A stretch of DNA of 64,000 bases from Proteinivorax tanatarense. GTDB taxonomy: Bacteria > Bacillota > Proteinivoracia > Proteinivoracales > Proteinivoracaceae. Made by a program: the position numbers and the translations under genes. The stretch is taken from contig NZ_CP158367.1 of NCBI RefSeq assembly GCF_040267685.1, forward strand, positions 2,604,001-2,668,000. Direction: 5' to 3'. Positions 1 through 64,000 of the stretch are shown here, in pieces; the stretch's first letter is position 1, and every line of letters begins with the position of its first letter. Under the pieces are notes generated by a model. The model made no database searches. It was not told where the DNA came from and saw nothing but the letters and a program-made list of their open reading frames with translations.

Positions 1-388
1 TCAACTCACCGTATTTTGTAGCATCTTTAATCTCCGGTATCACAAAGTACACATGGAACCGGGGTCTAGCTGCCTTACTACCTTTAACCTTCATGTGATT
101 TCTGCTATAAGCTGCTACAAATGGCACTCCAGCAAAAGAAATGGCCACGTCTAAAGGCTCCACCCAGTCCTTTGGATCATCTGAATGATCATTATCACAA
201 TCAAGGGGAATGTTATCCGCCTTGATGAAGTTGGCGTTTTTTCTATAGTTATCTTTGTACTCAGCTGTCACATGGTCGAACTTTATTGCTTCTAGCATAG
301 TAGCTTCATCTGTTACAACTACCTTCTTTGGATAGAGACAGTTTGATAAATTGCCCGTTGCATTTGATGCATATAAGGTAAACACCAT
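1..388 (-). CDS. AEP-type primase/polymerase N-terminus, partial
   Basis: 129 codons are present and the gene runs off the left edge of the window. It reads from an ATG at 388 and contains IPLDCDNDHSDDPKDW at about residues 60-75, an hhhDhD-type acidic motif typical of archaeo-eukaryotic primase (prim-pol) domains in phage and plasmid replication proteins. A following segment with AARPRFHVYFVIPE resembles the RpHxhY-type region of the same fold. The ATG overlaps the stop of the upstream 52-residue gene (TAATG), so the two are translationally coupled. In related phage cassettes this position is held by the VirE/primase protein; the helicase or VapE part would lie beyond the edge. Family assignment rests on motif and context only. 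Confidence 0.7.
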   Translation of the reverse strand, partial: MVFTLYASNATGNLSNCLYPKKVVVTDEATMLEAIKFDHVTAEYKDNYRKNANFIKADNIPLDCDNDHSDDPKDWVEPLDVAISFAGVPFVAAYSRNHMKVKGSKAARPRFHVYFVIPEIKDATKYGEL

Positions 389-546
389 TACTTCCTTGCC
401 TCCTCTAGTTTCCTCTGAAGGCCTTTCTTGGCTCCTTCAAGATTTCCTGAAAGAGCCTGGCCTTTTAATGTTTTCAACGTTTGCCTAGGGAGCAATTCTC
501 GATAACCTCCTAGGCTCTTAATAAAAAATTTTACAGCATCGTCCAT
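388..546 (-). CDS. 52-residue phage replication-block protein
   Basis: A short ORF read from the ATG at 546, two bases after the antirepressor stop, ending in a TAATG overlap with the primase gene. The product starts MDDAVKFFIKSLGGYRELL and is basic and helix-rich, ending in KGLQRKLEEARK. Tight packing between two clear phage genes, same strand and same-frame integrity support it as real. Small proteins of this sort are common in Firmicute phage replication blocks; I do not recognise a function. Confidence 0.7.
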   Translation of the reverse strand: MDDAVKFFIKSLGGYRELLPRQTLKTLKGQALSGNLEGAKKGLQRKLEEARK

Positions 547-548
547 CT

Positions 549-1334
549 TTACGCCGACTCCTGTCTTTCCACTAGTGGCAGCAGATTTTGCTCATTTTTG
601 AGTAAATCGTAGAGAAATAGTCTCCCTTTCTGTGTCCAGTAGGTGTGCATCTTATTTCTATTCGCATCGATGGCGTGGGTCTTAGACTGGGTATATCCCA
701 TATCTGCATAGTGCTGATACAGTAGCCATGTGCCATGCATCTTGTACTGGACCCCCAGCTCATGTAGTAACTTGTTTAAGGCTCTCCCACTCATACCATA
801 ATCCTTAGCAATCACTGTTATAGGCACCACCGACTTGTTTTGCAATACCAAGTCGTAGTAGCTGGCCTTTGGCTTAAGCTCTCCAATCATCTGCCTATTT
901 TTTGCATTTTCAAGTTCCAGTTCTTTTGCCTTTGCCTTGGCTTCCTTGTACTCAGTGAACATCTTAATGCCAAGGTCAGGATTTTTAAGGATATCATCCA
1001 ACAGCTTGTCCGCCATGTACACCCCGTGCTTTCTGATATCAGGTAGTACTTCATCAAAGATCCAACGTTCAAATCGTTCAGCTTCAGGAAGTTTAGATTT
1101 TACAATTAAGCGGTATAGATCGCCTTCAGGTATGAAGTTGATTTTCTGCTCGCCACCACTCGTAAGGACTCGGTGTTTTACCGACCCCTTTGTATGTCTG
1201 TTTACAGCATCATAAGGATCCACATAACCTAAAATTTTGGCGCACTCTGTTGCAGGGAAGTACTCCTTCCCATTTATGACTAACACCCCTATTTTCCCGA
1301 ACTCTGTATTGTTAAAAGTTTTCATTTCCTTCAT
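549..1334 (-). CDS. Phage antirepressor, BRO-N plus KilAC domains
   Basis: 261 residues from ATG 1334, which has a GGAG Shine-Dalgarno 7 bases upstream; a GTG at 1337 is the alternative. The N-terminal part (about residues 1-110) has the BRO-N pattern: ATECAKILGY, a conserved FIPEGDLYRLI segment and FERWIFDEVLPDIRKHGVYM. A coiled, charged linker (about 120-150, EYKEAKAKAKELELENAK) leads to a KilAC/ANT domain with an HTH-like SYYDLVLQ...TVIAKDYGMSGRALNKLLHELGV arrangement. Such proteins are DNA-binding antirepressors that trigger lytic development in many phages. It lies inside the replication block, 11-14 bases after the polymerase gene, which is a common phage arrangement. Confidence 0.9.
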   Translation of the reverse strand: MKEMKTFNNTEFGKIGVLVINGKEYFPATECAKILGYVDPYDAVNRHTKGSVKHRVLTSGGEQKINFIPEGDLYRLIVKSKLPEAERFERWIFDEVLPDIRKHGVYMADKLLDDILKNPDLGIKMFTEYKEAKAKAKELELENAKNRQMIGELKPKASYYDLVLQNKSVVPITVIAKDYGMSGRALNKLLHELGVQYKMHGTWLLYQHYADMGYTQSKTHAIDANRNKMHTYWTQKGRLFLYDLLKNEQNLLPLVERQESA

Positions 1335-1348
1335 CACAATTCTCCTCT

Positions 1349-3310
1349 CTAATCTTTCATATAGTATTCTGTTTCAAATCCATCTGCGTTCATCGGTAGC
1401 CCTTTTGCCCAAGGAATCCGCTCTGACATGATGCGGTTTATCTCATTAAGCGAGCTTTCACCCTTTGGGACATCTAGAACCACTTCATCATGGATATGGG
1501 CCACGATCTTAAAGCCTTTCTCATCCAGCCTTAGTAGGGCTTCTGCCAAACAGTCTCTTGCTGTCGCCTGAACAATATTTTCAACGAGACGACCTCCGTA
1601 TGTGCTTATGCGACCCCAAGCTCTAGTGGTCTGCTCCATGCCTTCATAGGTGAGCTTCTCCCTGTTAAACCGCTCATCCATCTCAATTCTTGGTTTTACA
1701 TACACAAGGTTTCTGCCTGAGGGTAGCTGGATAAAGAGCATTCCGCTTTTGTAGTAAAACTTCAGTCCGTGCCGCATAGTTACGAGTGTTCTTCCCTTGA
1801 CGGCTTTTATAGCTGCATCTTCTATCGCATACCAAGACTTCACAATGTTAGGATTGGCTTGTCTCCATGCGTCCACAATCCTTTTAAGCTCACTTTCACT
1901 AAGGCCCATTCTGTCAGCTCCCATAGCTTTCAGAGCTCCAACACTGCCCTGGTAGCCACAGGCCAAGGTTGCTATTTTACCTTTAGCCCTCAGCTCGTAC
2001 TCAGGATTGCCCCTCACAATTTTCTCAAGGGGTACACCAAACATGCGGCTTGCTGCCATTTCATAAATCTTCCCGTGTCCTTTAAATGTTTCCATTACCC
2101 ATGTCTCATTTGCTAGCCATGCAATTACCCTAGCTTCAATAGCACTAAAGTCTGATACGATAAGGCGATGACCTTTTGATGGAATAAAGGCGGTTCTAAT
2201 GAGCTGGGATAGGGTGTCCGGCACCGAGTCAAAGAGCATCTCTAAGGTTTCATAGTCTCCAGCTTTCAGAAGTTCTCTGGCAATGTTTAGGTCGGCCATG
2301 GTGTTTCTGGGCAGGTTCTGTATTTGTATTAATCTTCCAGAAAATCTCCCTGTGCGATTAGCACCATAGTACTGAATCAACCCTCCAGCTCTCTCGTCTT
2401 TCCTCATGGCTCTTGTCATGGCTTCATACTTTTTCACCGAGGTCTTAGACATCTCTTGCCTTAGTTCCAACAGTTGTCTCACTTCCTCAACTCCCGTTTC
2501 ATCCAGCAGTGCTGCTACTGCGTCTTTTGCTAAACTATCTACTTTTAATCCATGTATATCTTCCAACCAAGCTTTTAGCTGGGCAGGGCTATTAGGATTA
2601 TCTACCCCCGTTAAATCCTTGGCTTCCTTAGTCAATTTATTTTGATACTGTTCATCACACTTGATGGCGTGTTCTACCAACACCTTGTCGAGCCTTATTC
2701 CTCCATCATTTATCTTTTGGTCCAACTCCCATAGCTTCTGCTCCTTATCTATCATGGGGAAGGGAGTAAGCTTTCGCCTAATCTCCCGTTCCACCTCTAC
2801 ATCCTTTTTGCAGTAGGACTTAAACAACTCCCACTTCTCCCTGTCATGCACTGGCAGGTTTCTCGTTCTCCCGCCATTAGTGTTAGTGGCCCTGCAGGGC
2901 ATGGAGAAATATCTGATAAGAGCTTTACCTTCTTTCATCTTTTGTTCTTTGAGTCCTATCACCTTAGCCACTGCATCAAGATGTCCCGGCAGGCCCATAG
3001 TGAGTGCATGGGCCTGAGAGCATCTCCACTGCTCTGCTGGCATGTCCATTCCTAGATATGCTTTTAAGCAAGTTCTTTCAAACTGAGCATTATATGCTGT
3101 CTTAATTACTGTAGCGTCCGTTAATGCCGCTATAACCTCTTCTGGGATTGCTTCACCGCTTACTAAATCCACTACTTGTACTTCTTGATCATCAAAAGCA
3201 TAAGCAAAAAGTAGAATTTCAAAGTCCTCTGACTGAGAATATGGGTAGACTCCACTTTTTATGAGGTCAACACTGCTATAGGTTTCTAAGTCAATACTAA
3301 GCACTTTCAT
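1349..3310 (-). CDS. Phage family A DNA polymerase with 3'-5' exonuclease
   Basis: 653 residues from ATG 3310 (GGTGATAGGG just upstream); an upstream GTG at 3322 adds four residues. The N-terminus SIDLETYSSVDL is the DxE Exo I motif of a 3'-5' exonuclease. The polymerase domain shows motif A (VSDFSAIEARVIAWLA), motif B (RAKGKIATLACGYQG) and motif C (VAHIHDEVVLDVP, the HDE metal site). The size fits phage-type PolA enzymes that lack the 5' nuclease. It replicates the phage genome. The gene directly follows the DUF2815 gene, overlapping it by one base if the GTG is used, and precedes the antirepressor, all in one operon. The family is certain from the motifs; processivity factors are not seen. 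Confidence 0.95.
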   Translation of the reverse strand: MKVLSIDLETYSSVDLIKSGVYPYSQSEDFEILLFAYAFDDQEVQVVDLVSGEAIPEEVIAALTDATVIKTAYNAQFERTCLKAYLGMDMPAEQWRCSQAHALTMGLPGHLDAVAKVIGLKEQKMKEGKALIRYFSMPCRATNTNGGRTRNLPVHDREKWELFKSYCKKDVEVEREIRRKLTPFPMIDKEQKLWELDQKINDGGIRLDKVLVEHAIKCDEQYQNKLTKEAKDLTGVDNPNSPAQLKAWLEDIHGLKVDSLAKDAVAALLDETGVEEVRQLLELRQEMSKTSVKKYEAMTRAMRKDERAGGLIQYYGANRTGRFSGRLIQIQNLPRNTMADLNIARELLKAGDYETLEMLFDSVPDTLSQLIRTAFIPSKGHRLIVSDFSAIEARVIAWLANETWVMETFKGHGKIYEMAASRMFGVPLEKIVRGNPEYELRAKGKIATLACGYQGSVGALKAMGADRMGLSESELKRIVDAWRQANPNIVKSWYAIEDAAIKAVKGRTLVTMRHGLKFYYKSGMLFIQLPSGRNLVYVKPRIEMDERFNREKLTYEGMEQTTRAWGRISTYGGRLVENIVQATARDCLAEALLRLDEKGFKIVAHIHDEVVLDVPKGESSLNEINRIMSERIPWAKGLPMNADGFETEYYMKD

Positions 3311-3321
3311 CCCTATCACCA

Positions 3322-3849
3322 CTAGGATAAAAAGTCATCTTCAACAGCGGTAAAATCATCTTCTGCTTTTGGCTTGCCGCCTAGTGGTTCTCCGTCCTCT
3401 AGTTTTTGGATATTTTGAAGCCCACAAGCAATCCCCTTATTCCCATTAGCATTGTAGGCGTAAAACACGACACTCACTCTACAATAGCAACCGGAGTAAA
3501 ACTCTGTAGCATCAAGTATTGGCTGTAAATCCTTATCAACTACCCCCGGCTTTACTTTGCTATTGGCATTGATAAAATAGCTGTCGGCATAAGCTTCATC
3601 CTCTGGCCGATCTACATCACCATCACGAATGGGCGTTTTAAGATTTGCCGGTATTTTTCCGCCTAACTTGGATACTCCCTCTTTCTTGGCTGTTTCAATA
3701 GCTTTATTGATTTTATCTAGGGTCGTCTTATCACTTTTAGGAAAGATAAAACTAAGGCTATACTTAGGTTCACTTCCATTAACTGATTTAGGGTTAACTA
3801 CACTTACATAACTTGCAAGACCTTTTCCTGTAATTACTTTGGTTGACAT
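3322..3849 (-). CDS. DUF2815 ssDNA-binding-type phage protein
   Basis: 175 residues. The N-terminus (MSTKVITGKGLASYVSVVNP) and the segments KYSLSFIFPKSDKTT, PIRDGDVDRPEDEAYAD and FINANSKVKPGVVD are characteristic of the DUF2815 family, which is found beside phage DNA polymerases and DUF2800 nucleases. Members have an OB-like fold and are thought to act as single-stranded DNA-binding proteins. The C-terminus is strongly acidic (AEDDFTAVEDDFLS), as in SSB proteins, where the tail recruits partners. The gene sits between DUF2800 and the polymerase. Function is inferred from family and context. Confidence 0.88.
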   Translation of the reverse strand: MSTKVITGKGLASYVSVVNPKSVNGSEPKYSLSFIFPKSDKTTLDKINKAIETAKKEGVSKLGGKIPANLKTPIRDGDVDRPEDEAYADSYFINANSKVKPGVVDKDLQPILDATEFYSGCYCRVSVVFYAYNANGNKGIACGLQNIQKLEDGEPLGGKPKAEDDFTAVEDDFLS

Positions 3850-3866
3850 ATATTATCACTACTCCT

Positions 3867-5024
3867 TTATAAGTTGTTTTTAAAATCGATTTCTGCACTG
3901 CTTTTTACAGCAGGCCGTTTATCATCTTCCGGTACTAATCTCAATTTCCCAGGTGGCTTTTTAATAAGGTCACCGATAATTTGGCTGAACTCTTTTTTCC
4001 CCAACTCTTTTTCAAGCTTTGTAAGACTCAATAAGGATTTAGAATAGATCCGTTCTTCTGGATACCCAGCATTTAATAGCTTTTCTGCCACTTCTTTTTC
4101 AGAGGTGTACTTTCTTGTGGCTCTGCCCTCTACCAGCTTCATGCCGGGCCATGTCTTACCACATCTTGCCTTTTCAAAAGCGTAACTTTCTACATCAGTG
4201 GCCCATTTCTTAAATTCCTGTGCCTGCAGTAACACTTCTGTAATTTCCTCATCTGTTAGAAGTGCCGGTTCTTTAAAGTCCATGCAAGCCAACCTCATAT
4301 TTTCATCATGGCGAGCTCGGCACGTGGCTTTTACCTTACAAAAGCGGCAGTGCTCTCCGGGCTTAAAGTCTCCCTCTCCCTTAAAGGCTGCTTCTGCTCT
4401 TGGCCTTACAACTTCCTCTGCCCACTTTATAAGGTCTTTTGCTTCCATTTCATCGGTGGAAATGTTATCGAGTCTCGGCTGAATGATGGTCATCCTAACC
4501 GCCTTAATGTCGTAGAGAACGCCAAAGGTGTTAATCGCTCCTAAAGCATAGAGCCGAGCTTGGGGATTCCCAACTGCAGAAACTGCCACGCCTTTGCCTC
4601 CCTTTAGGTCAATTACTTCCAACACATCGTCTGTTACAATTACCACATCGCCAGTCCCAAAGCCCTCCCTAACCCACGGGCTGTAGTCCAGTCTTTCTTC
4701 AATTAGAATAAGTGGGTCTTTGCAACTGGATCTGGCTTCGTTAATTCTCTCAACCACAGCTGCTACATACTCATCCACCGCTGTCTGTATTTCCTCTGAG
4801 TAGAACTCACTTTTGTGCATCTGCTTAAGGTTTTTTTTAAAAGCGGCTTTCTGGATGTGACCTAGATGATGATGCAGATACAGCTCTGATAACCCATGCA
4901 TGAAAGTTCCCTCCATGGCATAGGGGCTGGTGGTATCCTCTATCTCTTCTTCCAGCCTGACACTCGGGCTGCAGTGGAGCCATCTGTGAGCCCCTGAAGC
5001 GGAAAGCAAAGCATGAGCCGCCAT
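3867..5024 (-). CDS. DUF2800 phage protein, PD-(D/E)XK nuclease-like
   Basis: 385 residues starting MAAHALLSASGAHRWLHCSPS, the typical DUF2800 N-terminus. The region around residues 105-150 (ILIEERLDYSPW, GTGDVVIVTDDVLEVIDLKGGKG) has the GxxD...(D/E)xK layout of RecB/Cas4-like PD-(D/E)XK nucleases. A cysteine set (HCRFCKVKATCRAR near residue 225) resembles the Fe-S cysteines of Cas4/AddB-type enzymes. It probably processes DNA ends in phage replication or recombination. The start codon abuts the stop of the next upstream gene (5024). The nuclease role is inferred from motifs. Confidence 0.88.
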   Translation of the reverse strand: MAAHALLSASGAHRWLHCSPSVRLEEEIEDTTSPYAMEGTFMHGLSELYLHHHLGHIQKAAFKKNLKQMHKSEFYSEEIQTAVDEYVAAVVERINEARSSCKDPLILIEERLDYSPWVREGFGTGDVVIVTDDVLEVIDLKGGKGVAVSAVGNPQARLYALGAINTFGVLYDIKAVRMTIIQPRLDNISTDEMEAKDLIKWAEEVVRPRAEAAFKGEGDFKPGEHCRFCKVKATCRARHDENMRLACMDFKEPALLTDEEITEVLLQAQEFKKWATDVESYAFEKARCGKTWPGMKLVEGRATRKYTSEKEVAEKLLNAGYPEERIYSKSLLSLTKLEKELGKKEFSQIIGDLIKKPPGKLRLVPEDDKRPAVKSSAEIDFKNNL

Positions 5025-5296
5025 TAAATCTCACCGGCTTTCTCTAGGATCTCTGCATACTTGTCTTCCGGAATATCACTGAGTTTCTTAGCACCAAAGC
5101 CAGTTATGAGTTCTTTGACTTCTTTTTGCTTTCCACTTTGCGATAGTTTGGCCAGTGCACCCCTGACTTCCTTAAAGCTAGGCTTCTTCTTTTTTGTTGC
5201 CGCTTCTGCACCATCTGCCTGTTGCTCTTTTGCTAATGCTTCAATGCTGTCTGCCAATTTCCTAAGATCCTTTGCAACTTGAAGGGTACCTTTCAT
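5024..5296 (-). CDS. Small phage protein of replication block (90 aa)
   Basis: 90 residues from ATG 5296, which has an AGGAGG ribosome binding site 7-8 bases upstream; a GTG at 5305 is less likely. The N-terminal half is a coiled stretch (VAKDLRKLADSIEAL) with a lysine-rich linker. The C-terminal half (FKEVRGALAKLSQSGKQKEV, LITGFGAKKLSDIPEDKYAEIL) matches a small family often found before DUF2800 genes in Firmicute phages and sometimes loosely annotated as rRNA biogenesis rrp5-like. I see no catalytic motif; it may be a replication accessory or DNA-binding protein. The preceding gene overlaps its start. Confidence 0.75.
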   Translation of the reverse strand: MKGTLQVAKDLRKLADSIEALAKEQQADGAEAATKKKKPSFKEVRGALAKLSQSGKQKEVKELITGFGAKKLSDIPEDKYAEILEKAGEI

Positions 5297-5498
5297 GGCC
5301 CGCACCTCCTTCCTTTAGTTCTTTGATCTCCACCGTCTCGACTGAATCACCGGGTGTAATCACAAGTAAACCCACATTTTTTCCTAGTAACCAATCAAGC
5401 ATCTTACTTCGGACGGTTTTCTTGCTGCTTTCAATTACAGGGTTTTTGTCGCTACCGGGCTTTGTCACATTGATTGTGACTTTGTGTTTAAGGCTCAT
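5262..5498 (-). CDS. Small phage protein of replication block (78 aa)
   Basis: 78 residues from ATG 5498, chosen because AAAGGAG stands 8 bases upstream; the in-frame TTG at 5516 lies before that site. The sequence MSLKHKVTINVTKPG, then a basic stretch, LLGKNVGLLVITPGDSVETVEIKEL, matches short beta-rich phage proteins with a conserved VLVITPGxxVExVxIxEL tail. It ends with an extra tail (KEGGAGHERYPSSCKGS) that overlaps the next gene by 35 bases. Function unknown; first small gene after the sigma-like factor. Confidence 0.7.
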   Translation of the reverse strand: MSLKHKVTINVTKPGSDKNPVIESSKKTVRSKMLDWLLGKNVGLLVITPGDSVETVEIKELKEGGAGHERYPSSCKGS

Positions 5499-5574
5499 TT
5501 TCCGACTCCTTTCCAAGGGCGATTAATTTGCCCCTCATCAATAAGCGAAAATAATAGACTATTCGAACCCCTTT

Positions 5575-6069
5575 TTAGGAAAAGTTTTTTCTTAATTTTG
5601 CATGGATCTTTTTTAGCCGTTTCCGGATTGCCGCTTCCGTTACGCCTTCTTCAGCAGCGATGTCTGTGTTGGAACGCTTGTCCATATATACTTTCTTAAA
5701 CAGTTCTTTCTGCTGCGGCAAAAGACAATCCATAGCTTGAGTAAGTTTACCCAGCATTTCTTGATGCTCGCCTTCTTCCTCTGCGTCAATACAAATGCTC
5801 TCAGGGTTTAAACTTTCATCTGCTAGGTATTTGTTACGATCATCTACTGACTCATTTTCACCGTTGCAATATGCATCTAAATGAGCACTGATCTTATACA
5901 CGTAGCGGTTGTGTGCGTCCACTTCATTGTCGTCAATAGAATGAAGCAGTGAGATGTCTGCTTCAGTAACTCCGTTTTCTCCTGGAGTAATAACGATTTG
6001 TCCCCCTTCAGCGGGATAATAGATGTAGTGCGTTCTCTTCTTTTGGCTTGTTTTGTACTTTTTTAACAT
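5575..6069 (-). CDS. Phage sigma-70-like factor, region 4 HTH
   Basis: 164 residues from ATG 6069, preceded by GAGAGGGG; longer starts at 6123 lack a ribosome binding site. The C-terminal third (MLGKLTQAMDCLLPQQKELFKKVYMDKRSN... then IAAEEGVTEAAIRKRLKKIHAKLRKNF) is a sigma region 4-type helix-turn-helix. The N-terminal part is an aromatic/basic strand region (THYIYYPAEGGQIVITPGENGVTEADI) followed by an HNRYVYKISAHLDAY segment, as in small sigma-like proteins of phages and integrative elements. It is the first gene of the replication operon and probably directs or modulates transcription of element genes. A short inverted repeat (TCTCT/AGAGA) partly overlaps its ribosome binding site. Confidence 0.8.
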   Translation of the reverse strand: MLKKYKTSQKKRTHYIYYPAEGGQIVITPGENGVTEADISLLHSIDDNEVDAHNRYVYKISAHLDAYCNGENESVDDRNKYLADESLNPESICIDAEEEGEHQEMLGKLTQAMDCLLPQQKELFKKVYMDKRSNTDIAAEEGVTEAAIRKRLKKIHAKLRKNFS

Positions 6070-6212
6070 GTTTGGCCCCTCTCTCGGAGAGAAAAGGGCA
6101 TGACAATCAGCCAAAAAACTCACCGTTTTTTTTTAAAACGCGAGTCTTTCAGCTGCTTTTTGAAAAGTACTTCTTATGCTTCTGGTTTAAGTTTACTAGA
6201 TAATAACCTTAT

Positions 6213-6239
6213 AAAAGCGGTCACTGTATGTCCGCTTTT
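6213..6239. other. Hairpin AAAAGCGG/CCGCTTTT upstream of sigma-like gene
   Basis: Eight-base inverted repeat (6213-6220 with 6232-6239) with an 11-base loop, flanked by A and T runs, so it could act as a weak terminator in either direction. The word TGTCCGCTTTT recurs at 6360-6370, in the hairpin just beyond the ImmA-type gene. It lies upstream of the phage operon. Confidence 0.5.
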
Positions 6240-6283
6240 GAGGAGTGAAAAAAATTAGGATGTATTAAAATTAAACAAAAAAA

Positions 6284-6323
6284 GAACCCTACAAAAACCT
6301 CAAATAAGGTTGATGTAGGGTTC
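6284..6323 (-). terminator. Rho-independent terminator of the ImmA-type gene
   Basis: GAACCCTAC (6284-6292) pairs with GTAGGGTTC (6315-6323), with an inner AACCT/AGGTT pair (6296-6300 with 6307-6311). On the minus strand the stem is followed by TTTTTTTGTTT. It ends transcription of the metallopeptidase gene before the phage operon. Confidence 0.85.
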
Positions 6324-6348
6324 GTCTAAAAATAGACATTAAAAAAAA

Positions 6349-6365
6349 CGGACAATCTCTGTCCG
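6349..6365. terminator. Short CGGACA/TGTCCG hairpin with A/T flanks
   Basis: Perfect 6-base stem with a 5-base loop, preceded by eight A and followed by CTTTT on the plus strand, so it is bidirectional in form. It sits between the ImmA-type gene stop (6388) and the stronger terminator at 6284-6323 and may be a first-stage terminator. Confidence 0.55.
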
Positions 6366-6387
6366 CTTTTCTAAAAAAAAATATATT

Positions 6388-8256
6388 TTATAAAGGATTA
6401 GCACCATGCTGCTGTAAAAAAGTTCTTATTTCATCCATTGTTTGGCTGGAAAGATGAGTTAAAGCAAAGCTGTACCATTGATGATCTGGATCAGTTAAAT
6501 TTAATGAAACCGGTGAGTTACTTATAATGTGGTTACTAATCTCTGGCGGCAAGTGTAAGCTCAAGCAGAGCAAGATAAGCGAATTGATAGAGCACTTCTC
6601 TTCACCATTAACGATTCTTCGAATCGTACGTTCATTGAGCTTGGTCCTCTCCCCAAGTTCTTTAAAAGTCACACCTCTCCATTTCTTTACCATTTTCAGC
6701 GAGCTGGTATAGCTCGTAGGAAGTTCGCCATATATACGGGCGTTTTCTGCCAATTCATCAGCTAGTAATTTGACTTTCTTTTCTTGAGTAGAGTGTTCAT
6801 ACCCGCCTCCGTATTTTATGCTAAGGCTGATATTTGAAGTTTGGTCTCTGTTCAAGAAACATTCGCTGTGATATCTTTCTCTGACATTAGATTCAATAGA
6901 CAGATCAAATACTATACAGCACTCATCCATATGAGTCCGGGCATAATCTGTTAATCTGGTGTTCCCAGACAGATCTTTCTCTAGATATTTTGGATGGTTC
7001 AAGACAAAGTGCGCATCTACATATTGGTAACTACCATCTTTAACAAGCGCATTTAGCTCTGGATTAGACATACTCTGGATTGCTGCATCTACTGCGCCGA
7101 TAGAGAAAGTTTGATTTCTCTTTAGCGAACCTTTTTTAAAACCATGAGGTTTAATGTAGCGACCATCTAAGTATGTAAATGTACCTATTGCTTCTTCATA
7201 CCCGGCATCAATCATGCGAATCTTTGCTGCAATACGAGATACGCAGAAAAAAGTAGCTAAAGCATCTATAACTGGTTCCATCACATCAATAAGCATGGTG
7301 GTTCCAGATTGTTGTTTATACTGCTTAATAAGCTCAAAAGCCTTTGTCTTAAACATAGCTAGGGGCATTTGGATTCTTGGCGCTAGGGCATTTGCTTGCC
7401 ATTCCATCCAATCAGTAGCCTCTTTATTGTTGTTTTTTATTCCTCCAGCTACCTGACACTTTATTTTGGTTGCACTGCTATTATAGAGTCTTTCTAGTTC
7501 AAATGCTTTTCTGTGCTTGTCCCAGTGCACACATTCATGAACAATGGTATTATTTACAGCACCTAGATTTCGCAGAAAATAGGCTTTAGGATCAACAAAT
7601 ATAGTCTGGGCTCTGACTGATGTACTTATGTATTCATGCTCATCTGGGTCATAGAAATCTGCCTCGCTGTCGTGAAAAAATATCTGCCCAAAAATAGATA
7701 AGTCTTCTGTTATATCCCTTAGTATCACTTCTAGACCCATTTTTTCAGCAAGTTTTTTTGGTTCAAGCGGCATAGGTTTTTTCAAGACCTCAGGATAGTG
7801 CCTTTGCAAAAAATCATTGGCTACAGCATCAAGCTGTTCCTTTTTAATATAAGGAACCAACGAGTCCGATAACGGTTGGTGGTTCTTGTTCTTTTGGCTG
7901 TAGAGACATATTTCTCTGATTGCAAAATCATCCAGGCTACATCCTAAATCCCCAGAGCATCGTAACAAAAACCACTTATTAAATAGATCGTAATCATCGT
8001 AGTGGTAATCACCCTCGTTGACCACAATTTCTGCATCTACGATAACATCAAACTCAATATTGAGCTCCGGAAAGTCCCTCACAGATACAAATTTGACTTC
8101 AACTTCTGAAAGAGAGATTTCCCCAATATGCTTTACATTTTTCAAGTCTAAATGTAAGTTGTCTGGGTTTTTTTCAATATACTTTTCTGTAGCAGAATAA
8201 AATTCGTTATAAAACCTGCTCGAGACGTAGTCAGTAAAAGAACGATTTGCCGCCAT
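6388..8256 (-). CDS. ImmA/IrrE-type metallopeptidase with C-terminal HTH
   Basis: 622 residues from ATG 8256 (GAGGGGGAG 6 bases upstream; the ATG at 8271 is part of that site). The middle carries the zinc motif HECVH (about residue 240) and a downstream EWQANALAPRIQMP segment giving the third ligand, the ImmA/IrrE (DUF955) layout. At about residues 518-565, FKELGERTKLNERTIRRIVNGEEKCS...LLCLSL is a Cro/XRE-type helix-turn-helix. The N-terminal 150 residues are of unknown type. ImmA-like proteases cleave repressors to switch mobile elements; long forms fused to HTH domains are often found beside restriction systems. It could regulate either the element to its left or the restriction cassette to its right. 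The protease call is firm, the target is unknown. Confidence 0.85.
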   Translation of the reverse strand: MAANRSFTDYVSSRFYNEFYSATEKYIEKNPDNLHLDLKNVKHIGEISLSEVEVKFVSVRDFPELNIEFDVIVDAEIVVNEGDYHYDDYDLFNKWFLLRCSGDLGCSLDDFAIREICLYSQKNKNHQPLSDSLVPYIKKEQLDAVANDFLQRHYPEVLKKPMPLEPKKLAEKMGLEVILRDITEDLSIFGQIFFHDSEADFYDPDEHEYISTSVRAQTIFVDPKAYFLRNLGAVNNTIVHECVHWDKHRKAFELERLYNSSATKIKCQVAGGIKNNNKEATDWMEWQANALAPRIQMPLAMFKTKAFELIKQYKQQSGTTMLIDVMEPVIDALATFFCVSRIAAKIRMIDAGYEEAIGTFTYLDGRYIKPHGFKKGSLKRNQTFSIGAVDAAIQSMSNPELNALVKDGSYQYVDAHFVLNHPKYLEKDLSGNTRLTDYARTHMDECCIVFDLSIESNVRERYHSECFLNRDQTSNISLSIKYGGGYEHSTQEKKVKLLADELAENARIYGELPTSYTSSLKMVKKWRGVTFKELGERTKLNERTIRRIVNGEEKCSINSLILLCLSLHLPPEISNHIISNSPVSLNLTDPDHQWYSFALTHLSSQTMDEIRTFLQQHGANPL

Positions 8257-8271
8257 AGCACTCCCCCTCAT

Positions 8272-8812
8272 ATAAACCCTGTTTTACAGCTCCCGGATTA
8301 TTGGACTTAACGCTGATTATACAATCATTTTCAACAACCTTTTTAAAAACAAAGGCAGCCTACTATAACCAATCAACAATGAACCCTTATGTAAACTCTG
8401 CTCAAAATTAAGATTCATCATAGGAAACTGGTTCACTTTTAACTAAACACCTGTTTGCAATATCTGTCCTATTCACAAGATCAGTAAGAGTCAATTCTCA
8501 AAAAACAAAAGATATTTGAGGATTTTAAACAGTATTTGAAATCTTTATCCCAGAATCCAACTATATATCATAATTTATATATTTGTTTCCTTATAGTGTT
8601 CTCTCAAAGACTTAGGACATCATCTAAGCAACGGCTTTATCCACACATCGAACTATCATTAGCATTGATTTTGATACCGTAACACTACCATCTCGTTCAT
8701 ATAACTTATTTTTCACTTTTACACACTTATCCGTTTTTGTCAAGCAATTTTACTTTAAATATTACTCTAGTATGTACATTTATATAATAGTCTGATAAAA
8801 TTAGAAAAAATA
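8272..8812. other. Divergent intergenic region, 541 bp
   Basis: AT-rich spacer between the divergent metallopeptidase and HNH nuclease genes. I find no ORF with a ribosome binding site and no strong hairpin. The only supportable element is the promoter candidate at 8737-8765 near the nuclease gene. Confidence 0.6.
8737..8765 (+). promoter_or_regulatory. Candidate promoter of the type IIS nuclease gene
   Basis: TTGTCA at 8737-8742, a 17-base spacer, then TATTAC at 8760-8765. The -35 matches 5 of 6 consensus bases and the -10 matches 4 of 6. It lies 65 bases before the TTG start. A TATAAT at 8783-8788 has no good -35. Confidence 0.45.
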
Positions 8813-8830
8813 GTGAAAAGAGGTGGAAAA

Positions 8831-10471
8831 TTGGCTAAGAAAGGGGCAAAAAAATATAACTATGATGCTAATGAGAAATTTATTGAGTATGAGGAAGAAA
8901 TCGCAAAGAATCCAGCTTACGAGGGGATGCCTGATTTAAGACTCGATGATGGTAGCATTCAATGGGAAGCACCCTCTAATAGAGGGTCCGGTAAATTTCA
9001 ATTTACTCATAATAAGCGCTTATCATGGTGGAAGAAGAAGGCCAGTCAAGTTGGAATTAGCACATCAGCAAACCATTGGATAAGTACAGTGGCAAAAACC
9101 ATACATCCTACTGGACGTAAACCCTGTAAAGTTTGCGGCAATGTCATGGATATTAGATATAGTTACTTATCAAGCAATTTTATAAAACGTGTTAGAAAGC
9201 TAGACTACGTTGATGATACATTTGAAATCTCTGATTTAACACATGTCCTCGACTTCATCGTATCTTTCTATGACACTTACGGAGCACAAATATTTGATGA
9301 TTTACCAGTATTATTTAAATGCAAACAATTTCCTACTTTTTCGGAAATTCCAAACTCTATTGATTCTTGGACAGATTGGTTAGATAAAGTCTATATAGCT
9401 GCAGAACCCAGCATGCTCGGTCCAGGAGCAATGTCTAATGCTCCAGACCGACTTGATGGTTTTCACTCTTTTAATCGATGTTGTAGAAGCAATGCTGATA
9501 AAGGTAGGTCCAAAGAAAATTTAGCTTCATATTCAACAGACAGGCGAGCATTTGAAAACTGGGTTGATGGAAATTGGATTACTGCAAACAAACTAATGGG
9601 ATACATTAGCTCCAATTCAAAAATCAAAAAGGAACCTTGCGCAAATGATGGTGATGGACATACGCACCCTCGCCCATGTAGTGCAGATCATATTGGACCG
9701 ATTTCACTAGGGTTTAGTCATCGCCCAGAATTCCAGTTGCTTTGTGCGCCTTGCAATAGTGCCAAGAATAATAGAATGTACTATTCTGATGTAAAACACT
9801 TAATTGAAGCTGAATCAAAAGGTGAAAAAGTTGTAACTTGGTATGCACAGTCTATATGGAAGTACACCAAGGATAAAGTCTTTGATACTGAAACAGCATT
9901 AAGATTAACAAGAGTTATGAGGGATAATCGGAATGTAGCAATGATGTTATTGAATGAATTTCTGGTGAATAAACACTATTTGTTTCTACTCACTTTTTTA
10001 AACTTGAGCTATGCAAATTTCGACTATAAACTCAATACGGCAGAAATTAACAATCACATTGTGAAAGCCAATTTCAGCGATACAGCCAGTACATTAAAAT
10101 ATGTCAACATACAAAAGATACGTAAAATAAGGATAGCTTTTGAATCATTAGCAGAGTATGCTAATAAAGAAAATCGTAATGGATATCTCTTCACTAATGA
10201 TTCAATTGAGAATTTAAAAAACTCAGCTTTAGACAATTTAGAAGATACATCTAGGGATATTCAGCAAATAAATAATAAACTTATTTCAATCCTTGACTAT
10301 GATGATATGAAAGATATTGACCTCGAGGAATTTTTAAACGAGATAGATTATGAGTTAATAGAGAATTACCCTGATTTTGTTAAAGTTAAAAATACTATGT
10401 TCAAAATTATGGATATGACCGCAAAAACGTTATCAGACAACTGGGACGACAGCAGGTATTCAAGAGAATAA
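8831..10471 (+). CDS. Type IIS restriction endonuclease, Alw26I/Eco31I/Esp3I family
   Basis: 546 residues from TTG 8831, which has AGAGGTGG a few bases upstream (a GTG at 8813 is the alternative). N-terminal segments typical of the family are YEEEIAKNPAYEGMPDLRLD, LSWWKKKASQVGI and AKTIHPTGRKPCKVCG with a CxxC pair near residue 100. The nuclease core is a beta-beta-alpha-metal HNH site: SADHIGP (near 287) and LLCAPCNSAKNNRMY (near 305), whose Cys pair probably binds zinc. Family members recognise GTCTC-containing sites (GTCTC, GGTCTC or CGTCTC) and cut outside them; which one this enzyme reads cannot be told here. The convergent partners are an m5C and an N6-adenine methylase, exactly the pair this family uses. 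Family call is strong, specificity inferred. Confidence 0.88.
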   Translation: MAKKGAKKYNYDANEKFIEYEEEIAKNPAYEGMPDLRLDDGSIQWEAPSNRGSGKFQFTHNKRLSWWKKKASQVGISTSANHWISTVAKTIHPTGRKPCKVCGNVMDIRYSYLSSNFIKRVRKLDYVDDTFEISDLTHVLDFIVSFYDTYGAQIFDDLPVLFKCKQFPTFSEIPNSIDSWTDWLDKVYIAAEPSMLGPGAMSNAPDRLDGFHSFNRCCRSNADKGRSKENLASYSTDRRAFENWVDGNWITANKLMGYISSNSKIKKEPCANDGDGHTHPRPCSADHIGPISLGFSHRPEFQLLCAPCNSAKNNRMYYSDVKHLIEAESKGEKVVTWYAQSIWKYTKDKVFDTETALRLTRVMRDNRNVAMMLLNEFLVNKHYLFLLTFLNLSYANFDYKLNTAEINNHIVKANFSDTASTLKYVNIQKIRKIRIAFESLAEYANKENRNGYLFTNDSIENLKNSALDNLEDTSRDIQQINNKLISILDYDDMKDIDLEEFLNEIDYELIENYPDFVKVKNTMFKIMDMTAKTLSDNWDDSRYSRE

Positions 10472-10480
10472 ATTGTTAAA

Positions 10481-10515
10481 GGCAGCAAACCAATTAATAG
10501 GTTTACTGCCCTTTT
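10481..10515. terminator. Bidirectional terminator between convergent R-M genes
   Basis: GGCAGCAAACC (10481-10491) pairs with GGTTTACTGCC (10500-10510) with one mismatch; CTTTTTATTT follows on the plus strand and CTTTAACAAT on the minus strand. It separates the nuclease from the methylase operon. Confidence 0.8.
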
Positions 10516-11702
10516 TATTTAATATTAAATAAATACTCTTCTGCTGATAATCCGCCCCTCATAAATTGCTGATATACATTTCTAGGTTCTGATGCATAAT
10601 TTCTATCACTACCATCTTCGGTTGGCTCAATTTTAGGCAAATCTGAAAGTGCATCTTCTACACTTATTGCTCTATGTAGTGAACACTCCTCTTTGAATTT
10701 TGGGTTCTTTGTTATAGGCTCCATCTTCATAGTATCTACCCATTCATTTTTTCCACCCACAATGATAACTCTTTCTCTTCTTTGAGGTATACCATACTCA
10801 ACACTGTTCAACTTATCTATTTTTAGTGATCCAACATGCTGACTTAGGTCATCTCTTATCATTTCTAGAAATTTTCCCTTTTCTAAGTTAAAAATCCCTG
10901 TAACATTTTCAAATATAAAACCTTCTGGCTTAATTTCTTCTAAGATTTTAGAATAGCCTTTAAATAGCCAGTTTCTGTAATCATCCGCTCCCCTTCTAGT
11001 ATTAGCAGTTGAAAATCCTTGACATGGCGGCCCTCCTAAAACAAAAAGTGGCAAATGGGGATTTTTTTTCTTAGCTTCTTTACATCTATCTACAATATAC
11101 GCCACAACTTCATTATCGTTAATGTCTCCCAAAATTGCATCTTCACCAATATTAATTTTGTGAGTTTCGATAGCATACTTATCAATATCATTTGCAACAA
11201 TAGCTTTCCAACCCGACCAAATAAAACCTAATGCTAGTCCTCCAGCACCACTAAACAAGTCAACAAATTGTCCTTTAAATGGAATCCTTTCGGCAATTTG
11301 ATATGCTAGTAGTGGCGGAACTGCATTTCCTATTTGATTATTAACGGCTGTTTTAGAGCCCACAAAAGTAAAACTATCTGGGAATGATTGTAACCTAGCT
11401 GCCTCTCTTTGTGAAAGTGTTCTATTCTGTTCATAGTGAATGTGACATCCATTACCCGGTCTGGTAAAATAGGTGTTTATTGTGTAGGATGGCATTTCAC
11501 TTCTTAACCTGCCATAGTAAGTTGATCTGCTGCCTTTCCCATCTTTATAGCTCTGCCTTATTTGTTCTAATCTTTTAGAAGGTACGTATTCAGGTATGTT
11601 CTTCCAATTTCCACCTTGAGGAACATGACTTATTATTTCCAAATCTAACTCACTTAACTTTGAAGCATAATGGTTACCTATCATAATCCACCAACCTTTC
11701 AT
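10515..11702 (-). CDS. Circularly permuted m5C DNA methyltransferase of the type IIS system
   Basis: 395 residues (an ATG at 11684 is a second possible start). The motif order is permuted: motif IX (RTLSQREAARLQSFPD, 94-109) and X (QIGNAVPPLLAYQIA, 123-137) come first. They are followed by motif I (FVDLFSGAGGLALGF, 146-160), IV with the catalytic Cys (GGPPCQGFS, C227), VI (ENV, 265-267) and VIII (PQRRERV). Joining the C-terminus (DALSDLPKIEP...RNVYQQFMRGG) to the N-terminus (HVPQGGNWKNIP...YGRLRSEMPSYTI) would restore a canonical enzyme, so the break lies in the target-recognition region. Permuted m5C methylases such as M.BssHII are known. It methylates cytosine on one strand of the asymmetric site while the upstream gene product methylates adenine on the other. 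It overlaps the adenine methylase gene by 29 bases. Confidence 0.92.
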   Translation of the reverse strand: MKGWWIMIGNHYASKLSELDLEIISHVPQGGNWKNIPEYVPSKRLEQIRQSYKDGKGSRSTYYGRLRSEMPSYTINTYFTRPGNGCHIHYEQNRTLSQREAARLQSFPDSFTFVGSKTAVNNQIGNAVPPLLAYQIAERIPFKGQFVDLFSGAGGLALGFIWSGWKAIVANDIDKYAIETHKINIGEDAILGDINDNEVVAYIVDRCKEAKKKNPHLPLFVLGGPPCQGFSTANTRRGADDYRNWLFKGYSKILEEIKPEGFIFENVTGIFNLEKGKFLEMIRDDLSQHVGSLKIDKLNSVEYGIPQRRERVIIVGGKNEWVDTMKMEPITKNPKFKEECSLHRAISVEDALSDLPKIEPTEDGSDRNYASEPRNVYQQFMRGGLSAEEYLFNIK

Positions 11703-13344
11703 AATTCAGAATCCTATTTGCGCTTCTGCGTAATAGTTCCTTCTCGTCTTCATCTATCTGGAAAATTGATAGTAAGTCAAAAAATTCATCTTTGCTTAGT
11801 TTGTAAATTTTAGCTACTGTACACTCTAAATCTTGCTCTGTGATTTTCTCACCTTCTAAAAATTTATCATACATGGCAGCAATGTATTCTGTATGTTTAT
11901 CTATCTTAGGAATTTTAAGCTTCTTTATTATTCCAGCTGATACATGATTTGTTGTTAAAAGAGCTCTTACCTGCATTTCAAAAACGAAAGAATTCATTAT
12001 TACGAGTAACGCCTTTAGCAAATTCAAATTATCACTTCCTAAGTACGCTGTCCCTAATGAATTTCCTGCTATATAGCCTTTTTTAACAATAGCTGCTTTC
12101 ATTGTTCGTTTTGAAGATAATCTTGCAACATCACGCCACACAATTTTGTCTTTATATACTGATGCAGGAACAGTAACAATAGATTCATCAATATACTTAA
12201 TCGGATTTATATCAATTCCAAATCTGTCAACCATATATCCTTTGATAAAAACAATATTCCCGGTTTCTTTCAGTTTTTCTGAGATGCGCGTTTCATCGAT
12301 CTCTCTCGTAAACTTTACCCCCCACAAGCTTGAGTAATATTCTATTGTCCTAAACTGCTCAAATTTCATCAGTAACGGAATTTTTTCAATGCCAATAGCA
12401 AATGGAAACGTATATGACTGTTGCTTAATATAATCATACTCACTCTCATTTAACAAGTGTGTCCTACATTCTAATTCCCGATTGAATAAAGATACACAAA
12501 TGTTTGGTTCTTCTTCACCTTTTTTTAATACCATTGATATACTTGATGTATCAGCCTTTCCATATAGTTTAGCTTCTGCAGGATAATAGTTAATATTAAA
12601 CACTTTATGATTTTGAAAAATCCACCTTCTTAATGGCACAGAAACCTGGTCACTAAGCAAGGAAGCCGGGGAAACTAATCCACACACACCTTTTTGTTGT
12701 ACAAGGTGCAAAGCAACTTCCACACCACATCTTGATAGATTCGTTCCCCATTTCCCGAATTTTGATGTCGGTTGTGACAAGTAGAACTCTTGCTTCATAT
12801 AGCTATCATAAGTGCTTATAGCTGCTTTGTATTCTTCAATTTTTATCTCATTGTGTTTTGAGTTGAATACCTTTTGAGGTTTTAATATTCCCCAAGGAGG
12901 GTTTGTAATACAAATATCAAACCCACAAGAAAATGACCTATAATTTATATATGCATCTGCAACTCTCTTTGTTGTAGATATATCAACCGAGTATTGGGTA
13001 GCTGTTTCTTTTATTCCTTTTTCGGCTTCCTGAACATTATCTAAAGAGATGTCCCATATTTCAATTTCAAGTTTTATATCTTTAAGACCCTTTTCAGATA
13101 ACAATTCAATAAATAACTTCAGTAGTCTTCCATCGCCGCAAAATGGATCAATTATCTTGATTGTAGGCTGATTAAAATGATAATTCTCAATAACTTCAGT
13201 TATCATTTTACGTGCAACATTAAAATTTGTGTAAAATTGACCTAATATCTTAGCAGTTTCAAACTCTCCAAGAACATTTTTTTCTATAAAATCATAGTAT
13301 TGTTTGCTGAATATTTCGGTATGAAGTTTTGTAATAGAATTCAA
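11674..13344 (-). CDS. N6-adenine DNA methyltransferase of the type IIS system
   Basis: 556 residues from TTG 13344, chosen because AAAGGAGG stands 7 bases upstream and a promoter ends about 20 bases before it; the longer in-frame reading to 13482 has no ribosome binding site. Motif I is IIDPFCGDGRLLKLF (65-79) and motif IV is NPPW (148-151), the N6-adenine class. The C-terminal half is a large, poorly conserved target-recognition region. The arrangement resembles Eco57I-like class methylases without a nuclease domain. Paired with a 5mC methylase and convergent with the HNH nuclease, it should protect the GAGAC-type strand if the family rule holds. Confidence 0.9.
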   Translation of the reverse strand: MNSITKLHTEIFSKQYYDFIEKNVLGEFETAKILGQFYTNFNVARKMITEVIENYHFNQPTIKIIDPFCGDGRLLKLFIELLSEKGLKDIKLEIEIWDISLDNVQEAEKGIKETATQYSVDISTTKRVADAYINYRSFSCGFDICITNPPWGILKPQKVFNSKHNEIKIEEYKAAISTYDSYMKQEFYLSQPTSKFGKWGTNLSRCGVEVALHLVQQKGVCGLVSPASLLSDQVSVPLRRWIFQNHKVFNINYYPAEAKLYGKADTSSISMVLKKGEEEPNICVSLFNRELECRTHLLNESEYDYIKQQSYTFPFAIGIEKIPLLMKFEQFRTIEYYSSLWGVKFTREIDETRISEKLKETGNIVFIKGYMVDRFGIDINPIKYIDESIVTVPASVYKDKIVWRDVARLSSKRTMKAAIVKKGYIAGNSLGTAYLGSDNLNLLKALLVIMNSFVFEMQVRALLTTNHVSAGIIKKLKIPKIDKHTEYIAAMYDKFLEGEKITEQDLECTVAKIYKLSKDEFFDLLSIFQIDEDEKELLRRSANRILNYERLVDYDR

Positions 13345-13366
13345 TTTACCCCTCCTTTCGAGATTA

Positions 13367-13395
13367 AATATACCATAAAGTTTGGATTTTATCCA
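13367..13395 (-). promoter_or_regulatory. Promoter of the methylase operon
   Basis: On the minus strand TGGATA (13395-13390), a 17-base spacer and TATATT (13372-13367). The predicted transcript start lies only about 15-20 bases before the TTG start codon, giving a very short leader with AAAGGAGG. Confidence 0.6.
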
Positions 13396-13482
13396 GTTAG
13401 ATTTAGTAGTGTAGTCATATGCTGATATACAAATTGTGACTTTACTTTTGCAAAATAGTTTAAATATAAAACAAACCCCCAA

Positions 13483-13934
13483 CTACAATGGTGAGCATAT
13501 CTCCTTCCAGTATTTAAACTACCTTAATACACACTTGAAATCTATACTATATCGCATAAACTCATCCTTATAACCCTCCTAAAACACCGTAAGCACACCA
13601 TTCTTAAGGAGTTTGAAACTACTTTCATGTCAAGTAATACTACGGCTTCAGCATGTGTTTTCTTCGCAAACAAAAACAAAACCACACATCTATTCTATCT
13701 CCACAACCCTATAAAATTATCTAACGTGTCAACTCAACCCTGTATCATTTTTAATAGTAGATATTTTTCCATACACCTAAAAAAAAACAATGGTTTAATA
13801 GATTGAAAATCTGTTTTAAAGTTCTCCACTCTTAAAACTCCATGTTTAGCAACGCTTTAATATATGAATAACCGGAATTTTGTGATATTCTTTATTTATA
13901 GTTAAACAATAAAATAGTAGAGAGGAGAAAAATT
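13483..13934. other. Intergenic region between the two R-M systems
   Basis: About 450 bp, AT-rich, no supported gene. It contains one copy of the GTCAACTCAACC-type repeat (13716-13740) that recurs beyond the second restriction system. The region before 13935 has TATAGT at 13897-13902 but no convincing -35. Confidence 0.5.
13716..13740 (+). repeat. Direct repeat copy 1 flanking second R-M system
   Basis: ATTATCTAACGTGTCAACTC followed by AACCC; it shares about 21 of 25 positions with the copy at 16551-16575 (TTATCTAATCTGTCAACTCA...). Its partners lie on the far side of the second restriction-modification pair. Confidence 0.6.
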
Positions 13935-15035
13935 ATGTCCATAACCCCAGATAACGTTGTAACCGTCGGTTCCATTGTAAACTTGATAAACGCACTTTCA
14001 AAAGTGGAAGAATATCCATATATTAACGCTTCTACACAAACAGTTGTATCCATCGAAGATGTAACCACGCCTTATGGTCCTATTATGATTAAACGCTGGA
14101 ATCCAGCAAAAGGAGAAACAAGAAAGACCTCTACTGTCCAGTCAATATCCATGGCTATGATTAACCGTATCGCCAATGCAATCTCCGAAGGGACGCCTAT
14201 TAATATTGATAGAATCCTTGGTGCATCTTATAATACCAGATCAGCGTTGGAAACACTTCTTTGCCATACGCCCCCCTTTTATTACTGCTATCCCGGTCGC
14301 ATAGAATTAATGCAAGGAAAAACAAAAATTAAGTCTGGTCACAAACATATAATTTATTTGCCTGAAGAACCACATACTTTAGGAAAACTATGTGAGAAAG
14401 ACTTGGAGCATCTTGAAATCAATGAAATTCCTTCTAAGAATGTGGTTTATAATGCTTTAGAACTGCCTACAAGCACTACAAGAACAGGCAAAGTAGATAC
14501 AGATGAAGTAAAAATTCATTCTCAAATGCAAATGGCCATCTATGAAATTGGTTCCTGTTTTTCGTTAAAAACTTTTATTGCCCAAAACGACACTGGAATT
14601 CGCTATAAGGGAAAATCACTTTCTGAGCATGATAATATTGTTACTAAATTAAACGACATTCCTACCATAGGTGCCTTCAGTGGTGCTGTAGATGCCGGGA
14701 AGCATATTGATGCAATCTGGCTTGGAGATAAAAGCATACCAGCTGTATTTGAAGTTGAGCAATCTACTGGAGTTACCCCTGGTTTGACTCGCATGTCCAA
14801 TTTCAAAAAGACTTTACCAGAATATAGTAGCATGCGATATGTCATTGTAGCCCCCGATGAGATGCGCGACAAGGTCGTGCGAGAAATCAACAAACCTGAA
14901 TTCTCTCATCTCCGTGCATTTTATATGCCCTATACTGCCGTTAGTGAATTGTTGGGCCTTTGTCAAGAGCGTAGACTCAAGGGAATAACAGAGGAGTTCC
15001 TTGAATCGTTCTTAGACGATGTATATGGTAACTGA
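13935..15035 (+). CDS. Probable type II restriction endonuclease, PD-(D/E)XK-like
   Basis: 366 residues from an ATG with GAGAGGAG 7 bases upstream. I do not recognise a named family. The segment HIDAIWLGDKSIPAVFEVEQ (258-276) has the spacing of a PD-(D/E)XK core, D259 then E273-V-E275, with the usual Lys replaced by Glu, as in some restriction enzymes. Afterwards come LTRMSNFKKTLPEYSSMRYV and VIVAPDEMRDKVVREIN, like the alpha-beta part of nuclease folds. The gene converges on a cytosine methylase that ends 50 bases away, sharing one terminator, the common layout of a two-gene type II system. Nuclease role is inferred from motif and context. Confidence 0.68.
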   Translation: MSITPDNVVTVGSIVNLINALSKVEEYPYINASTQTVVSIEDVTTPYGPIMIKRWNPAKGETRKTSTVQSISMAMINRIANAISEGTPINIDRILGASYNTRSALETLLCHTPPFYYCYPGRIELMQGKTKIKSGHKHIIYLPEEPHTLGKLCEKDLEHLEINEIPSKNVVYNALELPTSTTRTGKVDTDEVKIHSQMQMAIYEIGSCFSLKTFIAQNDTGIRYKGKSLSEHDNIVTKLNDIPTIGAFSGAVDAGKHIDAIWLGDKSIPAVFEVEQSTGVTPGLTRMSNFKKTLPEYSSMRYVIVAPDEMRDKVVREINKPEFSHLRAFYMPYTAVSELLGLCQERRLKGITEEFLESFLDDVYGN

Positions 15036-15037
15036 TT

Positions 15038-15084
15038 AAAAAGACACTGCACTTCTCTTTAGGTAAGAAGTGCAGTGTCTTTTT
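15038..15084. terminator. Bidirectional terminator between second REase and MTase
   Basis: A perfect 19-base stem: AAAAAGACACTGCACTTCT (15038-15056) with AGAAGTGCAGTGTCTTTTT (15066-15084), 9-base loop, A run on one side and T run on the other. It serves both convergent genes. Confidence 0.92.
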
Positions 15085-15085
15085 G

Positions 15086-16201
15086 TTAATTCCGAACATT
15101 CAGTTCTAAAAGATAGTCATTTATGGTTCTTGCTATTCCACTTGAAAGTATATATGGAACACCATTTCCTATTGTCTTAAACATGCTTGTCAAAGACATG
15201 TCCGGTGGCAAAACAAAGTTTTCCGGCAATGATTGAATCGCCAATACTTCAGCTACAGATAGTCTTCTCGCATAGTACGGGTGAAGATGAACCTCATTAT
15301 TCCCGTACGCTGCAGTTGGAGAGTACCTCCACCGATGTAGTCTTTTATAACTTTTTTTACTGCTATCCCCTTCTTGATATCGTTGCATCTTAGGCAAGCC
15401 AGCTCTCGGAGTAAAGTAGTGCTTTGCATTCGGATGAGTATTTACGTGATTCGTCTCAAACCAATGTTGGACAGTTAGCTCTCGTGGTATTCCAGAAGGC
15501 ATTGGTCTTTCGCCACCCTCCAAAAAATCTTGTGGTTCAGGCCAGTCATAACGATTTATATCTTCCATTGTATATATCTGACGACTCTGCCAAGGAAAAT
15601 CTACTAGGGTGCCGCCTCGTCGACTATTATCAAGAAGTTCACTTTTTACCCCAAATAGAAGAATCCTCTCCCTGTCTTGGGGAACACCAAACTCCAACGC
15701 ATTAACTAATTTTTCAGTCGTTTTATATCCAGCATTATGCAACATTATCTTTAACTCATCATAAAATTGTCTGTGACGCTTTGTTTTCCATAATCCTTTT
15801 ACATTTTCAAAAAGGAAGAAGTCCGGCTGTCGTTGAATAATCAGATTAATATACGAAAGTGATAATTTCCCATTTTCTCCTTCTCTTCCTCTATTCTTGC
15901 CCCCAACAGAAAAATCAGGGCACGGCGGACCACCGATGAATCCCACCAGTTCTCCACTATCTTTAACTGCATTAATATTATTAATTAATTCATTTCGTTT
16001 TGTTTCTTCATTTAGAAATGCATTGATATCACCGTTGTCATATCCATATACCGGTGGATTCATTCCAATTTGTTGTCTAGAATATTGATATGCTCGCATA
16101 AATTCTGGATCAATCTCGTTGACAAATACTATTTCAAAACCATTTGTTTCAAATCCCAAATCTAAAAAACCACTTCCTGAAAAGAACGAAAATATCTTCA
16201 C
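15086..16201 (-). CDS. m5C DNA methyltransferase, canonical order
   Basis: 371 residues from a GTG at 16201. Motif I (FSFFSGSGFLDLGFE) begins at residue 4, so the start cannot be much later. Motif IV is GGPPCPDFS with catalytic C94, VI is FENVKG (131-136), VIII is GVPQDRERILLFG. IX and X are RRLSVAEVLAIQSLPENF and TIGNGVPYILSSGIA near the end. The target-recognition region holds ELTVQHWFETNHVNTHPNAKHYF and a basic segment. Order is canonical, in contrast to the permuted enzyme at 10.5-11.7 kb. With the convergent nuclease gene it forms the second restriction-modification pair of the window. The target sequence is unknown. Confidence 0.93.
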   Translation of the reverse strand: MKIFSFFSGSGFLDLGFETNGFEIVFVNEIDPEFMRAYQYSRQQIGMNPPVYGYDNGDINAFLNEETKRNELINNINAVKDSGELVGFIGGPPCPDFSVGGKNRGREGENGKLSLSYINLIIQRQPDFFLFENVKGLWKTKRHRQFYDELKIMLHNAGYKTTEKLVNALEFGVPQDRERILLFGVKSELLDNSRRGGTLVDFPWQSRQIYTMEDINRYDWPEPQDFLEGGERPMPSGIPRELTVQHWFETNHVNTHPNAKHYFTPRAGLPKMQRYQEGDSSKKSYKRLHRWRYSPTAAYGNNEVHLHPYYARRLSVAEVLAIQSLPENFVLPPDMSLTSMFKTIGNGVPYILSSGIARTINDYLLELNVRN

Positions 16202-16231
16202 TATCTTATCTCATCTCCTCTTTAAAAGTAC

Positions 16232-16260
16232 ATTATATTAACATTTACCCATAATTGCAA
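16232..16260 (-). promoter_or_regulatory. Strong promoter of the second methylase
   Basis: Minus strand: TTGCAA (16260-16255), exactly 17 bases, then a perfect TATAAT (16237-16232). The leader includes AAAGAGGAG followed by an ATG-AGA-TAA minicistron just before the GTG start of the methylase. Confidence 0.82.
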
Positions 16261-16510
16261 GGAAAACATTGGATACTAACAGTTCACTCCTTTTATGGCA
16301 TAAGCTATTACTATATATCTCATAAAAATAGTTATGTTTCAAGATTATTTTTTAAAATTTCACAGGTTTGCCTGTTTTAATTTTATGAGGGTATTGCTCA
16401 ACTCGACAGTCTAAATAACATATAATGTTTTTCACGAGGTGTAATTTTTCTATTTGTAACAATTGTATCATTTTAGCAAATTAAAATTAATGCACTCCAC
16501 ACAACTTACC

Positions 16511-16537
16511 AAATAATAATCTTGTCAACTCAACCTC
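16511..16537 (+). repeat. Direct repeat copy 2 (TGTCAACTCAACC)
   Basis: AATAATAATCTTGTCAACTC followed by AACCTCC, sharing the core TGTCAACTCAACC with copy 1 at 13727-13739. Confidence 0.55.
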
Positions 16538-16548
16538 CTTCAAGATAG

Positions 16549-16575
16549 GCGTTATCTAATCTGTCAACTCAATCC
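16549..16575 (+). repeat. Direct repeat copy 3 (TTATCTAATCTGTCAACTCAATCC)
   Basis: The longest match to copy 1: TTATCTAA, two variable bases, then TGTCAACTCAA-CC. It directly precedes the GC-rich stretch. Confidence 0.55.
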
Positions 16576-16712
16576 TATCGCTTTCAGGGCAGTTGATATG
16601 TTCCCGTAAACAGCAAAATTAAGGGTTTCCTGATATGAGCACCTCCGGCAAGATGGCCGCGAGAAAAACTCAATATCTGGATCCCCTTTGTTTATAGGCT
16701 TTTCCAGCACTT

Positions 16713-18113
16713 CTATTTATCTACTCTTGACATCAACACCACACACTCAACATGGGCTGTGTGGGGAAACATATCTACTGGTTGTATTTCTTTTACCTTA
16801 TATCCATGCTTAATTAAAAACTTAATATCTCTTGATTGAGTTATAGGGTTGCAGGATATGTATATTACCTTTTTGGGGCTTATTTTTACTAGTGACGATA
16901 GAAACCTTTCGTCGCTGCCGCTTCTTGGTGGATCCATTACTACTACGTCTAGTTTTTGCCCTTCTTCTTTCATGTGGAGCATAAATTCTCCGGCATCTCC
17001 TTCGTAAAAGCGGGCGTTTTGGACTTTGTTTAGTTTGGCATTTTTTATTGAGTCTTTTACTGCATCTTTGTTAAGCTCTACTCCTATTACTGATTTTACT
17101 TTCTCGCTTAGGATTATGCCTATTGTTCCGATGCCGGAGTAAGCATCCATGACCACTTCATTTCCTTTAAAATTTGCCATTTCTATGGCTTTGCCGTATA
17201 GTTTTTCTGTTTGGGTGGGGTTTACTTGGTAGAAGGATTTTGATGATATATTAAAGGTGTATCCGCATAATGTGTCCTTTATGGTTCCTTTGCCGTAAAT
17301 GACTTTTTCTCTGTTTCCTAACACCATGCTGGTTCTTTTGCTGTTTATGTTTTGGATGATTGTTGTTATTTCAGGGTGCTTTTTACGGAGTGCTTTTATA
17401 AAGTTATTTTTTGATGGAAACATGGGGCCTATTGTAACTAGTACTACCATTACTTCCTTTGTGGCAAATCCTACTTTAACTAGCACGTGTCTTATAAGTC
17501 CTGTGTCTCTTTCTTCGTCATAAGCTTTCAATTTAAAGGATTTCATAAGTTCTCTTATGGTTTTGTTTATCTCATCTGACTTGCTGCTTTGAATGAGGCA
17601 CCTTTCAACAGGGATTACTCTGTGACTTTGCTCTTCGTAAAAACCCGATACTATCTCTTTGTTTTTGTAGGAGTATGTAGCGTGTATTTTGTTGCGATAG
17701 TCATAGGGGTTGTCCATCTTAATGATAGGGTTTGCTTTGCCAAAGGGTTTCATTAATCTTTCTACCAAACTCTGTTTTAGCTGGGCTTGATCTTCATATG
17801 ATATGTGCTGGAGCTGACATCCTCCACATTTTTCATAATGTTTGCATTTGGCTTTAATTCTTTTGGCGGACGGTTTTATAACCTTTAAAATCTTTCCTGT
17901 GATGAACTTCCCTTTTTTAATGATTTCAATTTTTGCAGTTTCGCCTTTTAGAAGGTTGGGGATGGGTATCTGTTGATTGTTGTAAGATATGATGCCTTTT
18001 CCTTCTGAATCATAGTCTATACAGTTAGCTTCTATTGTTTCTTTTTTTGAGGAGGGTTTGTGTCCTCTTTTTTTGTTGTTGTAGTTTCTGTTGGAGTTTC
18101 TTGTTTTCTTCAT
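16713..18113 (-). CDS. rlmD: 23S rRNA (uracil-C5)-methyltransferase RlmD/RlmCD-type, copy A
   Basis: 466 residues. A basic head (KKTRNSNRNYNNKKRGHKPS) leads to a TRAM RNA-binding domain (about 25-90) and an iron-sulphur site CKHYEKCGGCQLQH with a later Cys in VERCLIQSS. The SAM domain has DAYSGIGTIGI and the catalytic pair VVMDPPRSGSDERF and YISCNPITQSRD. The C-terminus is the conserved PVDMFPHTAHVECVVLM. It methylates U1939 and/or U747 of 23S rRNA. Firmicutes often carry two such paralogues, and the second is at 21.5-22.9 kb. Which site each one modifies cannot be read from sequence. Confidence 0.92.
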   Translation of the reverse strand: MKKTRNSNRNYNNKKRGHKPSSKKETIEANCIDYDSEGKGIISYNNQQIPIPNLLKGETAKIEIIKKGKFITGKILKVIKPSAKRIKAKCKHYEKCGGCQLQHISYEDQAQLKQSLVERLMKPFGKANPIIKMDNPYDYRNKIHATYSYKNKEIVSGFYEEQSHRVIPVERCLIQSSKSDEINKTIRELMKSFKLKAYDEERDTGLIRHVLVKVGFATKEVMVVLVTIGPMFPSKNNFIKALRKKHPEITTIIQNINSKRTSMVLGNREKVIYGKGTIKDTLCGYTFNISSKSFYQVNPTQTEKLYGKAIEMANFKGNEVVMDAYSGIGTIGIILSEKVKSVIGVELNKDAVKDSIKNAKLNKVQNARFYEGDAGEFMLHMKEEGQKLDVVVMDPPRSGSDERFLSSLVKISPKKVIYISCNPITQSRDIKFLIKHGYKVKEIQPVDMFPHTAHVECVVLMSRVDK

Positions 18114-18245
18114 TTTATTTCATCCTTTATACTGATATTATGGGTAGCCATATACTAACGGGTTGACACTAAAGGTCAAGCCTACCTCTGCGGGGGAGTT
18201 CCTTTCTGCTGCTTACACAGGCTGGCCTGCCCCCTTGCCTATGCT

Positions 18246-18386
18246 TTAAATTTTCTCTATCAACACCACGCACTCTACATGACCCGAGTTGATGGCATTG
18301 ATGTCATTAGTGTTATCGGTATAAGGAAACATATCCATAGCATTTTTAGCACTATCGGTATGTGGGAATATATCCACTATATCCGT
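18246..18386 (-). pseudogene. Fragment of a third rlmD C-terminus with internal duplication
   Basis: The minus-strand frame ending at TAA 18246-18248 reads SGHVECVVLIEKI at its end, the RlmD C-terminal signature. Upstream, in the same frame, the VDMFPHT motif appears twice: VDIFPHTDSAKNA then MDMFPYTDNTNDINAIN. The two DNA copies (near 18314-18339 and 18351-18378) are imperfect tandem repeats. Nothing RlmD-like continues further upstream, so this is a remnant of a lost third copy. Confidence 0.75.
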
Positions 18387-18584
18387 AAACAAAACACATT
18401 ATGCTCATAAATTCATCGACAAATTGGAATTATTCTAAAGAATTTTCTTTCCAAATCTTTCGTAATGTCATCATACTGTAAATGTAAGAATATGTAGTTT
18501 TATTTTTATTTCAGCCTAATAACACATCTACGGTTTTGTCGAATTTTCCTTTATCAAAGGAATAGTACATAATCAGTGTTTTTT

Positions 18585-19490
18585 TTACCTCAAATATTGT
18601 ATAGCAAGTGCAATTAGTGATAAACAACGATTGAAAAGATAGTCGTAATAACGGACATTAGTAATATCAATCTTATTAGTTTCATGATGCCGTATGCGAT
18701 ATTTATTTCCAATGTCCGTCAACATCTTAAATTCATTATTAAACAAATCGGCAAAATCATCATTTCCATTAGCCATATCATTTACTATTTTTTCTGATGA
18801 ATGTTTCTTATCTAATGTTGTATAGTAAGTTTTTAGACGTTCTAACGCATCCCATATCTTTTCCACTGAATCTTGTCGTGCTGCAGAATTTGGTGTCTTA
18901 TATAATGCAACAGCATCTTTCAACAACTCTCTTGTTCCTACTTCATGTACTGCTGCAAAATTGCTTTCAATTTCCGTTGTAAGTGGGCTGTTCTCAACAA
19001 TTCTTTCTATAATCTTTTCATCAGTTAGTTCATAAAGTAATCCCGACTCAGTAAATATTTCATTTATTGCCTCTTGGAAATTTTTAAATATATCTGAAGA
19101 ATTAAGACAGTCTATCGTTTGGTAGTTTCGGTATTTCTCATTATTCCATCGTTCAGAGATATCCTTAATATTTTGTGCAAAGAACTCAATGAGGTCTAAA
19201 AGTGCATACTGATCATATTCATCGTCATATGCTGGCGTGCAAATCCTATCATACTCATCCCGAAAAAGAGACGGGATTCTTATTTTAATTCTAGTTATAA
19301 ATCCTTTTTCATCAAATGCAACATAATTACTATCTGTAAAGTCATGATGACAGTTTAGAGTGAAAATATGTGTTAAGTTTTTTTGATACCTTTTACAGCA
19401 ATCTAAAATTAATGAATACATATCTCTGTTAATAGAATATGTCTTTTCCAGTGGTGCTCTTATACCATGCCTTTCAGAATATAATTTCAT
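18585..19490 (-). CDS. AbiJ-like predicted abortive-infection protein, partner of SIR2
   Basis: 301 residues, ATG with GGAGATGG 4-7 bases upstream. The N-terminus MKLYSERHGIRAP resembles the LFSERNG opening of AbiJ-NTD4-type abortive-infection proteins. The middle has a conserved-looking DSVEKIWDALERLKTYY (208-223). The end has LTDIGNKYRIRHHETNKIDI (257-276) followed by a hydrophobic helix YLFNRCLSLIALAIQYL, a layout seen in HEPN-type C-terminal domains of Abi proteins. The RIRHH segment does not give a strict Rx4-6H HEPN motif. No signal peptide. It is the second gene of a pair with the SIR2-like gene (68 bases apart). Family placement is tentative. Confidence 0.55.
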   Translation of the reverse strand: MKLYSERHGIRAPLEKTYSINRDMYSLILDCCKRYQKNLTHIFTLNCHHDFTDSNYVAFDEKGFITRIKIRIPSLFRDEYDRICTPAYDDEYDQYALLDLIEFFAQNIKDISERWNNEKYRNYQTIDCLNSSDIFKNFQEAINEIFTESGLLYELTDEKIIERIVENSPLTTEIESNFAAVHEVGTRELLKDAVALYKTPNSAARQDSVEKIWDALERLKTYYTTLDKKHSSEKIVNDMANGNDDFADLFNNEFKMLTDIGNKYRIRHHETNKIDITNVRYYDYLFNRCLSLIALAIQYLR

Positions 19491-19558
19491 AAGCCATCTC
19501 CTAATTTCCTATTTATCAGTTATTATACAGGTAACTTTCATTTCGCCATTTAATACAT

Positions 19559-20638
19559 CTACACATATGGATCTAAGAGGAGTTGATTTGTTCCCTTTTT
19601 ACGCTCCTCATCAATTATTAAATCACATGTCAATTTATCTATGTCGGAGAAATCCATATTCGATTTAAATCCTTTATCTGGTTCTAACCATTGATCACTC
19701 ATCAGTCTATCAAATGTTGCTTCACAACTCCTCCTAGGGCACCTCCCTATTGTTGTTGTAAAAAAACTGTTATGATACGAATAATGATGCGTATGAATAA
19801 AATCTTCCCACGACTCTATAACCTCATATTCATCACGCAAATCAACTATTTCTATTTCCTCATACTTTCTCTCTTCTGCCGCACCCCATGCTTTTTTCAA
19901 CATTGCAATAGCTTCTACATCACTTTTAGGTGCACTATATCCGAAAATAGTAACCATATATGCTACCTCTAACGCATTATTCAATGATTTCCAAGACTTT
20001 GATATAGATATATCACTGGCATAATCTTTATTCTTTATTGGAAATAATAGCTTTGTTGGAGCAAGGGGGTTACCACATCTACATGGCATCCCAACATTGC
20101 CCATAACATTATCCTCTAAACAACACCCAACTGCAACATTTCCATGTAAAAAAGCTAACTGTGGCAGATTGGTAGTATAAGCCATAGCGCGAGCATAAGC
20201 CTGAACCAATAACGGATCCCAATTAAAGGTTGCAATTAAATCCTTTGAAGTTAGTCCCATAATCAAATAGTCATAAACTGTAGGACTTTCAGGCAACTTG
20301 AAGCTTGTCATGTAGTCATGGATGACTTCCTCTAATTCATGCTTGACATCCATGCAATTAGGCTCTGTTTTACTGCGCTCATCAAGTTCCATATAAATAT
20401 CTTCTAAATTCCCCGAAGAAGTGTTTATATTAATTTTTTCTAGTATATCTGTCAATCCAAGCTTTTCAATGAAACCATTCATTGCAGATATTTTTCTGCC
20501 ATTCTTGTCTCCATTTGGGATTGCTGCACAACTCGCACCTGCACCCAGTATAACAACATGTGGTCTGCTCTTCATGTAATATTCATAATCATACAAATCC
20601 TTTGGTGTTGGATAAACATCCTTCATTCTCCATTTCAT
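19559..20638 (-). CDS. SIR2-like NADase-type defence protein
   Basis: 359 residues (ATG 20638; a second ATG at 20626 is possible). SIR2-type features are present in order: VVILGAGAS (28-36, nucleotide-binding loop), ATFNWD (136-141, the TxNxD catalytic segment) and AFLHG (162-166, catalytic His165). Then come cysteines 172, 173, 186 and 188 in a short zinc-module-like insert (MPCRCGNPLAP) and VTIFGYSAPKSD, the C-terminal Rossmann strand of the SIR2_2 family. Bacterial SIR2-like effectors such as ThsA and DSR proteins deplete NAD+ on phage infection. It heads a two-gene operon with the AbiJ-like gene, follows a 20-codon ORF, and has its own promoter. Anti-phage role is inferred. Confidence 0.72.
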   Translation of the reverse strand: MKWRMKDVYPTPKDLYDYEYYMKSRPHVVILGAGASCAAIPNGDKNGRKISAMNGFIEKLGLTDILEKININTSSGNLEDIYMELDERSKTEPNCMDVKHELEEVIHDYMTSFKLPESPTVYDYLIMGLTSKDLIATFNWDPLLVQAYARAMAYTTNLPQLAFLHGNVAVGCCLEDNVMGNVGMPCRCGNPLAPTKLLFPIKNKDYASDISISKSWKSLNNALEVAYMVTIFGYSAPKSDVEAIAMLKKAWGAAEERKYEEIEIVDLRDEYEVIESWEDFIHTHHYSYHNSFFTTTIGRCPRRSCEATFDRLMSDQWLEPDKGFKSNMDFSDIDKLTCDLIIDEERKKGTNQLLLDPYV

Positions 20639-20643
20639 CCCCT

Positions 20644-20706
20644 TTACCTTGATAAACTTAGGAAATCTTGTATCACTTCTTCAAGTAATCTATTTACACC
20701 TTTCAT
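20644..20706 (-). CDS. 20-residue leader ORF before the SIR2-like gene
   Basis: ATG 20706 with AGGAG 8 bases upstream, a far better ribosome binding site than that of the SIR2-like gene itself. The stop TAA is followed by AGGGG and then directly by the SIR2 ATG. The peptide begins MKGVNRLLEEVIQDFL and is amphipathic. Close spacing suggests translational coupling, with ribosomes ending here restarting on the SIR2 gene. It may be only a regulatory leader. Confidence 0.45.
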   Translation of the reverse strand: MKGVNRLLEEVIQDFLSLSR

Positions 20707-20753
20707 GTTGTCCACTCCTAAACAATCTCAATATCAACAGCATTGTTAATATA

Positions 20754-20782
20754 ATTATATACTTCATGGCATCAATATTCAA
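20754..20782 (-). promoter_or_regulatory. Promoter of the SIR2/AbiJ-like operon
   Basis: Minus strand: TTGAAT (20782-20777), 17-base spacer, perfect TATAAT (20759-20754). It lies about 48 bases before the leader ORF start, so the pair is transcribed independently of the recombinase relic. Confidence 0.75.
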
Positions 20783-20798
20783 TTAACTTCAGACAAAG

Positions 20799-20834
20799 GA
20801 CCACCAATCAAGCTCTGTCTCTTGATTGGTGGTC
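20799..20834. terminator. 14-bp perfect hairpin after the recombinase relic
   Basis: GACCACCAATCAAG (20799-20812) pairs with CTTGATTGGTGGTC (20821-20834), 8-base loop. On the minus strand CCTTTGTCT follows, only a weak T tract. It would terminate the recombinase transcript; it could equally be an element end. Confidence 0.65.
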
Positions 20835-20852
20835 AGCTAAAAGCGCTATTTT

Positions 20853-21090
20853 TTATACCTCACTCTCGACTCCGGACTTAAATTCAACCTTAAACTTCTC
20901 TTCAAAAACTGTCACTTTCTCAATAAGCCTTCTTACCAGCTGCTCATCATATTCTTCCAACTCTTCTGTTTGCTCATCTATAAACTCAGCCATCTTAGCG
21001 ATACGTTGCCTTTTTCCTTCACGCTCTGCATTGTCAACCATTGCAGAAAAAAGGGGGTCAGGCTTTTGATATTTCAATATAGCAAATAAA
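20853..21090 (-). pseudogene. C-terminal relic of a large serine recombinase
   Basis: About 75 residues in frame, ending EYDEQLVRRLIEKVTVFEEK then FKVEFKSG. This is the signature tail (DUF4368-type) of large serine recombinases of TnpX-like clostridial elements. The catalytic and recombinase domains are missing: upstream DNA is the 3' end of a group II intron. A TTG at 21077 could start translation but has no clear ribosome binding site. It is a remnant of an integrated element that once lay here. Confidence 0.8.
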
Positions 21091-21169
21091 GATCGGGTAG
21101 GAGCTGAATAATTATTTTATTCAGCGTCCTCTCACACCACCGTACGTACGGTTCGGTATACGGCGGTTC
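21091..21169 (-). mobile_element. Group II intron 3' end: domains V and VI
   Basis: On the minus strand GAACCGCCGTATACC...GTACGGTGGTGTGAGAGG (21169-21126) is a bacterial group II intron domain V. It is followed by the domain VI hairpin GCTGAATAA/TTATTCAGC (21125-21103) and the typical end CTCCTACCCGAT. The junction with the recombinase relic lies at about 21091. Domains I-IV other than the maturase remnant are absent, so the intron cannot splice on its own. Confidence 0.82.
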
Positions 21170-21170
21170 A

Positions 21171-21545
21171 TTAAGAATTATGCATTAGATGATATCTATT
21201 AGATATGCTTTTGTATCCTAGATTCTCAAGATATTTATTATTTAGAGTTGTATTTAAAATTGGGCTGTTGGATATTCTCCAATAGCCTTTTCTCGTATTA
21301 GCAAATTCCCATGCCTTATATTTTGGTAGTCCCAGTTTCATAAGGTTCTTACCTTTGGTTTTAACCTTTCTACACTGTTTCCAGATACATGCTCTCAGCC
21401 TGCGTCTAACCCACATTTCTAGCATAGAGATTTTCTTTGTAGTTTTAGCAACTGCAAAATAATTGACCCAACCTACGGTGTAGTAGTTTAATTCCGTTAA
21501 TCTAGAGTCCATACTCCTAAAAATATGGGTAGGTTCTTCTTTAAT
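21171..21545 (-). pseudogene. Truncated group II intron reverse transcriptase/maturase (LtrA-like)
   Basis: Only the C-terminal maturase part remains: LTELNYYTVGWVNYFAVA, WVRRRLRACIWKQCRKVKT, LGLPKYKAWEFANTRKGYWR and ISNSPILNTTLNNKYLENLG, followed by the stop just before domain V. Palm and finger domains are missing. The 5' border coincides with the stop of rlmD copy B (21541), so the deletion or recombination joined the intron to that gene. Frame is intact over about 115 codons. Confidence 0.88.
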
Positions 21546-22902
21546 CAACCTTGTTCAGCAGACAGACGCACTCCACATGTCCGCTGTGAGGGAACATGTC
21601 CACTGGTTGAACTTGCTTTATCTCATACTTCCCTTCCTGGCATAGATGCTTTAAATCTCTAGCTAAGGTTGAGGGATTGCAGGATACGTAAACTATCCTT
21701 TGCGGTGATATCTTTTGTATTGCCTCTAACAGCTTTTCATCGCACCCTTTTCTTGGTGGGTCTACTACTACCACATCATATTTTTCTCCTTTTTTAGCTT
21801 CATCCACTATAACTTCTTCCGCTTTTCCTACTTTAAAGTGGGCATTTTTTATGCCGTTTATTTTTGCATTTTCCTTTGCATCTTCTATGGCTTGTGGCAC
21901 TATTTCCACTCCTAACACCTCTTTTGCTTGCTGGGCTAAAAATAGTGAGATGCTGCCTATGCCGCAGTATGCGTCTAACACTTTTTCTTTGCCGGTGAGG
22001 TTAGCGTACTCTAAGGTTTTTCCATAAAGGATTTCCATTCCCTTAGGATTAACCTGAAAAAATGATAACGGCGATATTTTATACTGTATGCCAGTTACTT
22101 TTTCTGTTATATGTCCATTTCCAAACATCGTTATGTTCTTGCGTCCCATAACGACGTTGGTTTTTTTAGAGTTTATATTAAAAACTAAGGTATCTACCAC
22201 TTTTAACCTTTTAATACTATCAACAAGCTCTTTCTTTCTATGAAAATCCTCTTTTGTAACTACTATTATCACCATTAGTTCGTCGGTGTTAAAACCTACT
22301 TTAGTCACTATGTGACGAACTATGCCTTTACCTGTCTTTTCGTTGTATGTAGGTATGTTAAGCTCATGGAGCTTTCTAGAAATTGAGTCGAGCACTTCAT
22401 TACTTTTAGGGTGCTGAATGTGGCAGTTTTCCAACGGCACTATTTCGTGACTTTTCGGTTTATAAAAGCCTGCCACTGTTTTACCATCAACTATACCTAC
22501 CGGAGATTGAACTTTGTTGCGATATTTTTTATCTCCAGCAGTTAGAGTTTGATGCACGGTTACACTTTGAAAACCACCTATTCTTTCTAATGCATCTTTT
22601 ACTAGCTTTTGTTTAAGCTTAAGCTGATATGAATAATCAGTATGCTGAAGATTGCAACCACCGCATTTTTCATAAGTTGGACAATTTGGTTTTATTCTAT
22701 GAGGTGATGGATTTATAATTTTTTGAATTAAGCCTCGTCCGTAATTTTTCTTTATGCTAATTATTTCTATTTCCACCTTATCTTCAGGAAGGCCTTGGGG
22801 CACAAAAACCGTAAAACCATCTATTTTTCCCACGCCTTCTCCTTTATGAGTAATATCTTCAATGGTGGCTGTATATTTTTTGCCTGTTAGCAACTTTGAC
22901 AT
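21541..22902 (-). CDS. rlmD: 23S rRNA (uracil-C5)-methyltransferase RlmD/RlmCD-type, copy B
   Basis: 453 residues from ATG 22902 (GAGGGAG 8 bases upstream; the longer start at 22938 has none). TRAM domain at the N-terminus, iron-sulphur cysteines in CPTYEKCGGCNLQH plus NCHIQHP, SAM motif DAYCGIGSISLF, and the catalytic VVVDPPRKGCDEKL and YVSCNPSTLARD. The C-terminus PVDMFPHSGHVECVCLL is intact and the stop abuts the intron relic. It is clearly paralogous to copy A, 3.4 kb away. One of the two probably acts as RlmCD; specificity is not decidable here. Confidence 0.93.
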   Translation of the reverse strand: MSKLLTGKKYTATIEDITHKGEGVGKIDGFTVFVPQGLPEDKVEIEIISIKKNYGRGLIQKIINPSPHRIKPNCPTYEKCGGCNLQHTDYSYQLKLKQKLVKDALERIGGFQSVTVHQTLTAGDKKYRNKVQSPVGIVDGKTVAGFYKPKSHEIVPLENCHIQHPKSNEVLDSISRKLHELNIPTYNEKTGKGIVRHIVTKVGFNTDELMVIIVVTKEDFHRKKELVDSIKRLKVVDTLVFNINSKKTNVVMGRKNITMFGNGHITEKVTGIQYKISPLSFFQVNPKGMEILYGKTLEYANLTGKEKVLDAYCGIGSISLFLAQQAKEVLGVEIVPQAIEDAKENAKINGIKNAHFKVGKAEEVIVDEAKKGEKYDVVVVDPPRKGCDEKLLEAIQKISPQRIVYVSCNPSTLARDLKHLCQEGKYEIKQVQPVDMFPHSGHVECVCLLNKVD

Positions 22903-22942
22903 ATAAAATTCTCCCTCACTTTTCTTCTTTTTCCTCACAACT

Positions 22943-22970
22943 ATTATAACTGTTTTAAGGGTGAAAACAA
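22943..22970 (-). promoter_or_regulatory. Promoter of rlmD copy B
   Basis: Minus strand TTGTTT (22970-22965), 16-base spacer, perfect TATAAT (22948-22943), 41 bases before the ATG. Confidence 0.68.
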
Positions 22971-22981
22971 AATCAAAAATA

Positions 22982-23031
22982 CTCCTTCTTTTAGCAGCTT
23001 AATTGAGATTGCCTGCTGCTATAAGAAGGAG
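22982..23031 (-). terminator. Terminator downstream of the DUF2892 gene
   Basis: CTCCTTCTT-T-TAGCAGC (22982-22998) pairs with GCTGCTA-T-AAGAAGGAG (23015-23031); on the minus strand TATTTTTGATTTTG follows. It insulates rlmD copy B from the upstream operon. Confidence 0.8.
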
Positions 23032-23055
23032 CAACTTATCTTATATTACTTTCTG

Positions 23056-23114
23056 ATTATGTTATAACATAATTTCTTTAAGCACTCTTTATTTTTGATA
23101 GGTTGACCAACCTA
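23056..23114. promoter_or_regulatory. Two operator-like palindromes
   Basis: ATTATGTTATAACATAAT (23056-23073) is a perfect 18-base palindrome. TAGGTTG-AC-CAACCTA (23099-23114) is a 7-base arm palindrome of the kind bound by TetR- or MerR-type regulators. They sit in a gene-free stretch downstream of the DUF2892 gene with no obvious target promoter. Confidence 0.4.
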
Positions 23115-23130
23115 ACATATCGTAAATTAC

Positions 23131-23307
23131 TCAATATCTAAATATTCCTTCCGTTAAATTTACTAACCCAGCTATCATTAAAAAGTAAGCTAAAAATAAA
23201 TGAAGGTTAAATAAGTTTAAAGCCCCTGCGACAAATAAAATTAAACCCAAGCCAGCTCTCATTATCCTCTCTGTATCTCCAATATTTCTTCTAAAGTTTA
23301 ATTCCAC
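23131..23307 (-). CDS. DUF2892-type small membrane protein
   Basis: 58 residues, GTG start at 23307 with GAGGTGG 6 bases upstream. The sequence NIGDTERIMRAGLGLILFVA matches the YgaP-like DUF2892 opening (NxGxxERxxR followed by two membrane helices). Two hydrophobic segments (about 17-33 and 35-52) make a small inner-membrane protein. In other bacteria such proteins often accompany rhodanese or sulphide-related genes; no such neighbour is seen here. It is 43 bases after the phosphatase gene and ends in a terminator. Confidence 0.8.
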   Translation of the reverse strand: MELNFRRNIGDTERIMRAGLGLILFVAGALNLFNLHLFLAYFLMIAGLVNLTEGIFRY

Positions 23308-23349
23308 TTAAACCACCTCATTTATTATTATGGTGGTTATACTTATTTT

Positions 23350-23973
23350 TTATCCTTCATTGTTGAGATACAAATGTTCCAGACAATTTGCTTTTAATAT
23401 AATTATGTCTTTCGGAGTAATTTCCAACAGGTGGAATCCAGTATCTGCCGTGGGAAACTTAGTATGTGTATTTATGGGTAGCTCCAAAATTGTTTTATAT
23501 AACATTGATATAGTTCCTCCATGGGCGACGATACAAATTGTCTTCTGCCTGTTAGGCTGGAGGTTTTCATCTTTAAATTTATGCCAAAATGCTTCTATTC
23601 TAGCTCTAAAATCTATTATAGATTCGCCGTTAGGTAAAGCTCGATAAATTTTTTCACTCTCAGGTGGAGGAAATTTCTTTTCCGCTTCTTCAAAAGTAAG
23701 GCCAGCTAAGTCCCCATTATTTATTTCCATAAGCTCTTTTTCTTCTATAGGTTGATTCATAATTTTTTTGCCCAAAATATTGGCGGTTTCCTTAGCTCTT
23801 TTTAAAGGACTACAGTATATTTCATCAATTCCATAGTATATAGACAAATAGTTTGCTACAAGCTGTGCTTGTTTTTTTCCCAAATCAGTAAGTGGAAAAT
23901 CAGCTCTTCCTTCATGCCTACCGGTTATATCCCCTTCTGACTGTCCATGTCTTAAAAGAATTAATCTTAACAT
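23350..23973 (-). CDS. Histidine phosphatase superfamily protein
   Basis: 207 residues. The N-terminal LILLRHGQSEGDITGRHEG carries the catalytic RHG, with the second histidine in CIVAHGGTISMLY. The pattern DFPLTDLGKKQAQLVANYL and EIYCSPLKRAKETANIL is the phosphoglycerate mutase-like/CobC group. Substrate unknown; CobC-type alpha-ribazole phosphatase or a broad sugar phosphatase are both possible. It overlaps the upstream GGDEF gene by 7 bases, so the two are co-translated. Confidence 0.88.
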   Translation of the reverse strand: MLRLILLRHGQSEGDITGRHEGRADFPLTDLGKKQAQLVANYLSIYYGIDEIYCSPLKRAKETANILGKKIMNQPIEEKELMEINNGDLAGLTFEEAEKKFPPPESEKIYRALPNGESIIDFRARIEAFWHKFKDENLQPNRQKTICIVAHGGTISMLYKTILELPINTHTKFPTADTGFHLLEITPKDIIILKANCLEHLYLNNEG

Positions 23974-25355
23974 CGTCCCTCCCCCTCTTTTTTTAAGTCG
24001 TATAGCTGACGTTTACTATGGTACATATTTGCATCAGAAATTTTCACTAGCTTATGATAATCTAAAGCTTCTTCTGGGTAATTTGATATCCCATAACAGA
24101 AACCTATTTTTAGAAAATTACCCTCAAAGTCAATTGGCTCTTGTACTCTCTTTTTTAATATTTTAATTTTTTTTATCACCTCTGACTTATCTCTATTAGA
24201 GAAAAATACAATAAATTCATCTCCTCCAAATCTTGCAACAAAATCATCTGATTCTAGTATACTATTTAATAGATATGCAAATTTTTTTATTACAGCATCG
24301 CCGGCCAAGTGTCCATACGTGTCATTTACTTCCTTTAGTCGATTTAAATCAAATAACACCAAGGAAAAAAGTGCACTGCTTTCCATCCTTTTTTTGATTA
24401 AATCCTCAAAATACCTTCTATTATAAACCCCTGTTAATTCATCATATCGACTTAAATATACAGTTTTTTCGTGTAACTTACGCTTACTTATAGCTATCGA
24501 CAGCTGTTTTCGGACATACTCCATCAGGCTCCAATCTACATCATCAAAAATGTCATTTTCTTCACACTCTATATTTATAAATCCACATAACTTATTATCT
24601 ACAAAAACAGGGCCACACATAGAGGATTTAGGGGTTATTCCCATGTTATTGTCTAAAATCGTATGGTACTGAGTAGGAAGGTCTTCTTTTAAATTATTCA
24701 TTATAACAGTTTCATGTATGTTCCCATCTGTTTTCTGCCAAATAAAAGCATCTTGTAACTTAATTTCAAAATCATTAACTTGCTCTTTTTTATAACCTTT
24801 ACTTGCACTAATTTTTAAATTATTTTTTTCGTCTAAAAGTAACACAGATGCTAAATCAGTTTTATCGATAGCACTGGTGATTTTGCTTAATATAAAATCA
24901 AACAGCTCTTCTGTATTTTCTATTTCCACTATAGCATGACTTATTTCAAGCATAGCATCTTTTATTTTTAGCGATTTTATTAGTTGTTCTTCTTTTAGTT
25001 TAAATAATGTTAAGTCTTGGATTATGCCAAAGGTTACATTCTTTTTGATATCGTACTGAAATTTTATACCTAGTTTCATTTTTTTACCGTTATCTTTGTA
25101 AATTGCTTTATAGCAGTCTTTTGTTTCGGTAGTTTCTTTGTTTAAAAGCTTGCGGATGATACCATGTTTCTGGGAAGCAAAATAAATTTTAATAAGATAG
25201 AAAATATCATTAAATTTTTGCCTTTTAAGACCTAATATATTATATACTTGATTTGATATCTGACTAGTACCTTTGTTATGGTCAAACTCCCAAACGCCAA
25301 TTTCTGCAAGTTCTTCTGCTTTTTTTAAATACTCTGCAGTATAATGAGAATTCAT
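23967..25355 (-). CDS. PAS-GAF-GGDEF diguanylate cyclase
   Basis: 462 residues. A PAS-like N-terminus (ELAEIGVWEFDHNKGT, about 15-115) is followed by a GAF domain (about 145-285) and a GGDEF domain starting RYDELTGVYNRRYFEDL. The active site FVARFGGDEFIVFF (about 372-385) is intact, so it should make cyclic di-GMP from two GTP. The product-inhibition site is altered: where RxxD is usual, ESDD is found, so feedback inhibition may be lost. No membrane helix, hence a cytoplasmic sensor. The histidine phosphatase gene overlaps its end. Confidence 0.92.
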   Translation of the reverse strand: MNSHYTAEYLKKAEELAEIGVWEFDHNKGTSQISNQVYNILGLKRQKFNDIFYLIKIYFASQKHGIIRKLLNKETTETKDCYKAIYKDNGKKMKLGIKFQYDIKKNVTFGIIQDLTLFKLKEEQLIKSLKIKDAMLEISHAIVEIENTEELFDFILSKITSAIDKTDLASVLLLDEKNNLKISASKGYKKEQVNDFEIKLQDAFIWQKTDGNIHETVIMNNLKEDLPTQYHTILDNNMGITPKSSMCGPVFVDNKLCGFINIECEENDIFDDVDWSLMEYVRKQLSIAISKRKLHEKTVYLSRYDELTGVYNRRYFEDLIKKRMESSALFSLVLFDLNRLKEVNDTYGHLAGDAVIKKFAYLLNSILESDDFVARFGGDEFIVFFSNRDKSEVIKKIKILKKRVQEPIDFEGNFLKIGFCYGISNYPEEALDYHKLVKISDANMYHSKRQLYDLKKEGEGRC

Positions 25356-25437
25356 GGCTATTCCCCCAGTTTGCTAGGCATAAAATAAGTCAAACAACTA
25401 ATTCTAAACTTAATTTTATTACTTTAGTCCCGTTTTT

Positions 25438-26259
25438 TCAAGAAGAATAATTGTTTTTCATAATAAAACCAATTGTTAAGCTGTTAATGACATTAGGTTT
25501 TTCAAGTATAGTAACATGTCCACTATCAGGTATAACCACATACTCAGAATTTGGTATTTGCTCTGCTATTTTTTTAGAAAACTTCCTAGGCTTTAATATA
25601 TCATCTTCTCCACATATAACTAAAGCAGGGCATTTAATTTTATTTAACTCCGCTGTTATATCCACATCTCGTTCAAAGGCTTCATAAAGATTCAGCTGTC
25701 CTTCTAAAAATTCATCAGAGACTCTCGACATTGCTGTAGCTTTGTTCTTTAATGCCTTACGGTTGGAAACAATATAATTATTATGATATAAAGTGGGAAC
25801 CATAGTCCAAAATAATTTTTCTCCATTTTTCCGCTTAGCTGCTTCTTTCCATCCTCTTACAAAAAGTGTTAATGTTTCATCAAGTTCACTTGCAGAATTA
25901 ATAACTGAAATACTTTCTACCCATTCGGGATAATCAATGGCCATCCTCATAGCGACTTCCCCTCCATAAGAAGTTCCAACAAGATGGGCTTTTTTAATTT
26001 TTAATTTTTCCATGAGCTCTATAGCATCCCTTGAATGCTGAGCCAGGGCATAGGGTCCTTTGGGTTTATCTGACATCATTTGGCCTTTAAAATCATGAAG
26101 CAAAATTTTAAAGCCCAGCTTTTCAAACTCTGTAGTTTGGTAAAACCAGCTACTGACAGAAGCCATAATTCCATTTAAAAAAATCACTGTATTTTCAGAT
26201 TCAGGATTGCCTTTAACTTTGTAATATATGTTATTCCCGTTAATATTAATCTTTGGCAT
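25438..26259 (-). CDS. Alpha/beta hydrolase
   Basis: 273 residues, AAGGAGG 6 bases before ATG. Oxyanion region VIFLNGIMASVSSW, nucleophile elbow LVGTSYGGEVAM (Ser about 97), acid ICGEDDILKPRKF and catalytic His in PDSGHVTILEKP. It resembles 3-oxoadipate enol-lactonase/esterase-like hydrolases; the true substrate is unknown. No signal peptide. It stands alone, with an 82-base gap to the GGDEF gene. Confidence 0.9.
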   Translation of the reverse strand: MPKININGNNIYYKVKGNPESENTVIFLNGIMASVSSWFYQTTEFEKLGFKILLHDFKGQMMSDKPKGPYALAQHSRDAIELMEKLKIKKAHLVGTSYGGEVAMRMAIDYPEWVESISVINSASELDETLTLFVRGWKEAAKRKNGEKLFWTMVPTLYHNNYIVSNRKALKNKATAMSRVSDEFLEGQLNLYEAFERDVDITAELNKIKCPALVICGEDDILKPRKFSKKIAEQIPNSEYVVIPDSGHVTILEKPNVINSLTIGFIMKNNYSS

Positions 26260-26551
26260 AAGTAACCTCCTTCCATAAGGTTTTCACTCCAGCTATTATT
26301 TTAACCTCTCTTGAATTAAATTAAAAAGGGTGATTACAGCAAATAACCTGCAATAAATATAGTCCAAAACCATTACTTTTGCACAATTTTACAAACTTAT
26401 CATAACATACCAGTAGTATAGTAATTGCAAGATTAAATAAAAAGACCTTAGCTCGAGATGTCAACTACTTAGTGAAAAAAATTGATAGACATCTATAAAA
26501 AACCTTAATTTTGCAATCATCTAAAAAAGTTACTGTATGGGAGGTAGTGAT

Positions 26552-27406
26552 GTGACTAAGGAGAAATCTGCTTTACTAGCCATTCTAGCTAGTATTTTTC
26601 TAGTAATATTAAAGCTTTCTGTAGGTCTATCTGCTAACTCGGTTAGCATTATATCTGATGCATTACATTCTTTTATGGATGTTATGGCTTCTACCATGAC
26701 CTTCTTTGCTATACGTTTTGCTCAAAAGCCACCAGACAAGTGTCATAATTTTGGCCATGGTAAAATTGAGGATTTAGCTGCAGTTATACAAAGTATCCTT
26801 ATTTTGTTAGTTTCTATAACTATTATTAGGCAGGCGTGTATTAGAATTATTGAACAAAACTATATTACTGATACTACTTTAGGTATAATTGTTATGTTAA
26901 TATCTATACTAATACATTCTTTAGTAGTTTGGAACATGTTAACCGTTGCAAAAAGGGAAAATTCCATAGCTCTACGGGCAAATGGACTCCATTTGCTAAC
27001 GGATATTATCACCTCAGGGGGAGTAGTGGTGGGTTTAATCATTATTCACTTTACAGGAATTAAAATTTTGGATCCTATTATAGCTATGGTGGTAGCCATA
27101 ATTATAATAAAAACTGGCCTGTCTATAGGTCGAGACTCACTAAGGAGTTTGCTGGATAGCTCCTTAAACCAAGAGGATATTCAAAAAGTTAAAAAAATCA
27201 TCGATAGTTATTCACCACCAGTTGTAGAGCACCATAAGCTTAGAACCAGAAAGATGGGCGGTGAAAAACAAATGGATGTCCACATAGTTTTTCCTAAAAC
27301 TATGAGTATTAAAAAAGCCCATGATATCAGTAATAATATACAAAAAGAAATTCAAAATAACTTTAAAGAAGCAAAAATTGTAATTCATTTAGAGCCAAAT
27401 AAATAG
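26552..27406 (+). CDS. Cation diffusion facilitator (CDF) metal exporter
   Basis: 284 residues from GTG 26552 (GGGAGG 7 bases upstream; the ATG at 26537 overlaps that site). About six membrane helices. The transport site residues appear as ISDALHSFMDVMAS (helix 2) and ANGLHLLTDII (helix 5), and a C-terminal cytoplasmic domain of about 80 residues ends in IVIHLEP. It exports divalent cations such as Zn, Fe, Mn or Co in exchange for protons. Metal specificity is not readable with certainty. It is a single gene on the plus strand, convergent with the GNAT gene. Confidence 0.9.
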   Translation: MTKEKSALLAILASIFLVILKLSVGLSANSVSIISDALHSFMDVMASTMTFFAIRFAQKPPDKCHNFGHGKIEDLAAVIQSILILLVSITIIRQACIRIIEQNYITDTTLGIIVMLISILIHSLVVWNMLTVAKRENSIALRANGLHLLTDIITSGGVVVGLIIIHFTGIKILDPIIAMVVAIIIIKTGLSIGRDSLRSLLDSSLNQEDIQKVKKIIDSYSPPVVEHHKLRTRKMGGEKQMDVHIVFPKTMSIKKAHDISNNIQKEIQNNFKEAKIVIHLEPNK

Positions 27407-27407
27407 G

Positions 27408-27456
27408 GTGTTATAAAGGGAAACCACCATCTATTGGTAGTTTCCCTTTATAACAC
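27408..27456. terminator. Bidirectional terminator between CDF and GNAT genes
   Basis: Perfect 17-base stem GTGTTATAAAGGGAAAC (27408-27424) with GTTTCCCTTTATAACAC (27440-27456). It overlaps the stop region of the convergent GNAT gene. Confidence 0.85.
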
Positions 27457-28058
27457 TACTTAATTGGCAGCTTCATTATATAAAAAGAGAACTGCTCACC
27501 TTTTATAGTTGCGTTTATTTTTTCATGCTTCTCCATTCCAATGTTTTTATATAGCCCTATGGCCTTTTCATTTTTAGTTGCCACATCTAAAACTAAATTT
27601 TTTAAGCCAAGGTTTTTACTTTCCTTATAAACATGCTCGAGTAATTTTTTACCAATTCCTTTTTTACGAAAGCTAGGCGACACAGCAATATTACTTATAT
27701 AAAACTCATCATCTTTGATATTTATAAATTTTTTTTCTGCACGAATAGATCTAATTATTACTGACGGAGCTTTAAGTCTAAAATGCCTTAATATTACAAG
27801 CCCTGAACGTAATGTCCTTATAAATTCTCCCCTTCCGCTATAGCCCAATATCAGTCCAGCATGTTGCCCATCTACCATTATAAATTTACAATACTGGTAG
27901 CTGAACATTGATGAAGGAGTTTTGTATAATTTCTGCAATACTGGTATCGCTTCTGAACCAAAAAGCGCACGGAAAAAATCAGGAGCAGTAGTATGGATTA
28001 ACTCTGAAGCTATTTTACTTTCCTTTTTAGTTCCTTGTTTAAATTCAATCTTTTCCAC
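27456..28058 (-). CDS. GNAT family N-acetyltransferase
   Basis: 200 residues, GTG start with AGGAGGT 7 bases upstream. The acetyl-CoA site is ISNIAVSPSFRKKGIGKKLLEHVY (about 122-145) and the later GLKNLVLDVATKNEKAIGLYKNIGMEKHEKI is typical of RimI-like GNATs. Substrate unknown. It is the last gene of a run with the lipase-like, HAD and flavoprotein genes on the same strand, although gapped from them by 75 bases. Confidence 0.88.
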   Translation of the reverse strand: MEKIEFKQGTKKESKIASELIHTTAPDFFRALFGSEAIPVLQKLYKTPSSMFSYQYCKFIMVDGQHAGLILGYSGRGEFIRTLRSGLVILRHFRLKAPSVIIRSIRAEKKFINIKDDEFYISNIAVSPSFRKKGIGKKLLEHVYKESKNLGLKNLVLDVATKNEKAIGLYKNIGMEKHEKINATIKGEQFSFYIMKLPIK

Positions 28059-28133
28059 TATTTTACCTCCTATTTCCGCTTTTTACTATTATAGATCTTT
28101 TATTAAATTTTGTTACCTTTAATTACATTCTGT

Positions 28134-28802
28134 TTATACAAGCTTTTTACGTTGAGATGATGTAAAGTATCCATTACTCAAAAAAGAAAGTACATAGCTT
28201 TGAACTATTTTAGAATTCATAGCAAAAGTATGGTTTTGGTTTACCTTAATAAAGTCATTCATGCCCTTAATTTTAGCACTTTCTACAGTGACTTTTCCAT
28301 CATTTTCTCCTTTCAGAAAAAAGGCTGAGTTAATAGGATTGATGCTTTTAGTGCCAGCAATAACGCCTAGATTAAAATTAATTTGTTGGGGAAGTTTTTT
28401 TACTATCCCCGCTGAATCAGTGCCTAGCTCCAAAGCAGATGGCCCTAAAACCCAAAGCAAAAACGGAGTTTTTCTCAAGTAATCCACAACTTCACTTCCT
28501 TTATTGGGAGGAGCTATCATTACAACATTTCCCCAGTTTTGTGGCTTATATTTTTCTTCGATAACTCTTACAATTATTCCACCTAAGGAATGGGTGACAA
28601 AATGCAAGTTCTCGATGTCGGTTAGCTTGTGATTTTTTAGCTTGTCATGCACAATATCAGCTAATTTATCTATCTTATATTTTCTAGAGGGATAATCCAA
28701 GTTATACACTCTATACCCGTTATCTTTTAAGAAATATTCCATTTGCTTCATAGCAGAGCTACTTCTCCCCAGTCCATGAAGTAGAACAACACAGTTATCC
28801 AT
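28134..28802 (-). CDS. Lipase/esterase-like alpha/beta hydrolase
   Basis: 222 residues. VVLLHGLGRSSSAM gives the oxyanion loop, HFVTHSLGGIIVR the nucleophile Ser (about 70), GENDGKVTVES the likely acid and NHTFAMNS the catalytic His. It belongs to the small lipase class similar to bacterial PGAP1-like/triacylglycerol lipase-fold proteins. There is no signal peptide, so it acts in the cytoplasm. It lies 15 bases after the HAD phosphatase gene in the same operon. Confidence 0.85.
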   Translation of the reverse strand: MDNCVVLLHGLGRSSSAMKQMEYFLKDNGYRVYNLDYPSRKYKIDKLADIVHDKLKNHKLTDIENLHFVTHSLGGIIVRVIEEKYKPQNWGNVVMIAPPNKGSEVVDYLRKTPFLLWVLGPSALELGTDSAGIVKKLPQQINFNLGVIAGTKSINPINSAFFLKGENDGKVTVESAKIKGMNDFIKVNQNHTFAMNSKIVQSYVLSFLSNGYFTSSQRKKLV

Positions 28803-28817
28803 TTATATCACCATACT

Positions 28818-29471
28818 TTATTTAAGAAATTTTAAAATCTCTAATGGACTATAGACCACCTGATCCGCTCCTGCTTCTTGTAATTCTTTAGGTCCCCTAA
28901 ACCCCCATGAAACTCCTATTGCAAAAAAACCAGCATTTTTTGCAGTTAATATATCAACATCTGAATCTCCTACAAAAATTACTTCTTCTGGATTAACATG
29001 TAATTTCTGTGCTATTGCAAAGCTAGATTTGGGATCAGGTTTCAAAGGGTATCTACTAGCATCCCAACCTTGAACGACATCAAAGCTCCATTTAGATAAA
29101 TATTTTTCATATGTTTCTAAAGTAAATTTATGAGGTTTATTTGATAAAATTGCCATCTTGCAACGATTATGCTGCAAAGCATTTAAAAGGTCATCCACTT
29201 CAGGATATAGCTTAGTTTTTTTATCCCAGTTTTCAGCGAAAACTTCCCGCATTTTTTGGGTGTATTTTTCAACATTCTCTTTATTCCCCAATTCCTTTGG
29301 TAATGCTCGCTCCACCATTTTAGGCATTCCATTTCCCACAAATTTTTTATAACTTTCGATGGGATGGGCCGGTAATTCAGCTTCCGTAAGTACTATGTTC
29401 ATAGAATCTGCTATATCCTCTATCGTATTTAGAAGCGTTCCATCTAAATCAAAAATAACTGCTTTTTTCAT
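28818..29471 (-). CDS. HAD hydrolase, phosphoglycolate phosphatase-like
   Basis: 217 residues with AGGAGAGG before ATG. Motif I FDLDGTLLNT (nucleophile Asp), motif II MAILSNKP, the Lys of motif III in YPLKPDP, and motif IV FVGDSDVDILTAKNAG. The helical cap between motif I and II is of type C1, as in Gph and PpaX. It probably removes phosphate from phosphoglycolate or a similar small molecule. Operon-like spacing to both neighbours (about 15 bases). Confidence 0.9.
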   Translation of the reverse strand: MKKAVIFDLDGTLLNTIEDIADSMNIVLTEAELPAHPIESYKKFVGNGMPKMVERALPKELGNKENVEKYTQKMREVFAENWDKKTKLYPEVDDLLNALQHNRCKMAILSNKPHKFTLETYEKYLSKWSFDVVQGWDASRYPLKPDPKSSFAIAQKLHVNPEEVIFVGDSDVDILTAKNAGFFAIGVSWGFRGPKELQEAGADQVVYSPLEILKFLK

Positions 29472-29485
29472 TTTTCCTCTCCTCC

Positions 29486-30724
29486 TTATACGTTAAGACC
29501 TGCCAAAAATCCTGTCGAAAATGCTATTTGAAGATTATATCCACCGGTATATGCGTCTAAATCTAGAACTTCACCTGCAAAATATAGTCCTTTAATTTTT
29601 TTAGATTCCATCGTGGATGGGTCCACTTCTTTTACGTTTATTCCACCTGCTGTTATTATAGCCTCTTTAAATCCTCTAAGAGAGGTTGGAGTTATTTTGA
29701 GCCCCTTCATTAATTGAACAAGACGCTGCCTTTCAGTTTTAGAAATTTGGTTTACAGGCTTATCTTCAGGTATTTCGCTTAAATTTACAATAACGGGTAT
29801 CATTTTCTTGGGCAACAACTCTCCTAAAGAGTTGCCAAATATTTTTCGTGAGTATTTTTGAAAGTCTTTTTGAATCCTTTGGTCCAACTTTTGCTCGTCT
29901 AAGGCTGGTTTTAAATCTAGCTCTATAATGAACTTTCCTTGAGAAACATCTTGGATATGACCGCTAGCAGATAAAGCCATGGGTCCCGAAATGCCGTAAT
30001 GGGTAAACAACATTTCACCAAAATCTTCAAAAATAAGCTTATCATTTTTATAAAGTTTTAAATGGGTATTTTTTAGAGAAAGACCTTGAAGCTCTTTAAC
30101 CCACCCCTCCTTTACTTCTAAAGGAGTAAGAGCTGGCTTAGGAGTAACTATATTATGCCCTAACTTTCTGGCAAAAAAATAACCATCTCCTGTAGAACCA
30201 GTACTAGGGTAAGACATCCCTCCTGTAGCAATAATAACGCTATCACATTTAAAGCGTTGGCTATTCTCCAACACTACTTGAGATACATGATAATCTTTCG
30301 ATTCTACTGTTTTAACTGTGCTGTCGTACTTTATTTTTACGCCCTGTTTTTTAGCATGTCTTTTTAAAGCATTAACAACATCTACAGATTTATCTGAAAC
30401 TGGAAAAACTCTACCTCCCCGCTCTATTTTGGTAGGTACATTCTGATCTTCTATTAGTTGAATAATTGCATTATTGTCAAAAGTATAGAAGGCACTGTAC
30501 AAAAACTCCTTGTTATGTACTACATTCGAGATTAAATTTTCTACGTCAGAGCTGTTGGTTATGTTGCATCGGCCTTTACCTGTTATTAAAAGTTTTTTTC
30601 CTAATCTATCATTTTTTTCAAGCAAGGTAACGACATGTCCTCTGCTAGCTGCTGTAGCAGCTGCCAAAAGACCAGCAGCTCCCCCGCCTATAACTACTAT
30701 TTGTTTTTTATCCAAAGCTGTCAC
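29486..30724 (-). CDS. BaiN/HI0933-family FAD-dependent oxidoreductase
   Basis: 412 residues; GTG 30724 or a TTG at 30715 with GAGGTGA upstream. FAD-binding Rossmann motif VIGGGAAGLLAAATAASRGH, the family signature GKKLLITGKGRCNITN, and at the end LYFAGEVLDLDAYTGGYNLQ. Members of the YhiN/BaiN family are flavin reductases of unclear substrate; BaiN of gut clostridia acts in bile acid dehydroxylation, but the fold is widespread in organisms without that pathway. First gene of the operon flavoprotein-HAD-lipase. Confidence 0.9.
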   Translation of the reverse strand: MTALDKKQIVVIGGGAAGLLAAATAASRGHVVTLLEKNDRLGKKLLITGKGRCNITNSSDVENLISNVVHNKEFLYSAFYTFDNNAIIQLIEDQNVPTKIERGGRVFPVSDKSVDVVNALKRHAKKQGVKIKYDSTVKTVESKDYHVSQVVLENSQRFKCDSVIIATGGMSYPSTGSTGDGYFFARKLGHNIVTPKPALTPLEVKEGWVKELQGLSLKNTHLKLYKNDKLIFEDFGEMLFTHYGISGPMALSASGHIQDVSQGKFIIELDLKPALDEQKLDQRIQKDFQKYSRKIFGNSLGELLPKKMIPVIVNLSEIPEDKPVNQISKTERQRLVQLMKGLKITPTSLRGFKEAIITAGGINVKEVDPSTMESKKIKGLYFAGEVLDLDAYTGGYNLQIAFSTGFLAGLNV

Positions 30725-30825
30725 CTCAATTTTCTTTAAACACCTATACGATTAATGTTAGCATATTTTAGCATTATTAACCATATGAGAAGTTGGATGT
30801 GGGAGGTTAGAAGTGAGTAAAAGTA

Positions 30826-30855
30826 AAATAGTAAAGCCATGTGGCTTTACTATTT
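30826..30855 (-). terminator. Hairpin terminator after the interrupted membrane gene
   Basis: AAATAGTAAAGCCA (30826-30839) pairs with TGGCTTTACTATTT (30842-30855), a 14-base stem with a 2-base spacer; on the minus strand TACTTTTACTC follows. It closes the transcript from 31.9 kb. Confidence 0.7.
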
Positions 30856-30886
30856 GCTGGTTCATATGAGCTCGGTGCAATCAATC

Positions 30887-31084
30887 CTAGCTATCTGACA
30901 TTGCTTTGTATTCTTCTACATAAGTGTCTATAACCATTCTAAAATAATTGGCATGTTTTTCTGGGCTTTTATCATCCTTAAAGGATATGTCTTGTATGGT
31001 GCCTGAAATATTTTTGTATGCCCTTTTCAGTTGTTCAACTTCTTTATGGGTTTTTTCGAGGTCCCCTCTAGCTATTGCATCTTA
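30887..31084 (-). pseudogene. In-frame continuation beyond the TAA of the membrane protein
   Basis: Directly after the stop TAA at 31082-31084 the same frame stays open for 64 codons (DAIARGDLEKTHKEVEQLKR, KNISGTIQDISFKDDK, VIDTYVEEYKAMSDS) to TAG at 30887-30889. The translated stretch is helical and charged, fits the helical C-terminal region before the stop, and has no start of its own. It therefore looks like the original C-terminus cut off by a nonsense mutation. Confidence 0.6.
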
Positions 31085-31900
31085 GGTAGCATCAAACTTA
31101 TTATCATAAAAGTCAAAGATATGATAGACGCTTAAAGGACCGTAATTAAGAAGATATTCCGAAGCATAAAGTTGAAAGTGTCTGTCTAAAAACACTCTAG
31201 CTGTTTTTGTACGTTCCTTTGATTGTTTTACCTCTTTAATGTGGTCTTTTTTTTCTTTGCTGTCTAAGTTAGCCCAGTTTTCATTTAAGTTATTAAGTGA
31301 TAAATAAGTAACTGTAATTTGCTCTTCCATGTAGGCAAATTGATTAATTCTTTCTAAAGACGCTTTATTGTCACCTTCTAAAGCATTATTATGTGCTGAT
31401 AATGATATTACTAAAAGTGTTGCTATAAGCGAAAAAGCTATAGTATCTTTTACGCCAAGCTTTGCTACCCTTATATATAACAATCGTTGAAAGATGATAA
31501 ACAAGGATATTGGCAGTATTAAAAAAACAATAATTAAAATAGCGTCAAATAGTAAGTTATAATGTATTCCAGCAGAAAAATTTAGTATATGCGATAAAAT
31601 AGGAATTTCAGACTTGACATTGTAGAGCAGCCAAATAAATAGCAAGGTAGAAATAGAAACAACTAAGCTTAGGATAAACTTAAGTATATTTGACATCAAA
31701 ATTGGACTTTCTTTACTGTTAAAATCGTTAACTTTTTTAGAATACTCTCTAAAATAGTGGATAGATATAGAAAACCATACTAAAGCGTACATAGACGATA
31801 CAAAACTAAAAGAAATGCCAGAATACAGCACCATAAAAGCAGTTAATAACACAATGGGCAGCACCACTTGTGCTATTTTACCACAATTTGTTTTCCCCAT
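31082..31900 (-). CDS. Membrane protein of unknown function, probably truncated
   Basis: 272 residues from ATG 31900, chosen for the GGGGGAGG 4 bases upstream; the longer reading to 32011 runs into a repeat. About five membrane helices fill the first 190 residues (VVLPIVLLTAFMVLYSGISF, ILKFILSLVVSISTLLFIWL and others). A soluble helical part follows (FAYMEEQITVTYLSLNNLNE, HIKEVKQSKERTKTARVFLD). I recognise no family. The open frame past its stop suggests that the protein was longer. Two 81-bp repeats lie just upstream. Confidence 0.6.
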   Translation of the reverse strand: MGKTNCGKIAQVVLPIVLLTAFMVLYSGISFSFVSSMYALVWFSISIHYFREYSKKVNDFNSKESPILMSNILKFILSLVVSISTLLFIWLLYNVKSEIPILSHILNFSAGIHYNLLFDAILIIVFLILPISLFIIFQRLLYIRVAKLGVKDTIAFSLIATLLVISLSAHNNALEGDNKASLERINQFAYMEEQITVTYLSLNNLNENWANLDSKEKKDHIKEVKQSKERTKTARVFLDRHFQLYASEYLLNYGPLSVYHIFDFYDNKFDAT

Positions 31901-31946
31901 TTTCCTCCCCCTCAATTTTATGATTTGTAACTTTTTATAATATAAA

Positions 31947-32027
31947 AAATTGCTCCAGCACCGGAGCGTATCATCTAATACGTGAGGATGCTGGGACAAT
32001 TTCTGCAACAACGATGATGAGTACTTT
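31947..32027. repeat. 81-bp structured intergenic repeat, copy 1
   Basis: Begins AAATTGCTCCAGCACCGGAG and ends GATGATGAGTACTTT. It folds: AAATTG-TCCAGCA type arm pairs with TGCTGGGACAATTT, and CGTAT pairs with ATACG inside. Copy 2 differs at about two positions. The left end appears truncated next to the membrane gene. Confidence 0.85.
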
Positions 32028-32036
32028 CAACCCAGA

Positions 32037-32176
32037 TGGGTCAGGCTGTTTAAAAGTGCTTAGATTCTAGGCGCGAAATTGCTCCAGCACCGGAGCGTAT
32101 CATCTAATACGTGAGGATGCTGGAACAATTTCTGCAACAACGAAGATGAGTACTTTTTAACAGCCTAACCAGTATT
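32037..32176. repeat. Palindromic element containing repeat copy 2
   Basis: The 81-bp unit recurs at 32076-32156. It is enclosed by imperfect inverted arms: GGTCAGGCTGTTTAAAAGTG (from 32039) against GGTTAGGCTGTTAAAAAGTA read on the minus strand (from 32173). The right arm overlaps the last codons of the methyltransferase gene. The whole looks like a small non-coding palindromic element, about 136 bp, with no ORF. Confidence 0.75.
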
Positions 32177-32945
32177 TGCGCATCATACCATCCCTAGGCT
32201 GCTCAAACCTCCCCCATTCAAAACCCTTATCTATCAAAAACTGATGCACTTTATTATCCCTATCTCCATTTCCTGGACACATCACTATTTTTCCGCCAGG
32301 TTTTGTTACCCTTTTAAACTCTTGATAATGTTCCTCTAACTTATCGCCAAAAACATGTGCATTTATAGTGGCATCGGCAAAGTTATCGGGAAAGGGTATC
32401 TCTTCTGCCAGTCCATCGACTACATAAATATTGTCATAACCCTTTTCTTTGATTTTTTCTTTTAGATATTTTCGCAGGCGCCAAACCGGTTCTACGGCAT
32501 ATACTGTTTTAGCTTTTTGTGCAGCGACAAAGGTTAAACGCCCTGTACCCGCTCCTACATCTATTACTCTTTTATCGGTAAAATCCACAACCGATGTCAG
32601 TTCTTGAGAATCCCAATTTAGAAAAGGCTGCAGGTCATAAACAGCTGGGTTGACAACATAAACAATCCAGTCGTTTAACGATTCTAGAATTGATATTTCA
32701 GCTTGTCTTACTCTTTGAGGATTGTTTATATGGTCTTTTTTTACTTTTTTCATTATTGCATCAACCCAAGGATTTATTTCTAAGCATTTGTTGCGAAGAT
32801 ACCACTCAACATGCGGATTAGCATTGAGAGCCAGCGCCAGCTTTTCGTGGTCAACATTAGACTCTTTAAGCCAACTTATCTGCACCTCTTCTAGTAACAT
32901 TAAAGAGTTAAAAGAAACATTAGTAACGTCCATCCAATTTAACAT
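32157..32945 (-). CDS. Class I SAM-dependent methyltransferase
   Basis: 262 residues with GGAGGTG before ATG. SAM motif I VIDVGAGTGRLTFVAAQKA (about 130-148), then VYAVEPVWRLRKYLKEKI, IPFPDNFADATINAHVFGD and EFKRVTKPGGKIVMCPGNGD, the UbiE/Methyltransf_11 layout. The first 110 residues are an extra helical domain (LALALNANPHVEWYLRNKCL). Substrate unknown. The C-terminal codons (YWLGC) form part of the palindromic repeat arm, so the repeat has become the gene's end. Confidence 0.85.
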   Translation of the reverse strand: MLNWMDVTNVSFNSLMLLEEVQISWLKESNVDHEKLALALNANPHVEWYLRNKCLEINPWVDAIMKKVKKDHINNPQRVRQAEISILESLNDWIVYVVNPAVYDLQPFLNWDSQELTSVVDFTDKRVIDVGAGTGRLTFVAAQKAKTVYAVEPVWRLRKYLKEKIKEKGYDNIYVVDGLAEEIPFPDNFADATINAHVFGDKLEEHYQEFKRVTKPGGKIVMCPGNGDRDNKVHQFLIDKGFEWGRFEQPRDGMMRKYWLGC

Positions 32946-32997
32946 ACTGCACCTCCAAAAATCTATAATATATTTGGTTTAATAAATTCCAAAAAAA

Positions 32998-33228
32998 CTA
33001 TTTCTTTTGCATAGCAAGCAAGTCATAAACTCTATCTGACATTAACTGATATGAGTCGTATACGCCTTGGTTATACATTTCTGGTCCTATTTTTTCAACG
33101 AAAAAGTCTAATATCAGTCCTGCTGCTAGATCCCCTAACTCTTCATCCCTCTCATTTTTAAAATAATGCTTAATATCTTCTAACATATTTTTTCTTGCTT
33201 CTTGCGTTAACTTAATCTTATTATCCAT
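32998..33228 (-). CDS. DUF2164 family protein
   Basis: 76 residues. The pattern KLTQEARKNMLEDIKHYF, RDEELGDLAAGLILDFF and GPEMYNQGVYDSYQLM matches DUF2164, small helical cytoplasmic proteins of unknown role. AAAAGGAGG precedes the ATG. Stands between the methyltransferase and the end of the purine operon. Confidence 0.85.
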   Translation of the reverse strand: MDNKIKLTQEARKNMLEDIKHYFKNERDEELGDLAAGLILDFFVEKIGPEMYNQGVYDSYQLMSDRVYDLLAMQKK

Positions 33229-33380
33229 TGTTTTGCCTCCTTTTTCAAAAGTAAATCTTTAAGCTGGAGTATGTTTGATTTATTTTGCTTAAAATTACAT
33301 TGATGTCAATTTTCCCCTGTTAATCCCATATATAAAACTTCAAGGTTTTATAGCAAATCCCCTCTTTTCTATAAACAAAA

Positions 33381-33421
33381 GAAGGTTATATTTTTAGTTT
33401 TCTACTAAAAATATAACCTTC
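33381..33421 (-). terminator. Terminator of the purine operon
   Basis: Perfect 18-base stem GAAGGTTATATTTTTAGT (33381-33398) with ACTAAAAATATAACCTTC (33404-33421); on the minus strand TTTTGTTT follows. It ends at the last codons of the frameshifted GNAT gene. Confidence 0.9.
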
Positions 33422-33422
33422 T

Positions 33423-34003
33423 TTATTTAACGTCGCTAAATATAACGGCGGAGCACTCACAAGGAGGACTGCCACAATATTGACAGTCAAACTCTGTTTC
33501 TAAACTTTCTTTTTTCCAATACTCTGGTATAAGCAGAACTGGCTTTAAGTGATTTTTTAGCAGGTTTTTTTCGATATTTATTCCATCGGGAGTCTTCCAA
33601 GCAACGAACATATAACCTCAGCCTTTTCTCTTTTCATTTTCTCGATAAGGTCAGTGGTTAATCTAGCTCCGATTCCCATCTTTGTAGCATTTTTTTTAAC
33701 CGCTACAGTTTTAAAAACCCCTATTTTTTTGGCATCTTTACAAACAACATGTAATTTTTCCGCAGGTATACCCATTTCTCCCGTTAAAAATGATTGGGTT
33801 ACTATACTTCCAAAAGAAAAACCTAAGACTTCTTCTTTTTCATTTACTGCAACGTTCAAAAATCTTTCAGAGAAGCTTGATACATCTTCTAAAGTTGAAA
33901 GTTGCAAATATCCTTCACCAAGCTGTTCATCAGCTATTGAGATAATATGGGGTGCATATACTTTTTTATAATTAGTTATCTTTATTTCTTTCACTTTTAT
34001 CAA
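33423..34003 (-). pseudogene. GNAT-type acetyltransferase split by a frameshift
   Basis: The first part (34003 to 33578, 141 codons) reads ISIADEQLGEGYL, FKTVAVKKNATKMGIGARLT (acetyl-CoA site) and ends soon after EKAEVI. The second part (33611 to 33423) continues in another frame with FVAWKTPDGINIEKNLLKNH, PEYWKKESLETEFDCQYCG and PPCECSAVIF, the Cys-rich tail known from one group of GNAT proteins. The frames join near 33612 (GTTATATGTTCG), where one base seems to be missing. It overlaps purD by 32 bases and is co-transcribed with it. Sequencing error, recent inactivation or programmed shifting cannot be told apart here. Confidence 0.75.
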
Positions 34004-35237
34004 TTCCCCATCCTATATCTCGTCTAAACATTATTCCCTCAAAGTCTATGTTTTTAACATCTTTATATACCATATCCCGTGCAATGCTCAATTCATTAGC
34101 AATACCCACAATATTTAGCACCCTGCCACCATTTGTAAGTAACTTACCTTGTTGATAGGTTGTACCGCTATGATACAAACGGCAATCTTTTATTTTGCAC
34201 TTTGTTATCTCTATTCCTTTAGGATATTTGCCGGGATAGCCATCCATTGCTAATACTAGGGTAATAGCTTTTTTCTGCGATATTTTTGGCTGCACAATTT
34301 CTCCGTTGATACAACTTTTTATTAGTAGAGCTAAATCTTCATCAATTAGATGCAGTATAGCTTGTGTTTCAGGATCTCCAAATCTTGTGTTGTACTCTAG
34401 TACTTTTGGACCTTTATTAGTTACCATCAAGCCTGCATATAAAACACCGGTAAATTCAATATTACGTTTTTGCAACCCTTGTAATGTGGGGTTGATAATT
34501 GTATCCATTATTTCTTTTTTAAGGCTTTCGTCTATAAGGTCACTACTTGCAAAAGCACCCATGCCACCGGTATTAGGTCCTTCATCTTGTTCATAAACTC
34601 TTTTATAATCCTGTGCTGGCACTAATGGGAAAGCTTTGTTTTTGCTTACTACCACCATAAAAGATAACTCTCTGCCTTGCAAAAATTCTTCAGCAAAAAT
34701 CTTTTGATCAGGGTGGCTTTCCATCAACTTTTGAAGTTCTTCTTTTCCTGTATTTTTATCTTCAACTATGATTACACCTTTTCCAGCGGCAAGGCCATCT
34801 ACTTTGAATACTAAAGGAAGACCTAATGAATCCATTAGATTGCACCCATGTTCTAGGCTATCTACCCTTGTATATTCTGCAGTGGGGACGTTTTCCCCTC
34901 TCATTATTTCTTTAGCAAAAGTTTTGCTACCTTCCAATTTGGCAGCTTTTTTAGTTGGCCCGAATATAGCTAAGTTTTTTTCCTCAAAATAATCTACAAT
35001 TCCTAAGGTAAGTGGTAGCTCTGGTCCCACCACTGTAAAACTTATTTTTTCTTGTAAAGCAAAGTTTGCTAGTCCTTCAAAGTCAGTAACATTAATGTCC
35101 CATATCACCTTTATTTTTTCAAGTTCTGGTTTAGGAGCAGTGCCTACCCAATAGACTTTTTCAACTGAAGGGCTTTGAGCAATTTTTTCACAAATCACAT
35201 GCTCCCTACCTCCTGAACCTATAACCATAACACGCAT
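33972..35237 (-). CDS. purD: Phosphoribosylamine-glycine ligase PurD
   Basis: 421 residues from ATG 35237, with GGAGGTGA 8 bases upstream. MRVMVIGSGGREH is the family N-terminus; the ATP-grasp domain shows FKVDGLAAGKGVIIV, FAEEFLQGRELSFMV and the metal/ATP site TRFGDPETQAIL. It makes GAR from phosphoribosylamine, glycine and ATP, the second step of purine synthesis. Last pur gene of the operon, 8 bases or more after purH. Confidence 0.97.
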   Translation of the reverse strand: MRVMVIGSGGREHVICEKIAQSPSVEKVYWVGTAPKPELEKIKVIWDINVTDFEGLANFALQEKISFTVVGPELPLTLGIVDYFEEKNLAIFGPTKKAAKLEGSKTFAKEIMRGENVPTAEYTRVDSLEHGCNLMDSLGLPLVFKVDGLAAGKGVIIVEDKNTGKEELQKLMESHPDQKIFAEEFLQGRELSFMVVVSKNKAFPLVPAQDYKRVYEQDEGPNTGGMGAFASSDLIDESLKKEIMDTIINPTLQGLQKRNIEFTGVLYAGLMVTNKGPKVLEYNTRFGDPETQAILHLIDEDLALLIKSCINGEIVQPKISQKKAITLVLAMDGYPGKYPKGIEITKCKIKDCRLYHSGTTYQQGKLLTNGGRVLNIVGIANELSIARDMVYKDVKNIDFEGIMFRRDIGWGIDKSERNKDN

Positions 35238-35263
35238 CTTTACGCTCACCTCCACCTTTCAAA

Positions 35264-36781
35264 TTAGTGCTTAAAGTGTCTCATGCCTGTCATTATTAAC
35301 GTTATTCCATGTTTTCTGCAAGCTTCGATGGATAAATCGTCGTTTTTTGACCCCCCTGGCTGCAAGATATACTTAATTTTATAATCTGCGGCTATATTTA
35401 CTACATCTTCAAAGGGGAAGAAAGCATCAGAAGCTAATATTTCTCCACCGCCGTTTTCTTTTGCCTGTTCTAAAGCTTTGCAAGCGGCGTCTATTCTTTT
35501 TGTGGCTCCGCATCCCAAACCAACAGTGGATGTCCCTTTTGTTACCGCTATGGCATTTGATTTAACATGTTTTACCGATTTATAGGCAAACATCACTTCA
35601 TCCATTTTATCCTTTGGAAGTTCACCACAAGCTACAGTTATATCCTTAGTTAAAAATCTACTTTGGTTTTTACTTTGTCTTAGTAGACCTCCGTTTATGG
35701 ATTTCAGCTCGCAACTTGCTTCACCTTTTGAAAAATCAACCTTAAGTAATCTAAGATTTTTTTTCTTTTGCAAAACTTCTAACGCTTCTTTTGTAAAACT
35801 TGGCGCTATTATAATCTCTAGGAAAATTTTATTCATTTCTTTAGCTGTAGATTCATCTACTTCTGTGTTTACCGCTACGATTCCACCAAAGATTGATTTC
35901 TCATCACATTTTCTAGCATTTATAAAAGCACTCTTTAAGTTCTCACCTTGTGCTATACCACAGGGAGTAGCGTGTTTTACTGCTACAACAGCAGGCTTTT
36001 TACTGCCAAACTCCATCACTGCATTTAGTGCAGCGTCTGCATCGTTATAATTGTTATACGAAAGTTGTTTGCCGCTAATTTTTGTTGCATTTAATAGGGA
36101 TGCCGACGTATCACTGGAATTGACAAAAACATCTGCTTGTTGGTGAGGATTTTCACCATATCTTAAGGTGTCTTTTTTCTCCGCTAGTATGCTCAAAAAC
36201 TTCCCTCCGGAAAGATATTCTGTTATCGCCCCATCATATTGGGCGGTGTGTGAAAAAGCTTTTACAGCTAGCTCTTTTCTCAGTTCTTTTGATATATCGC
36301 CTTGTGTTTTTAGTTTATCTAAAATTAAACTGTAATCTTGTGTGTCAACCAACACTATGCACTTATTGTAATTTTTAGCAGCAGCTCTTACCATGGTTGG
36401 TCCGCCAATATCAATATTTTCTAGAGCGGTGTCTAAGTCAGTATCTTTAGATTTAATTACTTCTGTAAAGGGATATAAGTTCACTGCCACCAAGTCGATT
36501 CTTTTAATATCAAGTTTGTCTAGTTCCCCTTGGTGAGCTTCACTTTCCTTTGCCAAAATTCCTCCATGAATCTTAGGATGTAATGTTTTTACTCGTCCAT
36601 CTAATATCTCAGGTGACCCAGTAACTTCTTCTACAGGAGTTACGCTCACTCCACTGTCTTTTAGAAATCTTGCTGTATTTCCAGTAGAAACAATTTCTAC
36701 ACCCATTTTTTGTAGGCTTTTTGCTAGTTCTTCTGCTCCTTTTTTATCCCACAAAGATATCAGTGCTCGTTTAATGTTCAA
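35264..36781 (-). CDS. purH: Bifunctional AICAR transformylase/IMP cyclohydrolase PurH
   Basis: 505 residues from a TTG start, with GGAGGAG 6 bases upstream, overlapping the purN stop (TTGA). The N-terminal MGS-like cyclohydrolase domain (ALISLWDKKGAEELAKSL, VEEVTGSPEILDGRVKTLHP) is followed by the AICAR transformylase domain (LRYGENPHQQADVF, AVKHATPCGIA). It performs the last two steps to IMP. Length is usual. Confidence 0.97.
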   Translation of the reverse strand: MNIKRALISLWDKKGAEELAKSLQKMGVEIVSTGNTARFLKDSGVSVTPVEEVTGSPEILDGRVKTLHPKIHGGILAKESEAHQGELDKLDIKRIDLVAVNLYPFTEVIKSKDTDLDTALENIDIGGPTMVRAAAKNYNKCIVLVDTQDYSLILDKLKTQGDISKELRKELAVKAFSHTAQYDGAITEYLSGGKFLSILAEKKDTLRYGENPHQQADVFVNSSDTSASLLNATKISGKQLSYNNYNDADAALNAVMEFGSKKPAVVAVKHATPCGIAQGENLKSAFINARKCDEKSIFGGIVAVNTEVDESTAKEMNKIFLEIIIAPSFTKEALEVLQKKKNLRLLKVDFSKGEASCELKSINGGLLRQSKNQSRFLTKDITVACGELPKDKMDEVMFAYKSVKHVKSNAIAVTKGTSTVGLGCGATKRIDAACKALEQAKENGGGEILASDAFFPFEDVVNIAADYKIKYILQPGGSKNDDLSIEACRKHGITLIMTGMRHFKH

Positions 36782-37371
36782 CTTGTCTCCTCCTTTACGT
36801 ATACCGTGCGATTTTTGATAGTTATTTTATCTTTACATAGAAGCTTTACAACTTGTGGGTAAAGCTTATGCTCTTTTTGTTGAATTTTAACAAGTAAACT
36901 TTTTACACAATCACTTTCAGCAATAGTCACTGCCTCTTGGGCTATAATAGGACCATGATCTAACTTATTATCTACAAAATGCACCGTACACCCAGTTACT
37001 TTAACACCATAGTCTAAAGCCTGATGAATCGCGTTTAAACCAGGGAATGCCGGAAGCAACGAAGGGTGAATATTTATGATTTTATTTTTATAGCAATCCA
37101 CCACTTCTTTTTTTAGTATACGCATAAAGCCAGCCAATAAAATGTAATGGGGGCTGACTTTGTTCAAAATTTCAATAAGTTCTTGACTGAACTCCTTGTC
37201 CTTAAGCTTAAAAACTGGAATGTTATTCTCTCTGGCTATTTTTTCTGCACCACATGCTTTATCCACAATAAGTGCAGTTACTTTCCCATTTATTTCACCT
37301 TTTGCAATATAGTCCAAAATAGTGGCAAAGTTGCTTCCTCTTCCCGAAGCCATAACAACTAGTTTTTTCAT
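36778..37371 (-). CDS. purN: Phosphoribosylglycinamide formyltransferase PurN
   Basis: 197 residues. VMASGRGSNF N-terminus, LAGFMRIL and the formyl-transfer site INIHPSLLPAFPGLNAIHQAL with the HxxxD-type VTGCTVHFVDNKLDHGPII. Uses 10-formyl-THF to formylate GAR. Its start overlaps purM by ATGA and its stop overlaps purH. Confidence 0.96.
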   Translation of the reverse strand: MKKLVVMASGRGSNFATILDYIAKGEINGKVTALIVDKACGAEKIARENNIPVFKLKDKEFSQELIEILNKVSPHYILLAGFMRILKKEVVDCYKNKIINIHPSLLPAFPGLNAIHQALDYGVKVTGCTVHFVDNKLDHGPIIAQEAVTIAESDCVKSLLVKIQQKEHKLYPQVVKLLCKDKITIKNRTVYVKEETS

Positions 37372-38366
37372 TTTAGAATCACTTTCTTGCCACCTGCTAC
37401 AAGCTCTCCAATTTGAGTGGCATCGTATCCGGCAGCTTGTATTATTTTTAAAGCTTTATCTGCTTCTAACTCAGATACAACCACCACATATCCTACACCC
37501 ATGTTAAAAGTGGTGTACATTTCTTTAACATCAATTTCCCCTAATTTTTGCATCTTAGCAAAAATTTCTGGTGTTTTTATTTTATCTGTATACACTACAC
37601 AACTTAACCCCTCTGGCAATACCCTAGGAATGTTGTTAACAAGTCCCCCTCCAGTTATATGAGCCATAGCCTTTATCTCTAATTTTTCTAATAGCTTTTT
37701 TACAACAGGTACGTAAATCTCCGTTGGAGTCAATATATCTTCAATATGCTCCTCTAACTGAGGATAATGCTCAATAAGCTTTCTAACTAAAGAAAAACCA
37801 TTGGAGTGAATTCCAGTTGAAGCTATGCCGATAAGCACATCTTTTTCTTTACACTTTGAGCCATCAATAATTTGATCTTTTTCCACAACACCTACTGAAA
37901 ACCCAGCTACATCATATTTAGAAGGAGCATAGAATCCCGGCATTTCCGCTGTTTCTCCACCTACAAGGGCCATTTCGCTTTTTTTACAAGCAGCTGTTAT
38001 TCCTTCTAACAGCTGTTTAACTGTGTTAGGATCCAACTTGCCTACCGCTAAGTAATCTAAAAAAAATAGCGGTTTGGCACCACAAGTAATTATATCGTTT
38101 ACGCACATGGCAACTACATCCTGACCGACGACACCATGGGCATTATGCTTTATGGCAAGCTCTAGTTTTGTGCCAACTCCATCGGTTCCAGAAACTAATA
38201 TCGGCTGTCCATACTTGGAGGTATCAAGCTGAAACATTCCACCAAATCCTCCTAATCCACCTACCACTCCCTCTGTATTCGTAGATTTTGCTAAATCCGA
38301 ATAAGTGTCCACCATTTTATCTGCTTTATCAATATCTACTCCCGATGATTTGTAGTTGAACTTCAT
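37368..38366 (-). CDS. purM: AIR synthetase PurM
   Basis: 332 residues from ATG 38366, fixed by the ATGA overlap with the purF stop. Family marks: YKSSGVDIDKADKMV, LVSGTDGVGTKLELA, VAMCVNDIITCGAKPLFFLD, VGGETAEMPGFY and the Gly-rich AHITGGGLVNNIPRVLP. It closes FGAM to AIR using ATP. Confidence 0.97.
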   Translation of the reverse strand: MKFNYKSSGVDIDKADKMVDTYSDLAKSTNTEGVVGGLGGFGGMFQLDTSKYGQPILVSGTDGVGTKLELAIKHNAHGVVGQDVVAMCVNDIITCGAKPLFFLDYLAVGKLDPNTVKQLLEGITAACKKSEMALVGGETAEMPGFYAPSKYDVAGFSVGVVEKDQIIDGSKCKEKDVLIGIASTGIHSNGFSLVRKLIEHYPQLEEHIEDILTPTEIYVPVVKKLLEKLEIKAMAHITGGGLVNNIPRVLPEGLSCVVYTDKIKTPEIFAKMQKLGEIDVKEMYTTFNMGVGYVVVVSELEADKALKIIQAAGYDATQIGELVAGGKKVILK

Positions 38367-39739
38367 TTGCAACACCCCATTTTCACTGGATATTTTCCGG
38401 TAAAGCAAGCATCACAAAGCCCGTCTTTAACACCGACTCCCTCTAAAAGTTCTTTTGGCGTTAAAAACGCCAAACTATCTGCTTTAATAGCCTTTGTCAT
38501 TTCCTCTAAACTACTATTTGCAGCTAGTAGCTCTCCCTGAGAAGATGTATCTATTCCCAAATGACAAGGATGAGTAACTGGAGGAGCTGAAATACGTACA
38601 TGGACTTCTTTTGCTCCACCTTGTTTTAACATTTCTACAATCTTACGGCTGGTAGTACCCCTTACTATCGAGTCGTCAACCATAATAACTTTTTTACCTT
38701 TGATAACGCTATTTATGACGTTTAACTTTAGATTAACCCCCGCAATTCTTCCTTCTTGACTAGGTTTTATAAACGTTCTACCAACATACCTGTTTCTAAT
38801 GAGAGCTGATTCATAAGGAATGCCTAAACCTTCTGCTAACCCAGCCGCTGCTGACAAAGAAGAGTCAGGAACACCGGTAACAATATCTCCTTTTGCAGGG
38901 TGATATTTTGCCAGTACTTTACCTAAATTTTTGCGGACTGTGTGTACATTCTTACCCATAAAGTCACTGTCTGGACGAGAAAAGTAAATGTACTCAAAAG
39001 AACAAAAGGCCCTTTTTTTGCTATAAAGGATGTTATCCCATTCTAAACCTTCTGAGGAAATAGTTAACATTTCTCCTGGCTCTATTTCACGGACTAACTT
39101 CGCACCGACAATGTCTAGTGCACAACTTTCTGAAGCTACTATATATTGGTCATCTTTTCGACCTAGCACAAGGGGTCTAATTCCCAAAGGATCCCTTATG
39201 GCTATCAACTTATCTTCAGTCATTAAAAGTAAAGAGTAGGCTCCTCTTACTTGCCCTAAAGCTGAAGCTATTGCTCCTTCTAAATCGTCACTACTCGCTC
39301 GTGAAAGTAGATGGGCGATAACTTCGCTATCGTTTGTACTGTGAAAAATAGAGCCTTGCTGCTCCAGTTGATGTCTCAAGGTTTGAGCATTTACTAAGTT
39401 GCCGTTATGAGCTAGCGCTGCTTGACCTAATTTACAATTGAAGAGCAAGGGTTGACAGTTTTCTATACTGCCTCCCCCTGATGTGGAATAGCGAACATGC
39501 CCTATACCCAAATGACCTTTGTATTGGCTGCTTGCAAAATCTTTAAAAACCTCGTCTACCAACCCTACACCTTTGTGACTCTTTAGTTGCTTCCCATCAC
39601 TTACAACTACCCCTGCACTCTCCTGCCCTCTATGTTGCAGTGAGATAAGGCCGTAGTATAGTGAAGGAGCCACATCCTTGGCTCCAAACACTCCGAAAAC
39701 CCCACATTCTTCAGGCATTCTATCTAGATTATCTTTCAC
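38363..39739 (-). CDS. purF: Amidophosphoribosyltransferase PurF
   Basis: 458 residues, GTG start with GGGAG upstream, overlapping purL by 11 bases. After an 11-residue propeptide the nucleophile Cys12 stands in [10 protein letters not shown]. The PRPP loop is [20 protein letters not shown]. Cysteines in [18 protein letters not shown] and LCDACFTG are placed like the 4Fe-4S ligands of the Bacillus-type oxygen-sensitive enzyme, fitting an anaerobe. First committed step of purine synthesis, feedback-inhibited in the family. Confidence 0.97.
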
Positions 39740-41909
39740 CGTCCATCACTCCCTGCAAGACATTGTTATAAATGTCAGAAATCTTTGCTACATCTAAAGC
39801 GATCAAATTTCTACCGCTATTTTTTAAATAGATGCCTTCTTTAACAGTTTTTCCTAATTGAACAACATTTTCCATCGACTGTTCAAACTGTTCTTTGTGT
39901 TCAGGTGATATTGAAACTAGATATCCACCATGCTCACCATATAGGATTTGGTTTAATTCATCTGCTTGTATCGACAGCTCAGCTCCTAGATTTCCTTTGA
40001 CACTGCTTTTCATAACTGCTACAGCTAAACCACCTTGAGATATGTCTAAAGCAGACTTTACAATGCCATTAGCAATACTAGAAATTAGTTTTTTAGATAT
40101 GCTTTTCTCTTTTACAAGATTCGGTCTATCAATTTCGCCTTCCACCTTACCATTGACGATATTCTGGGCTAGACTGCCACTTAGATTATAATTTAAGTTA
40201 CCTACAATATACAGTAAATCTCCTTCTTTTTTAAAGGCTGGAGTAGTGATTTTTTTAATATCTTCTACAATACCTACCATACCTACAACCGGTGTCGGTA
40301 AAATTTTATGAGTTGGGCCTTCATTATACAAACTTACATTGCCTCCTACCACAGGAGTATCTAGTATCTTTGTGGCTTCCGCCATGCCTTTAATAACATT
40401 GGAATATACCCAGTAATTTTCGCTATCTTCGGGGTTAGGAAAGTTAAGGCAGTCAGTTACAGCTGCCGGTGTTATTCCAGTGGCCGATAAATTACGATAA
40501 GCCTCTAGCACAACGTTCATACCGCCGTTGTATGGAGAAAGATATGGATACTGGGGGTTACAATCAGTGGTTACTCCAATACCTTTATTTGTTCCTTTTA
40601 TGCGGAACACTCCAGCATTTTGACCAGGAGAAATCACTGTGTTTGCACCTACATGTTGATCGTACTGCTGATATACCCACCTTTTAGAAGCTACGTTTGG
40701 ATGAGATATAAGGTCTGTCCACATTTTATTGTGGTCAAACTCACCTAGAGAAGATGGTTCTTTAGGCATTTCTTCGATATACTTTGGTTTTTTGGATTCG
40801 GGTTGTCTAACAGGCACACCTTCTGTTATTGATTCAGCGGGGATTTTACCTTCTAGTTTTCCTTTATGGTACATGGAAATAATCCCGTCCTCAGTTACTT
40901 CCCCAATTACGCTAGCGGACAAATCCCACTTTTTAAAAGACTTTTTAACATCTTCTACACCCTCTGGCTTCACAACGTAAAGCATTCTTTCTTGAGATTC
41001 AGAAAGCATAATTTCAGTTGCGTTCATATTTCTCTCTCTTAGATGTACATTGTCTAAGTTAATCTTCATTCCTGTGCCACTTCTTTCCGCCATTTCACAG
41101 CAGGCAGAAGTTAGTCCAGCTGCTCCTAAATCTTGCACACCTACAACGTTTTCATTATCAATAAGCTCAAGACAAGCTTCCAAAAGCAGCTTTTCCATAA
41201 ATGGATCTCCCACCTGAACTTGAGGCCTACTACTTTCGGTATCTTCCTCAAGGTCAGCAGAAGCAAATGAAGCTCCAGCAATACCATCTCGTCCTGTGCT
41301 GGCTCCAACTAACATAACTAAGTTACCAACACCTTCGGCGGTTCCTTTTTTAATTTTATCTAGATCCACAAGTCCTAGGCACATAGCGTTAACCAGTGGA
41401 TTTTGTTGATAGCTTTCATCAAAGTAAACTTCTCCACCTACGTTAGCTATTCCTAAACAGTTTCCATAGTGGGATATACCACTTACGACACCTTCGATTA
41501 AATATTGAGTCCTAGCGCTGTTGATATTTCCAAAGCGCAAAGAGTTTAATATAGCTACTGGTCTTGCTCCCATAGAAAAGATATCTCTAACAATACCTCC
41601 TACACCGGTGGCTGCTCCTTGGAATGGTTCAACTGCTGAAGGATGATTGTGGCTTTCTATTTTAAAAGCTAATCCTTTGTTATCACCAATATCAATAATT
41701 CCCGCATTTTCTCCCGGACCTTGCACTACTTTTTCCCCTTTTGTGGGAAAGTGCTTTAGTAAAGGTTTAGAGTGTTTATAGGAACAATGCTCGCTCCATA
41801 ACACTCCATACATATTCAACTCTAAATCATTTGGCTTGCGATCCAGATGTTGACAAATCGTTTCATATTCATGCTTTGTTAATCCAACGGTTTCCCATAC
41901 ATTAGCCAT
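39729..41909 (-). CDS. purL: FGAM synthase large subunit PurL
   Basis: 726 residues from ATG 41909 (GGGGAGGG 6 bases upstream), a size typical of the Bacillus-type small PurL that works with PurQ and PurS. Motifs: [55 protein letters not shown] and [19 protein letters not shown]. It converts FGAR to FGAM with ammonia delivered by PurQ. Confidence 0.97.
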
Positions 41910-41910
41910 A

Positions 41911-42582
41911 CTACACCCTCCCCTGGAAGTTTTTAACGATGGAAGTAAATACTTTTGCACCGTCTTTTCCACCTAAGATTTCTTCTATTGCCCTTTCTGG
42001 GTGGGGCATCATTCCCGCAACATTTCCTTTATCGTTGCAAATTCCGGCAATATCAAATGAAGAGCCGTTTGGATTGTCGCTATAGGTAAATAAAATTTGG
42101 TTGTTTTCTTTTAGTTTTTTATACTCATCTTTGGATACATAGTAATTACCGTCACCGTGAGCTATTGGCAAAGTAATTTCTTCATTCCTTTTATATTTAT
42201 TGGTAAACGCTGTGCTATTGTTAGCCACATTCAACTTTTGACGTTTGCAGATAAATTTAGTGCTGTTGTTTTTCATCAGAGCTCCTGGAAGCAACCCGCT
42301 TTCTAATAGTATTTGAAAGCCGTTACAAATTCCAATTACTAGCCCTCCTCTTTCAGCAAACTTTATTACAGCTTCCATGATAGGGGAAAATCTTGCAATT
42401 GCACCACTACGAAGATAGTCCCCATAGGAAAACCCACCAGGCAAAATAATACAATCAACATCTTTTGGCAAAGAAGTATCTTTGTGCCACAGCAGCCTAC
42501 AATTATGTCCTAAGCTTTCCACAGCATACTGAGCATCCTTATCACAGTTTGAACCAGGGAAAACTATCACCGCAAACTTCAT
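41911..42582 (-). CDS. purQ: FGAM synthase glutaminase subunit PurQ
   Basis: 223 residues. Class I glutamine amidotransferase with the nucleophile Cys in [20 protein letters not shown] and the His/Glu pair in [24 protein letters not shown] is the family N-terminus. The purL ATG begins directly after its stop. Confidence 0.97.
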
Positions 42583-42584
42583 GG

Positions 42585-42833
42585 CTACTCCTCCTCCACT
42601 GTAAACTGATAATCCTCTATAGCTGGGTTAGCCAATAGTTTTTGACAAATTTCTTCTAATTGATTTTTGGCTTGCTCTTTATTTTCACAGTCTAGCTTTA
42701 AGCAAAACTCTTTTCTTTGTTCAACATCTTTAACGCTATTATAGCCTAAGCTTTTTACAGCACTGTGTACCGCCTGAGCTTGTGGATCTAAAATCCCTTT
42801 TCTGTATTGCACAGTTACTTTGCCGGTGTACAT
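42585..42833 (-). CDS. purS: FGAM synthase subunit PurS
   Basis: 82 residues, [20 protein letters not shown] then [16 protein letters not shown], the PurS signature. It bridges PurL and PurQ. Start overlaps the purC stop by one base. Confidence 0.95.
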
Positions 42834-43549
42834 TAGCTAAGCCTCCCCTTAATTCTGTTGAATATTTCGGTGTACTTATCAGTAACAGAGCCTTTATCCT
42901 GTCTAAATATATCTTTATCTAAGCTTTCCATGGTGTCTTTATCCCATAAACGGCAGGTATCTGGAGATATTTCATCAGATAAAATTAACTCGCCATCATT
43001 GGTGACCCCAAACTCCAATTTATAATCAACTAACACAACATTTATATCATCAAAAAACTTCTTCAATACCTCATTTACTTTTAAAGTAATTTTTTCCATC
43101 TTATCAACCTGCTCCTCGGTTGCTAAGTTCATTAATCTAATATGCTCTTTATTGATTAGAGGGTCTTTTAAGTCGTCATTTTTATAGAAAAACTCCAGCA
43201 ACGGAAACGGCATTTCCATCTTTTGCTCTAAGCCTAAACGACGGCATATACTACCAGCGGCATAGTTCCTGACAACCACCTCAACCGGCAAAATTTCAAC
43301 CTTCTTTACTAACATTTCATTTTCTGAAACCTGCTTTACAAAATGGTTATTTACCCCTTGCTCTTTCAGGTAGTCAAATAATAATGCTGATATTTTGTTG
43401 TTTAACTTTCCTTTGTCTTGCTCACTGCCAACTTTGTCTCCGTCACCGGCAGTTAGGGCATCGGTATATTCCAACCATAAAATATCGCTGTCGTCTGTAT
43501 AATAAACCTTTTTAGCTTTTCCTCTATATAACTCATCCAACTTTTTCAC
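42833..43549 (-). CDS. purC: SAICAR synthetase PurC
   Basis: 238 residues from GTG 43549 with GGGAGG upstream. YRGKAKKVYYTDDSDILWLE, VEVVVRNYAAGSICRRLG and LILSDEISPDTCRLWDKDT are the family motifs. It ligates aspartate to CAIR. Confidence 0.97.
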   Translation of the reverse strand: MKKLDELYRGKAKKVYYTDDSDILWLEYTDALTAGDGDKVGSEQDKGKLNNKISALLFDYLKEQGVNNHFVKQVSENEMLVKKVEILPVEVVVRNYAAGSICRRLGLEQKMEMPFPLLEFFYKNDDLKDPLINKEHIRLMNLATEEQVDKMEKITLKVNEVLKKFFDDINVVLVDYKLEFGVTNDGELILSDEISPDTCRLWDKDTMESLDKDIFRQDKGSVTDKYTEIFNRIKGRLS

Positions 43550-43569
43550 TTAAAAAACCTCCCTAGTTT

Positions 43570-44862
43570 TTAAATGTTTAGCTTAGCAAAAATATTGTCA
43601 ACCTCTTTTGTGCAGTATCCCAAATCGAATATTCCCTCTAAATCTTCTTTGCTAATTTTACCAGCTAACTCGTCATCATCCATAAGTAAATCTTTAAAGT
43701 CTTTCTTTTGCTGCCAAGCCTCCATGGCATACTTTTGTACGATATCATAAGCTTTTTCTCTTTTTAATCCTTTTTTAACTAAGAAAAGTAATACCCTTCC
43801 TGAAAAAGTTAAATTATAACTCTTCGCTATATTTCTAGCCATGTTTTCAGGATAAACATGTAAATCTGAAATTATCCTAGTAAGCTTAACCAGCATATAA
43901 TCAACTAGGATGGTGCTGTCCGGCACAATTACTCTTTCCACTGAGGAGTGGGAAATATCTCTTTCATGCCATAAAGCTTGATTTTCCATCGCCGAAATTG
44001 AATTACTTCTTACAACTCTTGCCAAGCCACAAAGTTGTTCACAATTAACCGGATTTCTTTTATGTGGCATAGCAGAAGACCCCTTTTGCCCGGCATAAAA
44101 TGGTTCTTCAACTTCACGGGTTTCTGTTTTTTGTAAGCTTCTTATTTCCAAGGCAATCTTTTCGATGCTTCCAGCTACAATAGCTAGCGTTGTCAAAAAC
44201 TGAGCATGTCTATCTCTTTGTAGTATTTGTGTGGAAATAGGAGAGGCATTTAACCCTAGTTCTTGGCAAACTAATTGTTCCACCTCTGGAGCAATATTGC
44301 CATAGGTACCTACTGCCCCTGAAAGCTTGCCATATCTCATATTTTCTATGGCTTGATCAAGCCTTTCAAGATTGCGCTCCATCTCTGCATACCAAAGGGC
44401 AAATTTAAGCCCTAAAGTTGTTGGTTCAGCGTGGACTCCATGGGTTCTTCCCATCATTACTGTGTACTTGTACTCATTGGCTTTGTCTTTAAGTGATTCC
44501 ATTAGCCTCCTAAGCTCTGCCACAATCATATCTCCAGCTTCTACCATTAGCATCGCCATGGCAGTATCCACAACATCTGATGATGTTAGTCCGTAGTGAA
44601 CATATTTGGACTCTTCGCCCAAACTTTCTGCAACACAACGAGTAAAAGCTATTACATCATGTCGAGTTTGTTGTTCTATCTCTAAAATCCTTTCAACAGA
44701 AAAAGAGGCGTTTTTTTCAATTTTTTCTACATCCTCAGCTGGAATAACACCTAGTTTCACCCATGCCTTACAAGCAGCTATTTCAACATCAAGCCACTTT
44801 TGGAATTTGTTTTCCAAACTCCATATTTTCGCCATTTTTTCTCTTGAATATCTCTCAATCAT
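43570..44862 (-). CDS. purB: Adenylosuccinate lyase PurB
   Basis: 430 residues. The fumarase/aspartase signature GSSAMPHKRNPVNCEQ, catalytic region TSSDVVDTAMA and MMGRTHGVHAEPTTLGL. It acts twice in purine synthesis (SAICAR and adenylosuccinate cleavage). The start overlaps the purE stop as TAATG, showing coupled translation. Confidence 0.97.
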   Translation of the reverse strand: MIERYSREKMAKIWSLENKFQKWLDVEIAACKAWVKLGVIPAEDVEKIEKNASFSVERILEIEQQTRHDVIAFTRCVAESLGEESKYVHYGLTSSDVVDTAMAMLMVEAGDMIVAELRRLMESLKDKANEYKYTVMMGRTHGVHAEPTTLGLKFALWYAEMERNLERLDQAIENMRYGKLSGAVGTYGNIAPEVEQLVCQELGLNASPISTQILQRDRHAQFLTTLAIVAGSIEKIALEIRSLQKTETREVEEPFYAGQKGSSAMPHKRNPVNCEQLCGLARVVRSNSISAMENQALWHERDISHSSVERVIVPDSTILVDYMLVKLTRIISDLHVYPENMARNIAKSYNLTFSGRVLLFLVKKGLKREKAYDIVQKYAMEAWQQKKDFKDLLMDDDELAGKISKEDLEGIFDLGYCTKEVDNIFAKLNI

Positions 44863-45362
44863 TAAAGTTCCTCCTCCAAAATCTTATCTAGTTTTTGTTG
44901 TTTTACTTTAACTTTATCCTGCATCTCTTCTTTAAGGAGGGCTAACTTTACTGCCACTTTGGTATCAAAACCTGCAATAATTTGTCCAGCTAATATTGCA
45001 GCATTTTTGCTGCCATCAATGGCTACTGTTGCAACGGGAACACCCGGTGGCATTTGGGCGATAGAATGAAGGGCATCTTCTCCTGCCAATGGCCCAGCTG
45101 AAATTGGAACACCTATAACCGGCAAAGTTGAAAATGCTGCCATTACTCCAGGAAGGTGCGCTGCCAGTCCTGCTGCGGCAATTATTGCTGAAAATCCATT
45201 ATCTTTGGCATTTTTAGAAAGTTCTGCTGCTTGCTCAGGGGTTCTATGGGCAGAGCAAATCTTAACCTCAGGTGAGATTCCAAGTTCCTTTAATGTAACA
45301 ACACAATCTTTCATCTTACCCCAATCACTATCACTACCCATTACAATTAAAACCTTTGACAT
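44862..45362 (-). CDS. purE: N5-CAIR mutase PurE (class I type)
   Basis: 166 residues from ATG 45362 (GGAGG 8 bases upstream). VLIVMGSDSDWGKMKDCV, KICSAHRTPEQAAEL, AAGLAAHLPGVMAAFSTLPV and GVPISAGPLAGEDAL. The SAHRTP motif is of the class I (N5-CAIR mutase) kind. Class I enzymes normally need PurK, but no purK follows as it does in Bacillus. First gene of the pur operon. Confidence 0.95.
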   Translation of the reverse strand: MSKVLIVMGSDSDWGKMKDCVVTLKELGISPEVKICSAHRTPEQAAELSKNAKDNGFSAIIAAAGLAAHLPGVMAAFSTLPVIGVPISAGPLAGEDALHSIAQMPPGVPVATVAIDGSKNAAILAGQIIAGFDTKVAVKLALLKEEMQDKVKVKQQKLDKILEEEL

Positions 45363-45408
45363 AATCACTACCTCCTAAATTTTTTAATATATTTAATAGT
45401 TGGATAAA

Positions 45409-45443
45409 GTTAATACCCGAGCAAAAGAAACTCGGGTATTAAC
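45409..45443 (-). terminator. Hairpin between the permease gene and purE
   Basis: Perfect 13-base stem GTTAATACCCGAG (45409-45421) with CTCGGGTATTAAC (45431-45443); on the minus strand only TTTATCC follows. A weak or partial terminator, so read-through from the permease promoter into purE is possible. Confidence 0.7.
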
Positions 45444-45459
45444 ATTGTACTAAATCTTG

Positions 45460-46758
45460 TTAAAATACTCCAGCTTCAATCATTAAATGCAGCAATGAAG
45501 CAAAAGCTAGAACATACATAAACCAGTGAACACTTTTATACTTACCTGAACAAACTTTAACTAACGGGTAAGCTATAAAACCTACAGAAATTCCGTGAGC
45601 TATACTAAAAGCAAAAGGCATAAAAATTATAGTTAAAAAAGCTGGAAATGCTTCCGTAAAATCCTCAAAATCTATATCTTTAACAGCACCCATCATTAAC
45701 ACACCTACAATTACAAGGGCCGGCGCAGTAGCAGCACCAGGTACCACAAGAGCCAAGGGTGAAAAGAAAATTGCTACTAAAAATAATAGACCAGTTGTGA
45801 CAGCAGTTAAACCAGTTCTGCCACCTTCAGAAACCCCGGCAGTACTTTCAACATATGTTGTAACAGTACTTGTCCCCACCATAGACCCAAAAATGGTTCC
45901 TACAGAGTCAACTAACATAGCATTTTTTACTTTGGGAAGGTTTCCGTTTTTATCTAAATAACCTGCTCTAGCACCAGTACCCATAAGTGTTCCCATAGTA
46001 TCAAACAAATCTACAAAAATAAGTGCAAAAATTGTCATAAAGCCTAGTCCAGTTACAGCTCCCCTAATGTCTAACTGAAAAACTATTCCTTCTAAAGTAG
46101 GCATTGCGGTAATACCATTTTCTATACTCCCAGACACTCCCATAGGGAATCCTATAACAGTGGTTGCAACAATACCAATTAACAGTGCTCCCTTTACTCT
46201 TAGAGCCATAAGAGCACCAGTTATAACTATTCCAATTAGTGCCAGCAGTGTGGCTGGCTCCGTTATATCACCTAACGCTAATAATGTGGCTTCACTAGAA
46301 ACTATGATTTCAGAATTTTTAAGTCCAATAAATGCAATAAACAAACCTATACCAGCTGAAACAGCTCTTTTAAGCGAGGTAGGTACGGCATGATCGATTT
46401 TTGTTATTATTCCAGTTATAGCTAATACTGCAAAAGCAACACCTGATATAAACACAGCACCTAGCGCTACTTCCCAGCTAGATTGTCCTGCAATGGTGTA
46501 CGCAAAGAAAGCATTAAGACCCATGCCACTTGCTAAAGCAAATGGATAGTTGGTAAACAACCCCATTAAAATTGTCGTTAACGCCGCTGCTAAAGCTGTA
46601 GCAGTTAGCACAGCCTCTTTAGGCATCCCTGCATCAGATAAAATGTCAGGGTTAACAAATAAAATATACGCCATTGTCATAAATGTGGTTAAACCTGCGA
46701 TGATTTCAGTACTTACCGTAGTTTTTCTTTCTTTTAATTGAAATATTCTTTCCAACAT
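45460..46758 (-). CDS. pbuG: NCS2/AzgA-type purine permease (PbuG-like)
   Basis: 432 residues with about 12-14 membrane helices. LKERKTTVSTEIIAGLTTFM and TMAYILFVNPDIL are the AzgA/PbuG opening; GLNAFFAYTIAGQSSWEVAL, FVDLFDTMGTLMGTGARAG and GTSTVTTYVESTAGVSEGGR are core motifs. It imports guanine and hypoxanthine (or adenine) by proton or cation symport. The guanine riboswitch in its leader supports guanine/hypoxanthine as the regulated substrate. It precedes the pur operon. Confidence 0.93.
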   Translation of the reverse strand: MLERIFQLKERKTTVSTEIIAGLTTFMTMAYILFVNPDILSDAGMPKEAVLTATALAAALTTILMGLFTNYPFALASGMGLNAFFAYTIAGQSSWEVALGAVFISGVAFAVLAITGIITKIDHAVPTSLKRAVSAGIGLFIAFIGLKNSEIIVSSEATLLALGDITEPATLLALIGIVITGALMALRVKGALLIGIVATTVIGFPMGVSGSIENGITAMPTLEGIVFQLDIRGAVTGLGFMTIFALIFVDLFDTMGTLMGTGARAGYLDKNGNLPKVKNAMLVDSVGTIFGSMVGTSTVTTYVESTAGVSEGGRTGLTAVTTGLLFLVAIFFSPLALVVPGAATAPALVIVGVLMMGAVKDIDFEDFTEAFPAFLTIIFMPFAFSIAHGISVGFIAYPLVKVCSGKYKSVHWFMYVLAFASLLHLMIEAGVF

Positions 46759-46799
46759 CTTAAAAACCTCCTATTATTATATAAGTAAGATATAAAAAT

Positions 46800-46828
46800 A
46801 AAAAATCCCCGTCGCAAATGACTGGGGA
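46800..46828 (-). terminator. Expression-platform terminator of the riboswitch
   Basis: On the minus strand TCCCC-A-GTC, loop, GAC-GGGGA, then a run of T (46806-46828 plus T tract at 46800). Formed when guanine is bound, it would stop transcription before the permease gene. Confidence 0.85.
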
Positions 46829-46884
46829 CTAGGCACAAGAAACAATCTTTTTATTAGCAACAAAAACGTGCTAACAAAAACTTG

Positions 46885-46960
46885 CGCTATCCCGTAGTCG
46901 GAAAGTTTACGGCTTCCGGTAGAAACTCGTGGACCATATCACCACAGTTATACGAGTGCG
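46885..46960 (-). ncRNA. Purine riboswitch, guanine class
   Basis: Minus strand: CTCGTATAACTGTGGTGATA, TGGTCCACGAGTTTCTACCG and GAAGCCGTAAACTTTCCGAC then TACGGG. P1 is CTCGTA/TACGGG, P2 GTGG/CCAC, P3 CCGGAAG with CTTTCCG. The discriminator in GACTACG is C, which pairs with guanine (adenine types have GATTATG). It controls the permease gene by the terminator at 46800-46828. Confidence 0.95.
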
Positions 46961-46989
46961 TATATGCTTTTTAAAGTAACTCTAAATAC

Positions 46990-47018
46990 ATTTTAAAAGA
47001 AAATACAGTTTTGGTCAA
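46990..47018 (-). promoter_or_regulatory. Promoter of the riboswitch-permease transcript
   Basis: Minus strand TTGACC (47018-47013), 17-base spacer, TAAAAT (46995-46990); the transcript would start some 20 bases before the aptamer. Confidence 0.85.
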
Positions 47019-47288
47019 GAATAACAAGAACTTTTTTAGATTTTTAAAGTTTAATGTTCGTGTTTTGGCGTTATGCATTATGTTTTTTTGTATAGATTCT
47101 ATTAAAACACGTTTTTTCGCTTTTGTCTACATATAGTGGAACTTTTACCTTCTCCATTTCTATTGATTTAAACCACCGAGCTTTAATGGACTGTTATCAA
47201 TTGAATCCATGATTTTTGAAGGGATGGTCAGCATTTAATTAGACATAATAACCCAGCTAACAATATCAATTTTTAAGCCTTTAACCAG
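47019..47288. other. Spacer downstream of the antiporter cluster
   Basis: 270 bp of AT-rich DNA between the stop of the last antiporter-type gene (47289) and the permease promoter. I see no ORF and no clear terminator hairpin here. Confidence 0.5.
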
Positions 47289-49478
47289 CTATTTTGCTAT
47301 AAAGAAAAATGCTAAAATAAAGGTTAAAATCACAGAATAAATTATTATGTCACTATTAATAAATGAAAGTTCACACTTATTTATCCCCTTATCAATACAT
47401 TTTACAAATCTAGGTATTACTCCCGACTCTTCGCCATCTTTATGCGCCCTTTTTAAAGTTGTTTTACTCTGGCCATGGTCTGATGCAGGCAAAGAGTAGG
47501 ATAGGCCTTCTCGGGAAATATTAGAAGTGTAAATAGACTTAACATATATTGTTTTTCTATATATAAGAATTACTAATTCTTTTAATTTAACAAATGGAAA
47601 AGCTAAGATACACTCAATACATAGCCACTTTGGAAAATGAAGATGGAATAAATGATATTTAACACCTAGATAAAAGATAATCCCACCCATTATATAAACT
47701 GGTATCATACCTATTAAATCAGCTCTTGCGAAAATATTTATATCGACAATATAGTTGTTTATAAATTCTGGATCATAAGTTATAGTACTGGCAGCGGGTA
47801 TAATAAAACTATCTAGCAGGAAATTTGGAAAAATCCCTATCAACATTATTACTGCTGCTATGCCACCCATTGCCAAATTCATCATTGGAAATTCTCCTTT
47901 AACGTGCTCCAAATCTTGTGGACATTTTCCTAAAAATATAAATGACGTCCATTTGATAAACGAGCAAGCGGTTCCAGCACTTATAATTATAAATAGAATT
48001 TCAGCTATTTTAAAAGAAGGATGTCCATATATAAAAGCCTCTTCTATAGCATGGTGTAGTAAAGTCTTGCTGGCAAAGCCGTTAAAAAGCGGCATTCCTG
48101 TGATACCTAGAGCAGCAATGGTGCTTACTATAAAGGTAAACGGCATTTTTTTCCATAACCCACCCATTTTATACATATCCAATGTCCCTACTTTTAAGTA
48201 TACAGCTCCAGCAACCATAAACAAAAGACTTTTAAACAGTGCGTGGTTTATGATATGATACAAAGCGCCTGAATACCCCATTGCACCTTTGTACCCTAAA
48301 TACACTGCCACTCCTATACCCATAATGATATACCCCATCTGACTGACACTATGGAAGGCTAACATTTTTTTCATATTGCCCTGTTGCAAAGCCATAAAAA
48401 CTCCAAGTGCCATGGTGATTATACCCATCCATATTAGTGCTGCTCCCAAAGTCTGGGCAGAAATCCAAATGCTATCTGAAAATCCTTCAGTGACTTGGTG
48501 CATTTCCGGAAAGAAAAAACTGGTCGTAGTTCTAATAATCCCGTAGGCACCTATTTTAACCATTATCCCTGAAAGCAATGCACTTGCAGGTGTCGGAGCT
48601 ATTGGATGTGCTTTGGGGAGCCAAATATGAAGTGGTGCAAGCCCTGCTTTAACACCAAAACCAATAATAAAAAGTCCCATAATAAAATATTCTAAACCAC
48701 CTAAGTTTTGCATTTCAATGGCTAGGTTAGCGTATTCTAAAGTTCCGACATTTATAAATAACAATATCATTGCTAATAATATACATAGCCCGCCCATTAT
48801 TCCCATATAAATATAGCTATTACCTGCCTCGATGCACTCTTTTGTTTCACAGTGCACTACCAACATATAAGAACTAAAGGTCATCGCTTCAAAAAACAAG
48901 AAGGTTGTAAAAACACAGCCAGACATTACCGTCCCTAAAATAAAACCAAAAGTTAGCATCAAAAAAAGATAAAATCTATTTCTGTGAGCCTCTTTGTTCA
49001 TATAATCCGGTGCATAAATAGTAACCATTAACCAAATAAACGAGGATAACAACGCTATTACTAGGGAGGTCATATCAATCCTAATGTTAATTCCATAACC
49101 TAAAAGCTCTGAAATACGCAAAAATATAGCTTCTTCTCTTACAACAGGATAAAGAAGCAATATCATTATAAAGGTTAAAAAAGTAATATCTACAACTAGT
49201 ATATCCCTTAACTGCTCATGGTTCGAAAACATGCCGACAGCCAATACTCCAAAAATTATTGGAAACAATATTATCAACAACGGATAAAATCTAAAATTAA
49301 ATATAGTATCTATTAGCACTTCCTTAAATCCGCTGAAATAGCCAAATTCCATACTCAAGATAACTACCAGAGCTAAGGCTGATAATGCTATCACCGACAC
49401 ATTGTTTATTACTGTCAATGCTTCATTTTTAGCGTCAGCAGACTCTGCTTTTTCCCCCTTGTGTAATATCCTTTCCAT
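47289..49478 (-). CDS. Long NuoL/HyfB-type antiporter-like membrane subunit, paralogue 3
   Basis: 729 residues, GGAGGAG 6 bases before ATG. About 14-15 membrane helices of the proton-translocating NADH dehydrogenase/MrpD family. FFEAMTFSSYMLVVHCETKE holds the conserved Glu, and GFGVKAGLAPLHIWLPKAHP the conserved Lys in VKAG. The usual WLPDAH is WLPKAH, as in hydrogenase-4/formate hydrogenlyase-type subunits. After the core comes a hydrophilic tail (residues about 640-700) and a last membrane helix ending DIIIYSVILTFILAFFFIAK. Closest relative in the window is the 716-residue protein at 59045. It probably translocates H+ or Na+ in the Mrp-like complex. Its own 5' region (420 bp) suggests separate transcription. 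Confidence 0.88.
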   Translation of the reverse strand: MERILHKGEKAESADAKNEALTVINNVSVIALSALALVVILSMEFGYFSGFKEVLIDTIFNFRFYPLLIILFPIIFGVLAVGMFSNHEQLRDILVVDITFLTFIMILLLYPVVREEAIFLRISELLGYGINIRIDMTSLVIALLSSFIWLMVTIYAPDYMNKEAHRNRFYLFLMLTFGFILGTVMSGCVFTTFLFFEAMTFSSYMLVVHCETKECIEAGNSYIYMGIMGGLCILLAMILLFINVGTLEYANLAIEMQNLGGLEYFIMGLFIIGFGVKAGLAPLHIWLPKAHPIAPTPASALLSGIMVKIGAYGIIRTTTSFFFPEMHQVTEGFSDSIWISAQTLGAALIWMGIITMALGVFMALQQGNMKKMLAFHSVSQMGYIIMGIGVAVYLGYKGAMGYSGALYHIINHALFKSLLFMVAGAVYLKVGTLDMYKMGGLWKKMPFTFIVSTIAALGITGMPLFNGFASKTLLHHAIEEAFIYGHPSFKIAEILFIIISAGTACSFIKWTSFIFLGKCPQDLEHVKGEFPMMNLAMGGIAAVIMLIGIFPNFLLDSFIIPAASTITYDPEFINNYIVDINIFARADLIGMIPVYIMGGIIFYLGVKYHLFHLHFPKWLCIECILAFPFVKLKELVILIYRKTIYVKSIYTSNISREGLSYSLPASDHGQSKTTLKRAHKDGEESGVIPRFVKCIDKGINKCELSFINSDIIIYSVILTFILAFFFIAK

Positions 49479-49861
49479 TATAATCTCCTCCAGTTTCCCC
49501 TTACTATTCTAATATTAAAAAGGCTTTATTATCGACAGATTATTATAGTACTAGTACCTGCCTATGCCGAGGCGCCATCCACTACTACACTTTGGATGGC
49601 GCCTTTTCTGATTAGCTTTGCATTCTTGCTGTAACTGGTTGAATCTGTCAATAGCGTGCACGCAGGTCATAAAGTCAATAACCAACTGACTGGCTCCAGT
49701 CAGTTGATTAAGCTACTTTATTTTAGGTATTAAATTAAATTAAAATCAACCATTTATTTGTGAAAATCTATTTTAAATTAAAATTATAGTTTACATATAT
49801 ACCTACTAAATATGTCATAACACTAAAAACACGCTTCGTTAAACATACAAAGCTTTTACCC
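49479..49861. other. Intergenic region with two hairpins, upstream of paralogue 3
   Basis: About 380 bp with no ORF. Hairpin one is AGGCGCCATCCA (49570-49581) with TGGATGGCGCCT (49593-49604), followed by TTTTCTG on the plus strand. Hairpin two is CAACTGACT (49683-49691) with AGTCAGTTG (49698-49706). Neither has a T tract on the minus strand, so they may be RNA-level regulatory or element-derived structures. Confidence 0.55.
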
Positions 49862-49897
49862 ATTAAACTAGGCGACATTTAAGTCGCCTAGTTTAAT
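49862..49897 (-). terminator. Terminator after paralogue 2
   Basis: Perfect 15-base stem ATTAAACTAGGCGAC (49862-49876) with GTCGCCTAGTTTAAT (49883-49897), just downstream of the stop of the 717-residue antiporter-type gene. Confidence 0.75.
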
Positions 49898-49898
49898 G

Positions 49899-52052
49899 TT
49901 ATTTTACTACAAAGAAAAACACTAAAATAAAAGTTAAAATCATTGAGTATAACAAGACATCTGATTTGATAAAGGGAGTCTCACATTTACAGCAAATTTG
50001 TTTATCAACAAAACCTGCAAATTTTCTCACCATGCTATCTTCTTCTATTTCTTCCTTTGGTATCTCAACATTTGCTTCACAAGATGAGGTGGTATATACT
50101 ACCATATCATCTCTCCTTGTTAAATTTAATTTTTTCATTATCTTAAAAGCTATTTCAATAAGTTTTCTTACTGGTAGGGTAATTAAGCACTCAAAGCATA
50201 ACCATTGAGGAAATCTAACTTTGAATAAAGACCCTTTGATCCCCCAGTAAAACAAACCTGCTCCCATTAAATATACCCATACCATTCCAACTAGGTCATC
50301 TCTGGCGAAAATATTTATCCCAACAATATAACTATCGATGAACTCTGGGTCATATGTTAAACCCTGAGCAGCAGGGATAATAAAATTATCCAATAAAAAG
50401 TTAGGAAAAACTCCTATTAACACAATCGCTGCTGCAACCCCACCCATAGCAATATTCATTATGGGAAATCCTTCTTTTATATGCTCATGTTCGTTTGGAC
50501 ATTCGCCAAAAAAGATTCCATATGTCCACTTAAATAAAACACATGCTGTTCCTGCACTTATAATAACAAATAAATAGTCCGCCACTAAAAACATGGAATG
50601 CCCATACATATGCGCTTCTTCGATACCATGGTGCAGAACTGTTTTACTAGCAAAACCATTAAAAAGGGGCATTCCTGTGATGCCAAGGGCAGCAATTGTA
50701 CTAACTACAAAAGTAAAGGGCATTTTTTTCCAAAGCCCGCCCATTTTATTTATATCTAAAGTGTGTACTTTTAAATAAACTGCTCCAGCTACCATAAACA
50801 GAAGGCTTTTATATAAGGCATGGTTAATAATATGGTAAAGTACTCCAGAGTAACCCATTGCACCTTTATAACCAAGGTAAACCGCTACTCCAATTCCTAA
50901 TATAATATAACCCATTTGGCTTACAGTACTAAATGCCAACATTTTCTTTATATTTGTCTGTTGCATAGCCATAAAAATTCCTATACCCATAGTAGCAATT
51001 CCAAGCCAAATTACTATAGCTCCTAGGGTTTGGGCGGAAATCCAAATGCTATCTTCAAAGCCCTGTGTCACCTGAGAAAATTCCGGAAAGAAAAAGCTTG
51101 TAGTGGTACGAAGCATCCCATAAGCTCCCACTTTAACCATTATCCCGGAAAGCAATGCGCTGGCAGGAGTTGGAGCTACAGGGTGAGCTTTAGGAAGCCA
51201 AATATGCAGAGGAACTAAACCTGCTTTTACCCCAAAACCTATTATAAATAGTGCTAAAATAAAATACTCCAAACCTCCTAAGGTTTGCATCTCGTACGCT
51301 AAGTTCTCATACTGCAAAGTCCCCGTGTTAATAAACAATAGAATCATTGCCAATAATATACATAGGCCACCCATTATACCCATATATATATAGCTGTCTC
51401 CAGCATCAAGTGCTTCCTTAGATTCGGAGTGCACAACCAACATATAAGAACTAAATGTCATCGCTTCGAAAAATAAAAATGTTGTAAACACTCCACCAGC
51501 TAGTACAGTACCTAATATTCCACAATAGGTTATTGATAAAAACAAATAAAACCTACATCGATGGTCTTCTTTATTCATATAGTCTGGTGCATAAATCATT
51601 ACCATAAGCCAAATAAAGGCTATTAATGTCGCTAAGGTTAACGAAGTCATATCTGCTGTGAAGTTTAATCCGTATCCCAACACTTTATCAATTGCTAAAG
51701 TGAGGTTTCCATTTATAACCGAAGGGTAAAGGGATAGCAACATAGCAAAAGTAGCAAAGGTTATATTTACTAATAAAATATCTCTAAGATTTTCCCATTT
51801 TCCACCAAGTGGTGCTGTAAAGACTCCCAACAACGGTAAAAGAACGATTACTAAAAGATAAGCAGGGTATTTTTCTACAAAACTTTCCAACCATTGACTT
51901 AACTCAATAAAGTTACCCGCCGCCATTGAAAACGTAACTATTAGAGCACCTATAGCTAGAAGGAATATAAAAATGCTATTTCCCTTTTGTATTAATGAGC
52001 CAAAATTATTCTGTGGCGGATCAACATTTATATTTACTTTTGCGTTATTCAT
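49899..52052 (-). CDS. Long NuoL/HyfB-type antiporter-like membrane subunit, paralogue 2
   Basis: 717 residues, AAAGGAGG before ATG. Same architecture as paralogues 1 and 3: FFEAMTFSSYMLVVHSESKE (conserved Glu), GFGVKAGLVPLHIWLPKAHP (conserved Lys, variant WLPKAH), YGFNGF-like loops absent, and a C-terminal cytoplasmic stretch rich in charge (EIPKEEIEEDSMVRKFAGFV) before a final helix SDVLLYSMILTFILVFFFVV. Two extra cysteines (QICCKCETPF) precede that helix. It is the most divergent of the three long paralogues. Located between mrpD copy 2 and paralogue 3 with 200-400 bp gaps, so possibly its own unit. Ion specificity cannot be read. Confidence 0.88.
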   Translation of the reverse strand: MNNAKVNINVDPPQNNFGSLIQKGNSIFIFLLAIGALIVTFSMAAGNFIELSQWLESFVEKYPAYLLVIVLLPLLGVFTAPLGGKWENLRDILLVNITFATFAMLLSLYPSVINGNLTLAIDKVLGYGLNFTADMTSLTLATLIAFIWLMVMIYAPDYMNKEDHRCRFYLFLSITYCGILGTVLAGGVFTTFLFFEAMTFSSYMLVVHSESKEALDAGDSYIYMGIMGGLCILLAMILLFINTGTLQYENLAYEMQTLGGLEYFILALFIIGFGVKAGLVPLHIWLPKAHPVAPTPASALLSGIMVKVGAYGMLRTTTSFFFPEFSQVTQGFEDSIWISAQTLGAIVIWLGIATMGIGIFMAMQQTNIKKMLAFSTVSQMGYIILGIGVAVYLGYKGAMGYSGVLYHIINHALYKSLLFMVAGAVYLKVHTLDINKMGGLWKKMPFTFVVSTIAALGITGMPLFNGFASKTVLHHGIEEAHMYGHSMFLVADYLFVIISAGTACVLFKWTYGIFFGECPNEHEHIKEGFPIMNIAMGGVAAAIVLIGVFPNFLLDNFIIPAAQGLTYDPEFIDSYIVGINIFARDDLVGMVWVYLMGAGLFYWGIKGSLFKVRFPQWLCFECLITLPVRKLIEIAFKIMKKLNLTRRDDMVVYTTSSCEANVEIPKEEIEEDSMVRKFAGFVDKQICCKCETPFIKSDVLLYSMILTFILVFFFVVK

Positions 52053-52086
52053 TTCATCCCCTCCTTTATTAAAATTTGCTTTGGCA

Positions 52087-52104
52087 ATTGTAAAACTTTA
52101 CAAT
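52087..52104. promoter_or_regulatory. Operator-like palindrome before paralogue 2
   Basis: ATTGTAAA-AC-TTTACAAT, 8-base arms, 35-50 bases before the ATG of the 717-residue gene. Placement fits a repressor site or the 5' end of its leader; no matched promoter is evident. Confidence 0.4.
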
Positions 52105-52256
52105 ACCTGATATAAAACGCTTCAAAAAGCCTCGCCAAATCACGCAAGTGTTATTTTGAGACTAAGGTTTAAACTCTGATCATTTTGCAATACCCATAAA
52201 TCTATTTAATCAATTTCAAAAATTTACAGCGTCTTAATTCATTTCATAATTTGATC

Positions 52257-53867
52257 TTAAAAGAAATTTACAGCTTGATCAAAGATATTCATCAAAATCT
52301 GTGGAAAGACCCCTAATATTATACACCCAGTTCCTAAAATAATCAATGGTACGGTCATGGTATTGGGAAGTCTGTCCCATTCCATATCCTCGTGCTCATC
52401 TTCATCATTTTTTCTTTTAAGATATGCAGAAATTATAATCGGCAAATAATACATAGCATTTAAAAATGAACTCAGCAGTATAACAAATACAAATACTGAT
52501 CTACCAGCCTCTATAGCTGCTATACTTAAATACCACTTGCTCATAAACCCATTGACACCAGGAATCCCTATCATAGATAAGGCACCTATGGTAAAAACCC
52601 CCATAGTTATGGGCATTTTGTATCCAATACCTTTAAATCCTTCAATATCTCTCCTGCCCGTTTGGTACATAACTGCACCGGCACTTAAAAATAGTGCAGC
52701 TTTCATCAATAAATGAGTGGAGATATGAAACATTGAAGCTTTGACGCCCAATGAAGTAGCCAATCCTAAACCCAGAACCATATATCCTACCTGAGCCACT
52801 GTTGAATAAGCCAACATTCTTTTAATATCAGTTTGCCGTAAAGCAAACAGCGACCCTCCTACCATCCCTACTGCAGCAATAAGTGGCAAATAATCAGAAA
52901 CTTTAAGAACGTTAATTAAATCTAATCCCAAACCTATATACAAAAACTTAATCAACGAAAATATATAAACTTTTATAACCATCCCAGACAGCACAGCGCT
53001 AGCTGGAGAAGGAGCTGAAGAATGTGCATCAGGCAACCAAAAATGCAACGGAAATACCGCGGCTTTGATAGCAAAACCAAGTAACATAAATACCAAGGCT
53101 AAAAACAGTACATTACCTGCACCACTAGATGACATATCTATAGCTGTACTAAGTTCATGTAAGTTAAATGTCCCGGTATATACGTACAACACACAGATAG
53201 CCAGCAACATTGACAATCCTCCGATAACGCCCATGTAAATATATCTATTTCCAGCTTTTATTGCAGTTTTGGAGCTATTATGGGCCACTAAAAAATAGCA
53301 GCTTATATACATAATTTCAAAAAATAAAAACATAGTTATTAAGCTATCAGCCATTATGGCACCCATAACCCCTCCATAGGTTATCATAAACCACAAATAG
53401 AACCTACTGCGATGTTGCTCTTTTTTTATAAGGTAAGAATGAGAAAATACTGTTACTAAAAGCCATAACAAACTTGCTGCCATGAGCATATAAAATGTAA
53501 GCATCTCAACCCTAAAAGCTAGTCCAAATCCCAAAATGTTGGAAAGCTCTAAATACAACCCTTCAGAACTAGCCAAGGGGTACATTAGAGATACTAGTAT
53601 TACCACAGCAAAGTTTGTATACAATAATATTATATCACGATTTTGCTCTTGTTTTAGTGTAAAAAATGTGGAAGAAGGCCCTAAAACAAAAATTAAAAAC
53701 AAAATAACTAGAGGTATATTATTGCTGCTGATGATAGCGTTTAGTATCCTTTGCCCCCCTTCTGTTACCAAAAAAAACATCAACATAAGTGAACAAAAAA
53801 ACACCAATAATGTTTTACAGCTCTTTACAAACTTGTCACTGCCATTTACTTCAATGTTTCTTTGCAT
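52257..53867 (-). CDS. MrpD-type antiporter subunit, second copy
   Basis: 536 residues with about 14 membrane helices. FALRQTDIKRMLAYSTVAQVGY is the family quinol/antiporter signature; LFFEIMYISCYFLVAHNSS has the Glu; GFAIKAAVFPLHFWLPDAHSS the Lys and the usual WLPDAH. It groups with the mrpD at 55033 rather than with the long paralogues. Forms a pair of MrpD-like subunits separated by the Cache-domain gene. Probably part of the Mrp complex or an alternative MrpD. Confidence 0.88.
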   Translation of the reverse strand: MQRNIEVNGSDKFVKSCKTLLVFFCSLMLMFFLVTEGGQRILNAIISSNNIPLVILFLIFVLGPSSTFFTLKQEQNRDIILLYTNFAVVILVSLMYPLASSEGLYLELSNILGFGLAFRVEMLTFYMLMAASLLWLLVTVFSHSYLIKKEQHRSRFYLWFMITYGGVMGAIMADSLITMFLFFEIMYISCYFLVAHNSSKTAIKAGNRYIYMGVIGGLSMLLAICVLYVYTGTFNLHELSTAIDMSSSGAGNVLFLALVFMLLGFAIKAAVFPLHFWLPDAHSSAPSPASAVLSGMVIKVYIFSLIKFLYIGLGLDLINVLKVSDYLPLIAAVGMVGGSLFALRQTDIKRMLAYSTVAQVGYMVLGLGLATSLGVKASMFHISTHLLMKAALFLSAGAVMYQTGRRDIEGFKGIGYKMPITMGVFTIGALSMIGIPGVNGFMSKWYLSIAAIEAGRSVFVFVILLSSFLNAMYYLPIIISAYLKRKNDEDEHEDMEWDRLPNTMTVPLIILGTGCIILGVFPQILMNIFDQAVNFF

Positions 53868-53890
53868 TTCTATGCCCCCTAAAATATCTT

Positions 53891-54883
53891 TTACCCTTTT
53901 GCATTTTTACCTCTGCGACTTATAGTAAACACCATCAACCCTATAAAAGTTAATATACCGCCGACTACGATAATGTTAACTAAACCCTTAGAGGTTGAAG
54001 TTAGTTCTGACAGTTTAACCACCGCTACAATATGCCAATCCCAAGGCTCAAACTGTTTAAAACGAGCATATTTTTCTTCACCTTGGTACCTAAATTCTAA
54101 AGAGCCATTTGCTTTTTCAATTATCTCGTCAGTAGCAGCATGTTCAGCTATTTGATGTTTTTTTTCGGTAGGAGAAAATACTAGCTCTTTTTCTGAATCC
54201 ATTATATAAAGATATCCGGTCTTACCAATCTTTACATCCGACAAAATTTCTTTAAGATTGTCATCTATTTCTTCCAACCCAGAGTAGATCATCCCAATCA
54301 CTTCACCACTTTTATCTTCAAGGGGATAATAATTGGTTATATTCCATGAATTGGCCACCCAAGCCCTAGAGTAATAGCTCTCCCCTTGTGATACAGTATT
54401 GTATATGTCTGTGCCATCCTCTATATAGGTTCCTGTAATTCTTTCTCCGTCATCATCTAATACAGTGGTACTAACTCTAATAAATTTATCTTCTTCTTTT
54501 ACAAATACCGTAAAGTCTCCTCCTACTAGCTCAGATAACTCATCTACAAAGTCATTATCCCCGGTTAAATTAACACTTCCAGCCTTTAAATTAGGAGCTT
54601 CAACACCGTTTAAGTCTGCAACTTCACTATAATCAACTTCTAAAACTCCATAATTATTTAACTTATCCATAGCAACATCTATTTTGTTGCTAATAGTTTT
54701 TTTGACCAACTTTTCTCTATATTCAATTAAGGTATAGACAGAGTTTAGCGCAAAATCCACTTTTTCCTTTTCATCTTCTATTTTTTCAGCTTGGTTTTGC
54801 TGAAAACTAAAATAGGATAGAGTGCCTACAACTAGTAGTATTGTTAATAAATAAACTACCAAAAGTCCAATTTTGTTTTTCAT
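53891..54883 (-). CDS. Orphan Cache-domain membrane sensor inside the Mrp locus
   Basis: 330 residues, GGGGGG 6 bases before ATG. Helix 1 (about 5-24) anchors an external domain of about 270 residues of the Cache_3/Cache_2 type. Visible marks are SYYSRAWVANSWNITNYYPL, DKSGEVIGMIYSGLEEID, IGKTGYLYIMDSEKELVFSP and FKQFEPWDWHIVAVV. Helix 2 (about 303-322) is followed only by a short basic tail (RRGKNAKG): no HAMP, methyl-accepting, kinase or GGDEF output is attached. Such domains bind small ligands in receptors. Within an antiporter operon it may sense an external solute for the complex or pair with a separate output protein. Role unknown. Confidence 0.82.
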   Translation of the reverse strand: MKNKIGLLVVYLLTILLVVGTLSYFSFQQNQAEKIEDEKEKVDFALNSVYTLIEYREKLVKKTISNKIDVAMDKLNNYGVLEVDYSEVADLNGVEAPNLKAGSVNLTGDNDFVDELSELVGGDFTVFVKEEDKFIRVSTTVLDDDGERITGTYIEDGTDIYNTVSQGESYYSRAWVANSWNITNYYPLEDKSGEVIGMIYSGLEEIDDNLKEILSDVKIGKTGYLYIMDSEKELVFSPTEKKHQIAEHAATDEIIEKANGSLEFRYQGEEKYARFKQFEPWDWHIVAVVKLSELTSTSKGLVNIIVVGGILTFIGLMVFTISRRGKNAKG

Positions 54884-55032
54884 TTATATCCCCCCTAAGG
54901 TTAGTTTAATATTGGCGATTGTAATGCTCTATTATGCCTTATATAGCAACGTTTTTTAAGATAATATCATCTAGCTATTAGTTAAGGCTTAAAAATAGAG
55001 TTACACTTCAATTACTAAAAAGCCTCAAACAG

Positions 55033-56520
55033 TTAATTTAAAAATGTGGGTACAACGTTTTCAATAGTATCCATTAACAAATTAGGGAAAAAGCCAAATA
55101 ATACACAACTGAAACCTAATAAAACCAAAGGAATTAGCATAGTTACTGGGATTTTATCTAGTATCAATGTTTTAATTCTAGATTTATCCTCTTTAATAAA
55201 TGCAGAAATGATTATCGGCAGATAATAAATGGCATTTAGAAAGGAACTTAAAAGAATCACTATGATAAAACCTGATTGTCCAGCTTCTAAAACTGCAACA
55301 CCTAAATAAAACTTGCTCATAAACCCTATTATACCAGGTATTCCTACCATTCCTAAAGCAGCAATTGTAAATACCGTCATAGTCACTGGCATCTCATATC
55401 CTATTCCATCCAGCTTAGTAATGTTTCTCTGATTTTTTTTGTATATTATAGTCCCTGCACTTAAAAATAGTGCTGCTTTCATCATTGCATGGGAAAAAAT
55501 GTGGAAAAAACCAGCCGCTAAGCCAAATTCAGTTGCAAGCCCTATACCTAAAAACATATATCCAATCTGAGCAACAGAGGAATATGCTAGCATTCTCTTT
55601 ATATCTTTTTGACCTATAGCAAAAATAGACCCCATTATCATACTTAATGCCGCAAAGTACGTTAAAAAAGTTGTTATATCCAATGCTTGGGAAATCTCAA
55701 CACCGATAACATTAAAGATAATCTTTGCCATTGTAAAAACATAAACCTTTACTACTAACCCTGATAGCAAAGCGCTAGAGGGAGTCGGCGCACTGGAGTG
55801 GGCGTCAGGAAGCCATACATGAAGCGGAAACATAGCCGCTTTTATCCCCAAACCCGTAAACATAAAACCAACAGCCAATAAAATATTAGTTGGATAATAT
55901 TGCCAAACATCTGCTATAACATTATTAACTTCTACTATATTCAAATGTCCCGTCACCATATAAAGCAAAGCAATTCCAAACATAAACGATATTGACCCTA
56001 AAGTATTTAGAATTAAATATCTAAATGAAGCCAAAAAATTGACTTTTTTATGTTTAATAGAAATAATTCCACAAGAGGTTAAAGATAAAATCTCCATAAA
56101 AACATATATATTAAATAAATCATTACTAAAAGTAATTCCTACCATTGCAAATATCAAAGTAAATACAATAGTATAGTAGCTCAAAGTCTTCGAGGAATCT
56201 ACTTCATGCTCAATATCCTCTAAAGAAAACAACACAACTATTGCCGACACTGACACAATCAACAAAGTAAGAAGAGCAGAAAATCCATCTATGGCAAACT
56301 CAATCCCTAACTGCCTACTCCAGTTACCAAAGTTATAAGTAAAGGGGCCTTCAGCCTGGACATATAAAAAAGTAAGAGCGGATAAAATAATTGCCACGCC
56401 AAAAGTACCCATCAACATAAACTTTACAACATTGTCAAACCGCTTTTTTATTACAGGAGTGGATACACCCACTATTAAAAACAAGGACATAATTATTATT
56501 GGAAAATGAGTACTATTCAT
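55033..56520 (-). CDS. mrpD: Na+/H+ antiporter subunit MrpD, first copy
   Basis: 495 residues from ATG 56520 (AAGGAG 11 bases upstream; a GTG at 56532 is the alternative), overlapping the mrpC stop. Family motifs FAIGQKDIKRMLAYSSVAQIGY, VFMEILSLTSCGIISIKHK with the conserved Glu, and GLGIKAAMFPLHVWLPDAHSS with the Lys and WLPDAH. About 14 helices. It is the ion-translocating subunit placed in order after B and C. Confidence 0.93.
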   Translation of the reverse strand: MNSTHFPIIIMSLFLIVGVSTPVIKKRFDNVVKFMLMGTFGVAIILSALTFLYVQAEGPFTYNFGNWSRQLGIEFAIDGFSALLTLLIVSVSAIVVLFSLEDIEHEVDSSKTLSYYTIVFTLIFAMVGITFSNDLFNIYVFMEILSLTSCGIISIKHKKVNFLASFRYLILNTLGSISFMFGIALLYMVTGHLNIVEVNNVIADVWQYYPTNILLAVGFMFTGLGIKAAMFPLHVWLPDAHSSAPTPSSALLSGLVVKVYVFTMAKIIFNVIGVEISQALDITTFLTYFAALSMIMGSIFAIGQKDIKRMLAYSSVAQIGYMFLGIGLATEFGLAAGFFHIFSHAMMKAALFLSAGTIIYKKNQRNITKLDGIGYEMPVTMTVFTIAALGMVGIPGIIGFMSKFYLGVAVLEAGQSGFIIVILLSSFLNAIYYLPIIISAFIKEDKSRIKTLILDKIPVTMLIPLVLLGFSCVLFGFFPNLLMDTIENVVPTFLN

Positions 56521-56890
56521 TGGGTAAATCACTCCTTATTTCCATGATTTCATCCATATCTAATGTGCCATACTCGTCATAAATTCTAATAATTAAACTT
56601 AAAGCATAAGCAGTCAAGCTTATGGCAACTACTATACCGGTTAAAATAATAATAGAGGGAAGGGGGTTTACATAAATAGCATCGCTATTTTCTCCAATTA
56701 TAGGCGCTTCTCCCCCTGCTACATAACCTATAGAAACAAAAAATAAAAACACCGATGTCTCCATGATGTTAATGCCTATTACTTTTTTTAACAAGTTGGA
56801 ATGGGTAAGAACTGTATATAATCCTATTACAAACAACACAGCCGCTCCTACATAATTTATATGATCTAGAAGCTCATTAATTAGCTCCAT
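56513..56890 (-). CDS. mrpC: Antiporter subunit MrpC (NuoK-like)
   Basis: 125 residues with three helices; GLYTVLTHSNLLKKVIGINI and METSVFLFFVSIGY are the NuoK/MnhC signature, including the helix Glu. ATG directly follows mrpB. Confidence 0.93.
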   Translation of the reverse strand: MELINELLDHINYVGAAVLFVIGLYTVLTHSNLLKKVIGINIMETSVFLFFVSIGYVAGGEAPIIGENSDAIYVNPLPSIIILTGIVVAISLTAYALSLIIRIYDEYGTLDMDEIMEIRSDLPNE

Positions 56891-56892
56891 AG

Positions 56893-57315
56893 CTAGTCCT
56901 CCTCAATAATGGTGTGAAATAACGTTATTAAAGTACTTGCCACCTTCATACCTATAGCCATAGTTGCAATAGGTATAAAACCAGCACTTAAAATTCTGCC
57001 AGTTTGACCTAAATCAAAACCAGCATCAGCATTGGTTAAAAAATTATTTCCTGTTACAATGCCAACCATCCCCAAGGCTAAAAGCAGTAAAATTGCGCTG
57101 GATTCTATGACCTTGGACACATGGTGAGGCATTTTTTTTGATGCACCTTCTAGCCCAAAGGCCAAAGTCAAAAGTATAATACTAGCACCTAAAATAGCAC
57201 CTCCGGCAAAACCGCCTCCCGGCGAAAGATGCCCGTGCATTATTATAAAAATCCCGTATAGCTGAATAAAAGGAATCGTTAATCTACTTATTACTTTTAC
57301 TATTAAATCATTCAT
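56893..57315 (-). CDS. mrpB: Antiporter subunit MrpB
   Basis: 140 residues, four helices. MHGHLSPGGGFAGGAILGAS is the MnhB signature. It follows the MbhE-like gene directly, as in archaeal-type split Mrp clusters. Confidence 0.93.
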   Translation of the reverse strand: MNDLIVKVISRLTIPFIQLYGIFIIMHGHLSPGGGFAGGAILGASIILLTLAFGLEGASKKMPHHVSKVIESSAILLLLALGMVGIVTGNNFLTNADAGFDLGQTGRILSAGFIPIATMAIGMKVASTLITLFHTIIEED

Positions 57316-57621
57316 TTAGTTTTCCCCCTCATTTCCATGCTGAGGTGCATTTCCTCTCTTTAGAACCGATACAACTACAGTAATTCCTGTAAAAAGCACC
57401 ACTGTTTCACCTAGAGTGTCAAAAAACCTGTAGTCTGTTAGTAACGCTGAAATTACATTAGGTGAATTGGTATCTTCTATTGAGTTTTCTAAATAGTATT
57501 CAGTAACTTCTTCAGTGTAGGCAGGGTTGTCGACACTGCCAAGGGCAGGCATTTCCAATATCCCTGATATTAACACTATCAACAATCCAAACAACAATAT
57601 CGCCAGTATTCCTTTTTTCAC
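57316..57621 (-). CDS. MbhE-like subunit (split MrpA tail)
   Basis: 101 residues, two helices with an external loop. DYRFFDTLGETVVLFTGITV is the conserved YRxFDTLGE motif of MbhE and of the C-terminal part of MrpA. As a separate gene it shows that MrpA is split here. Confidence 0.88.
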   Translation of the reverse strand: MKKGILAILLFGLLIVLISGILEMPALGSVDNPAYTEEVTEYYLENSIEDTNSPNVISALLTDYRFFDTLGETVVLFTGITVVVSVLKRGNAPQHGNEGEN

Positions 57622-57857
57622 TTTTCAGTCCTCCTTGTCCTACTAATGACAGCTACGAAAAGCATGGTGGTTACCCCTGCACCCATGGCAGCTTCAGTTA
57701 AGGCGATATCGGGAGCTTTTAAAAGCAACCATAGCACCGCCATTGTAACACTATATGCACCAAAAATTACTACAGCACTTAACAAGTCCTTTGTACGCTC
57801 TACTGCTAAAGCACAACATATTAAAAATAAAATTAAAACTACATTTAGCACTAACAT
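57618..57857 (-). CDS. DUF4040/MbhD-like subunit (split MrpA tail)
   Basis: 79 residues, three helices. LLLKAPDIALTEAAMGAGVT is the MbhD/DUF4040 motif (conserved Asp and Glu). Overlaps the MbhE-like gene by 4 bases. The equivalent of a MrpA C-terminal segment. Confidence 0.9.
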   Translation of the reverse strand: MLVLNVVLILFLICCALAVERTKDLLSAVVIFGAYSVTMAVLWLLLKAPDIALTEAAMGAGVTTMLFVAVISRTRRTEK

Positions 57858-57873
57858 TTTTCCACCTCCACCA

Positions 57874-58164
57874 TTACTTTTTTTGGTTATAGTCTGCCTT
57901 TGCTATTATATGTGCTGCAGTGGGATTGGTAAGCCAAATAAAAACAATAACCAAAAATAGTTTTATGGCGACATCTAATTCTCCATGAGAATACACCATA
58001 AGACCTAAAAGTATTAGCCCCGCACCCAAAGTATCGCATTTAGTAGTTGCATGCATCTTAGAATAAACATCGGGCATTCTCAAAAGACCTATTGTGCCTA
58101 CCAAAAAGAAAAAAGCACCCGCTAGCAATAAAGTTCCTGATAAAATATTCACTATCAACTCCAT
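57874..58164 (-). CDS. mrpG: Antiporter subunit MrpG
   Basis: 96 residues, three helices. FFLVGTIGLLRMPDVYSKMH and ATTKCDTLGAGLILLG are the MnhG signature. Confidence 0.93.
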   Translation of the reverse strand: MELIVNILSGTLLLAGAFFFLVGTIGLLRMPDVYSKMHATTKCDTLGAGLILLGLMVYSHGELDVAIKLFLVIVFIWLTNPTAAHIIAKADYNQKK

Positions 58165-58175
58165 ATGATCACTCC

Positions 58176-58442
58176 TTAATCCAATCGGCCTTTTTCTAGG
58201 TATTTGGAAACTGACACTGTAGCGACAAAGCCCATCATAGCATATACAAGGGCCACATCTACAAAAGCTCCTTGTCCATTAACTATGGCTAACAATGCTA
58301 TAATAATGGCAACTTTAGTAAAAATAACGTTAATTGCTATTACTCTATGAGCAGCCTTTGGCCCTTTATATGCTACATACAGTCCAACAAAAGCCAGTAA
58401 AGCTAAAAAAACTAGTATCCCTTGCATTATTAAAGCTATCAT
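58176..58442 (-). CDS. mrpF: Antiporter subunit MrpF
   Basis: 88 residues, three helices, with KGPKAAHRVIAINVIFTK and DVALVYAMMGFVATVSVSKY as in MnhF. Three bases from mrpE. Confidence 0.92.
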   Translation of the reverse strand: MIALIMQGILVFLALLAFVGLYVAYKGPKAAHRVIAINVIFTKVAIIIALLAIVNGQGAFVDVALVYAMMGFVATVSVSKYLEKGRLD

Positions 58443-58445
58443 ATC

Positions 58446-58940
58446 TTATTCCTCCATTTTTTTTGCGTATTGTTCCATAGGAGAATCTTCTAATCCTTCT
58501 GCTACGCCATCAGTCAAAGCATGAATAATAAACTCGTTTTCTTTAATATCTACAGTCAAGGTCCCTGGCGTTAAAGTTATAGAATTACCATATAACACTT
58601 TGATAAAATCATTTTTAAAGCTAAGCTTCTTTTTTACAAAGTGAGGTTTTACAGGTAATGAAGGACTAAGAACTATTTTCGCTACATAAATTCCTGACTT
58701 AAATATTTCAATAATCAAAACAGGAATGTAGGTGAAAAAAATCACTAGTTTTTTCATAGAATATAACGGCATTTCTTCTTTTCTTAACAATATATCTCTT
58801 GAGTAAATAAGAATTGTCCAACAAACCACAAACCCTATGGCTATAGACTCCATTGTTACTTTTGGAGATAACACCAACCAAAAACCAAGCAATGGAAAAA
58901 ACATTACAATCATTTCTAAAAGACCAGCTTTTTTTTGCAT
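58446..58940 (-). CDS. mrpE: Antiporter subunit MrpE
   Basis: 164 residues, two to three helices. YIPVLIIEIFKSGIYVAKIV and VLYGNSITLTPGTLTVDIKE are the MnhE signature. First of the compact mrpE-F-G-MbhD-MbhE-B-C-D run. Confidence 0.93.
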   Translation of the reverse strand: MQKKAGLLEMIVMFFPLLGFWLVLSPKVTMESIAIGFVVCWTILIYSRDILLRKEEMPLYSMKKLVIFFTYIPVLIIEIFKSGIYVAKIVLSPSLPVKPHFVKKKLSFKNDFIKVLYGNSITLTPGTLTVDIKENEFIIHALTDGVAEGLEDSPMEQYAKKMEE

Positions 58941-59044
58941 ATACTCACCCCTTTATTAAATCAAGTGAAGTTCCTCAATTAAAATATTACATCTTAAAAT
59001 GAATAATGGCAATAGCTAAAAAAGGATAAGTTCCAATATTGATA

Positions 59045-61195
59045 TCATTTGACAACAAATAAAAAAACCAACATTAAAGTAAGTACCACAGAATATATGA
59101 TTATATCGCAGTTTATAATAGAGTACTCTACCTTATTAGCTCCTTTGTATACAAGGCTTACAAATTTGTTTATAACTCCTTCTCCGCTTTTGTTATTTTC
59201 ACTATTTAAAGTAACCTTTTTATTTATATTACTATTCTTATCTGATCGCTGTTTTTTCCTATTTATTTTTTTATCAAAAAACTCAACCGCTTTTAGCACT
59301 ACAGTCAAAGGTAACGCACAAATATAACCTACACTCAACCACCTAGGAAAGTTTAAGTGAAACAAATGAAACTTGGTTCCTAAACAAAATATAGTTAACC
59401 CCATCAAATAAACTGGTATCATCCCTAACAAATCTGATCGAGCAAAAATATTAATATCAACAATATAGTTGTCTATAAATTCAGGGTCATATGTTACACT
59501 TTCAGCTGAGGGTATTATAATTGTATCTAGCAAAAAATTGGGGAATATCCCTATAAAGATAATCATAATAGCTATTCCTGACATCGCTAAATTCATCATG
59601 GGGTATTCACCCTTGACATTCTTAAGATTCTCGGGACACTTGCCTAAAAAGATATAGTAAGTCCATTTAATAAAAGAACAGGCTGTACCTGCACTTATTA
59701 GCACAAATAAAAGTTCTGCTAATTTAAAAGAGGAATGACCATACATAAAAGATTCTTCTATAGCGTGATGTAGTAAAGTTTTACTGGCAAATCCATTAAA
59801 TAACGGCATTCCAGTAATTCCTAAAGCTGCAATAGTGCTAACTGCAAATGTAAAAGGAAGTTTTCTCCACAATCCACCCATTTTATACATATCTAAAGTG
59901 CCTATTTTAAGGTAAACTACTCCAGCGACCATAAACAATAAGCTCTTAAATAAAGCGTGGTTTATAATATGGTACACCGCTCCAGAATACCCCATAGCCC
60001 CTTTATATCCAAGATACACCGCCACACCAATTCCCATAATAATATAACCCATTTGGCTTACACTATGGTAAGCTAACATTCTTTTCATATTACCTTGCTG
60101 GAGAGCCATAAATACCCCAATTCCCATAGTAAGAATACCCATCCAGATTAGCACAAACCCTATATTTTGAGATGTTATCCAAACACTATCTGTAAATCCT
60201 TCCAGTACTTGATAAGGTTCAGGAAAAGAGAAGGTAGTGAGTATCCTAATCATCCCATATGCGCCTATTTTAACCATTATGCCCGACAGTAATGCACTAG
60301 CAGGTGTAGGTGCTATAGGATGAGCTTTTGGCAACCAAATATGCAACGGCACTAACCCTGCCTTTACGCCAAATCCGACTATAAACAAAGCTAAAATAAC
60401 ATACTCTATACCGCCTAAGTTTTGCAACTCTACAGCTAAGTTTGAGTATTCTAAGGTGCCGACATTTACAAATAAAAGAACCATTGCTAACAGTATACAT
60501 AAGCCTCCCATGATCCCCATATAAATATAGCTATCCCCGGCTTCGATACATTTTTTTGTTTCACAATGAACAACTAGCATATAAGAACTAAAAGTCATTC
60601 CTTCAAAGAATAAAAAGGTAGTAAAAAGACAACCAGACAATATTGTTCCCAGTATAAAGCCAAATGTTAGCATCAGGAACAGATAAAATCTGTTCCTGTG
60701 CTCTTCCATATTCATGTAATCTGGAGCGTATATAGTAACCATTAGCCATATAATGGTGGTGAGTAGGCCTAAAACCAGCGCTAACATATCAAGAGTAAAA
60801 TTTAAACCTAATCCCAAAACTTCTGAAACCTGTAGTGTTATAACACCTTCAGATACAGCGGGGATTGTAATTACCATCATTATGAAGGTAATAAAGGTTA
60901 CATTAACTACTAAAATATCTCTTAAAACTTCGTGATTTGAAAACATTAACACAGCTAAGGTTCCAAATATCAAAGGTATAAATATTATTAACAACACGTA
61001 ACCATTAAAACCATATACAAAGCTAATTAGTTCTGTTCTAAAGTTGCTAAAATAGCCTAACTCCATGCTAAAGATAACAGCCAAAGCTGCTATTGTTAGC
61101 AAAAATATTATCCCATTATTAATCGCTGTTAGGGAGTTTAACGACCTTTTAGATTCTCTTGGTGAGCATATATTTTTTTGCTTTTGAAGTTCCAT
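59045..61195 (-). CDS. Long NuoL/HyfB-type antiporter-like membrane subunit, paralogue 1
   Basis: 716 residues, GGGGGATTAAGT before ATG. Motifs FFEGMTFSSYMLVVHCETKK (Glu), GFGVKAGLVPLHIWLPKAHP (Lys and variant WLPKAH) and MALQQGNMKRMLAYHSVSQM. A charged tail (FFDKKINRKKQRSDKNSNIN) and a final helix CDIIIYSVVLTLMLVFLFVV close it. It shares the C-terminal extension with paralogues 2 and 3 and is very close to paralogue 3. It stands where a MrpA core would be expected before mrpE, so it may be the MrpA equivalent with MbhD/MbhE supplied separately. Confidence 0.9.
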   Translation of the reverse strand: MELQKQKNICSPRESKRSLNSLTAINNGIIFLLTIAALAVIFSMELGYFSNFRTELISFVYGFNGYVLLIIFIPLIFGTLAVLMFSNHEVLRDILVVNVTFITFIMMVITIPAVSEGVITLQVSEVLGLGLNFTLDMLALVLGLLTTIIWLMVTIYAPDYMNMEEHRNRFYLFLMLTFGFILGTILSGCLFTTFLFFEGMTFSSYMLVVHCETKKCIEAGDSYIYMGIMGGLCILLAMVLLFVNVGTLEYSNLAVELQNLGGIEYVILALFIVGFGVKAGLVPLHIWLPKAHPIAPTPASALLSGIMVKIGAYGMIRILTTFSFPEPYQVLEGFTDSVWITSQNIGFVLIWMGILTMGIGVFMALQQGNMKRMLAYHSVSQMGYIIMGIGVAVYLGYKGAMGYSGAVYHIINHALFKSLLFMVAGVVYLKIGTLDMYKMGGLWRKLPFTFAVSTIAALGITGMPLFNGFASKTLLHHAIEESFMYGHSSFKLAELLFVLISAGTACSFIKWTYYIFLGKCPENLKNVKGEYPMMNLAMSGIAIMIIFIGIFPNFLLDTIIIPSAESVTYDPEFIDNYIVDINIFARSDLLGMIPVYLMGLTIFCLGTKFHLFHLNFPRWLSVGYICALPLTVVLKAVEFFDKKINRKKQRSDKNSNINKKVTLNSENNKSGEGVINKFVSLVYKGANKVEYSIINCDIIIYSVVLTLMLVFLFVVK

Positions 61196-61241
61196 ACTTA
61201 ATCCCCCACAGTAATTATTAAGCGAGAAATTTTTACCTTTC

Positions 61242-61727
61242 CTACTTAATTATATTTCTTTTTATAGCTGGCCAAATAGTTATAGCTAATATTCCACCTA
61301 AGGTCGCTGTAAACAACTGAGGCAGTTGTAACATAGCGGCGGGCTCTGGCGGTATGTCCACAATTAAACGAACCACAAAAGTTAAAATAAGGAACTTACC
61401 AAAAGAACTACAAGCAACAGCTATAAACTTATTCCTTTTATAAAAGATCATAAAAATAATTATCAAAGCCCAGTTGCTTATTATTATAAACGGAATTACC
61501 GGGCCTAAAATTGGTGGCAATATCCCTCTAATAAAGGCTATCAAAGGCGTTAGCCCTCCAACTATTATAGAACCATATATGCCAACAGAAAGAGCAGCTA
61601 ACACTAACATTGCATTTACTACAATTCCCGTCACCATTTGCGGAAGACCTAGCATTTGAAATGTCAAAGTAATAGCTAACAAAATACCAGTTTGAGTTAT
61701 AAATCTTACATGTTTATGTCTCCCCAT
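61242..61727 (-). CDS. Small membrane protein, ECF S-component-like
   Basis: 161 residues with about five helices. ITQTGILLAITLTFQMLGLP, VNAMLVLAALSVGIYGSIIV and GGLTPLIAFIRGILPPIL have the spacing of ECF transporter substrate-binding (S) components, but no ATPase or EcfT gene is nearby. GGGGAGAGAG precedes the ATG. It lies between the unknown 328-residue membrane protein and paralogue 1. A role in the complex or in importing a cofactor is possible; unassigned. Confidence 0.6.
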   Translation of the reverse strand: MGRHKHVRFITQTGILLAITLTFQMLGLPQMVTGIVVNAMLVLAALSVGIYGSIIVGGLTPLIAFIRGILPPILGPVIPFIIISNWALIIIFMIFYKRNKFIAVACSSFGKFLILTFVVRLIVDIPPEPAAMLQLPQLFTATLGGILAITIWPAIKRNIIK

Positions 61728-61756
61728 AATTTTCTCTCTCCCCTATCTATAATAGA

Positions 61757-62743
61757 CTAGGAACTTTGGGAAACCTCTTTTTTGCCTTCAGTTTTGCTCA
61801 AGTTAGCAAAGATGTCAGATACCCCTCTGACCGCTATTACTGATCCAAAAGCAATTGTACCAAGTTTTCCTCCTGCTCCACCCATGTAAGGATTTGTATA
61901 AATAAAAGCCAAAGCGCTTACTAGTGCTGCTAAAGCTAAATATTTTTCATTTGGAATTCGATGTTTACCAGCCATACCTGCAAAGGAAGCACATATCGCC
62001 ATAACTGCTAAACTTCCTCCACTTTCAGGAAAGGCTGCTGGAAGAACAAGTCCTGCAATTAAGCCTACAATACCGGAAGCCATAACTGGTCCATGACCTA
62101 AACGATGAGATATGGCATAGGTTATAACACCTGCAAATACTGAACATATTATTATTTTCACCATCATATCTACGTTAGGAATTTCTGCACTTAAAAATTC
62201 CTGACCTGTTAACAACCCGGTAACTATGCACCCTGTAAAGGCAATGGTACCAAATTTACCACCAAACCCGTTAAAGACTATTTTAGATATGACAAATACT
62301 ATACCTGCAATTGCTCCTGCAACAATTATTGAAATATAAGAAGAGAGCAGTGCCTCCGAAGCCATACCCACAAAAGCTCCTGTATATAATGGTGCACCTA
62401 GTTTGGGAACTACCAAAGCCGCTAAAACCCCCACAGCCCCTGCAGCTACCACTGCACCAAGTTGAAGCTCTACACTTAAAAAGTACGTTATAACAGCTCC
62501 TATAACTATTGAAAGAAAGTTATAAAAGTCATTGACATCAAACTTAGTTGTCTCATAATTACTAACTAGATTTAACGATATTTCTTTTTTCATTGCGTAT
62601 ATAATACCTACAATCGCGATAGTTAAAACCGAAGAAGTAAAGAAGTGGTTTGCAGCAAAGGCAGCATAAAGCCCTGCAGTATATAAAATTAAACACATAA
62701 CAACTAAAATTACATAGCCTAAAGTCCAAATTGCTTTTTGCAT
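61757..62743 (-). CDS. Multi-helix membrane protein of unknown function
   Basis: 328 residues from ATG 62743 (AAGGAGG 6 bases upstream). About ten membrane helices; the first 45 residues are two helices and then a soluble link (VSNYETTKFDVNDFYNF). Two internal glycine-rich repeats share GGKFGTIAFTG (about 170) and GGKLGTIAFGS (about 297), suggesting duplicated halves. No motif of a known transporter class was recognised. It follows formate dehydrogenase and precedes the antiporter cluster in the same direction, so a role tied to either is possible. Confidence 0.65.
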   Translation of the reverse strand: MQKAIWTLGYVILVVMCLILYTAGLYAAFAANHFFTSSVLTIAIVGIIYAMKKEISLNLVSNYETTKFDVNDFYNFLSIVIGAVITYFLSVELQLGAVVAAGAVGVLAALVVPKLGAPLYTGAFVGMASEALLSSYISIIVAGAIAGIVFVISKIVFNGFGGKFGTIAFTGCIVTGLLTGQEFLSAEIPNVDMMVKIIICSVFAGVITYAISHRLGHGPVMASGIVGLIAGLVLPAAFPESGGSLAVMAICASFAGMAGKHRIPNEKYLALAALVSALAFIYTNPYMGGAGGKLGTIAFGSVIAVRGVSDIFANLSKTEGKKEVSQSS

Positions 62744-62761
62744 AGTTTGCCTCCTTTTTTT

Positions 62762-62808
62762 AATTTTCAACAATGCGGCTCAACGATAGAGCCACATTGT
62801 TGAAAATT
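62762..62808. other. Strong hairpin after the formate dehydrogenase gene
   Basis: AATTTTCAACAATG-C-GGCTC (62762-62781) pairs with GAGCC-A-CATTGTTGAAAATT (62789-62808). A T run exists only on the plus-strand side, so on the minus strand it is more likely a stability or processing stem between fdhA and the membrane gene than a full terminator. Confidence 0.65.
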
Positions 62809-62810
62809 TT

Positions 62811-64000
62811 TTAACCCAGTTTTTCTATATTAACACCTGTAACCTTCAAACTTGGAATACTAGCTTTAGCATCTAATAGTTCGGAGTTAGTTAACACGTT
62901 TGCTCCATCTTTAAAGTGGAAAGGTACGCTAACTACTTTGTCAGAAACTAACTCTGTTATAAACGCTCTAGGTTTTATTTCACCTCTTGGTGAAGTTACC
63001 TTTACCACTTCTCCATTTTCTATCCCAAGCTTTTCTGCTGTGTTAGGACTGATTTCTACAAAGGTTTCATTGACAAGTTTGTTTACGCCCTCTGTTTTAC
63101 CAGTCATTGTCGAGGTGTGGTATTGATATAGGACACGGCCGCTGGTCATAATATAAGGATAATTACCTTTATCAGATAACTCCGGCGTTTCTTCAAATTC
63201 AACCGGCACTAGCAAGCCCTTACCCCTTGCTGGCTGGTTTGAGTGTAAGAATTTGGTACCTGGATGCTCTTCATTTGGACAAGGCCACTGAATTCCTTCA
63301 TCTTTAATGCGTTCGTATGTGATACCAGCATAAGATGGAGTTACAGCTCTTATTTCTTCGAATACCTCTTCTGCAGTTTCAAAGTTATTCTCATATCCTA
63401 AAGTTCTCATTAGTTCAACAAATATTTGCCAATCTGGTTTTGCTTCTCCAGGAGCGCTCACTGCTTTTCTTACCCTTTGGACTCTTCTTTCGGTATTAAC
63501 AAAAGTTCCATCTTTTTCTGCAAAGGCAGCAGCTGGTAAAACAACATCAGCAAGCTCTGCTGTCTCCGTTAAAAATATATCCTGTACAACTAAGAAACTT
63601 TCTTTTAGCCCCTTAATTACATGGTTTGTATCGGGATCGGATAACACAGGGTTTTCTCCCATAATGTAAAGCATTTTAATTTTTCCGCTTTCTGCATGTT
63701 TCATCATATGGGTCATGGTCATTCCATTTTCCCCAGATAGCTTTGTTCCCCAAGCCTTTTCAAACTTTTCCTGAGCTTTTTTATCGGCAACAGGCTGATA
63801 TCCAGTATAAACGATAGGTAAAGCACCCATATCACAGGCTCCCTGTACGTTGTTTTGACCCCTTAGCGGGTTAATTCCTGTTCCTTCTCTCCCCAAGTTG
63901 CCAGTAACCAAAGCTAGATTAGATAGACTGATAACACCGTCTGTTCCTTTATGATGTTGAGTTATTCCCATGCAGTACATAATACTTCCTCTATCGTATT
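62811..64000 (-). CDS. fdhA: Formate dehydrogenase alpha subunit, C-terminal part
   Basis: The frame is open to the right edge: YDRGSIMYCMGITQHHKGTD is in frame before the first ATG at 63980, so this is the 3' part (396 codons) of a longer gene. GITQHHKGTDGVISLSNLAL and NLGREGTGINPLRGQNNVQG, then LYIMGENPVLSDPD, ETAELADVVLPAAAFAEKDG and VQRVRKAV, and the molybdopterin-dinucleotide domain SGRVLYQYHTSTMTG are typical of molybdenum/tungsten formate dehydrogenases of the cytoplasmic, electron-bifurcating or hydrogenase-linked kind. The active-site Cys or Sec region lies outside the window. It oxidises formate or reduces CO2. Confidence 0.92.
   Translation of the reverse strand, partial: YDRGSIMYCMGITQHHKGTDGVISLSNLALVTGNLGREGTGINPLRGQNNVQGACDMGALPIVYTGYQPVADKKAQEKFEKAWGTKLSGENGMTMTHMMKHAESGKIKMLYIMGENPVLSDPDTNHVIKGLKESFLVVQDIFLTETAELADVVLPAAAFAEKDGTFVNTERRVQRVRKAVSAPGEAKPDWQIFVELMRTLGYENNFETAEEVFEEIRAVTPSYAGITYERIKDEGIQWPCPNEEHPGTKFLHSNQPARGKGLLVPVEFEETPELSDKGNYPYIMTSGRVLYQYHTSTMTGKTEGVNKLVNETFVEISPNTAEKLGIENGEVVKVTSPRGEIKPRAFITELVSDKVVSVPFHFKDGANVLTNSELLDAKASIPSLKVTGVNIEKLG

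Follow-up and report, generated by a model that had tools for sequence, protein, structure and literature searches.

A circularly permuted cytosine-5 methyltransferase in an Alw26I/Eco31I/Esp3I-type restriction-modification locus of Proteinivorax tanatarense

The stretch of the Proteinivorax tanatarense genome analysed here (64,000 nucleotides, positions 2,604,001 to 2,668,000 of contig NZ_CP158367.1; hereafter the window) carries a restriction-modification (R-M) island in which the gene of a circularly permuted m5C DNA methyltransferase (M2; 10515..11702, minus strand) lies between two genes of the Alw26I/Eco31I/Esp3I family. M2 is an intact open reading frame of 395 amino acids, with an alternative start (ATG at 11684) that would give a protein beginning MIGNHYASKL. 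The start of M2 is overlapped by M1 (11674..13482, minus strand), the gene of an N6-adenine DNA methyltransferase of the Alw26I/Eco31I/Esp3I type (TIGR02987, 386.7 bits against a cut-off of 353.5) that is 33% identical to the M1 of Buttiauxella. Convergent with M2 is the gene of a Type IIS HNH endonuclease of the same family (R; 8813..10471, plus strand; TIGR02986, 518.7 bits against a cut-off of 443.85), which falls in RE_Alw26IDE (PF09665, E 1.4e-175) and is 46% identical to the R of Buttiauxella. The island also holds a second R-M pair, again of convergent genes: a predicted endonuclease (13935-15035, plus strand; PDLC03534, E 2.9e-93), for whose product a PDB sequence search gave no useful match, and a canonical m5C methylase (15086-16201, minus strand; PDLC03355, E 5.9e-164).

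A prophage early region (549-6123) lies beside the island and encodes an anti-repressor, a phage DNA polymerase, an ssDNA-binding protein, an exonuclease and a sigma-like factor; elsewhere in the phylum, a genome has a similar sigma-like gene beside an m5C-containing locus (L053, 10889-11467). At 6388-8271 (minus strand), a 627-aa protein matches phrog_4031 over nearly its full length (E 2e-196) and, weakly, IrrE/M78 peptidases and Cro-type HTH domains. On the other side, an AbiJ_NTD4-domain protein (18585-20638, minus strand; PADLOC candidate PDC-S32, E 2e-154) is encoded beside a 359-aa protein; flanked by genes resembling RNA uracil methylases (16713-18113 and 21541-22938), this region looks like another defence insertion.

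The motifs of M2 run from the target-recognition domain (TRD) through IX, X, I, IV, VI and VIII, so that IX and X precede I, and do not follow the canonical order from I to X. The end of the TRD (FTRPGNG, residue 79) is followed by motif IX (RTLSQREAARLQSFPD, residue 94), motif X (NNQIGNAVPP, residue 121), motif I (FVDLFSGAGG, residue 146, with FSGAGG at 150), the catalytic PPC of motif IV (LGGPPCQGFS, residue 222, with GGPPCQGFS at 223), motif VI (FENV, residue 264) and motif VIII (QRRERVI, residue 307). Since the PPC cysteine, ENV, QRRxR and the SAM-binding FxGxGG are all retained, the set of motifs for catalytic competence is complete at the sequence level. Block HMMs divide the gene in the same way: the N-terminal block (11283..11675, minus strand; E 3.5e-57 with a TRD-X model trained on canonical and permuted enzymes) holds the entire TRD with motifs IX and X, and the C-terminal block (10539..11267, minus strand) holds motifs I to VIII (I-IV, 11001-11267, E 2.8e-28; IV-VIII, 10539-10994, E 4.4e-48) and the conserved ...DALSDLP...YQ-FMRG end. 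The canonical models TIGR00675 and PF00145 each match native M2 in two separate stretches (the best being 146-339 and 145-357); when M2 is rotated in silico to begin at motif I, each matches in one (1-329 of 329 and 2-322 of 324, respectively), which confirms both the permuted order and the proposal, made in the original prediction, that joining the C-terminus to the N-terminus recreates a normal m5C enzyme. The PADLOC model for permuted-type enzymes, PDLC03381, covers native M2 from end to end (E 7e-141).

Judged from the aligned sequences, the break is at the border between motif VIII and the TRD, between ..YQ-MRG.. and NH..LS-L. In the rotated-order alignment, nearly all canonical relatives run through ..YQ--MR.. 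and some six to eight residues into NH.., and the M2 chain appears to end where a canonical TRD would begin. The termini fall at this same point in the 13 permuted proteins of the alignment and in six more from viral contigs, that is, in 19 of 19 intact permuted proteins. The break had been placed inside the target-recognition region: it does lie in the variable region, only at the N-terminal border of the TRD and not within it, and the whole TRD is therefore carried N-terminally. AlphaFold2 folds M2 in its native order with confidence (pLDDT 80.3, pTM 0.85) when given 10 sequences, the TRD half being less certain (pLDDT about 60-80); with 4 sequences the model was poor (pLDDT 62). The motif I-VIII half of the model superposes on M.HhaI (Z 17.4, 185 residues, 2.7 A), and DNMT1 also matches (Z about 15), its residues 1136-1404 corresponding to model residues 141-385. 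The alignment of the reordered sequence, proposed at the outset like the structure prediction, is continuous with canonical enzymes, TRD included. The conserved break point lends support to the published view that both domains stay intact in natural permutations.

A frameshifted or misassembled canonical gene could in principle mimic this order, and a related locus does have a frameshift: a Roseomonas plasmid carries, together with a VSR endonuclease and M1, a permuted m5C gene (L021, 5028-6266) whose reading frame is shifted, unless the sequence is in error. For the window gene we give such an artefact practically no weight. Its reading frame is intact, it is single-copy in a one-contig genome, and motif order and break point are identical across many independent relatives; moreover, a six-frame scan of the window with the I-IV, IV-VIII and TRD-X blocks matched only M2 and the canonical m5C gene at 15086-16201. 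With no further motif block nearby and the same order in independent assemblies, frameshift and misassembly are excluded, and the permutation withstands the check that the original prediction had named as its possible undoing. A chimera, with N- and C-terminal blocks from two different methylases, is not favoured either: single canonical enzymes align with rotated M2 without interruption, also across the TRD. Nor is a duplication remnant the rule, as a second motif-I fragment was found in only one of 20 permuted loci scanned, a viral contig (L058) where the fragment (3786-3905, E 7.5e-8), from another, divergent m5C methylase, lies directly upstream of the permuted gene (3875-5203) and overlaps it; by eye it diverges from motif I of the permuted gene itself and hence makes a poor case for a duplication intermediate. 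Another viral contig (L065) has tandem m5C genes (3311-4414 and 4383-5432) that overlap by about 30 bp, the gene arrangement from which permutation by duplication would start.

The permuted gene almost certainly belongs to a Type IIS system of the Alw26I/Eco31I/Esp3I family that is complete with its three genes: the locus has the TIGR02986 endonuclease, the TIGR02987 adenine methyltransferase, the permuted m5C methyltransferase and the M1-M2 operon with convergent R, and the suggestion to compare it with Alw26I and Esp3I systems proved a correct lead, R and M1 both exceeding their family cut-offs. The original prediction had rightly read the m5C methylase at 15 kb as canonical and had taken it for the partner of M2. 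That M2 is paired with this enzyme, or is an orphan, is very improbable. The two m5C genes are indeed 3.4 kb apart, and orphan permuted methylases are known on Thermus phage phiLo and three viral contigs, where no Alw26I-type M1 or R was found within the flanks covered (L017, 4986-6185; L056, 3950-5182; L057, 3890-5200; and the L058 gene); these are candidates for phage self-protection against BsaI-type restriction. M2, however, overlaps M1 and faces R, its true partners, and the canonical enzyme, with only about 29% identity to M2 from motif I to motif VIII, adjoins its own, different predicted endonuclease.

Alw26I, Eco31I and Esp3I systems recognise GTCTC, GGTCTC and CGTCTC, respectively, and cleave outside the site (1/5). 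For the system of M1, M2 and R we infer the exact site, the assignment of strands and activity: M1 and M2 would modify opposite strands of an asymmetric site, most likely GGTCTC (Eco31I/BsaI), on which M2 would make GGTm5CTC, and R would cut unmodified DNA beside it. This is not without precedent: in Eco31I/BsaI, two methylases take one strand each and an HNH endonuclease cuts unmodified DNA nearby (PMC3874165, PMC4659465). Genomic word use points, indirectly, the same way. In 1.26 Mb of host genome (60 stretches plus the window), GGTCTC occurs 117 times against a Markov expectation of 169.6 (0.69, P 1.2e-5, rank 14 of 4061 hexamers), with 0.66 in 464 kb and 0.70 in an independent 800 kb; a congener genome without a PF09665 match has it at 0.89. 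Such avoidance is not in itself proof of the site, as it is matched or exceeded for other words, including GGGCCC (0.56) and GAGCTC (0.59); GGGCCC, the most avoided hexamer in the sample, is a candidate target of the second R-M pair. Esp3I (CGTCTC) or Alw26I (GTCTC) specificity belongs to the same family, and CGTCTC shows a weak deficit (0.84, P 0.06), yet either is unlikely: among the four NGTCTC words, GGTCTC shows the strongest avoidance (AGTCTC 1.07, TGTCTC 1.20), M2 falls in the tree within the clade of enterobacterial Eco31I-type enzymes and has the TRD segment SYxxGKGSRSTYYGRL in common with them, and separate M1 and M2 genes agree with Eco31I, as Esp3I has them fused (PMC3874165). Eco31I/BsaI specificity is thus the likely one.

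More permuted enzymes of this kind have been described than the initial view of only few had implied: by 2018, REBASE held 27 permuted m5C enzymes of the Alw26I/Eco31I/Esp3I family (PMC5944983). Among complete E. coli genomes, 631 out of 5426 have a gene that shares 99% identity or more with the E. coli homologue, the best hits being annotated as Alw26I/Eco31I/Esp3I family. The same permuted order is found in Buttiauxella, Enterobacter and a Bacteroidetes MAG, on plasmids of E. coli, Lactococcus and Enterococcus, and in phage phiLo, a faecal phage contig, further genomes and viral contigs. The M1-M2 operon with convergent R recurs in Buttiauxella and Enterobacter (L004, L005), and an E. coli Eco31I-type locus of the same layout adjoins McrBC. 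M2 is thus genuine, intact and typical of a family that had already been described; by itself it extends that family by one protein, whose predicted specificity is GGTCTC (BsaI-type).

Among known systems, M2.Eco31I and M2.EcoMI (and M2.BsaI) are the closest in kind: they too are permuted, with IX-X ahead of I-VIII, and their loci have M1 as a gene of its own upstream and R in convergent orientation. In E. coli ST131 the target of the system is GGTCTC, and its M2.EcoMI does not differ from M2.Eco31I (PMC4659465). The homologues of E. coli, Buttiauxella and Enterobacter are about 56% identical to the window M2 (56-57% for Buttiauxella and Enterobacter); the differences are ordinary sequence divergence and the setting of the window gene, beside a prophage early region and in another phylum. 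M.Esp3I, M.BsmBI and the Gram-positive fusions have the same permuted m5C domain with the same break point, but join it to M1 in one protein of about 950-1010 aa (L006, L015, L016, L019, L055, L059, L060), where the window has two genes; in the tree, the fused form occurs in at least two separate permuted clades. M.BssHII, the first permuted m5C methyltransferase to be described, belongs to a different R-M system and, going by its description, has its N-terminus in the variable region.

The canonical enzymes nearest to rotated M2 are those of BpuSI-type systems (41.6% identity over 3-382 for L020, 40.2% for L022). They share 40-42% identity with it over the full length including the TRD, and their genes likewise lie downstream of an N6 methyltransferase; their motif order is canonical, and their endonuclease is the unrelated, bifunctional RM.BpuSI. 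BpuSI-type loci (L020, L022, L062-L064) run from the N6 methylase through the canonical m5C gene to an RM.BpuSI-like protein; the window locus, with its RE_Alw26IDE endonuclease and permuted m5C enzyme, looks different and is not such a system. The base modified by M2.BpuSI is the first C of GTCCC (PMC3817140), a sequence that differs from GTCTC at a single position. In the tree, the 13 permuted proteins lie on one side of a branch (85/92) with the BpuSI pair as neighbour (90/89), which suggests a common origin of the permuted Alw26I-type and canonical BpuSI enzymes. We tentatively hypothesize, somewhat short of even confidence, that a single permutation occurred in an ancestor shared with the BpuSI M2, already behind an N6-adenine methylase and methylating the first C of GTC(C/T)C, and that horizontal transfer later spread the permuted form, also to phages, which carry it without the endonuclease; a single origin is put as a hypothesis because the tree supports are moderate and M.BssHII was left out. 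The M1-M2 operon itself is a separate matter: the window M1 matches the N6 methyltransferase of BpuSI systems weakly (20% identity, E 0.003 for the pair), and shared operon ancestry is not supported. With one lineage permuted and the other canonical on near-identical targets (GTCTC, GTCCC), the two families form a natural pair for studying how a methylase tolerates being circularly permuted.
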